Source of the DNA: a virus | Strand: one strand, 5' to 3' | DNA length: 26,104 bases | Virus record (IMG/VR): IMGVR_UViG_3300044960_000158 | Coordinates: 1-26,104 of that record | Part shown: piece after piece, positions 1 through 26,104 of the stretch | Numbering within the stretch: position 1 is the first letter of the stretch | Layout of the letters: each line of letters begins with the position of its first letter | Notes under the pieces: model-generated | Databases searched by the model: none | Seen by the model: the letters and a program-made list of their open reading frames with translations, nothing else | Told to the model about the DNA's origin: nothing | Position numbers and translations under genes: made by a program

Positions 1-378
1 GGTGCCAGGTCTCTCCACGTCGACATCCCGGCAGGCGGGCTCCCACTTCCCCTCGACCGAACGCTAGAGCATGTCGTGTTCGATGTGCTTGGTGCTGGCG
101 CGGCGTTCGGTGTCCCGCAGACGCCGTTGACGTCCGTCGGAATCCCTGTGGGTGACGCGAAGGTCAGGGTCCGCGACGCAGCGTTGCATCGCTATCCCAC
201 CGTCACCCCGGAGGATCTACGGCCCCGTCTCGCTGCGCTGTGGCGCTCCGAGCAGCTTCCCGACGACAAGGACGCTGAGATCACTACCGACCAGCTGACG
301 GCGATCCTGACGCGCATAGCTGCTGGCGACCTCGACCCTGATCACGACCCGGAGCCCGACGGAGGCGAAGAGGAGTGA
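1..378 (+). CDS. C-terminal part of an unrecognised protein (cut by window edge)
   Basis: The frame is open from the first base of the window to the TGA at 376-378, so this is probably the 3' end of a gene that begins outside. A GTG at 76 could act as a start, but no Shine-Dalgarno sequence precedes it and coding-like sequence continues upstream, so I treat the gene as partial. The visible 125 residues end in a very acidic tail rich in Asp, Glu and Pro. I recognise no domain. The stop overlaps the GTG of the next gene (GTGA), so the two are probably translationally coupled and belong to the same early replication operon. Confidence 0.6.
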   Translation, partial: GARSLHVDIPAGGLPLPLDRTLEHVVFDVLGAGAAFGVPQTPLTSVGIPVGDAKVRVRDAALHRYPTVTPEDLRPRLAALWRSEQLPDDKDAEITTDQLTAILTRIAAGDLDPDHDPEPDGGEEE

Positions 379-1148
379 GCGCACAAGCAGTCGGATGGGT
401 CTATCGGTTCTCTCCGCTCCGAGGCGCAGCGTTCAGCGTGCATCTCGCTATCGCCGACTCAGTGAACGACCAGGCCGACTACACGTTCTGGATGGCTCAG
501 GGGACGCTAGCGCGCAAAGCCAGGGTGAGTCGCGCGACATGTCAGCGAGCGATAGACACGCTCATCGACTCCGGCCTCCTAGTCCTCGTAGCACACGGCT
601 CGGGCTCGACGAATCTGTACAGGCTCGTCATGCCAGACGACGTAACGCCGTCGTGGGAGCCACGCAGTAAGCCCCAACCAGCACCCAAGACCAAGCCCCT
701 AGCCACCCCTAACCCGCCTCATGGTGAGGCAGGGGGGTGCCTCACAGTGAGGCAGGGGGTGCCTCATGGTGAGGCAGGGGGGTGCCTCACAGTGAGGCAG
801 GGGGTGCCTCATGGTGAGGCAGTAACCCAAGTAGAACCCAAAGGAGAACCCAAAGGGAACCTAAGGACCGCGACGGACGTGGACGGACGAGCCATCGCGA
901 CCGCGGTATGGGAACGGAAAAAGGAAGCTGGTCAGCCGACCCCGGCGCAACCGTTCGTCGCGGTCGCGAAGATTGCCGACGCGCTCCTTTCTGCCGGGCA
1001 TCAGCCTGCGCGCATCATCGACGCAATGGTCGCAGTCCCGACGATCTCCACCCGATGGGTCGAGGCCGAGCTAGCGAGGAGACGCCCGCAGCGGCGAGCT
1101 GCGGTGTCGGAGGATCGAGACGCGCCAGAAGGGAGGGTCGTGCTGTGA
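375..1148 (+). CDS. Winged-helix replication initiator-like protein with an embedded iteron array
   Basis: The protein has 257 residues. Residues 1-90 look like a helix-turn-helix/winged-helix domain (a stretch around 40-75 with the pattern TLARKARVSRATCQRAIDTL). This resembles the N-terminal DNA-binding domain of phage replication initiators such as DnaD/O-like proteins. Residues 115-150 consist of a 15-residue unit (PHGEAGGCLTVRQGV) repeated twice plus a partial third copy, encoded by DNA repeats listed separately. The C-terminal 90 residues form a second helical domain with a basic, Arg-rich end. A DnaC-type loader follows directly with a GTGA overlap, the classic initiator-loader order of lambda O/P-like modules. 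The GTG start at 375 has GGAGG at 361-365. The role as origin-binding initiator is inferred from domain, repeats and neighbour; family assignment is moderate. Confidence 0.7.
   Translation: MSAQAVGWVYRFSPLRGAAFSVHLAIADSVNDQADYTFWMAQGTLARKARVSRATCQRAIDTLIDSGLLVLVAHGSGSTNLYRLVMPDDVTPSWEPRSKPQPAPKTKPLATPNPPHGEAGGCLTVRQGVPHGEAGGCLTVRQGVPHGEAVTQVEPKGEPKGNLRTATDVDGRAIATAVWERKKEAGQPTPAQPFVAVAKIADALLSAGHQPARIIDAMVAVPTISTRWVEAELARRRPQRRAAVSEDRDAPEGRVVL
716..866. repeat. Iteron-like palindromes and direct repeats: probable replication origin inside the initiator gene
   Basis: Five 15-base palindromes with arms GCCTCA/TGAGGC lie at 716-730, 739-753, 761-775, 784-798 and 806-820. Their three-base centres alternate TGG, CAG, TGG, CAG, TGG. 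Centre spacing alternates 23 and 22 bp, about two helical turns, and the full period is 45 bp. Immediately downstream are three direct repeats: GAACCCAAAGG at 834-844, the same at 846-856, and GAACCTAAGG at 857-866. They are purine-rich and poorer in GC than the surroundings. This layout, binding sites followed by a less stable segment inside the initiator gene, matches the lambda origin within gene O. Origin function is inferred. Confidence 0.65.
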
Positions 1149-1831
1149 CCGATGACAACGCCCCGCAGTCGATCGGCGAAGCGCTCGCAGCAAGAACCGG
1201 CCAGCTAGCCGAGAAGGCCAGCACCCGCCCGCCTCGCCGCCCGTCCATTGACCTCGAGGACCCGGAACTCGACGAGTTCCGCGCCTTCGGCCTCGGCGCT
1301 CTCAGGGACGCATCGTGGTCGACGATCATCCCTTCCCGGTTCGCGAGGGCGTCGCTGGACGACCTTCCCGACGGCGAGGTCCGCTCATGCCTAGAGGAGT
1401 GGTCGCGATCACCGCAGGGCCGTAATCTCGTGCTGCTCGGCCCGGTCGGAACCGGCAAGACGCACGCAGCTGTCGCAGCGTGCCGGCCAGCACATTACTC
1501 GGGGCTCACTGTCCAGTTCTCCCCGCTCGTTGAGCTTCTGGACTCGCTCCGCCCACAGTCGCGCGAGGAAATGTCGCTGTGGGACCTCGTGGACATTGAT
1601 CGGCTCATCATCGACGATCTCGGTTCGGAGCGCCCGACCGACTGGACCGCCGAACGACTCTACGCCCTCCTCAACCGCCGGTGGCTGGAGGAACGCCCGA
1701 CGATCGTCACGACGAACCTCGAAGCGTCCGCGCTTGAAGAAGCAGTCGGGCCCCGTTCGTTCTCGCGGCTTGTCGGCAACGACGCGGTCGTGCTGAGACT
1801 GTCAGGGAAAGACCGGAGGAGGAAACGCTAG
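1145..1831 (+). CDS. DnaC-like helicase loader (AAA+ ATPase)
   Basis: This 228-residue P-loop ATPase has Walker A GPVGTGKT at residues 99-106 and Walker B LIIDDLGSE at about 154-162, the pattern of DnaC/IstB-type helicase loaders. TTNLEAS resembles the sensor-1 segment, and the PRSFSRL stretch near the C-terminus matches the conserved arginine region of DnaC. Proteins of this family load the replicative hexameric helicase at an origin. No DnaB-like helicase is in the window, so it probably recruits the host's or one encoded elsewhere. The open frame extends upstream to 908. GTG at 1145 is preferred because GGGAGGG lies at 1131-1137 with seven-base spacing and the start overlaps the initiator stop as GTGA. 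Confidence 0.82.
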   Translation: MTDDNAPQSIGEALAARTGQLAEKASTRPPRRPSIDLEDPELDEFRAFGLGALRDASWSTIIPSRFARASLDDLPDGEVRSCLEEWSRSPQGRNLVLLGPVGTGKTHAAVAACRPAHYSGLTVQFSPLVELLDSLRPQSREEMSLWDLVDIDRLIIDDLGSERPTDWTAERLYALLNRRWLEERPTIVTTNLEASALEEAVGPRSFSRLVGNDAVVLRLSGKDRRRKR

Positions 1832-2181
1832 TGGGTTGCAGCCTGTGCGACAACGGATGGGTCACCGTCCCACCCGAGTACGCCGAAAGGCTCGTGCAGG
1901 CAATCGACCTGCCGGACGGGCAGGGTCCCGAATGGGACGCTATCCGCGCGGAAAAACTCGCTGAGTATGAGCGAGCGAAAAGAGCGGCAGGTGAGCACGT
2001 CTACCCGTGCGAGCGATGCCAACCGGAATCGTTCGCACGCTGGGCTTCCCGCCACTACGAGCCCGGCCATCATCTCGTCGACTGCGGAGAATGCGCCGCG
2101 ATCAGAAGGTCGCGGGCGCCTAAGCGGCGTCTAGCTTCCCCCTCTCCGCCTCCGATGCCGGAACGAAAGGACCTCCTCTGA
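1831..2181 (+). CDS. Small cysteine-rich (zinc-ribbon-like) protein
   Basis: The protein has 116 residues with CxxC pairs CSLC at residues 3-6, CERC near 60 and CGEC near 87. The spacing suggests one or two zinc knuckles, the first pair matching the third. The C-terminal 30 residues are basic and proline-rich and probably disordered. The GTG start shares its first base with the loader stop (TAGTG), and the strong GGAGGAGG at 1815-1822 supports it. Small Cys-rich proteins of this kind are frequent in actinophage replication operons, but I know no defined function. A nucleic-acid-binding accessory role is only a guess. Confidence 0.6.
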   Translation: MGCSLCDNGWVTVPPEYAERLVQAIDLPDGQGPEWDAIRAEKLAEYERAKRAAGEHVYPCERCQPESFARWASRHYEPGHHLVDCGECAAIRRSRAPKRRLASPSPPPMPERKDLL

Positions 2182-2933
2182 TGACAGCGGCGATTGTGCC
2201 TAGGCACCCGGCGAAGTTCTCCGCGCCGATCATCGCCGCGGCGAAAGACGAAATGTCGTCGTGGCTAGCAACACTCGACAGGTCGCCTGTACGGGTCCTT
2301 GACCCGTTCGCTGGTGTGGGCCGCTGCCATCTCCTCGCCGACCTGCCAGGCGTCGATACCGTTGGTGTTGAGCTGGAGCCGGAGTGGGCTACCGCGCACA
2401 GTAGAACGATCGTCGGTTCAGCGCTTGCTCTCCCGTTCGACGACGACACGTTCGACGCTTTGTTCACGTCGCCGTGCTACGGCAACCGCATGGCCGACCA
2501 CCACGACGCCAAAGACCCGTGCCGATGCTGTGACGGCGGCGGCTGCGGCGCCTGCGACAACTCCGGCCTGTCAAAGCGCCACACGTACCGGCACGCTCTC
2601 GGTCGCCAACTGACGGCCGGGTCAGCAGCAGCGATGCAGTGGGGCACCGAGTACCGCGTGTTCCACGAGCTGGCGTGGCGGGAAGCGCTCCGGGTGCTCC
2701 GACCCGGAGCGCTCCTGCTTGTCAACGTGTCGAACCACATCCGTTCCGGCGTGGAACAGCCCGTCGTTGAGTGGCACCTAACCGAGTTCCTGCGTCTCGG
2801 ATGCCGCCTGCGTGCCGCGCACCGCATCGAAACGCGCAGAAATCGTCAGGGAGCGAACCGCGACGCACGCGTCGACGGCGAACTTCTGCTTGTCATGAAC
2901 GCCAGCAGCAACCCGAACCGGAGGCTTCTGTGA
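2181..2933 (+). CDS. DNA methyltransferase (N4/N6 amino type) with a Cys-rich insertion
   Basis: This 250-residue SAM-dependent methyltransferase has motif I DPFAGVGR near residue 41 (SAM binding) and motif IV TSPCYGNR near 97, a variant of the TSPPY catalytic loop of amino-methylating DNA methyltransferases. Between the catalytic loop and the rest of the fold lies a short insertion with five cysteines (CRCCDGGGCGAC, near residues 113-124), similar to a DnaJ-type zinc knuckle. The domain order (motif I before IV) is like other phage orphan methyltransferases. No restriction endonuclease partner is visible nearby, so protection from host restriction or epigenetic marking is more likely than a complete R-M system. 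The ATG overlaps the previous stop as TGATG. Confidence 0.78.
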   Translation: MTAAIVPRHPAKFSAPIIAAAKDEMSSWLATLDRSPVRVLDPFAGVGRCHLLADLPGVDTVGVELEPEWATAHSRTIVGSALALPFDDDTFDALFTSPCYGNRMADHHDAKDPCRCCDGGGCGACDNSGLSKRHTYRHALGRQLTAGSAAAMQWGTEYRVFHELAWREALRVLRPGALLLVNVSNHIRSGVEQPVVEWHLTEFLRLGCRLRAAHRIETRRNRQGANRDARVDGELLLVMNASSNPNRRLL

Positions 2934-3301
2934 AACGCAGCCAGCCGATCAGACGTAACGCCCAGCTTCAGCGGCGCACGCCAGGACCAGCACGCCAAAG
3001 CCGTGTGAAGCGTCAGTCAGCAAAGCGCAGAGCGGAGCGGGCTCTACGCGTCGAGGTAGTAGCGGCGGCTCGTCTTCGCGACGGAGGATGCGTTGCTAAG
3101 GGTCGTGTTCCTGGCGTTGAGTGCGCCGGCCCACTCGACGGCGACGAGATCATCGCACGGTCTGCGTGGCCGGGCGGCCACCTCGTCCTAGAGAACGTGC
3201 AAACTTTGTGCCGAGCCCATCACGAGTGGAAGCACGCGCATCCGATCGCGGCACACGACCTCGGGCTCCTGCGCTGGAGCTGGGAGCGGCCACAGCCATG
3301 A
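2930..3301 (+). CDS. HNH endonuclease-like protein
   Basis: The protein has 123 residues. The N-terminal 40 are strongly basic, which suggests DNA or RNA contact. The C-terminal half has an HNH pattern: a cysteine pair (CVAKG...VECAG), an acidic DGDEI segment where the first metal-binding His often lies, then the Asn of ENVQTLC, followed by CRAHHEWKH. Phage HNH proteins are nicking or double-strand endonucleases and many sit beside terminase genes. Here it lies about 10 kb upstream of terminase within the replication operon, so a role in recombination or as a relic of a homing nuclease is also possible. The open frame reaches upstream, but GTG at 2930 with GGAGG at 2920-2924 and a GTGA overlap is the better start. 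Confidence 0.75.
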   Translation: MKRSQPIRRNAQLQRRTPGPARQSRVKRQSAKRRAERALRVEVVAAARLRDGGCVAKGRVPGVECAGPLDGDEIIARSAWPGGHLVLENVQTLCRAHHEWKHAHPIAAHDLGLLRWSWERPQP

Positions 3302-3585
3302 CCTACGGGCAGCGCGCGAGAGCGATCATCGCAGCAGAACGCCTCACCCTCGACCGACTGGAACGCCACGAGCTAGCCGAGTTCCTGGTCGGCCACGAAG
3401 GGTCATGGTCGACGCTCAGCGAAGACGACGCCCGTCGGATAGCGGACGCACTCGACGCATTCGTTGCGGTGCAATGGCTGCTCCTGCAACGCCGGCAACG
3501 CATCAGGGCCAGGCCGAGCACGAGCCGTGGACAACGCCCCGCGCCTCGGCTACCATCGCCTGAGGCTAGGAGCGGAAAGGGATGA
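3298..3585 (+). CDS. Hypothetical protein with basic C-terminus
   Basis: A protein of 95 residues with no recognised domain. The first 60 residues are predicted helical (GQRARAIIAAERLTLDRLER, then SEDDARRIADALDAFVAVQWLL); the remainder is Arg/Pro/Ser-rich and probably disordered. The start overlaps the HNH gene stop as ATGA, so it is likely coupled to it. Its last 60 bases contain a promoter-like sequence for the next gene. The coding status rests on frame continuity and overlaps at both ends. Confidence 0.5.
   Translation: MTYGQRARAIIAAERLTLDRLERHELAEFLVGHEGSWSTLSEDDARRIADALDAFVAVQWLLLQRRQRIRARPSTSRGQRPAPRLPSPEARSGKG
3528..3556 (+). promoter_or_regulatory. Sigma70-like promoter
   Basis: TGGACA at 3528-3533 and TACCAT at 3551-3556 are separated by exactly 17 bases. 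The -10 box is preceded by GGC, giving the GGCTACCAT block that recurs in related form before several later genes. It lies inside the end of the preceding gene and would start RNA near 3563, about 20 bases before the next start codon. Confidence 0.5.
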
Positions 3586-3980
3586 CTATGGACTTCGAGG
3601 GCCTCGCAGTAATCGGTGCGGCCGTCAAGCTGACGAACACCGCGAAAGTGGTCACCGAAGCATTGGATGGCGTCGTGTCAGACCTGAGCATCGGCGACCG
3701 GGTGTGCGTTGTGATCGAAGGTGTGGTCACAGACGTAGCGTTCCCAGCCGCCGTACGCGGCGACCTGCTCGGACCCCGCATCCGAGCCCATTCGGTGCGG
3801 GCCGAAGCCGCAGCGTTCGTTGACGACGAGATGGTCGACGATCTGCTCGCCGAAGCGAAGGAACGTGCACTGGCCGTGAGGGAAGCCGCGGCGGGCATCG
3901 TTCGTCTCCCTCTCGACGACGACGAACCCGGAGACAACAACTACGACTACGACGACATGGGGGTTTCCGATGGCAGCTGA
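3582..3980 (+). CDS. Hypothetical protein, possible oligonucleotide-binding-like beta fold
   Basis: A protein of 132 residues. The first 70 are rich in alternating hydrophobic/beta-type residues (DRVCVVIEGVVTDVAF), followed by a helix (VDDLLAEAKERALAVREAAAG) and an acidic Asp/Tyr tail. The tail resembles those of single-stranded-DNA-binding proteins, but I cannot identify the OB fold by eye and do not assign that function. Two starts are possible: ATG 3582 with AGGAG at 3568-3572 and an ATGA overlap, or ATG 3588 with GGAAAGG at 3574-3580 at better spacing. A promoter-like element at 3528-3556 may give it its own transcript. Confidence 0.55.
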   Translation: MTMDFEGLAVIGAAVKLTNTAKVVTEALDGVVSDLSIGDRVCVVIEGVVTDVAFPAAVRGDLLGPRIRAHSVRAEAAAFVDDEMVDDLLAEAKERALAVREAAAGIVRLPLDDDEPGDNNYDYDDMGVSDGS

Positions 3981-4212
3981 CCAAGCTGAGAAGGAACTAG
4001 CGATCCTCGACGAGCTAGCGAAGAACGCGCAACGTCTGACGGAGGCCGAGGCGCGCTGTTCCTCGCTGCGCGAGTACAGGGGTCGCCTCCTCGTTGAGGC
4101 CCGATCCCTCGACAGGCCGGTGAGCTGGTCCAGGCTGTCATCAGCGTGCGGCCTCACGGACCCGTCAACGATCAAGGCTTACAACAAGGCTTTAAGCGAG
4201 GCGGAGCCATGA
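3970..4212 (+). CDS. Small helical protein with HTH-like segment
   Basis: A protein of 80 residues. Residues 4-45 form a charged heptad-like helix (coiled coil likely). Residues 52-75 (SWSRLSSACGLTDPSTIKAY) look like a helix-turn-helix in which the recognition helix would be DPSTIKAYNKA. The gene overlaps the previous one by 11 bases and the next by 4 (ATGA). The family is unknown to me; a small DNA-binding regulator is a plausible but weak inference. Confidence 0.5.
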   Translation: MAADQAEKELAILDELAKNAQRLTEAEARCSSLREYRGRLLVEARSLDRPVSWSRLSSACGLTDPSTIKAYNKALSEAEP

Positions 4213-4445
4213 GTCTGTGGCAGGCCGCCGCTGTGGCGCTGGCGTTCGCCGTCGGCGCAGTCTACGGCTGGGCATGCGCGGCGTCCAGGTCCGACGACCG
4301 ACACGCCGCCGAGATGGAGGCGGAGCGACGACGCACCGAGCACTTCCGGCGCGTCGCCGTGCGTGAGGCGCGCGCCCGCATCCTCGCCGAGCAGGTCGCC
4401 GGCATCGGCGAAATGACTACGCCACCAGCGAAGGAGTCACCATGA
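4209..4445 (+). CDS. Small single-pass membrane protein
   Basis: A protein of 78 residues. Residues 3-26 are a hydrophobic Ala/Val-rich stretch that can span the membrane, followed by a charged helix of Arg, Glu and Ala. An N-in or N-out anchor with a cytoplasmic coiled coil would fit. The start overlaps the previous stop (ATGA) and the next gene follows with another ATGA overlap. From here to about 6714 the codons are dominated by GCC, GGC and CTC, unlike the upstream genes. Function is unknown; a holin is unlikely from the single short segment and replication-operon setting. Confidence 0.5.
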   Translation: MSLWQAAAVALAFAVGAVYGWACAASRSDDRHAAEMEAERRRTEHFRRVAVREARARILAEQVAGIGEMTTPPAKESP

Positions 4446-4654
4446 CTATCCCTGCCTCGGTCGCCATGCCGCTTCTTGGCGACACCGAACCCGGCGCGGC
4501 CGCCGCGGCCCGCCTCGTCGACATGCTCGACGCCCTCGGCCTCGAGGTCGACATGTGCACCTGCGACGACGACGGCTCCACCGTCGTGCGATTCCCGTCC
4601 CGTCACGCCGCCGAGGTACGCCTGCGTGAGCTGATCGCCGAGGTGGAGCGATGA
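4442..4654 (+). CDS. Small hypothetical protein next to the sliding clamp
   Basis: A protein of 70 residues with an alpha/beta pattern: helix (AARLVDMLDALGL), strand (EVDMCTCDDD), strand (STVVRFPS), helix (HAAEVRLRELIAEV). It resembles many tiny phage proteins of unknown function. AAGGAG at 4431-4436 precedes the ATG at 4442 by five bases, and the gene overlaps both neighbours by four bases, so it is certainly placed to be translated with the clamp gene that follows. Confidence 0.5.
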   Translation: MTIPASVAMPLLGDTEPGAAAAARLVDMLDALGLEVDMCTCDDDGSTVVRFPSRHAAEVRLRELIAEVER

Positions 4655-5727
4655 GGGCCCGCATTGAGCGGGACGAGCTGCGGTCGCTCGTGCGCGCCGT
4701 CATGCCAGCCGTCGACAAGAGGGCGTCTGGGCTGGACGCGCTGTGGTGCCTGCGGATCGAGACGACCCGCAGCAGCCTCGCTGTCACCGCATCCAACATC
4801 GACCTCACCATCGAGTCATCAACCGCCGCTATCGATTACATCGAGCCGGGCGTCGTGCTGGCGCCGGCGTCACGGCTGGCCGCCGCGGTCGACAGGCTCG
4901 GCGACGGTGCGGTGACCCTCACCGCCGGGGAGGGGACGCTGACTGTCGCCGGGTCGCTCGGCAGCGTGACGCTCCGCACTGTCGACCCGCAGCACTGGCC
5001 GACCGGCCTCGACCTCGGCGACGAGGAGGTCAGTGTCGTGCTCGACGCCGACGCTCTGGATGTGCTGCGTCGCGTCGCACCCTTCTGCTCGACCGACCCA
5101 AGTCGCCCGATCCTGTGCGGCGTCACCTTCGACCCTGAGGCGGGGACCGCGGTCGCCACCGACTCCTACGCGATGGCTGTCGGCCAGGTCAAGGTGGAGC
5201 TACCAGCCTGCATCGTGCCGGGTCCGGCGTTGTCGGCGGTGCTCGCCGCTGCCGGTGACGGCCCGGTTACGGCCGTGGTGGACGCCGACCATCGCCGCAT
5301 CGAGCTCGGCGTCGACCGGACACGCTGGGTGGTGCGGCTCATCGCCGCCGATCCGATCGACTACGGTCGGATGCTCCCGTCCGACATGCCGCATCAGCTC
5401 ACGACCGAGCGCAGCGCTCTGCTCGACGCGCTCGACCTCGCCGACGTCGTGCTCAACCGCAGCGACGGCGTCCCTGCCGTGCGGCTCAGCGCCGACGGCA
5501 GCGGGACGCTCGACGTGACGGCGACACAGACCGACGTCGGTGACGTCGACTCGACCGTCGACGCCGACGGCGAGATCGGCATCACGGTCAGCACGCGGCT
5601 GATGCGCCAGGCGCTGCGCGCCATCGACGACGAGCGGGTCACCGTGCAGACCACCGACGCGCTCAAGCCGCTCCGCATCGACTCGGAACGCCTGACGCTC
5701 CTCGTCATGCCGGTGCGTGTGTCGTGA
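4651..5727 (+). CDS. dnaN-like: DNA polymerase III beta-like sliding clamp
   Basis: The 358 residues match the usual length of bacterial beta clamps (about 366 in E. coli) and allow three similar domains. Recognised clamp signatures are RPILCGVTFD followed by VATDSYAMA in the middle domain, DYGRMLP (the equivalent of the conserved DYRRVIP loop), and the C-terminal LVMPVRVS, matching the family's terminal LLMPMRL. A beta clamp encircles DNA and tethers polymerases and repair enzymes. No polymerase is in this window, so it may hold a host or phage polymerase encoded elsewhere. It is followed by a RusA-like gene with a GTGA overlap. The start is ATG at 4651, overlapping the previous stop. Confidence 0.85.
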   Translation: MRARIERDELRSLVRAVMPAVDKRASGLDALWCLRIETTRSSLAVTASNIDLTIESSTAAIDYIEPGVVLAPASRLAAAVDRLGDGAVTLTAGEGTLTVAGSLGSVTLRTVDPQHWPTGLDLGDEEVSVVLDADALDVLRRVAPFCSTDPSRPILCGVTFDPEAGTAVATDSYAMAVGQVKVELPACIVPGPALSAVLAAAGDGPVTAVVDADHRRIELGVDRTRWVVRLIAADPIDYGRMLPSDMPHQLTTERSALLDALDLADVVLNRSDGVPAVRLSADGSGTLDVTATQTDVGDVDSTVDADGEIGITVSTRLMRQALRAIDDERVTVQTTDALKPLRIDSERLTLLVMPVRVS

Positions 5728-6173
5728 CCACCGAGGTCAGCCGCGACATGCGGCTGGAGGTGAGCAGACACCTCCAACGGTCGCTCGCGGAGCGCACCGT
5801 CAGCAGGTGGCTGATCGTGGAGCCGTCCTCGAGGCGACCGTTCACGGTCAACGACTCCAGGAGGGCGCACCACATGCGCTGGGCGAAGCTCGTCGAGGAG
5901 ACGCGGGGCCGCTGGCATCTCCTCGCCGTCGAGGAGGCGGTGCCGTATTTGCGGCGCGCCCGCATCACGGTGCTGCCGCTGCACCGCGACCTGCGGTCCC
6001 CGCAGGACGTCGCCGCGTGCGCGCCGGAAGCAAAGGCGGCGATCGACGGGCTCGTCGACGCCGGCGTGCTCGTCGACGACGACGCCGAGCATCTGATCAG
6101 CGTCACGTTCCTGCCGCCGCTGCGCAACTGCGGCACCGACGGCATGGCATTACTCATCGAGGAGGTGTCGTGA
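5724..6173 (+). CDS. RusA-like Holliday junction resolvase
   Basis: A protein of 149 residues. The C-terminal half carries the RusA-type arrangement: an acidic/Asp segment (SPQDVAACAPEAKAAIDGLVDAG) followed by VDDDAEHL, corresponding to the catalytic Asp cluster and the DGL-ag-v-DDD pattern of RusA resolvases. The first Asp pair common in the family (PDxDN) is reduced to SPQD here. Such enzymes cut four-way junctions as dimers and help resolve replication or recombination intermediates before packaging. The location immediately after the clamp fits. The GTG start overlaps the clamp stop. An unassigned basic protein is the alternative; I rate the family as likely. Confidence 0.62.
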   Translation: MTTEVSRDMRLEVSRHLQRSLAERTVSRWLIVEPSSRRPFTVNDSRRAHHMRWAKLVEETRGRWHLLAVEEAVPYLRRARITVLPLHRDLRSPQDVAACAPEAKAAIDGLVDAGVLVDDDAEHLISVTFLPPLRNCGTDGMALLIEEVS

Positions 6174-6688
6174 CGGTGGCCGCCGACGACCGGACCCGCC
6201 GCCGCGCCCTCGACATCTACCGGCGCGAGGGGGCGACCGCTGCTGCCGCTGCCGTGGGTGTCACCCGTCGCACTGTGCACCGCTGGGCGCGTGAGGCCGG
6301 CGTCGAGTGCGGCTGGACACCGCCACCACCGACGGCGGTGCACGGCACCTTGACGCGCTATCACCGCGGCTGCCGCTGCGACGACTGTCGTGCCGCGAAC
6401 GCCGCCCGAGGATGGGCCCGGCGTCACGACCCGGACTGTGACTGCGTGGTCTGTGACCTGGCAGACAGGGCGCGCGACGGGTCGCGGGGGATCACGGCCG
6501 CCGATTATCGGTCGCCGGCGGTGCGCGCGCTCGACCGGCGTCGATTGCCGCGCAAGCGGACGGCGGCGGCTGTGGAGTCAGAGAGCAAGGAGCAGACGAT
6601 GTCGGTGTCCACAACGGCATCCACTATGGCGTCTGGGGTGGCAAGTCGGAGCGGCAGCGCCGCGGGATGCGCCGCGCCATCCGCATGA
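6170..6688 (+). CDS. HTH and Cys-rich phage protein, 3' end possibly frameshifted
   Basis: A protein of 172 residues as read. Residues 5-40 form a helix-turn-helix (GATAAAAAVGVTRRTVHRWAREAG). Residues 57-80 contain HGTLTRYHRGCRCDDCRAAN, a Cys-rich block seen repeatedly in actinophage small proteins, and DCDCVVC follows; together they may bind zinc. The last 29 residues are low-complexity Ser/Ala/Thr and look unlike the rest. In the -1 frame over the same bases is a clear WhiB C-terminus (listed separately), so the natural product may change frame near 6590. The GTG start overlaps the RusA-like stop as GTGA. A transcriptional regulator is the likeliest role. Confidence 0.6.
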   Translation: MTVAADDRTRRRALDIYRREGATAAAAAVGVTRRTVHRWAREAGVECGWTPPPPTAVHGTLTRYHRGCRCDDCRAANAARGWARRHDPDCDCVVCDLADRARDGSRGITAADYRSPAVRALDRRRLPRKRTAAAVESESKEQTMSVSTTASTMASGVASRSGSAAGCAAPSA

Positions 6689-6714
6689 CTGAGCCGGTCG
6701 ATCGGCTGGCATGA
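6595..6714 (+). pseudogene. WhiB-like C-terminal domain in the -1 frame, without its own start
   Basis: Reading from 6595 to the TGA at 6712-6714 gives 39 residues including GIHYGVWGGKSERQRRGMRR, the hallmark G-V-W-G-G turn and basic helix of WhiB proteins (compare SGVWGGMSEDERRALKRR of mycobacterial WhiB1). The frame is open only from 6457, contains no ATG or GTG start before the motif, and lacks the four iron-sulfur cysteines. It overlaps the tail of the preceding HTH/Cys gene. AAGGAG at 6587-6592 lies just upstream. It is a decayed remnant, a product of -1 frameshifting, or a sequencing error. Confidence 0.5.
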
Positions 6715-6721
6715 GTGAGCT

Positions 6722-8434
6722 ATGACCCGCCTGACACTGCGCCCCTACCAGGACGAAGCGCTCGCCAGAGTAGACGAAGCGGTTCGGCGTGGGGTTCGGT
6801 CTCTGCTCGGCGTAGCCGCGACCGGCCTCGGAAAGACGGTGATTTTCTGCGCGCTGGCTGAGCGCATAGGGGGACGGACCCTCATCCTCGCCCACCGAGA
6901 CGAACTGGTCCGGCAAGCAGCAGCCAAAGTACGCGAGGTCTGGCCCGAAGCAGACGTCGGGATCGTTCAGGGCAACGCGAACGACGTGCGAGCGAAGGTC
7001 GTCGTGGCGTCGGTCCAGACGATCGCACGCGAGAAGCGGCTAGCTGCTCTCGCCAACTCCTGGGAGAATGAGTCGCTGTATCCCGTCGACCCGTTCTCGC
7101 TGGTCGTCATCGACGAGGCACACCACGCTGCCGCTGACTCATACCGGTCGATTATCGCGGCGGTGCGTGCAGGCGATAAAGGCTGCCGGTGTGGGACTCC
7201 CCACGACGCCAACGGTGAGGTGTCGCCGTGCCCGATGACCTACCCCGGTCCGATTCTGTTCGGTGTGACAGCGACGCCGGACCGGGGCGACGGGCAGGGC
7301 CTCGACGATCTGTTCGAGGAGATTCCGTTTGCGTACGACATCCTGTGGGGGATCAGGTCAGGGTACCTTTCCGACCTCCGAGGCATGGCGGTCCGCCTCG
7401 CGGACTTCGCCGCGTCGGACCTGAAGGTCAAGCGCGGCGACTACGACGCCGGTGACGCCGGCCGGCTCCTGGAAGCAGCGGGTGCGCCTCGGCTGATCGT
7501 GTCGGCGTGGCAGGAACACGCGAGTGACCGCCCGACAGTCTGCTTCGCCCCGACGGTAGCTCTCGCGGGGCTGATCGCCGACGAGTACCGAAAGCAAGGC
7601 GTCTCCGCTGTGATGCTGTCCGGTGAGACACCGATCAGCGATCGGCGTCAACTGCTCGACGACTTCGCCCGAGGCATCATCCGAGTCGTAGTGAACTGCG
7701 GTGTGCTCACCGAAGGGTTCGACGAGCCGTCAGTGTCGTGCATCGTCGTGGCGCGCCCGACCCGTTCGCGTGCGCTCTACGCCCAGATGGTCGGCCGAGG
7801 TACACGCCGTCACCCGGAAAAGACCGACTGCCTCGTCCTCGACGTCGTAGGTGTCTCCGACGACCTGTCGCTAGTGACCGTCCCTACACTGTTCGGGCTC
7901 ACCGGCGACCGCGCCGAAGCGGGCAGAAACAGGACCGTCGGGGTAGCGGCGCTCGCCGACGACGAGGAACGCGAACAGCTTCGCCTCGGCCTGCTCAGAG
8001 CCGAAGAAGTGCAGCTGTTCCAAGCGATCCGTGCCGAGGGGATAGCGTGGGTTGCGTTGCACGCTGAAGGCGAACCGAAACGGTTCTCGCGGAATCTCGG
8101 AGACGGACAGCCGACGGTCATCCTCGCAGAGTCCCGCTCCGGCGGGTGGGTCGCGGGGCTGCTGCACCCCGACGGTTCGAAACGGGTGCTCATCAACGGC
8201 GTGCCGATGGAAACCGCGCAAGGGGTCGCCGAGGACTATGTGCGTCGAGCCGGTGGTGTGCTGGCACGAGCCGACGCCAAGTGGCGGGCGTTGCCGCCCA
8301 CGGCGAAGCAGATCGCGGCAGCCAAACGGTGGCGTGTGACGGTAGAGCCGGGTATGACACGAGGCGACCTGTCGGACGCGATCGACCGGAAAGCGCAGCG
8401 GGTCAAAGGCCTGCATCGGCGCGCGGCTAGCTGA
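6722..8434 (+). CDS. SF2 DEAH-box helicase with a Cys-rich insertion
   Basis: The 570 residues carry the full SF2 set: Q-like RPYQ at 7-10, Walker A ATGLGKT (K38), DEAH at 131-134, TATP at about 183-186, then GVLTEGFDEPSVS and QMVGRGTRR, motifs V and VI of the second RecA-like domain. This is the type of phage/RecG-like or restriction-type DNA helicase annotated simply as DEAD/DEAH helicase. Between DEAH and TATP lies an insertion with C155, C157, H161 and C170 that could hold a zinc ion. The C-terminal 150 residues are unassigned. It starts a new stretch after the HTH/WhiB region and ends next to the parS-like palindrome. The start at ATG 6722 has only a weak GAGTGAG upstream. Confidence 0.85.
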   Translation: MTRLTLRPYQDEALARVDEAVRRGVRSLLGVAATGLGKTVIFCALAERIGGRTLILAHRDELVRQAAAKVREVWPEADVGIVQGNANDVRAKVVVASVQTIAREKRLAALANSWENESLYPVDPFSLVVIDEAHHAAADSYRSIIAAVRAGDKGCRCGTPHDANGEVSPCPMTYPGPILFGVTATPDRGDGQGLDDLFEEIPFAYDILWGIRSGYLSDLRGMAVRLADFAASDLKVKRGDYDAGDAGRLLEAAGAPRLIVSAWQEHASDRPTVCFAPTVALAGLIADEYRKQGVSAVMLSGETPISDRRQLLDDFARGIIRVVVNCGVLTEGFDEPSVSCIVVARPTRSRALYAQMVGRGTRRHPEKTDCLVLDVVGVSDDLSLVTVPTLFGLTGDRAEAGRNRTVGVAALADDEEREQLRLGLLRAEEVQLFQAIRAEGIAWVALHAEGEPKRFSRNLGDGQPTVILAESRSGGWVAGLLHPDGSKRVLINGVPMETAQGVAEDYVRRAGGVLARADAKWRALPPTAKQIAAAKRWRVTVEPGMTRGDLSDAIDRKAQRVKGLHRRAAS

Positions 8435-8450
8435 CGTTTCACGTGAAACA
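8435..8450. promoter_or_regulatory. parS centromere-like site
   Basis: CGTTTCACGTGAAACA lies between the helicase stop and the ParB-methyltransferase gene. The 14-base core GTTTCACGTGAAAC at 8436-8449 is a perfect palindrome and equals the parS core used by chromosomal ParB of Streptomyces and Mycobacterium. It differs at one outer base from the common 16-mer TGTTTCACGTGAAACA. No second copy is visible in the window. It lacks a loop and T-tract, so it is not a terminator. Confidence 0.8.
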
Positions 8451-8480
8451 CATACGAAAGCCCGAGACAGGAGGCTAGGG

Positions 8481-10085
8481 GTGCCGGAAAGGTTCATTGA
8501 GTACATGGCGTTGGACGAGCTGGAGCCCGCTCCTCGCAACCCGAAGGATCACGCCCGCGACGCGATCAACGCATCACTTGACCGGTTCGGCTTTACCGAG
8601 CCGATCATGCTCGACGAGCGCACTGGCAGAATGGTCGCCGGTCACGGCAGGCGCGCCAAGCTGCTTGAGAAGCTCGCTGCCGGCGAGAGCGCACCGGACG
8701 GGATCATTGACCGTGACGGCCGATGGTTCGTGCCTGTCGTCCGAGGCTGGGCTAGCCGCTCAGACGATGACGCGGAAGCCTATCTAGTCGCGTCGAACCG
8801 ACTCGTTGAGCTTGGCGGCTGGTACGCGGACGAGCTGGCCTCGCTGCTCTCCGACCTCGCTCAGACTCCAGGCGGATTGAATGGCACCGGCTACGACGAC
8901 TCGACCCTGGACGGTCTGCTAGGGCAGCTAGGAAGCGAAACAGACGTCGTGACGCTCGGAGAACCCGAGCCGCAGGAACCGACAATCAACTTGGCTGCTC
9001 GGTTTCTTGTCCCGCCTTTCTCGGTCCTTGATGCCCGACAAGGCTACTGGCAGGCCAGGAAGCGAGAGTGGCTCGCTCTCGGCATCCGTAGCGAGGTAGG
9101 TCGGCCCCGCAATCTGCTCGGGATGAGCGAGCAGGCACGCACCGGATACCAGCAGCCGACCCGATCAACTGCTACGGCGTTCGACGACCCACAGTTCTGG
9201 TACAAGAAACGGCTCGCCGAGCGGCGTGTCGGCAGGTCGTTGACGACCCGAGAGTTCGTGGAGGAGCACTACGAGGGCCCCGACGCGTACTACGAGGGGA
9301 CGTCGGTGTTCGACCCGGTGCTGTGTGAACTCGCGTACCGCTGGTGGTGCCCACCGGGCGGTCGTGTCCTCGACCCGTTCGCTGGCGGTTCTGTACGTGG
9401 GATTGTCGCTGGCAAGCTAGGTCTCGGCTACCTCGGCGTCGAGCTGCGCCCCGAGCAGATCGCAGCCAACGAAGAACAGCGTGTGGTGATTCTCGGCGAT
9501 CACGCGCCTGTGAGCTGGATCGAAGGCGACAGCGAGGATGTCATCCCGAGCCTCGACAAGTGGGGGGTAACTGAGCCGTTCCACTTCCTGTTCTCATGCC
9601 CGCCGTGCTACGACCTAGAGCGTTACTCCGACGACCCTCGCGATTTGTCGAACATGTCGTGGCCGGCGTTCGTGGAGAAGTACCGAGCCATCATCAAAGC
9701 GTCGGTCGATCGCATGGAAGATGACTCGTTCGCCTGTTTCGTCGTCGGCGAGATCCGCGACAATGCTGGCATCAACCGGGCGTTTGTCCCTGAGACGATC
9801 GGCGCGTTCGCACGCGCAGGCGCCGCGTACTACAACGAGGCGATTCTCGTCACTCCGATAGGTGCGCTCGCTTTGCGAGCCGCACGCATCTTCAACGGGG
9901 CCCGCAAGCTGGGGCGAGCCCACCAAACCGTGCTTGTGTTCGTGAAGGGGGACCCGCAGCGCGCGGCGGACAAACTCGGCGAGCTGCAACTCCCCGATCC
10001 GGCGGAGCTGTTCCCGCATCTCTCCCCGGACGCTGCGTTCGAACCGGGAGCGTTCGACTCCGCTGAAGACGACACGGAACCGTAG
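8481..10085 (+). CDS. ParB/Srx-domain and DNA methyltransferase fusion
   Basis: The protein has 534 residues. Residues 1-85 form a ParB/sulfiredoxin-like domain: an N-terminal strand (IEYMALDELEPAPRNPKDH), then PIMLDERTGRMVAGHGRRAKLLEKL containing the GxxRR-type box. There is no obvious ParB DNA-binding helix-turn-helix afterwards. Residues about 250-510 are a methyltransferase with motif I DPFAGGSVRG at 298 and motif IV SCPPCYDLE at 372-380, a variant of the S/DPPY loop of amino-methylating DNA methyltransferases. ParB-methylase fusions are known in phages and mobile elements. The GTG start has a strong AGGAGG at 8469-8474 spaced six bases, and the parS palindrome lies 30 bases upstream. Two oxygenase/PLP-type genes follow, suggesting a modification operon. 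Confidence 0.8.
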   Translation: MPERFIEYMALDELEPAPRNPKDHARDAINASLDRFGFTEPIMLDERTGRMVAGHGRRAKLLEKLAAGESAPDGIIDRDGRWFVPVVRGWASRSDDDAEAYLVASNRLVELGGWYADELASLLSDLAQTPGGLNGTGYDDSTLDGLLGQLGSETDVVTLGEPEPQEPTINLAARFLVPPFSVLDARQGYWQARKREWLALGIRSEVGRPRNLLGMSEQARTGYQQPTRSTATAFDDPQFWYKKRLAERRVGRSLTTREFVEEHYEGPDAYYEGTSVFDPVLCELAYRWWCPPGGRVLDPFAGGSVRGIVAGKLGLGYLGVELRPEQIAANEEQRVVILGDHAPVSWIEGDSEDVIPSLDKWGVTEPFHFLFSCPPCYDLERYSDDPRDLSNMSWPAFVEKYRAIIKASVDRMEDDSFACFVVGEIRDNAGINRAFVPETIGAFARAGAAYYNEAILVTPIGALALRAARIFNGARKLGRAHQTVLVFVKGDPQRAADKLGELQLPDPAELFPHLSPDAAFEPGAFDSAEDDTEP

Positions 10086-10094
10086 GAGGCAGAT

Positions 10095-11204
10095 GTGGCA
10101 GACGACACGAAGCTGTGGCAGCGCGGCTTCCCGCTGGCGGAACTCCGCGCAGTCACAGACGACTTCGCGGCGTGGGACGACGGCCTCGTACTCGGAGCGT
10201 TCACCCGCGTGAAGGAGAACGCTGTCGCAGCGGCGCGCGCCGACGGAAAGCTGCTGTCGATAGGACAGTCACACGCCATCCACCACACCGTCGGTCGCCC
10301 GCTACCCATCAAGGATTTCACCGGCGCCGAACGGCTCGTCGCCCCAGCAGGGACCCTCGTCGTTGACCGATTCTGCGGTCCGGATGCAGTCACAGCGCTA
10401 GTCCGTGACGCCAGACACCGCCCAGTTGTCGTCCACGGCTGGATCGAACATCCTCGCGACTCGGACATCCTCACGAGCCTCGGTCTCCGGCTCGCAGCAG
10501 CCAAAATCAGGGCGTCGTCGGAGCTAATCGGCGTCTGGCATCGCGGCTGCTATCTCGGTCAGCCGATAGCCGACGCCGACACTTGGGCTCTGAGACCAGC
10601 ACCCGGCCTGCCGTCGCCTGTCACGCCCAACCAGGCCCGCGAGGAGCTGGACGCTGCGGCCGTCGAGTTCGCGGACCACTACTCGTCGTACAACGCCCGG
10701 CATTCCTGGCAGGCGTTCGCTTTGCGAAGCTTCGGAGGCGACCCGCTGTTCATTGAGAAGCCTGCGGAGATGAGCCGGAAGTGGAAGCACGAGCATCCCG
10801 ACGCGCTCGCATGGGACTGCGAATGGACGCCGGCAGCGGATCGGCTCCCGAGCCTCCGCGCGCTCGCGGAGAGCCTGCCAGCCCCAGTGGAACGGGTCAG
10901 GGTCATGAGGCTGCGAGCAGGCGACGGCGAGCTGACCAGGCACGCCGACATCACCGACCGATCCGCAGGCACCGCCCCCGGATGTCTGCTGCGCCTCCAC
11001 TGGCCGATCACCACGAACCCCGACGTCACGTTCACGGCGTGGACGCTCACCGGCGAACAGCAACGCGAGCATTTCGCCGCAGGCAAGTGGTGGTATCTCG
11101 ACACGCGGAAACCCCACGCCTGCGTCAACGCGGGTGAGACGGACCGCATCCACCTCGTGGTAGACGCGTGGAGCACCCCGGAACTCCTCGACGCTCTCCG
11201 ATGA
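10095..11204 (+). CDS. Two-domain protein ending in an Asp/Asn-hydroxylase-like 2OG-Fe(II) oxygenase
   Basis: The protein has 369 residues. The C-terminal third has the aspartyl/asparaginyl beta-hydroxylase pattern: RVMRLRAGDGELTRHADI, LRLHWPITTNPDVTF, GKWWYLDTRKPHACVN and DRIHLVVDAW. Iron ligands would be H283, D285 and H341, and R351 would bind 2-oxoglutarate. The N-terminal 170 residues are unfamiliar; the end (HPRDSDILTSLGLRL, then ELIGVW) faintly recalls a GNAT acetyltransferase fold, which I do not assert. Substrate could be DNA, a modified base precursor or a protein. AGGAGG at 10084-10089 precedes GTG 10095; ATG 10093 is in another frame. It overlaps the next gene by ATGA and follows the ParB-methylase by nine bases. 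Confidence 0.66.
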   Translation: MADDTKLWQRGFPLAELRAVTDDFAAWDDGLVLGAFTRVKENAVAAARADGKLLSIGQSHAIHHTVGRPLPIKDFTGAERLVAPAGTLVVDRFCGPDAVTALVRDARHRPVVVHGWIEHPRDSDILTSLGLRLAAAKIRASSELIGVWHRGCYLGQPIADADTWALRPAPGLPSPVTPNQAREELDAAAVEFADHYSSYNARHSWQAFALRSFGGDPLFIEKPAEMSRKWKHEHPDALAWDCEWTPAADRLPSLRALAESLPAPVERVRVMRLRAGDGELTRHADITDRSAGTAPGCLLRLHWPITTNPDVTFTAWTLTGEQQREHFAAGKWWYLDTRKPHACVNAGETDRIHLVVDAWSTPELLDALR

Positions 11205-11521
11205 CCGTCGACAGGTTCCCGCCACCAGTCGTTGACCATCTCGACGTTGATGGCCGCGAACTGCTGGTAGTGCGAGACGACCTGATTCCTGGCGGCACGA
11301 AGCTGCGTGTGCTGCCGCGCATCATGGCCGACGACCCACACGACGAGTTCGTGTTCGGTGGGCCCGCACAAGGCTACGCCCAAGTCGCGCTAGGCCACGC
11401 CGCCGCGATCACAGGCAAGACCGCCACGTATTTCGTTGCTCGCCGGACGCAGCTACATCCATTGACTGAGCCGCTCAAAGCACGCGCCGCTAAGATCGCG
11501 CGCGAGGTCTGCACAGCTTAG
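11201..11521 (+). CDS. Short PLP-fold protein resembling the N-terminus of ACC deaminase/D-cysteine desulfhydrase
   Basis: The 106 residues contain LLVVRDDLIPGGTKLRVLP followed by FVFGGPAQGYAQVALGHAAAITG. This is the arrangement of the fold-type II PLP enzymes of the ACC deaminase/D-cysteine desulfhydrase group: RDDL, GGNK with the Schiff-base lysine (here K34 in GGTK), then a Gly/Ser/Asn-rich phosphate loop. Full-length relatives have about 330 residues, so two thirds are absent, and the usual QSNH loop reads AQGY. It may be a reduced enzyme that works with the oxygenase or methylase, or a truncated relic. The ATG overlaps the oxygenase stop as ATGA and the gene is followed by a terminator, so it closes the operon. 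Confidence 0.55.
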   Translation: MTVDRFPPPVVDHLDVDGRELLVVRDDLIPGGTKLRVLPRIMADDPHDEFVFGGPAQGYAQVALGHAAAITGKTATYFVARRTQLHPLTEPLKARAAKIAREVCTA

Positions 11522-11581
11522 CGATCAGCTCTCTTCGCCGTCGGCGCCGTCTGCTGCCACAGGCCGCCGGCGGCGACGCCC

Positions 11582-11628
11582 AGGCGCCCGGTTCGGTCGG
11601 TTGAGGCTGCCTCCCGAACCGGGCGCCT
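11582..11628 (+). terminator. Strong stem-loop terminator
   Basis: A perfect 15-bp stem pairs 11582-11596 (AGGCGCCCGGTTCGG) with 11614-11628, around a 17-base loop, and is followed by a pyrimidine-rich TCCCCCTTTCCCC. It lies 60 bases after the PLP-like gene and just before a promoter, so it probably closes the replication/modification transcript. The 60 bases before it are GC-rich and hold no gene. Confidence 0.72.
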
Positions 11629-11645
11629 TCCCCCTTTCCCCACCC

Positions 11646-11683
11646 TTGCATCCACCCCTAGCCACAGCTATCATTTGGGGTGG
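11646..11683 (+). promoter_or_regulatory. Promoter overlapped by a dyad operator-like motif
   Basis: TTGCAT at 11646-11651 and TATCAT at 11669-11674 are 17 bases apart. TAGC (11659-11662) and GCTA (11667-11670) form an inner dyad touching the -10 box. CCACCCC (11652-11658) and GGGGTGG (11677-11683) form an outer one. The position directly after a terminator and upstream of a well-spaced ribosome-binding site supports promoter function. Confidence 0.6.
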
Positions 11684-11714
11684 TAGAACGCCCACCTACC
11701 CAAGGAGGCACCCT

Positions 11715-12314
11715 ATGGGACGCTGGAACCCTGACGACTACCTCGCGATGGTCGAGGAGCTGGAGGACGCCCGCTGCACCGTCCTGCTCGAAATGATCTC
11801 GGACCACATGTCGCTCGACGGCCGGTGCTACTGCTGCGAGACCCAGGTCGACGTCGGCTGGCTGTGTGGCGAGTGCATCGAGCTTGGCTGCGCCGAGACC
11901 AATCGCGGCGTGCCGACCGCGTCCACCCTCCCGCCTGGACGCGTCGGCTCCACCCCCGAGGCCGACGGCCTCTCTGGCCCCTCGGCCTCGGGGGTGTCTC
12001 CTGCCGCCGCCGACCCTCTGGGTGTCCTCCTCTCACCACCACCGGGTCGGCGGCGGCACCCCCTCCGAGGGGGCGGCGTGATGGGCACTGTCGTCGTGGT
12101 CGTCGCGCGGCTCGCGCTGATCGCCGCCGGCCTCGCCGTCGTGCTCGTCGTCGTGGACCGGGAGCAGCGGCGCGCCGCCGAGGGTGAGCGGCTGGCACGA
12201 CAGATGCAGCAGGCCGCCAGGGAGGCAGACCTCGCTCGCCTTGACCCGCCCGACTTCGCCGACGAGGTGCGCGAAGCGCTCGCCGGGGTCGAGTCATGGA
12301 GGACGCCGTGGTGA
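11715..12314 (+). CDS. Zinc-ribbon and membrane-segment protein with a hairpin-rich linker
   Basis: A protein of 199 residues. The N-terminal 65 carry CYCC, CGEC and a further Cys, suggesting a zinc site. Residues 70-120 are Pro/Gly/Ser-rich. Residues 123-148 (starting at MGTVVVVVARLALIAAG) form a single membrane span, followed by a charged helix. Three strong hairpins in the linker DNA (listed separately) and an internal ATG at 12081 preceded by GAGGGGG raise the possibility that two genes were joined or that a shorter product starts at 12081. AAGGAGG at 11702-11708 supports ATG 11715. Function unknown; codon use resembles the 4209-6714 block. Confidence 0.55.
   Translation: MGRWNPDDYLAMVEELEDARCTVLLEMISDHMSLDGRCYCCETQVDVGWLCGECIELGCAETNRGVPTASTLPPGRVGSTPEADGLSGPSASGVSPAAADPLGVLLSPPPGRRRHPLRGGGVMGTVVVVVARLALIAAGLAVVLVVVDREQRRAAEGERLARQMQQAAREADLARLDPPDFADEVREALAGVESWRTPW
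11951..12073. repeat. Three consecutive GC-rich hairpins within a coding region
   Basis: Hairpin 1 pairs 11951-11965 with 11982-11996 (15 bp, CACCCCCGAGGCCGA). Hairpin 2 pairs 12002-12016 with 12044-12058 (15 bp, TGCCGCCGCCGACCC). Hairpin 3 pairs CCCCC at 12059-12063 with GGGGG at 12069-12073. The long stems are perfect. They sit in the DNA encoding the protein linker, between the zinc part and the membrane part. Confidence 0.7.
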
Positions 12315-12586
12315 CGCCGACCCCAGTCCGCATCCTGGCGGCGGCCGCTGCCGTGCTCGTGCTCATCCAGGCCGACGCCGACCTCGCTGTCCGCGCCCTC
12401 GCCGCTATCGGCACCTGGACGCTCGGCTGCGCCGCTTGGGCGGTCATCGCCCGCACCGCACCGGCCGAGACGGCGCCGGTGCCGCTCGACCTCACCGGCC
12501 GGCTCCGCCGTGCCACCACAGCCAACGGCCGCACCCCATCTCCATGCCAGGGACCGGGGCGCGGCCGTCCGACACAAGGAGAGTAG
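12311..12586 (+). CDS. Small two-span membrane protein
   Basis: A protein of 91 residues. Two hydrophobic stretches (VRILAAAAAVLVLI and ALAAIGTWTLGCAAWAVIA) are separated by a short acidic turn, giving a hairpin membrane topology, with a polar Arg/Pro-rich tail. A holin-like shape is possible but no lysin is nearby, so I do not call it. The frame is open from ATG 12296. I prefer GTG 12311 because GGAGG at 12298-12302 is eight bases away and the start overlaps the preceding stop as GTGA, the pattern used throughout this genome; GTG 12308 is the alternative. Confidence 0.5.
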   Translation: MTPTPVRILAAAAAVLVLIQADADLAVRALAAIGTWTLGCAAWAVIARTAPAETAPVPLDLTGRLRRATTANGRTPSPCQGPGRGRPTQGE

Positions 12587-12589
12587 ACC

Positions 12590-12826
12590 ATGACCACTGA
12601 CTCGCTCATGGACCCGCGTCTCGGGCTCATCAGTGGCGTCGCGATGGCGCTGTCGCATGGTGTGCCGCCGATCGCGGTGCAGCACCACGGCGACGACCGC
12701 TACTCGGTCCGCTGCGGTGACTTGACCGTCCACGGCTCCGCCGAGACGCTGCGGCAGCTCGCCGCCGACCTGGCTGCCGCTATCGACGCCGCTGCGGGCT
12801 TCTCGCAGGGCACAACTACCGCCTGA
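12590..12826 (+). CDS. Small hypothetical protein
   Basis: A protein of 78 residues with a beta-rich centre (PIAVQHHGDDRYSVRCGDLTVHGS) followed by a helix (AETLRQLAADLAAAIDAAAG). It resembles small actinophage proteins of unknown function. AAGGAG at 12576-12581 is spaced eight bases from ATG 12590. It is the last gene before the 195-base gap holding a terminator-like stem, an operator-like repeat and the terminase start. Confidence 0.55.
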   Translation: MTTDSLMDPRLGLISGVAMALSHGVPPIAVQHHGDDRYSVRCGDLTVHGSAETLRQLAADLAAAIDAAAGFSQGTTTA

Positions 12827-12870
12827 CCTTCACCGCCTGAACCAACACACCCCCCACCCCACCCACATCA

Positions 12871-12911
12871 CAGATGGGCCCACATCGAAGCGACCGGTGT
12901 GGGCCCATCTG
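12871..12911. terminator. Perfect 14-bp stem-loop, terminator-like
   Basis: CAGATGGGCCCACA at 12871-12884 pairs perfectly with 12898-12911 across a 13-base loop. No T-tract follows, which is common for actinobacterial terminators. It separates the small-gene operon from terminase. The bases before it (12827-12870) are C/A-rich and empty of genes. Confidence 0.62.
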
Positions 12912-12925
12912 ACGTTAGGAGCTGT

Positions 12926-12946
12926 TACCGCAGTGCGAGTGCGGTA
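12926..12946. promoter_or_regulatory. Operator-like inverted repeat upstream of terminase
   Basis: TACCGCA at 12926-12932 and TGCGGTA at 12940-12946 form a 7-bp inverted repeat with a 7-base centre (21 bp, two helical turns). Two small palindromes, GCCTAGGC (12947-12954) and GGCTAGCC (12969-12976), follow. A repressor site for the late operon is a reasonable inference; no confident -35/-10 pair is seen. Confidence 0.4.
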
Positions 12947-13021
12947 GCCTAGGCCACACACTCACCACGGCTAGCCTGAACGAACCCGAGCCCACGACAC
13001 TCGATCCGCGAGAGGACACGC

Positions 13022-13654
13022 ATGGCTCGCCCCACCCGAATCCACGACGTCATCGGCCACACCGACACCGGCGACCCCATCACCGTCGGCGACCGCATCA
13101 TCTCCGCCATCCGAGCCGGCAACTACATCGAAACCGCAGCTGCGTTCGCCGGCGTCCACAAAGACACGATCTACCATTGGCTGCGCGAAGGCGCCCGAGC
13201 CCGAGCCCGCCTCGAAGCAGCCCTAGCCGACGGAAACACCAGCGTCGATGTCACCGACAACGAACGCGCCTGGATGGAGTTCTCCGACGCAGTAGCCCAA
13301 GCGCAAGCCGCCGCGGAAGTCGACGACGTCGCCCGCCTCGCATCCCTCGCTCGCGGCGGCCTCACCGCCACCACAGTCGTCGAGAAGCGCGACGCCGACG
13401 GCAGGCTGATCGAGCGAACGGAACGCACGGAAACGACGATCCCGGACGCGGCGACGATCCGTTGGAGGTTGGAGCGCCGCCACCCGGACAGGTGGGGTAG
13501 GCAGCATGTCGAGGTGACGGGCCCGGAGGGCGGCCCCATCGAGCTGAGCGTCGCGGAGCAGCGTGAGGCCCTCGCGGAGCGGCTAGCGGAGCGACGTCGG
13601 CGTCTGCTCGACACCAGCGAGCCGAGTAGCGGCAGCGAGCAGAGCGACGAGTGA
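13022..13654 (+). CDS. terS: Terminase small subunit
   Basis: A protein of 210 residues. Residues 38-60 contain a helix-turn-helix (ETAAAFAGVHKDTIYHWLREG) for pac/cos recognition, followed by a helical central region with a WMEFSDAVAQAQ stretch. The typical small-terminase segment WRLERRHPDRWG plus EVTGPEGGPIEL lies near residues 145-170, and a charged C-terminal helix follows. Small terminase recognises phage DNA and stimulates the large subunit. The large terminase follows with a GTGA overlap. GAGAGGA at about 13009-13015 supports ATG 13022. Confidence 0.86.
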   Translation: MARPTRIHDVIGHTDTGDPITVGDRIISAIRAGNYIETAAAFAGVHKDTIYHWLREGARARARLEAALADGNTSVDVTDNERAWMEFSDAVAQAQAAAEVDDVARLASLARGGLTATTVVEKRDADGRLIERTERTETTIPDAATIRWRLERRHPDRWGRQHVEVTGPEGGPIELSVAEQREALAERLAERRRRLLDTSEPSSGSEQSDE

Positions 13655-15183
13655 CACGCGTCGAGGACGACTCAGGGTGGCGGCCTCCGGGGCTGTCGAT
13701 CGAGGACGAGCTAGCTCTCCTGTCGGACGAGGAGCGGGCGGCGTGGATCGCTGAGCTGACCCCGGACGAGCTGGCGGCGCTGATGGCACGCGACTGGTCT
13801 GTGGTCGCGAGACCTGAGCAGCTTCTCCCCGAGGGGCACGACTGGCTGGTGTGGCTGATCCGGGCGGGGCGCGGCTGGGGTAAGACACGCACAGGCGCGG
13901 AGGCGACGAAAGAGTCGATCCGTGAGCTGGCGGCGCAGACGTCGGACCCTGTCCGGTGGGCGCTTCTGGCTCCTCGCCGTGAGGACGTGCTGTCCATCCA
14001 GCTCGAAGGCGAGTCGGGTCTAGCCGCGGTTCTCCCTCCGTCCATGCTCGTAGGTGGGTCGTGGGACAGGTCGTTCAACCGTTCGGAGCTTACGTTGACA
14101 CTCGACGGCGGACATCAGGTGCGTGGCTTCTCCGGTCGCACTCCGTCGGCGTTGCGGGGCCCGCAGCATCACGGCGCGTGGATCGACGAACCGGCGACGC
14201 TCCCTGACGCGCACCGAGGCATGGACGACGACACCGCGTTCTCGAACCTGCTGCTGGGGTTGCGGCTCCCTCCCTGGAACCGGTTACTGGTGACCGGCAC
14301 ACCCAGGAACGTCCGGCTGATCCGCGATATTCGTTCCCTCCCCGGTCTCATCGAGACGGTCGGCAGAACCCGCGACAACCTCGCGAACCTGTCGGACCTG
14401 TTCCGGGCGGTCGTTGTCGCACGCTATGAGGGGACGAGGCTTGGCCGCCAGGAACTGGACGCCGAGCTTCTCGAAGGGGTCGGCGTGCTGTTCGCACGTG
14501 GATGGTTCCGCAGGGGCGCACCCGAATGGCCTCGCGACGCGGCGGTCCGCAGGGTCCGCTACTGGGATCTGGCGTCGGGGGAGGAGAGCGAGGCGAACCC
14601 CGACCCGGACTGGACGGTAGGCGCTCTCGTCGCGTTCGAGCCCGAGAGGCGCCTTTACCGCGTCGAGCACATCGAACGGTTCCGGCTCCCTCCCGGGGCT
14701 AGGGAGACCCGCATCCGGGCTGTCGCGAAAGCTGACGGCCTCCCAGTCGTCTGGATCGAGAAGGAGCCAGGCAACGCCGGCAAGGCACAGCTCATGATGA
14801 TCGGACGCGAGCTGGACGGCATCGCCGCCGTGAAAGGCAACCCGGTTACTGGCCCGAAGACTGTGCGCGCCGAGCTGTTGGCGACCGCTGCGGAGCAGGG
14901 TCGGGTCACGATCCCTGATGACGCCCAGTGGGTCGAGGCGTTCCTTGACGAGGCGGAGGAGTTCCCGGACGGCCCGCACGACGACCAGGTGGACGCGGTA
15001 GCAGGTGCGTTCCAAGTGCTGCGAGAGGCGGGCCCAGCTACTGTCGTGGCTCGCCCGGCTGCCGCGCCGAGCCTGCCTCGACCCGGCTCGCAGCGCCGCC
15101 AGGCTGTCGTCCCCCGTGCGCCGGTGCAGGCTGCGGGGCTCATCCCAGGGCGTAGTCGCAGTGGTCGTGGCTACGGCCTCTAG
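13651..15183 (+). CDS. terL: Terminase large subunit
   Basis: The 510-residue packaging motor has ATPase Walker A GRGWGKT (K78) and Walker B near AWIDEP (D179, E180), where GPQHHGAWIDEPATL matches the conserved motif II and VTGTP the following coupling motif. The nuclease half shows YWDLASG (D306), WIEKEPGNAGK and DDQVDAVAGAF (D444, D445), the acidic triad of the RNase H-like fold. It translocates DNA into the prohead through the portal and cuts the concatemer. The start GTG 13651 overlaps the small-subunit stop. The 3' end contains a promoter-like element for the next gene. Confidence 0.93.
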   Translation: MTRVEDDSGWRPPGLSIEDELALLSDEERAAWIAELTPDELAALMARDWSVVARPEQLLPEGHDWLVWLIRAGRGWGKTRTGAEATKESIRELAAQTSDPVRWALLAPRREDVLSIQLEGESGLAAVLPPSMLVGGSWDRSFNRSELTLTLDGGHQVRGFSGRTPSALRGPQHHGAWIDEPATLPDAHRGMDDDTAFSNLLLGLRLPPWNRLLVTGTPRNVRLIRDIRSLPGLIETVGRTRDNLANLSDLFRAVVVARYEGTRLGRQELDAELLEGVGVLFARGWFRRGAPEWPRDAAVRRVRYWDLASGEESEANPDPDWTVGALVAFEPERRLYRVEHIERFRLPPGARETRIRAVAKADGLPVVWIEKEPGNAGKAQLMMIGRELDGIAAVKGNPVTGPKTVRAELLATAAEQGRVTIPDDAQWVEAFLDEAEEFPDGPHDDQVDAVAGAFQVLREAGPATVVARPAAAPSLPRPGSQRRQAVVPRAPVQAAGLIPGRSRSGRGYGL

Positions 15184-15196
15184 CCGCAGCTACGAT
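15168..15196 (+). promoter_or_regulatory. Late promoter-like element with TAGC-GCTA dyad
   Basis: TACGAT at 15191-15196 is preceded by TAGCCGCAGC, giving TAGC (15181-15184) and GCTA (15189-15192) as an imperfect dyad like those at 11659 and 22534. A weak TGGCTA at 15168-15173 is 17 bases upstream. The -10 box ends seven bases before ATG 15204, consistent with a leaderless transcript. Confidence 0.45.
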
Positions 15197-15203
15197 GCGT
15201 GTC

Positions 15204-15440
15204 ATGACTGCGATGATCACGAGAGCGACGCTGGACCTCCCGGACGGCTCCCGCATCGAGCGGGTGCGTGTCGTCTACAGCGACAGCGAGGCGTACGCGC
15301 TGGACAGTAGAGGCCAACGCGTGTGGGAGGCGCAGCTGTCCGGCGTGGAGCGGCCGTCTCGCGGGGTAGTGCTCCTTTACCTCGCCGACCCCGACGGGGC
15401 GGTAGCGAAAGCCGAGCGGGTCTGCGGCTGCCGCAGCTAA
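15204..15440 (+). CDS. Small hypothetical protein, probably leaderless
   Basis: A protein of 78 residues with a beta-strand-rich pattern (RATLDLPDGSRIERVRVVYSD, then VWEAQL and VLLYL), ending in CGCRS. The reading frame has an earlier ATG at 15195, but that lies inside the predicted -10 box. ATG 15204 sits where transcription should start and there is no ribosome-binding site. Function is unknown; small beta proteins between terminase and portal are common in actinophages. Confidence 0.5.
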   Translation: MTAMITRATLDLPDGSRIERVRVVYSDSEAYALDSRGQRVWEAQLSGVERPSRGVVLLYLADPDGAVAKAERVCGCRS

Positions 15441-15459
15441 GACCGAAAGGGGAGAGATT

Positions 15460-16128
15460 ATGGACGAACGCCACGCGACGGCCGTAGCTGACGCTTGGGA
15501 GGAGGCGGCCCGCCGCGTCGACTATCGAGCCGCTATCCATCCGCTCGGCTCGGACCTCGCCGCGTACCGCGCATCGGGCGAGACGCTCGCCGCGCATCTC
15601 TCGGACCTCGCAGCGGCGTGGCTGCCGAAGGGGCGCCGACGCGACGTCATCGAGGTCGGGGTCGGCGACGGCCGCATCGCCGGCCCGCTAGCACGCCTCG
15701 GCTGGAAGGTGACTGGCCTCGACACATCCCCGACGATGCTGCGCCATCTCGCCGACAACTACCCTGAGGTAGACGGCGTGCTGATCGACCCGGCAGGCCC
15801 GCTCCCGAAGCTGCGAGCGAGCGTGGTGTTCGCGGTCGCTGTCCTGATCCACCAGTCGGTCGCGAACGGGCAGGAGATGGTGCGGGAATGGGCGGGGCTG
15901 CTGCGACCTGGCGGGGTGATGCTCCTCCACATCCCGCTCTACGACGAGCCGAGGGAGGGGGAACATTGGACCGACGTGACAGTCTGGACGGTCGGCGGGC
16001 TCTGCGCCGCGGCAGAATCCGCGGGTCTGATTGTCGAGCGAGCCGAAGCGAACCCCGGCGTGTTCTCGTTCGACGCGGTCGGCCCGAACCACGCCGCGAT
16101 CCACGTCCTCTGCAAGCCGGACCGCTGA
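15460..16128 (+). CDS. Class I SAM-dependent methyltransferase
   Basis: A protein of 222 residues. Motif I is IEVGVGDGRIAG at about 64-75, followed by VTGLDTSPTMLRHL (motif II, acidic residue contacting the ribose), then a strand VVFAVAVLIHQ and LLRPGGVMLLHIP as the post-I loop. The fold matches small-molecule or sugar methyltransferases rather than DNA methylases; no catalytic NPPY-type loop is present. Its neighbours are two glycosyltransferases, so methylation of a sugar or of a glycosylated virion protein is the likely job. The AAAGGGGA before ATG 15460 is a good ribosome-binding site. Confidence 0.78.
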   Translation: MDERHATAVADAWEEAARRVDYRAAIHPLGSDLAAYRASGETLAAHLSDLAAAWLPKGRRRDVIEVGVGDGRIAGPLARLGWKVTGLDTSPTMLRHLADNYPEVDGVLIDPAGPLPKLRASVVFAVAVLIHQSVANGQEMVREWAGLLRPGGVMLLHIPLYDEPREGEHWTDVTVWTVGGLCAAAESAGLIVERAEANPGVFSFDAVGPNHAAIHVLCKPDR

Positions 16129-16154
16129 CCGCTGGCTTGGCGAGGGACGCAGCC

Positions 16155-16235
16155 GTGGGGCTTCTGGTCGGCGTCGTCATAGTAGGCGTCGCTGTCGGGG
16201 TAGCGGAGATCCTCAGGTGGAGGCTTGACAGGTGA
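16155..16235 (+). CDS. Miniature 26-residue membrane peptide
   Basis: GTG 16155, preceded by GAGGGA at 16142-16147, opens 26 residues of which about 18 are Val/Gly/Leu/Ile (GLLVGVVIVGVAVGVAEIL), a plausible single membrane span. It ends with RWRLDR. The stop overlaps the glycosyltransferase start as GTGA. TTG 16137 would add six residues. It may be a short anchor protein; coding status is uncertain because the gene is very small. Confidence 0.35.
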   Translation: MGLLVGVVIVGVAVGVAEILRWRLDR

Positions 16236-17191
16236 GGGTTCTCGCGCACGTCCATCTGTACCCGCCATCTCATAACGCTGGCGCGGAATGGGCGTTGCAT
16301 TCGACGCTCCGGCATCTCCGAGCCGAATACGACGCTGATGTCAGCGTGATCACGAACCGCCCGCCTCGCCGCCACGACACGTTCCAGGGGGTGCGGGTGT
16401 CGATGATCCGGGACCCTCGACGGGCCCGCAGCCTGTACCGTGACGCTGACGTGATCGTCACGCATCTCGACGCGACCAGACAGGCAATCGCGTGTGCTCA
16501 GCGTGAGCGGCGACCCCTCGTGCATCTCGTCCACAACGACCGTCAGCTCGCGTACCATCGCGTAACCCGAGAGGAGGCGCATCTCGTCTGCTTCAACTCG
16601 CGATGGATCGCTGAGACTGTCGAATGGGATGGCCCGTCGATGGTGCTGCACCCGCCGGTGTGGGTCGCTGACTACCGGCCTGCGCCCGGACCGCACGACG
16701 CTGTGCTCCTCCTGAACCTCGCCGCAGCGAAGGGCGCACGGACCTTCTACGCTTTAGCCGCTCGGTTCCCGACGACCCGGTTCGTTGGGGTGCGTGGCGC
16801 CTACGCCGCGCAGACTGAGCCTCCCCCCGGGCTGTCGAACGTGTCGGTCGTCGAGAACACTCCGGATGTCGCAGCGCTGTACGCCCAGGCGCGGGTCGTG
16901 CTGATGCCGTCCCACTACGAATCGTGGGGGCGCGTAGCAGTCGAGGCCGCAGCAGCACGCGTCCCGACGCTCGCAGCACCCACACCAGGGCTCCGTGAGA
17001 CAGGTGTCCCCGCGGGTTTCGCCGCGCACGACGACATCGACGAATGGGAACGGCTCCTGCGTCGACTCCTCAACGACGACGACGCATGGGGCGAGGCCGC
17101 CACCCGAGCCCACGCGCGGGCTGTCGCGCTCGAAGCGGAGTCCCGAGATCAGCTCGCCGACCTCGCTGAACGGCTGGGGTCGCTGTGCTGA
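16232..17191 (+). CDS. GT4-like glycosyltransferase
   Basis: The 319 residues form a GT-B-fold glycosyltransferase. The N-terminal domain opens with MRVLAHVHLYPPSHNAGAEW, the nucleotide-sugar transferase signature of a strand followed by a Gly-rich loop. The C-terminal domain has HYESWGRVAVEAAA with the EX7E motif (E230, E238) that binds the donor nucleotide sugar. It probably transfers a hexose to a phage structural protein. The start GTG overlaps a preceding mini-gene and the end overlaps the next glycosyltransferase, forming a cassette. Confidence 0.8.
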   Translation: MRVLAHVHLYPPSHNAGAEWALHSTLRHLRAEYDADVSVITNRPPRRHDTFQGVRVSMIRDPRRARSLYRDADVIVTHLDATRQAIACAQRERRPLVHLVHNDRQLAYHRVTREEAHLVCFNSRWIAETVEWDGPSMVLHPPVWVADYRPAPGPHDAVLLLNLAAAKGARTFYALAARFPTTRFVGVRGAYAAQTEPPPGLSNVSVVENTPDVAALYAQARVVLMPSHYESWGRVAVEAAAARVPTLAAPTPGLRETGVPAGFAAHDDIDEWERLLRRLLNDDDAWGEAATRAHARAVALEAESRDQLADLAERLGSLC

Positions 17192-18192
17192 TCCACGCGC
17201 TCGCGTCGCACCGCCATTACGCCGAGCATCTGCTACCGATCTGGCAGGCTCTCGACCCGTCAGAGCGCGGCATGTTCGTCGCGGCGTCTCGGGACGCGTG
17301 GGAATGGCTTGGCCGACGAGGCGTCCCGGTGATGCTGCACCGTGCGCAGCTCCCCGCCCGCCGGTCACTTGTCGATGGCCGGCAACCCCCGTGGCTTGTC
17401 GCGTCGTACTCCGATCTCGTTGCGTTGGGCCCGCATCGGCGAGCTGTGCTCGTCGAGCACGGCGCCGGCCAGCACTACGGCGGCGACGGAGGAACCGCCG
17501 CCTCACTCCCGTATCACGCCGGTGGTCGCGACCGCCACCGCGTCGACGTGTTCGTCTGCCCGAACCGGGTCGTAGCGGACCGCAACGCCGCCGTGTACCC
17601 GGACGCTATGGCGGTAGCAGTCGGATGCCCGAAGCTCGACACCTACTCGCGTGGCGAATCGGACGCTGTCGTGTTCGCTTGGCATTGGCACCCACCGGTC
17701 GCTGCGTCTGTCCCTGAGGCCGGGTCAGCGCACGCCGAGTACGCCGACGCTGTTGCGGCGCTCGCGTCTGAGCGTCGCTGGCTTATGCTCGGCCACGGCC
17801 ATCCGAGAGCGTGGAGCCACTACGAGGCGTATTACCGTGCCGCTGGCATCGAACCCGTCCGAGAACTCCGAGAGGCGTTAGCCCGAGCCCGTCTGCTGGT
17901 CGCGGACAACACGTCGGCGATGTGGGAAGCCGTCGCCCTCGACATCCCAGTCGTCGTAGTCAACTCGCGGCGATACCGACGGGACGTGAACCACGGCCTC
18001 CGCTTCTGGCAGTACGCTGACGTGGGCCCGCAGGTAAACGACCCGGGTGAGCTGGCCGCCACGATCGACGCCGCGCTCGCAGGCGACGTGTGGGCGGCGA
18101 GACGAGCCGAGGTCGCCAGCCTGCTGTACGGTCCGCTTGACGGAGGCGCAGCTGTTCGGGCTGTGGAGGCGATGCGTGCGTTCTACGACTGA
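17185..18192 (+). CDS. CDP-glycerol/TagB-like GT-B transferase
   Basis: The 335 residues have the pattern of the CDP-glycerol:polyglycerophosphate transferase family: VLVEHGAGQHYGG in the N-terminal half and ARLLVADNTSAMWEAVALDIPVVVVNS in the C-terminal domain, the donor-binding region with the conserved D-N/S-S-E sequence. Members add glycerol phosphate or sugars in teichoic-acid-like pathways; here the surface target is probably a phage glycan made by the neighbouring GT4 enzyme. GTG 17185 overlaps the end of that gene by seven bases. Confidence 0.7.
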   Translation: MLIHALASHRHYAEHLLPIWQALDPSERGMFVAASRDAWEWLGRRGVPVMLHRAQLPARRSLVDGRQPPWLVASYSDLVALGPHRRAVLVEHGAGQHYGGDGGTAASLPYHAGGRDRHRVDVFVCPNRVVADRNAAVYPDAMAVAVGCPKLDTYSRGESDAVVFAWHWHPPVAASVPEAGSAHAEYADAVAALASERRWLMLGHGHPRAWSHYEAYYRAAGIEPVRELREALARARLLVADNTSAMWEAVALDIPVVVVNSRRYRRDVNHGLRFWQYADVGPQVNDPGELAATIDAALAGDVWAARRAEVASLLYGPLDGGAAVRAVEAMRAFYD

Positions 18193-18508
18193 CAGAGATC
18201 AGCTCGCAGCTCTAGTCGTGGATGGGCTCGCGGCGTTCCGGCTCACCCGCCTGGTCGTCGACGACACAATCACCGACAAGGCCCGTTCCCTTACCCTCAC
18301 GACAGCGGAACGGATCGGCGGCAGCAGCGCCAGCGACTTCGCCGCGGACCTGCTGTCCTGCTATTGGTGCGCAGGGATGTGGGTTTCCGCAGGGGTTGTG
18401 TGCGCGCGGACGTGCGCGCCGCGCATGTGGCGTCCGGTCGCCGCGACGCTCGCGTTGTCCGCTATCGCGGGGCTGCTCGGGTCGCTCCGCTACGATTCTG
18501 GGTCGTGA
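18176..18508 (+). CDS. DUF1360-like small membrane protein
   Basis: A protein of 110 residues. It contains DGLAAFRLTRLVVDDTITDKAR at the start, LLSCYWCAGMWVSAGVV in the middle and a final hydrophobic stretch (VAATLALSAIAGLLGSL). The R-L-T-R-L-V-D and C-x-x-C-x-G-x-W-V-S pattern fits DUF1360, a small membrane family often found beside phage portal genes. Two membrane spans are likely, with a Cys pair between them. GGAGG at 18165-18169, six bases before GTG 18176, sets the start. The stop overlaps the portal GTG. Confidence 0.66.
   Translation: MRSTTDRDQLAALVVDGLAAFRLTRLVVDDTITDKARSLTLTTAERIGGSSASDFAADLLSCYWCAGMWVSAGVVCARTCAPRMWRPVAATLALSAIAGLLGSLRYDSGS
18489..18496 (+). promoter_or_regulatory. 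Late -10-like element before the portal
   Basis: GCTACGAT at 18489-18496 has the same core as the element before 15204. The -10 box (TACGAT, 18491-18496) ends eight bases before GTG 18505. No convincing -35 exists at 16-18 bases, so promoter strength is doubtful, but the position relative to the start codon matches the others. Confidence 0.38.
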
Positions 18509-20955
18509 CGGTGACTGACGACCTGTCGCCCATCCTGACGGCCCCGGAACCGATACCGGATCGCGCGTACCGTCTCGGACGAATGGAGGGCCGACTTCAG
18601 GGGCTGCGTGAACGGCGCCGCCGCGAAGGGCCCGCCGGGCTTCTCGCAGCCGCCAAGACCATCGACCTGGCGTCTCAGCGGGAAGCGACACTGATGAAAC
18701 GGCGGCAAGGGTCGCAGCGAGGCGGATGGCAGGACGACGCATGGCTCTACTACGACGTCCTGAGCGAGATCAAGCAGGCCGCGCGGTTCAAAGGCAGAGC
18801 GCTCAGCAAGCTGCGGCTTTTCCCCGCGATCATTCTCCCAGGGGAACACGAGGCTGTTCCGCTGACAACGGAGATCGACGAACGTCCGGTTGTCGCACCC
18901 GAGATTGCTGAGATCGCCGACACGCTTCTCCGCAGGCTTGGCGGCGGACGCGACGCCCACCGCACGATGCTCGAGCGATGGGGGCAGAACGGCTTCGTGG
19001 TCGGGGAGGGCTACCTCGTCGGCTGGCAGGACCCGTCTGCTTCTGAGGCGGAACGGGACAGATTCGCGTTTGCGTCGATTGACGAGCTGCGTGTGTCAGG
19101 GGACGGCCGATGGGAATACCAGCCTGATCCCGGAGCGAGCGTCGAGGACGCTGTGCGTCTCGACCCTGCCACTTCGCTTGTCGTCCGCGTGTGGTATCAG
19201 CACGCCCGCTATTCCGCGATGGCGGACTCACCGGTCGCAGGGGTACTTGACCACTGCGAGCATCTCGTGACGCTGCAACAGGAAAGCCTCGGCGCGGCCA
19301 TGTCGCGGATGAACAACGGTGTGCTGCTTGTCCCACGCGGCGCGACCGTGCATGGGGGGCGGCTCCCAGACTCGGACGGAACGGACGGCGAGGCGCAGCG
19401 GTCCGTGACACTCGACGACCTGCTACAGCACATCATCACCCCTATCGGCAATCCGCGGTCTGCGTCCGCTGCGGCGCCCATCATCATCTCAGCCGACCCC
19501 GAAGACATCGACCGCTTCCGACACCTCACGTTCGGGCGTCCATTCGACGACGCAGTAGACAACCGGATCAGAGCGCTCATTGATCGCATCGCGAACGGCG
19601 TCGACCTCCCCAAAGAGGTGCTGACGGGGCAGCTCGGAGACGCGAACCACTGGTCGGCGTGGCTGATCACCGACTCGCAGTTCCGCGACTACGTGCAGCC
19701 CGACGCCGACCAGTTCGTCGAGGCGATCACGACCGGCTACCTGCGGCCGGCGCTCGCCGCAGCGAACGTCCCGCCGGATGTGGTTGCACGCATCGTCGTC
19801 GCCTACGACGCGTCTGATCTCGTCGCCGACCCCGACGAGAGCGCTAACGCGTTCAGGGCTGTGGAGCTGGGTCTCATCAGCGACGCCGCAGGACGCCGCA
19901 GGATCGGCTACTCGGAAGCGGAAGCACCAACACCGGAGGAACGCGCGGAACGCCTCGGTAGTGCCGCTACTGCGCCTGGAGGCTCTGCCCCTAGCGAATC
20001 GGGCGGAACCGGCGACGAACCCGCGACTGAGGATGCGCTCACAGCGGCGGCGGCAGTGTCACGCGGCACGGACCGGGTCGCGCAGCTCGGCCGCCGTTGG
20101 GCCGACCGAGACCGGCAGCTCCGCTCCAGGCTGCTCGTCGCGGCAGACGCGGCGATGACACGCGCGCTTGACCGTGCTGGGGCGCGGCTGCGTTCAAGGC
20201 TAGGCGCGGCGAAGCATTCGCCGTGGCGGGACATCATCGACGGACACCCCAACCGTGAAGTCGCGTCGCTCATCGGGCCCGCAGCGGTCACCGCCGCGAT
20301 CGACGCAGACCCCGCGACACTAATCGAAAGCGAGTTCGACGAGATTGTCGCTAGGTTCCGGGCTCAGGTCGGCAGGGCGCAGCGGCAGACCCGCAGCGAA
20401 CTCGCCGAGCTTGGCCTCGACGACGAGCAGGTCGAGCGCATGGAGCGAGCGCAAGCAGAGGGTCGTGAGCGGGGCGCGGAACTGCTGCTCGCATTGCTCG
20501 TCGGGCTCGCATCAAGTCGCCTGTTCGACCCGCGCCCGTCCGCACCGCCGATCGGTGAGCACGACCCGGACATGTCGGTGCCGGCTGGCGTGATGCGGCA
20601 AGCCCTTTCGGTGGCTGGTGGCGCTCGTGGTGAGCCGACCCGAGGCGGAGCGTTCCGGGGCCCCGACGAGCGGATCGCCGGGCAGCTCGCTACCGGCCAG
20701 ACCGTCGCGGATTTCGCGCGTGAGATCGGCCTAGAGATCGCCGGCTACATCTGGGATTACGGCGACGCGTCGACACGGCAGACGCCGTTCCCGCTGCACG
20801 AGTCCCTCGACGGCGTTCAGTTCGACACGTGGGACGACCCGGCGCTCGCTAACAGCGCCGCGTTTCCCGACACCCAGTTCCTGTTCCCTGGCGACCACGA
20901 CGGCTGCCAGTGCGACGCTGTTCCCCGCTTCGTCGATCTCCGCGAGCAGCAGTAG
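18505..20955 (+). CDS. Portal protein fused to a MuF-like minor head domain
   Basis: A protein of 816 residues. The first 500 are portal-like: QDDAWLYYDVLSEIKQAARFKG (early helical segment), a central region with LDHCEHLVTLQQESLGAAMSRMNNGVLLVPRG, and DLPKEVLTGQLGDANHWSAWLI, the stem/clip region seen in actinophage portals. The last 300 are a charged helical MuF-type domain ending in IWDYGDASTRQTPFPLHESLDG and PGDHDGCQC (795-803), the Cys-rich closing motif of MuF/SPP1 gp7-like head proteins. Portal and MuF are usually separate genes. The start is GTG 18505 (GTGA overlap), a leaderless-type start; GTG 18511 is an alternative. The UAG stop has an open in-frame extension (separate entry). Confidence 0.85.
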   Translation: MTVTDDLSPILTAPEPIPDRAYRLGRMEGRLQGLRERRRREGPAGLLAAAKTIDLASQREATLMKRRQGSQRGGWQDDAWLYYDVLSEIKQAARFKGRALSKLRLFPAIILPGEHEAVPLTTEIDERPVVAPEIAEIADTLLRRLGGGRDAHRTMLERWGQNGFVVGEGYLVGWQDPSASEAERDRFAFASIDELRVSGDGRWEYQPDPGASVEDAVRLDPATSLVVRVWYQHARYSAMADSPVAGVLDHCEHLVTLQQESLGAAMSRMNNGVLLVPRGATVHGGRLPDSDGTDGEAQRSVTLDDLLQHIITPIGNPRSASAAAPIIISADPEDIDRFRHLTFGRPFDDAVDNRIRALIDRIANGVDLPKEVLTGQLGDANHWSAWLITDSQFRDYVQPDADQFVEAITTGYLRPALAAANVPPDVVARIVVAYDASDLVADPDESANAFRAVELGLISDAAGRRRIGYSEAEAPTPEERAERLGSAATAPGGSAPSESGGTGDEPATEDALTAAAAVSRGTDRVAQLGRRWADRDRQLRSRLLVAADAAMTRALDRAGARLRSRLGAAKHSPWRDIIDGHPNREVASLIGPAAVTAAIDADPATLIESEFDEIVARFRAQVGRAQRQTRSELAELGLDDEQVERMERAQAEGRERGAELLLALLVGLASSRLFDPRPSAPPIGEHDPDMSVPAGVMRQALSVAGGARGEPTRGGAFRGPDERIAGQLATGQTVADFAREIGLEIAGYIWDYGDASTRQTPFPLHESLDGVQFDTWDDPALANSAAFPDTQFLFPGDHDGCQCDAVPRFVDLREQQ

Positions 20956-21063
20956 CCAGACGACGAGCCGCGCGGTTCGATCGCGGTCAGCATGTCGGAC
21001 CTGTTCGACGCCGCTTCCGCTCGGCTCTCCTTCGTCGACACTCGCGCCGTCGACGACGACTAG
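20956..21063 (+). other. In-frame extension after the portal stop codon
   Basis: After the portal UAG the frame stays open for 35 codons to a second UAG at 21061-21063, giving a coding-like, acidic, helix-forming stretch that ends in VDDD. An ATG at 20992 within it could also start a 23-residue peptide (MSDLFDAASARLSFVDTRAV), but I see no ribosome-binding site. Readthrough, a recent stop mutation or a small separate gene are all possible. Confidence 0.3.
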
Positions 21064-21072
21064 CCACGATAG

Positions 21073-21102
21073 TGGACCGAACCCCTTCGCGCGGTCTACG
21101 CT
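21073..21102 (+). promoter_or_regulatory. Leaderless-type promoter before the capsid protease
   Basis: TGGACC at 21073-21078 and TACGCT at 21097-21102 are 18 bases apart. The -10 box ends seven bases before ATG 21110, and no ribosome-binding site precedes the start, so translation is probably leaderless. A CCAC-GATA-GTGG hairpin (21064-21075) overlaps the -35 region. Confidence 0.5.
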
Positions 21103-21109
21103 GGATGCC

Positions 21110-22516
21110 ATGCACGGCACGACCGCAGCCGCGAGAGAGGATGCGTTAGCGGCGGCGCTTGTCGCCCCGTCCGCGACGCTCCCGGCGCACGCAGTTGTGA
21201 CGATCCTGCGCGAAGGGGTCGAGTCGTCCGACGGACGCTGGTTCGCTCCGGGAGGCGGGTCTTGGCGGGAACCGCCACTCACTATGACCGTGAACCACGA
21301 CCCGGATCAGCGGGTCGGGCAGATCGTCCGTATCGGCCGGGTCGCTGACATCGACGCGTTCGCTGGGGCCCTCGACGACACGAACCTGCCGGAGAGCTTC
21401 GCGGCGGCTGTCGGCGACACCGGCGACTTCATCGTGGGGCTCGTGCAGTTCGACCTAGGTCTCGACTCCGACGGCCGACTGGTCGACCCTCAAGCCCCGG
21501 GGCGGCAGGCGGCACGCGAAGTCGACAACGGGTTCCTGCGCGGCGTCTCAGCTGAACTCGGCGACATCCACGTCGAGTTCGAGTGTGTCCGCGAGGACCC
21601 CGACGACCCCGAGTTCTGCCTCGACTATCTGATCCGGTTCGTTCGGTTCAGGATCGGTGCTGTGACGTTCACCCCGTTCCAGGCGATCGAGGATGCCCAG
21701 ACAATCACGACCGGCGACGCCGACGCGGAGGCGATCATCGCTTCCGGTGTTGTGGTCGTTCGAGAGCCTGAGCGTCTGGCCGCTGATGCCCAGCCAGATG
21801 ATCCGCCGCGGGAGTGGTTCGAGTCGCCAGGCTTCGACGAACCGTCGCCGCTCGTGTGGGAAGACACCGGCCGCGTCTACGGCCACATCGCTCTGTGGGG
21901 GACATGCCACATCGCTAGAACCGACTGCTGCCTGTCGCCTCCCCGCTCGCAGAGCGGGTACGCGTACTTCCGGACCGGGGAGGTGCGGTGCTCCGACGGC
22001 AGCCGGGTGCCGGTCGGGTCGCTGACGATGGGCACCGGCCACGCACCCCTCGACATGTCTCCGTCACAGGTCGTGGAGCATTACGACTCGACGGGGACGC
22101 AGGTAGCTCAGGTCGCCGCCGGTGAGGACGACCACGGCATCTGGATTGCTGGAGCCCGGTCGCCCGACGTGACTCCCGCTCAGCTGCGTGTACTCATGGC
22201 TGCATCGGCGTCAGGGGACTGGCGGCGAATCGGCGGTTCGCTAGAGCTGGTGCGTGTGCTCGCTGTCAACACGCCAGGGTTCCCGGTCCCGAGGGTGAGG
22301 ACTCTCGTCGCGTCAGGGGAGCAGACCGCTCTAGTGGCCGCTGGTGCGGCGTCAGCGGCGTCAGCGGCCTGCGGATGCGCCGGCAAGCCGAACGGCGCAG
22401 CGTCAGCCGCACAGGCCGGCCTCGAACGCCGTCTGGCGAACGTCGAGGCGATCCTTGCCGTGATGGGTCTCGACGCCGCCGCGAGGGATCAGCTCAGCTC
22501 CCGTCTCGGCCGCTGA
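21110..22516 (+). CDS. Capsid maturation protease
   Basis: A protein of 468 residues. Residues 20-190 look like a prohead protease: TMTVNHDPDQRVGQIVRI with H63 and RGVSAEL with S147 as the probable catalytic pair. The C-terminal 260 have the actinophage extension: GRVYGHIALWGTCHI, SPPRSQSGYAYF, GEDDHGIWIAGARSP and VLAVNTPGFPVPR, ending in a small coiled segment. The protease trims scaffold and capsid proteins during head maturation. It lies between portal and major capsid, the usual place. The absence of a ribosome-binding site and the -10 box seven bases away suggest a leaderless start at ATG 21110. Confidence 0.8.
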   Translation: MHGTTAAAREDALAAALVAPSATLPAHAVVTILREGVESSDGRWFAPGGGSWREPPLTMTVNHDPDQRVGQIVRIGRVADIDAFAGALDDTNLPESFAAAVGDTGDFIVGLVQFDLGLDSDGRLVDPQAPGRQAAREVDNGFLRGVSAELGDIHVEFECVREDPDDPEFCLDYLIRFVRFRIGAVTFTPFQAIEDAQTITTGDADAEAIIASGVVVVREPERLAADAQPDDPPREWFESPGFDEPSPLVWEDTGRVYGHIALWGTCHIARTDCCLSPPRSQSGYAYFRTGEVRCSDGSRVPVGSLTMGTGHAPLDMSPSQVVEHYDSTGTQVAQVAAGEDDHGIWIAGARSPDVTPAQLRVLMAASASGDWRRIGGSLELVRVLAVNTPGFPVPRVRTLVASGEQTALVAAGAASAASAACGCAGKPNGAASAAQAGLERRLANVEAILAVMGLDAAARDQLSSRLGR

Positions 22517-22518
22517 AC

Positions 22519-22556
22519 CCCAACCCAGCCGCCTAGCCGCGGCTATACTTGTTGGG
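22519..22556 (+). promoter_or_regulatory. Nested dyad promoter with perfect TAGCCGCGGCTA palindrome
   Basis: The 12-base palindrome TAGCCGCGGCTA at 22534-22545 overlaps the -10 box TATACT (22544-22549), which ends eight bases before ATG 22558. An outer pair CCCAAC (22519-22524) and GTTGGG (22551-22556) flanks it, and AGCCGC/GCGGCT (22527-22532, 22539-22544) adds a further stem. The -35 region is weak. The dyad is the same type as at 11659 and 15181. Confidence 0.52.
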
Positions 22557-22557
22557 T

Positions 22558-22809
22558 ATGGCAGCTAGGCAGCATCTCCGGGTGGTCCCACCACACGCCG
22601 ACGTTCACGGCCGCGCCCACCCCGACGGGTCGTGGGAGCATCTGGGTCAGTTCCCGCGGGAGGCTCGCGCATGGCGATGGGTCTCCGACAACCTCGAATC
22701 GCTCGCAGCAGCTTACGCAGATCTGCGGGTGACCGCCGGCGGCGAATCCACGGTCGTCGACGCGGCCGCTCTCCGGGAACGGATCGTCCGCCTCCGCATC
22801 GGACGATGA
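22558..22809 (+). CDS. Small hypothetical protein with leaderless start
   Basis: A protein of 83 residues. It begins with a beta-like HLRVVPPHADVHGRAHPDGSW and continues as a helix (REARAWRWVSDNLESLAAAYADLR), ending in ALRERIVRLRIGR. It may be DUF2188-like (HVVP...GW pattern), a weak resemblance. The frame opens at TTG 22549, but ATG 22558 sits at the expected transcription start of the nested-dyad promoter and there is no ribosome-binding site, so it is the preferred start. Confidence 0.55.
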   Translation: MAARQHLRVVPPHADVHGRAHPDGSWEHLGQFPREARAWRWVSDNLESLAAAYADLRVTAGGESTVVDAAALRERIVRLRIGR

Positions 22810-22839
22810 TTGACGGGCCACTCACACACCTGTTACCGT
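22810..22839 (+). promoter_or_regulatory. Promoter for the major capsid transcript
   Basis: TTGACG at 22810-22815 and TACCGT at 22834-22839 are separated by 18 bases, the best sigma70-like match in the late region. RNA would start near 22847, giving a leader of about 135 bases before the capsid gene. Its position starts at the stop codon of the preceding gene. Confidence 0.6.
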
Positions 22840-22891
22840 GTTTGCGACATCGGAGCGACCCGCAGCCATAGGCGCGGGGGATGGTCCGCAC

Positions 22892-22966
22892 GCCGGCACA
22901 GCCGGGGCGGTCTGACTGCTCGACAGGACCCGACCCCTCAGGGGTCTCACCCTTTCGTCCAGACCG
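22892..22966 (+). promoter_or_regulatory. Structured 5' leader of the major capsid gene
   Basis: Three stems are visible. CCGGC (22893-22897) pairs with GCCGG (22901-22905). CGGTCTG (22908-22914) pairs with CAGACCG (22960-22966). Inside that, GACCCC (22932-22937) pairs with GGGGTC (22941-22946) around TCA. The outer stem ends only three bases before the ribosome-binding AAGGAG at 22970-22975, so folding could affect translation or RNA stability. I recognise no known riboswitch. Confidence 0.5.
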
Positions 22967-22981
22967 ACCAAGGAGCCCGCT

Positions 22982-24733
22982 GTGGACCCCATCCAGGAAC
23001 TGCTACAGGAGGCCGAGGACGCCTCCGATCTCACCGATGAGCGAGTCGGCGAGCTGGAGGCCGAGCTGCTGCGCCACTTCGACGCGATCCGCGCCGGGGA
23101 GAGCGAGCATTACGCCGCCGACGACGTCGAAGTGCTGCGTGCGATCGCTCAGGCCGTCGAGAACCTGCGTGCGTTGGCCGCTGTCCGCATCGCTGAGGCG
23201 CAGCAACGCAACGACGAGATCGCTGAGCTTGCCCGATCCGTCCACGGCGACGACGACGCCGAACCCGAGTCAAGCGACGGTGAGGAAGCTGAGAATGTCA
23301 GCGAGCCCGACGAGGAGCCGGTGCAGGCTGCGGGGCAGCAGCCTGAGAACGCTGACGAGTCCGACGAGAAGACCGAGGAGCAGGAGCAGGAGCAGCCCGA
23401 AGCTGTCGTCGCTGCTGCTACGCCGTCCATCTCGGAGATCGTCGCCCGCAGCGGCATGATCCGGACCCGACCTCGGAGGACCAAGCCCGCCGACAGCCAC
23501 CGTCCGTCGAACCTGCATCTCTCCACCGACACCGGCCGTCCGGTGTCAACGATCCGCGAAGGCTACGAGCACATGGCGAGCCGGTTCCACGAGCTGGGCA
23601 GCAACGCAGGTAAGCGAGTGCTCCTGTCCGTGGTCGGCGACTACCCGGAGCACCGCCGCCTCGGCCTCGACCCGCGGCTGAGCGCCGATCGGTTCGACGC
23701 CGTAGTGGCCGCAGCCAACAACCCGGACGCGTGGACCGACGCAGTGGTCGCGTCAGGAGGCTGGTGCGCCCCCTCGGCTGTCGACTACTCGCTCGTGCTG
23801 GAAGCGCAGGCGTCGCGGCCGGTCCGTGACGCGCTCCCCGACTTCGGGGCTGATCGTGGCGGGGTGCGTCTCCCTGTGTCGCCGACTCTGTCGTCGATCG
23901 ACACGACCGGCGCTGACGCAGCTGTCGGGCAGCACACGAACACCGAGGACATCAACGAGGCGACCAAGCCGGTCCAGGTGATCGACTGCCCCGAGTTCGC
24001 TGAGTTCCGCGCCTACGCCGTGACGAAGCGGCTGCGGTTCGGGAACCTCGGTCAGCGTGCTTTCCCGGAGAACGTCGCGCAGTGGAGCGGGCTCGCTCAG
24101 GCCGCCCACGCCAGGCTCGCGGAGACGTTGCTTCTCGACGCCATCAAGAACGACGCCGGCACGACTCAGGTGACGGACGGGCAGACGTTCGGGGCCGCAC
24201 GCGACATCCTCGAGTCGGTCATCCGCGCTGCCGCCGCCCGGCGGTCATCTGAACGGACCGGCGACGTCCGGCTGCGTTGGCTCGGACCCGCGTGGATCAT
24301 CGACCTCATGCAAGCGGACTTGATCCGCTCCGGGGAGGGACGCACCGACCTGGTGACCGCCCGATCCGAGATCATCCAGATGCTGTCCGACGCCGGTGTC
24401 ACCCCGACGTTCTACGTCGACTCGCCGTCGACCGGGACGTCGCAGCTGCTGCCGAGGCAGACGAACGGCGGCACGCTCGCAGCCTGGCCGTGCCAGATCC
24501 AGTGGGCGCTGTTCGCGGAAGGCCACTTCGGTTTCCTCGACGGCGGCACGCTCGACCTTGGCGTCATCCGCGACTCCACCCTGAACAGCACGAACGACTT
24601 CGAGACGTTCGCGGAGACGTTCGAGGGTATCGTGGCACGGCGGGGCCCCGAGGCGCTGTGGGTGACGCAGAACGTCGTCGCTGACGGCAGCTACGCCGCC
24701 GGCGTCGACGGCGCCGTGTCGTGCGGTAGCTGA
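22982..24733 (+). CDS. Major capsid protein with N-terminal scaffold-like domain
   Basis: A protein of 583 residues. Residues 1-75 are a long charged helix (coiled coil), and 76-140 are an acidic Asp/Glu/Gln linker. Together they resemble a delta domain or fused scaffold removed by the protease next door. From about residue 190 the sequence is HK97-like: STIREGYEHMASRFHEL, GGWCAPSAVDYSL, a central region with VIDCPEFAEFRAYAVTKRLRFG, and a C-terminal PCQIQWALFAEGHFGFLDGGTLDLG. Such proteins assemble the icosahedral shell. AAGGAG at 22970-22975 is spaced six bases from GTG 22982. The leader is structured (above). Confidence 0.82.
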   Translation: MDPIQELLQEAEDASDLTDERVGELEAELLRHFDAIRAGESEHYAADDVEVLRAIAQAVENLRALAAVRIAEAQQRNDEIAELARSVHGDDDAEPESSDGEEAENVSEPDEEPVQAAGQQPENADESDEKTEEQEQEQPEAVVAAATPSISEIVARSGMIRTRPRRTKPADSHRPSNLHLSTDTGRPVSTIREGYEHMASRFHELGSNAGKRVLLSVVGDYPEHRRLGLDPRLSADRFDAVVAAANNPDAWTDAVVASGGWCAPSAVDYSLVLEAQASRPVRDALPDFGADRGGVRLPVSPTLSSIDTTGADAAVGQHTNTEDINEATKPVQVIDCPEFAEFRAYAVTKRLRFGNLGQRAFPENVAQWSGLAQAAHARLAETLLLDAIKNDAGTTQVTDGQTFGAARDILESVIRAAAARRSSERTGDVRLRWLGPAWIIDLMQADLIRSGEGRTDLVTARSEIIQMLSDAGVTPTFYVDSPSTGTSQLLPRQTNGGTLAAWPCQIQWALFAEGHFGFLDGGTLDLGVIRDSTLNSTNDFETFAETFEGIVARRGPEALWVTQNVVADGSYAAGVDGAVSCGS

Positions 24734-24776
24734 CACGGGGTAGAGGCATGAGAGAGGCCGAGAAGGAGGCAGGCTA

Positions 24777-25664
24777 GTGGCAGGCGCGACGAACGCTCAC
24801 GTCCCCGTCGACGCGCCGCAAGCGACGCCGCCTCGTCTCGGCCTCCTCTCATCTGCTGTCCGTCCGACAGGCGTCGACCCGCGATGGGTGAACGGCATCG
24901 AGTTCGCCCCCGAGGCGTGCCTAGACGACGACCCGATCTGGTGGTCGTGCCCAGAAGGGGAAGGCGGCTCACCCCCAGACCCGAAACAAGCGGAAAGCGT
25001 CCGCCCGGGACTGGTGCGGTATCGGCCTGTGACGATCGTGACGCACGACACCTGCTCGGCGCTCGGCTACACGGTCGCGGACTATCAGGCGCGGGCGCGT
25101 CGGGCGCTGATCGCTCAGCAGTCGCGCAAGATGGAAGCGGAACTGTGGTCGGGGACCGCTGCGATCGCCGCGAACCTCCCTAACGCGTATCTCGCTGACG
25201 CTGCGTCGGCTGTCGATCTCGGCGTGTTCCCGCTCGTCTACGGGCTCGCAGCGCTCCAGCAGTACCTGGCGGACACGATCCCTGGTCGAGGGATGATCCA
25301 TTGCACCGTGCGGACAGCGACGCTCTGGTTGTCCGCAGGGGTGATCCGCCGCGAAGGCACAGTCCTTCTTGACGTCATGGACAACATCGTCGTTCCCGGC
25401 ACCGGCTACGACGGCTCCGGGCCTGGCGGCACCCCCGCCCCGTTGTCCGGTGACCGGCAGTGGGCGTACGCTACAGGGCTCGTTCATGTCCTCGAAGACG
25501 AGATCGTGTTAACACCGGACACCATCGGCGAGGCCCTTGACCGTGCCACGAACACCGTCACGATGCGCGCCGAACGAACCGTCGCGGCGTTCTGGGACGG
25601 ATGCGCTCACGCCGCAGCAGAAATCGACCTCTGTTCGCCGTGCTGCGAACCAACCGGCAGCTAA
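24777..25664 (+). CDS. Capsid-associated protein, possible second HK97-fold or minor capsid protein
   Basis: A protein of 295 residues. Recognisable stretches are GLVRYRPVTIVTHDTCSALGYTVAD, RKMEAELWSGTAA, PGRGMIHCTVRTATLWLSAG and VLHVLEDE-type sequence near the end (VHVLEDEIVLTPD). Similar proteins follow the major capsid gene in actinophages and lack a defined function; the alternating strand/helix pattern and capsid-like RGMIHC/IVVPGTGY region suggest an HK97-related fold, perhaps a pentamer or minor capsid protein. This is inference. AAGGAGG at 24763-24769 is spaced seven bases from GTG 24777. The 43-base gap before it is empty. Confidence 0.6.
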   Translation: MAGATNAHVPVDAPQATPPRLGLLSSAVRPTGVDPRWVNGIEFAPEACLDDDPIWWSCPEGEGGSPPDPKQAESVRPGLVRYRPVTIVTHDTCSALGYTVADYQARARRALIAQQSRKMEAELWSGTAAIAANLPNAYLADAASAVDLGVFPLVYGLAALQQYLADTIPGRGMIHCTVRTATLWLSAGVIRREGTVLLDVMDNIVVPGTGYDGSGPGGTPAPLSGDRQWAYATGLVHVLEDEIVLTPDTIGEALDRATNTVTMRAERTVAAFWDGCAHAAAEIDLCSPCCEPTGS

Positions 25665-25715
25665 CCATCTAGACCCAGCTAACCAACCCATCAACCACGG
25701 AAGGGAACAACCACC

Positions 25716-26104
25716 ATGAGCGACCCGAGTTGCTACGGCTCCCTCCAGGTCTGCGCCCTCCGTGTGGCGCTCCTGGGGCCGAACGGAGTGCCGCTGGCGG
25801 GCCCAGAGAACGGTTACGTCACGCACTCTGTCATCACGGTAGACGTCGGCATCGAGCTGTCCGAAGGCGACGACCTCGAGAAGAAGAACGGCTGTGGTGC
25901 GGTGTGCCAGTCGTTCAAGGGCTGCGACCACATCAAGCGAGCGAACCTCGGTGTCGCGCTGTGCGAACTCGACATCCAGGTGGCGTCGCTGCTCGTCGGC
26001 GGGCAGCTGTTCACGAAGGTCGGGTCGCCGGGTGCTGGTGACACGATCGGCTGGGAGCTTCCCAGCGTGTCGGACGCGTGCGCGAACGGCGTGTCGTTCG
26101 AAGT
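25716..26104 (+). CDS. Likely major tail (tube) protein, N-terminal part cut by window edge
   Basis: From ATG 25716 the frame runs off the window end, giving 129 residues. It has the pattern of actinophage tail-tube proteins: YGSLQVCALRVALLGPNG, NGYVTHSVITVDVGIELSEGDDLEKKNGCGAVC and CDHIKRANLGVALCELD. The alternating strands and the GIELSEGDDLEKKNG loop resemble major tail subunits that bind the head-tail connector or form the tube. Head-tail adaptor genes usually precede it, so a connector or minor structural protein is the alternative. AAGGGA at 25701-25706 serves as the ribosome-binding site, about nine bases from the start. The 51-base gap before it is A/C-rich and empty. Confidence 0.55.
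   Translation, partial: MSDPSCYGSLQVCALRVALLGPNGVPLAGPENGYVTHSVITVDVGIELSEGDDLEKKNGCGAVCQSFKGCDHIKRANLGVALCELDIQVASLLVGGQLFTKVGSPGAGDTIGWELPSVSDACANGVSFE

Follow-up and report, generated by a model that had tools for sequence, protein, structure and literature searches.

The stretch of DNA analysed here, referred to as the window, is a 26,104-base IMG/VR record with a GC content of ~0.67 that carries replication genes, a terminase gene and a gene for a major head protein. The terminase and the major head protein identify it as a tailed phage. A helicase gene and a gene fusing a ParB-N-like region to a DNA methyltransferase are separated by a 46-bp gap, which runs from the end of the helicase stop codon at 8434 to a GTG start codon at 8481. 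This gap holds an exact copy of GTTTCACGTGAAAC, the palindromic core of parS, the centromere site of bacterial chromosomes (Table 1), one base from the stop codon and 31 bases from the start codon. No other match to the core is present in the window at up to three mismatches. The initial annotation had described an exact 14-bp palindrome, single in the window and 31 bases before a ParB-domain gene, and each of these points is confirmed. The span it gave, 8435-8450, also takes in an outer C...A pair, which is not palindromic and is a half-match to the T...A of the 16-bp consensus.

Table 1. Features at the parS junction of the window.
Feature	Coordinates	Strand	Basis or remark
DEAD/ResIII helicase gene, upstream	6722..8434	+	Pfam PF04851, PF00270, PF00271; phrog_16
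Exact chromosomal-type parS core GTTTCACGTGAAAC	8436..8449	.	flanks C...A
GGAGG, ribosome-binding-like, between parS and start codon	8470..8474	+	read from sequence
ParB-N-like + SAM-dependent DNA methyltransferase fusion, 534 aa	8481..10085	+	phrog_498, phrog_15396, phrog_620; PF01555 below cut-off
ParB-N-like region, residues 6-155 of fusion	8496..8945	+	phrog_620 match
Asp/Asn beta-hydroxylase-like gene, downstream	10095..11204	+	PF05118; order same in relative L002

Chromosome segregation in many bacteria centres on ParB and parS. Palindromy by itself is uninformative, because 26 kb should contain ~1.6 perfect 14-bp palindromes of one sequence or another (26,104/4^7). The particular sequence is far rarer: a first-order Markov model predicts 2.3e-5 exact copies for the window, and of 420 14-bp palindromes of the same composition parS is the only one present. 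One of the two outer bases of the extended 16-bp form TGTTTCACGTGAAACA agrees at the window site, and exactly one agrees at 46 of the 148 viral sites listed. The clustering near a chromosome origin beside parAB is not seen here, the site being single and on a phage record, in a window with no match to ParA or to the ParB helix-turn-helix (ParB-HTH). That a random match is very unlikely, as first proposed, is true of the window, but it has to be set against the size of IMG/VR, where matched palindromes are found in 18-26 stretches. Since such chance copies are bound to surface when many windows are scanned, viral genomes at large were examined.

Close relatives of the window do not extend to the site. 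One IMG/VR contig, L150, is 99.985% identical over 13,123 bases (window 12982-26104) and runs ~8.2 kb beyond the right end of the window, with no further parS in its record within three mismatches. Both this contig and a relative with 73-78% identity, L151, stop short of the parS junction. A search of IMG/VR with the major head protein returned only the near-identical contig and a 76% relative, with the parS position outside both, and searches with the helicase or beta-clamp protein found no IMG/VR relatives. The host is probably an actinobacterium, because a similar head protein occurs in 710 named phages, most of which have Mycobacterium, Gordonia or Microbacterium as hosts. Elsewhere in the window, tandem repeats at 716-822 with 22-23-bp spacing, each with an inverted repeat (GCCTCAYRGTGAGGC), sit inside a replication-initiator O-like gene (375-1148) and look like the iterons of a phage replication origin. 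Three genes occupy an unusual position between the terminase and a portal-like gene (15460-18192), comprising a methyltransferase-like gene recognised by eye, a weak glycosyltransferase match (16232-17191) and a gene with no Pfam match (17185-18192).

An IMG/VR scan for exact parS yielded at least 120 stretches, which hold at least 148 sites, both lower bounds, and 17 of the stretches listed hold more than one site. Complete scans with two control palindromes, GTTTGACGTCAAAC and GATTCACGTGAATC, the latter retaining the CACGTG core, found 26 and 18 stretches, respectively, every one with a single site. The outer T...A of TGTTTCACGTGAAACA flanks 94 of the 148 parS sites listed versus 1/26 and 2/18 control sites. 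Similarly, 91 of the 148 are intergenic (85) or at a gene edge (6), versus 3/26 and 4/18 in the controls, at a coding fraction of 0.87-0.90 in all three sets (0.876 for parS DNA) according to a home-made gene caller whose calls for one contig, G018, differed between two cuts. Gaps are only weakly preferred in contigs with a GC content of at least 0.58, the class to which the window belongs (17/35 parS sites vs. 3/8 for the first control). Of these 35 GC-rich sites, 14 have both consensus flanks, 16 have one and five have none.

Phage genes were seen in seven of the parS contigs (L102, L057, L045, L030, L113, G003 and G018), while the other stretches listed may include cellular DNA. Two of the seven each carry five exact sites within ~1.5 kb upstream of a terminase gene (L102:10536-11461 and L057:2658-3443), and these terminase genes share 77.6% DNA identity. 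L045 has six sites, with a head gene on one side of the first pair and a tail gene on the other, and G003 has three. G018, a GC-rich phage contig of 64 kb, has four exact sites towards one of its ends (L180:277-1880), and ParA and ParB-HTH were not detected in it. Where parS falls inside genes, it is read as VSRET in all 12 sites computed (named phages, G003 and G018), several of which are homologous. The frames of the in-gene sites in the IMG/VR parS set split 41 vs. 16 of 57, compared with 8 vs. 6 for the control GATTCACGTGAATC, and the codon-frame bias is thus suggestive only.

The site is also found in some isolated phages of soil bacteria. Twenty-two actinophage records were fetched without a prior look for parS, three reached via the window head protein, three via the window methyltransferase and 16 via proteins or DNA of the parS-bearing contigs G003 and G018, and this last group makes the sample non-neutral. 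Exact parS occurs in three of the 22 and is missing from 19, with 0.006 expected over 1.54 Mb. The carriers are Arthrobacter phage Odyssey395, with the site in its capsid protease gene, and Arthrobacter phage Tank and Microbacterium phage Kozie, with sites in genes of unknown function. Six more relatives were picked because their DNA resembles the surroundings of those sites, a choice that biases their count: Pointis, MO526 and Rizwana have one exact site each, Ranunculus has three, and Matzah and SilentRX have none. The three sites of Arthrobacter phage Ranunculus, one in the portal gene and two ~1.1 kb apart in the protease gene, each encode DVSRET.

Comparison of these phages indicates some retention of the core. 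Tank and Rizwana share the site at 14/14 positions with 223/297 identical flanking bases, and Kozie and MO526 at 14/14 with 268/294. Odyssey395 and Pointis also both keep it, with flanks too alike to inform (221/225). The site is missing at the matching place in Matzah, in SilentRX and, for the Odyssey395 position, in Ranunculus. A protease-family sample, the best 80 of 567 loci in IMG/VR (1.21 Mb, G003 itself included), contains parS seven times in three loci (G003, L247 and L248), whereas the other 419 palindromes of the same composition occur once altogether. Excluding G003 leaves four sites in 79 loci, from two close relatives whose protease is 85-89% identical to that of G003. All three contigs have two of the G003 sites at 14/14, amid flanks of 0.76-0.86 identity, and the third G003 site is unshared. 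At 46-71% protein identity, L250-L253 lack parS at the matching place. Since Matzah, SilentRX and L250-L253 are all without the site there, parS is not retained on longer evolutionary scales. As judged from these alignments the trait is patchy, occurring in small clades where it is retained for a while.

A random origin of the window 14-mer, whatever the function of parS in other phages, deserves the most careful weighing. The matched palindromes in 18-26 IMG/VR stretches mean that some viral contigs hold meaningless copies, and the window site is single, has a half-matching flank, is absent from distant relatives and belongs to the GC-rich contigs with their weak gap preference. By the control counts, ~15-22% of the at least 120 parS stretches could have arisen by chance, or less if the true parS count is larger. 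If the five GC-rich sites with no consensus flank gauge chance, then ~2-3 of the 16 sites with a single consensus flank, to which the window site belongs, would be chance copies by arithmetic from base composition or from the 44 control sites. The very low expectation for the window itself and the placement of the site within a gap of 46 bp, although most of the genome is coding, also argue for something other than coincidence. A chance copy is therefore an unlikely explanation, though one to be taken seriously, and the window palindrome is probably a genuine host-type parS.

A genuine site might act as a decoy, tying up host ParB (or SMC) by titration or trapping and so disturbing host segregation without aiding the phage DNA. 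The clusters of three to six sites on several phage contigs would suit this role, as would a virulent lifestyle, which these phages may have because the tyrosine integrase profile PF00589 found no match in 25 records, of which 24 have parS (control 14/14). However, one site makes a weak decoy, albeit one multiplied by replication, and PMC7022226 lists parB among the non-essential genes of M. smegmatis and S. coelicolor. A decoy is accordingly considered improbable.

The position of the window site, 31 bases before a start codon and just upstream of a ribosome-binding sequence, raises the further idea of an operator or silencer of the methyltransferase gene, acting through spreading host ParB or a phage helix-turn-helix protein. 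No promoter-like or terminator-like matches lie near the site and the RNA fold around it is ordinary (z 0.5), so readings of it as an RNA hairpin, promoter or terminator failed. Exact parS is absent from the fetched DNA of all 28 IMG/VR relatives of the fusion, many of which match just one of its two domains, and a single relative has a match with two mismatches. Likewise, in the complete IMG/VR records of 20 of these relatives and of L151, 21 in all, parS is absent even at one mismatch. In a bacterial genome collection, five loci from Umezawaea, Amycolatopsis and a Pseudonocardiaceae MAG match the ParB-N part only, and their fetched DNA has no site within two mismatches. Other phages have the site in or near portal, protease, terminase-adjacent or unknown genes, with several copies inside genes unrelated to the methyltransferase. 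An operator is thus quite improbable, and the link between parS and the ParB-domain gene drawn in the initial annotation did not hold up: given the 0/28 relatives, a tie between the two is unlikely, the fusion is probably not the reader and their adjacency is probably accidental. A separate comparison of parS with ParB-N genes found PF02195 in 12 of 45 records, five over the cut-off and two of these five parS-free, and no conclusion was drawn from it.

The fusion gene itself has a recognisable architecture. Its first domain was originally called ParB-like, with which strong PHROG matches agree (phrog_15396, 620, 723 and others), while Pfam ParB_N (PF02195) does not match. PF01555 reaches 23.8 of the 26.7 bits of its cut-off, so the two domains are not both over their Pfam cut-offs. 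The structure model of the fusion is poor (mean pLDDT 64, residues 91-179 <50) with methyltransferase folds found, and the lack of an HTH is stated on the basis of profiles rather than the model. ParB-CTPase-fold/N6-N4 methyltransferase fusions are known in phages according to PMC12704722, and the neighbour gene resembles them by its PHROG profiles but differs in having Pfam scores below curated cut-offs or no match. Evidence tying this fusion family to parS was not found. The methyltransferase, the Asp/Asn hydroxylase-like gene and a small gene have a common order in window 8481-11521 and L002:5362-8419 at 42-58% identity, which suggests one functional unit, perhaps in DNA modification.

A phage-borne reader of the site was sought with three profiles. 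The ParB-HTH profile PF17762 matched none of 50 parS records over the cut-off, the window and 49 of the at least 120 stretches (all 17 multi-site stretches, many GC-rich and some long); one record has a weak match below it (E 8e-4), and nine of 14 control genomes match. The ParA profile PF13614 matched 0 of 24 records, the window, too, being without a match, in a sample of 17 IMG/VR records and seven named phages that left out most multi-site low-GC records (control 14/14). TIGR00180 gave 0/10 over the cut-off and no match in the window, with five weak matches, each in an Arthrobacter phage and covering approximately positions 8-117 of 186. Of the records used with the ParA, TIGR00180 and integrase profiles, those of the seven named parS phages are complete, and the PF17762 sample consists of IMG/VR records only. 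As many IMG/VR records may be fragments with a ParB gene lying outside, the absence of ParB and ParA is unproven for these. The window, possibly such a fragment, thus yields no match to a parABS system of its own by any of the three profiles, in keeping with the original remark that a clear HTH is lacking and that host ParB may be the binder.

A self-contained partition system, with the site read by the ParB-N methyltransferase or by some other protein of the phage, draws on the adjacent ParB-N-like region and on weak ParB-N-like matches in five parS-bearing named Arthrobacter phages, although parS-free SilentRX has one too, and is very hard to credit given these profile results and the 8-bp direct repeats read by RedRock-type phage ParB (PMC7157519).

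The reading preferred here, with a probability of roughly 0.63, is that the site is a host-type parS that would load host ParB onto phage DNA for positioning or segregation. It draws on the sequence identity, the excess and clustering of parS in viral contigs, its retention within clades and the fact that ParB-HTH and ParA of the phage's own were not detected, from which we infer binding and spreading of host ParB, contact with ParA and SMC and a benefit to the phage. If the parS is genuine, host ParB is the likely binder because neither ParB-HTH nor ParA was found in the window. ParB is described as a CTP clamp that loads and spreads in PMC12704722, and SMC is recruited at parS according to PMC10197239. 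Host ParB would thus read the phage parS, load there as a CTP-dependent clamp and slide onto the adjoining phage DNA, and could then bring host ParA and SMC into contact with the phage genome. The most likely outcome would be that the phage DNA is positioned or segregated in the cell, either during extrachromosomal carriage or when distributed in growing or filamentous hosts. The case is weaker for the window than for the named phages, because its site is single with one off-consensus flank and its close relatives do not cover the position.

Known systems offer partial parallels. The 14-bp core is identical to the chromosomal parS of M. smegmatis, printed as GTTTCACGTGAAAC in PMC7022226, where that of S. 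coelicolor is printed as tGTTTCACCTGAAACa; unlike these actinobacterial sites, the window copy is on a phage genome with no adjacent parAB. RedRock-type mycobacteriophages also have a centromere-like site on phage DNA, but, according to PMC7157519, they encode ParA and ParB and use direct repeats, whereas the window has a host-type palindrome and ParA and ParB-HTH were not found. The closest likeness is to SGI1, whose parS-like elements exploit the ParABS of IncC plasmids, an element with copies of another replicon's parS that is stabilised by the ParA/ParB of that replicon (PMC10954446). The window similarly has a foreign parS and no detected parAB of its own, in a possibly incomplete record. 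For SGI1, ParB binding was demonstrated and the parS system belongs to a helper plasmid, whereas here the element is a tailed phage, the owner would be the host chromosome and binding is predicted. Positioning or segregation is favoured as the outcome because SGI1, the one studied analogue found, gains stability via foreign ParAB.

Canonical parS and the theft of parS by SGI1 are already known, as are phage parABS cassettes that use different sites, and no report of host-chromosome parS in phages lacking a partition system was found in searches of the open-licence PMC literature. A broader proposal, to which we give slightly better than even odds, is that unrelated tailed phages repeatedly acquire chromosomal parS and retain it for a while, as single sites or arrays of 3-6, several of them among head and packaging genes where they would be tolerated as DVSRET. 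Host ParB, and via it ParA and SMC, would be loaded during infection with no viral partition protein.

Engineered lambda-parS has been used to watch phage DNA (PMC13190303), and nature may already have parS-tagged phages of this kind. If host ParB coats phage genomes, the positioning of phage DNA and SMC loading on viral DNA become testable, as do interference with host segregation and self-marking against defence. Isolates are at hand in the Arthrobacter phages Ranunculus, Odyssey395 and Tank and in Microbacterium phage Kozie. Phages may, in this way, borrow the chromosome-segregation machinery of their hosts.

Follow-up and report, generated by a model that had tools for sequence, protein, structure and literature searches.

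A fragment of a viral genome (IMG/VR record IMGVR_UViG_3300044960_000158, positions 1 to 26,104; hereafter the window, i.e., the whole 26,104-nucleotide stretch that was analysed) carries three closely spaced genes, here named MT, OX and PL, which raise the question of what reaction they perform together and on which substrate. A preliminary description, made from the letters of the sequence, took them for a multi-step modification cassette that starts from a methylated or otherwise primed base and is sited by a ParB domain or a parS site. The features of the locus are as follows.

8435-8450, no strand assigned: parS-like palindrome CGTTTCACGTGAAACA, 30 bp upstream of the MT start codon
8481-10085, plus strand: MT, ParB domain and permuted DNA amino-methyltransferase-fold transferase (GTG start 8481, TAG stop 10085; 534 aa), from PHROG and PDB profile matches
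8481-8945, plus strand: ParB N-terminal (CTPase-type) domain of MT, residues about 1-155, from PHROG and PDB profiles; no DNA-binding HTH match
9372-9410, plus strand: MT motif I DPFAGGSVRGIVA, residues 298-310; in the SpeD-linked clade F replaces R306 and D replaces G303
9591-9626, plus strand: MT motif IV FSCPPCYDLERY, residues 371-382; Cys373 in 162/162, Tyr376 to Cys in the window only
10095-11204, plus strand: OX, two-domain Fe(II)/2OG oxygenase (GTG start 10095, TGA stop 11204; 369 aa), from Pfam, alignment and structure model
10095-10544, plus strand: OX N-terminal domain, residues 1-150; GNAT-like element order in the model, no family match
10638-11174, plus strand: OX oxygenase domain Asp_Arg_Hydrox, residues 182-360; metal ligands H283, D285 and H341, 2OG anchor R351
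11201-11521, plus strand: PL, truncated fold-type-II PLP enzyme (ATG start 11201, TAG stop 11521; 106 aa); K34 motif kept, GSG phosphate loop and C-terminal half missing
11582-11628, plus strand: strong hairpin closing the operon, from folding computation; no T-run

The tight coupling of the genes noticed earlier was recovered: nine bases separate MT from OX, with a Shine-Dalgarno-like GGAGG overlapping the MT stop codon, and OX and PL share an ATGA overlap. The terminator proposed at the end of the operon held up in part. The hairpin 3' of PL is indeed very strong (-41.2 kcal/mol over 81 nt, z -3.4), but it is not followed by a run of T and is therefore missing from the list of the terminator scan. 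Likewise, the palindrome upstream of MT is the only parS-like site in the window with up to three mismatches (it carries one; 0.02 expected), but a general targeting role for it is unlikely, because the ParB match of MT covers the N-terminal domain only and the site occurs in 0/218 other loci examined; parS as a general targeting site was rejected on the latter count.

MT matches PHROG 498/12517/15396 (PHROG 'DNA methyltransferase', E 7.6e-97), and its PDB profile matches include both Spo0J/Noc/ParB and DNA methylases, which backs the ParB and amino-methylase motifs read in this gene. It does not have the make-up of a ParB partition protein: the PDB profile matches span model positions about 4-149, no HTH was found, and the methyltransferase domain follows. 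The motif elements of amino-methyltransferases are present in permuted order; with Pfam N6_N4_Mtase the window MT scores 23.8 bits against a cut-off of 26.7, which some of its relatives exceed. Motif IV departs from the (D/N/S)PP(Y/F/W) of DNA N6/N4 amino-methyltransferases, since Cys precedes PP in all 162 aligned MTs. In the window it reads CPPC, the Tyr376 to Cys change being unique among the 162 members. The idea that the gene partner decides this first Cys was discarded, as the residue is family-wide, solo MTs included. One scan placed the ParB-'methyltransferase' family in at least about 580 viral loci. Of 77 MTs covered by a scan for partner genes, 55 have neither PL nor OX nor SpeD (S-adenosylmethionine decarboxylase) nearby, and in many phages MT adjoins terminase genes.

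OX contains the Asp/Asn-hydroxylase-type H-x-D...H...R site reported for it (Pfam Asp_Arg_Hydrox, PF05118, E 1.3e-10), and H283-x-D285, H341 and R351 are invariant among 20 sequences. The structure model (pLDDT 95) has a PDB match and contains the HxD...H triad and the 2OG Arg of Asp/Asn beta-hydroxylase-type enzymes. The closest solved structures are L-proline cis-4-hydroxylase (E 5e-10) and then 7v4f, i.e., Cpz10 (E 4e-9). For the N-terminal domain described as novel, profile searches of residues 1-150 returned no family, and the domain is modelled with high confidence with a GNAT-like order of elements (a-a-b-b-b-a-b-a-b-b). The R-x-x-G-x-G CoA loop of GNAT (R/QxxGxG/A) is absent from this domain and the best GNAT family match is no better than E 0.2; the order of elements fits GNAT, but an assignment by sequence gave no hit. 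The Mom protein of phage Mu, which forms N6-carbamoylmethyladenine, is an example of a GNAT-type fold serving DNA-base modification without acetyl-CoA chemistry. The OX domain resembles it in element order, but shows no sequence match to it, is joined to an oxygenase domain and has MT and PL as partners. BFVD contains just one other full-length OX, that of Mycobacterium phage LilMcDreamy (TM 0.82). The gene before it encodes an 'Amino acid:DNA transferase' (Pfam ADDT, E 3e-12), and a weak Tet_JBP match lies beside it as well. Among cellular genomes (84,980 species), 33 pattern matches were obtained, none of them a relative by tblastn.

The Lys motif seen in the third gene was confirmed: when PL is aligned with PHROG 7093 and PALP relatives, its K34, within VRDDLIPGGTK34LR, falls on their PLP-lysine motif. 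The accompanying view of PL as a natural PLP mini-protein was rejected, since its relatives have about 226-289 aa, compared with 106 aa in the window, and its other half is nowhere in the window. The relatives possess the Schiff-base Lys, the phosphate-binding Gly loop and the complete fold, whereas of the features of a complete fold-type-II PLP (PALP) enzyme the window PL retains the Lys but neither the Gly loop nor the C-terminal half. Intact PL, in other phages a fold-type-II PLP enzyme of 230-250 aa, is predicted to fold as a D-cysteine desulfhydrase/ACC-deaminase (pLDDT 95; 1j0a, TM 0.86). The window's own copy of the cassette looks degenerate, and, with PL truncated and MT motif IV altered, its pathway may stop early or be inactive.

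Separate inheritance or non-conservation of the genes in relatives had been named among the grounds for abandoning the cassette; neither applies. Of 70 viral loci with OX, 68 also contain MT and/or PL and 48 have all three genes, and PL is accompanied by MT in 20 of 23. Dozens of viral contigs that are unrelated to one another have these genes as neighbours, which is far beyond chance. Fusions are frequent as well: one locus (L002) encodes a single 1218-aa MT-PL-OX-MT chain including ParB, MT-PL-MT fusions occur in Erythrobacter phages ZS04 and R6L and in Pseudanabaena phage Pam4, and MT-OX fusions in two loci (L072 and L150); in several fusions PL interrupts MT between its motifs I and IV. 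On the strength of the conserved gene order, the translational coupling and the recurring fusions, it is well supported that MT, PL and OX form one functional unit, as the preliminary description had it. We found no published account of this cassette in the accessible literature, and an earlier prediction may exist.

A clue to the reaction comes from one sister clade of MT. In 48 of its 76 loci SpeD directly follows MT, and PL or OX never occurs alongside SpeD-linked MTs. The catalytic Ser/His/Cys of SpeD is kept in 52/52 proteins and the Pro of HTxPE in 51/52; we assume the latter to be the diagnostic Pro that separates AdoMet decarboxylase from arginine decarboxylase (PMC10407285, Fig. 8). 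Phage SpeD homologues can decarboxylate ornithine or arginine instead of SAM (PMC10407285), which counts against a SAM-derived product in this clade. With the SpeD protein as query, one locus was recovered among viral sequences. The motif-I loop of MT changes with the partner: GGSxR becomes GD(S/T)xF in 47/47 SpeD-linked MTs, and both R306 to F and G303 to D are found in 47/47 of these, as opposed to 0/53 PL/OX-linked MTs, a correlation by descent, because F306 and the SpeD clade together represent one evolutionary event. Independent statistical support for the exclusion between SpeD and PL/OX was sought but not obtained, F306 being confined to a single clade and independent pairs being too few. 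By analogy with motif I in general, R306 would be placed at the SAM carboxylate; the loop of the SpeD clade looks as if there were no carboxylate to bind. In spermidine synthesis, a Rossmann-fold aminopropyltransferase uses the decarboxylated SAM that SpeD provides. The SpeD-MT neighbourhood resembles this arrangement, but MT is a DNA-methyltransferase-type protein and no clear aminopropyltransferase/spermidine synthase was found in the two complete SpeD phages, an absence that speaks for MT using the SAM arm. The SpeD pairing and the partner-dependent loop point to transfer of the aminocarboxypropyl or aminopropyl arm of SAM; these, together with the family-wide Cys before PP, leave the proposed start from a methylated base unsupported.

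We consider it an even chance that MT-PL-OX is a phage DNA-base hypermodification operon in which MT transfers the 3-amino-3-carboxypropyl (acp) arm of SAM and PL and OX tailor the resulting amino acid. On phage DNA, MT would flip out a base and attach to it the acp arm rather than a methyl group. PL, where intact, would be a minimal fold-type-II PLP enzyme and, in keeping with its closest relatives, would deaminate or epimerise the base-attached alpha-amino acid or carry out an elimination on it. OX would hydroxylate the carbon chain, comparable to the action of Cpz10 on an acp-nucleoside. In the sister clade, the neighbouring SpeD would first decarboxylate SAM, and MT would then transfer an aminopropyl group, so that PL and OX would not be needed. 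The purpose would be protection of phage DNA from restriction. The transfer of an acp or aminopropyl group, the sequence of reactions, the choice of DNA as the target and this purpose are our inference. It falls a little short of an even chance that the whole phage ParB-'methyltransferase' family consists not of methyltransferases but of enzymes that load DNA with the acp arm of SAM or, if SAM is decarboxylated first, with its aminopropyl arm. To our knowledge, no fold-type-II PLP enzyme acts on DNA-bound substrates, which counts against the proposed role of PL.

Two further known systems are close to the cassette. In phage thymine hypermodification (Tet/JBP-like oxygenase, kinase, aGPT-PPlase/ADDT and PLP enzymes) successive enzymes likewise add an amino-acid or amine group to a base, and the LilMcDreamy OX homologue beside ADDT and the weak Tet_JBP match is a shared element. 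The first step of our cassette differs in being a SAM-binding ParB-transferase, and Pfam/PHROG scans of the main genes of the window, a partial genome, detected no hm-pyrimidine synthase, Tet_JBP, 5hmdU kinase or aGPT-PPlase/ADDT. The other is the synthesis of caprazamycin and muraymycin, whose enzymes of acp transfer and decarboxylation are presumably not homologous to MT or PL. There (Cpz13-Cpz10-Mur23; PMC9814697) an acp arm of SAM is placed on a nucleoside, after which a hydroxylase or a PLP enzyme acts: Cpz10, the second-ranked fold family of OX, beta-hydroxylates the four-carbon chain, proposed to be SAM-derived, on 5'-C-glycyluridine, and Mur23, a PLP enzyme, decarboxylates the same group. 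The substrate is, however, a free nucleoside and not DNA.

Alternatively, MT may be an ordinary N6/N4 methyltransferase, with OX oxidising the methyl group or the base and PL supplying or adding an amino-acid fragment, as the preliminary description had it. The relation of MT to N6_N4_Mtase, its permuted amino-methyltransferase motif elements and the many partnerless members, which could be plain methyltransferases, are in line with this; we nevertheless judge it rather unlikely, as it has to accommodate the replacement of Asp/Asn/Ser by Cys in motif IV and an OX whose closest relatives target amino-acid carbons, not N-methyl groups, and leaves the SpeD partner and motif-I switch unexplained.

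It is also conceivable that PL is the true transferase, forming a PLP-bound vinylglycine or aminoacrylate from SAM or serine that is attacked by the flipped base, with MT as a base-flipping, SAM-binding scaffold. PLP-dependent transfer of the SAM arm to nucleosides exists in nucleoside antibiotics (Mur24), and the position of PL inside MT in several fusions would suit such a role, but PL is missing from many MT loci and the MT of the SpeD clade must work without it; we think this unlikely. An RNA or protein target in place of phage DNA is improbable: ParB-like domains do occur in proteins with other roles, but MT belongs to the DNA amino-methyltransferase class, carries such a domain and lies beside terminase genes in many phages, and one OX homologue has ADDT as its neighbour. 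Phages are known to encode anti-restriction enzymes that degrade SAM (PMC7877911), but that SpeD and PL similarly destroy SAM to starve host restriction-modification, like phage SAM lyases, with MT and OX as separate functions, is highly improbable given the fusion of PL and OX into MT, the strict adjacency, the coupled motif-I change and the fact that SAM depletion would disable the neighbouring MT.

The model of acp transfer followed by tailoring on DNA is directly testable, since intact versions of the genes occur in phages that are in culture: Vincenzo, Erythrobacter R6L and ZS04, Microcystis Mae-JY30 and Pseudanabaena Pam4 for the PL type, Croceibacter P2559S and Pseudomonas ZRG1 for the SpeD type. 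Known complex phage bases start mostly from 5-hydroxymethyl-pyrimidines or deazaguanines. If the model is true, such bases could also be reached by a new route that begins with the amino-acid arm of SAM, and many genes annotated as DNA methyltransferase or ParB would be reclassified. It would add PLP and amino-acid-hydroxylase chemistry acting on DNA, and thereby a class of DNA bases bearing amines or amino acids, in which PLP and 2OG enzymes edit the attached amino acid on the DNA itself.

As judged from its gene content (replication initiator, DnaC-like proteins, sliding clamp, helicase, terminase subunits and portal protein), the source of the window is a tailed phage with a partial genome; the window spans the complete IMG/VR viral record of 26,104 bases, with a GC content of 67.6%. 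MT, OX and PL sit between the helicase and terminase genes, and are listed here with other features of the window:

2181-2933, another, divergent methyltransferase-like gene (Methyltransf_11, E 3e-5)
8435-8450, nearly perfect parS palindrome just upstream of the operon (1 mismatch; 0.02 expected at ≤3 mismatches)
8481-10085, MT, ParB-domain transferase of amino-methyltransferase fold, 534 aa
10095-11204, OX, two-domain 2OG oxygenase, 369 aa
11201-11521, PL, PLP-type protein
15460-17191, small-molecule-type methyltransferase and GT4 glycosyltransferase, flanked by terminase and portal genes

The layout proposed in the preliminary description was borne out: MT and OX lie 9 bases apart, OX and PL overlap by ATGA, and a strong hairpin without a T-run closes the operon. 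The palindrome is perhaps a site for host ParB; no HTH match was found in the ParB part of the window's MT. The methyltransferase/glycosyltransferase pair could decorate DNA or capsid.

Viral-contig scans gave 30 loci with the OX query, 23 with PL and 80 with an OX alignment (70 newly fetched ones were used for gene counts), while each scan with MT alignments confirmed at least ~580-590 relatives. All three genes were present in 48 of the 70 loci, the others having MT and OX (16), OX and PL (4) or OX alone (2). MT was found in 20/23 PL loci, once as a fragment and once weakly. In an MT scan without bias to OX or PL, PL occurred in 21 and OX in 7 of 77 loci, six of these seven also with PL. Besides PL, OX and SpeD (AdoMet decarboxylase), recurrent neighbours were mainly packaging genes, largely terminase subunits. 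No relative of OX was found in a collection of cellular genomes from 84,980 species. A divergent OX, PL and MT-like set occurs on contigs of up to 150-170 kb (L207-L218), its 532-aa MT-like protein having no ParB match. In the cultured Mycobacterium phage Vincenzo, the gene after MT is a divergent PL of full length that bears the annotation ‘carboxylate deaminase’ (L062:1406-2275).

Locus L002 encodes a single 1218-aa protein of the order ParB-MT(N)-PL-OX-MT(C), which in L008 is spread across two open frames. PL is inserted within MT in Erythrobacter phages ZS04 and R6L and Pseudanabaena phage Pam4, and the insertion point lies between motifs I and IV. In L072, whose MT is the closest relative by identity among the matches listed (56%), OX is joined to the MT C-terminus. 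These fusions are strong evidence that the three proteins work in one place on one substrate.

The AlphaFold model of full-length PL (pLDDT 95) matched D-cysteine desulfhydrase and the ACC-deaminase homologue 1j0a (TM 0.86 on query) in Foldseek. Full-length relatives have in common the motif VRDDLIPGG(T/S)KxR, a GSG loop and, at the C-terminus, the signature YDxKxW...FWNV. The window's PL, previously taken for a PLP mini-protein, is instead a truncated copy that retains the first 80-90 conserved residues; the remainder left no significantly scoring trace anywhere in the window.

OX was modelled with pLDDT 95 and pTM 0.89. Its N-terminal domain shows a GNAT-like succession of elements but matches no profile and lacks the CoA-loop signature. 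For the oxygenase domain, the closest solved relatives are L-proline cis-4-hydroxylase and Cpz10, which hydroxylates the beta-carbon of a chain on 5'-C-glycyluridine resembling acp, the 3-amino-3-carboxypropyl arm of SAM; transfer of this chain from SAM has been proposed, and the muraymycin pathway, which is related, uses the PLP enzyme Mur23 to decarboxylate this group (PMC9814697). The sole BFVD match covering the whole of OX was LilMcDreamy gp4 (TM 0.82). Upstream of it are a ParB protein, a weak Tet_JBP match (E 2e-3) annotated as queuine tRNA-ribosyltransferase and an ADDT ‘Amino acid:DNA transferase’ (E 3e-12), a context that groups OX with enzymes putting amino acids on DNA bases. These four genes are consecutive in this Mycobacterium phage (L055:1-3759), likely a thymine hypermodification operon under misleading names. 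At L026:1109-2983, an intein-like insert of ~226 aa with a LAGLIDADG-like stretch lies inside the conserved HYSSYN motif of OX.

Co-occurrence, fusions, folds and residues are what the analysis shows; the donor group, base, order of steps and biological role are inferred. MT would move the acp arm onto a base; alternatively, decarboxylated SAM would donate its aminopropyl arm. PL and OX would require an alpha-amino acid and so be limited to the acp branch, which would explain their absence beside SpeD. Other readings carry lower weights.

Amino-methyltransferases canonically have Asp, Asn or Ser at a position that is Cys in 162/162 aligned MTs. In a large sister clade, SpeD directly follows MT in 48/76 loci, mostly starting inside the MT gene end (overlap some 10-40 bases). 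Among 186 distinct MTs, a sample enriched by OX and PL queries, 46 had SpeD, 76 PL and/or OX and 64 none of these partners; neither PL nor OX occurred at SpeD loci. Motif I reads DPFAGGSVRG in PL/OX-linked and solo MTs and D(P/C)FAGD(S/T)VFG in SpeD-linked ones (L064, L068, L219-L293), Arg306 being Phe in 47/47 of the latter vs 0/53 PL/OX-linked MTs, alongside G303 to D. Since motif I of class I methyltransferases touches the methionine part of SAM, loss of Arg and gain of Asp would fit a donor without carboxylate; the change is confined to one clade and counts as one event. Sister-clade SpeD proteins keep the Ser/His/Cys catalytic residues (52/52) and the proline of HTxPE (51/52), the latter fitting a true AdoMet decarboxylase if this proline is the diagnostic one. 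A further caution is that, among phage homologues of SpeD, some decarboxylate ornithine or arginine instead (PMC10407285). SpeD is encoded in the complete genomes of both ZRG1 and P2559S, neither of which gave a spermidine-synthase match. The SpeD-linked clade, with its motif-I change, suggests aminopropylation of DNA.

In the window, the reading frames of MT and OX are open and show GC-rich third codon positions, and this MT is unique among the 162 in that Tyr376 is replaced by Cys and Asp368 by His. The cassette may be decaying, or the modification that this phage makes may be incomplete; the interest rests with the MT/OX/PL family rather than this copy. Our literature search, which covered the field's key papers incompletely, found no description of the cassette. 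Complex DNA modification is already known in phages, and the SAM-arm route appears to be new among them.
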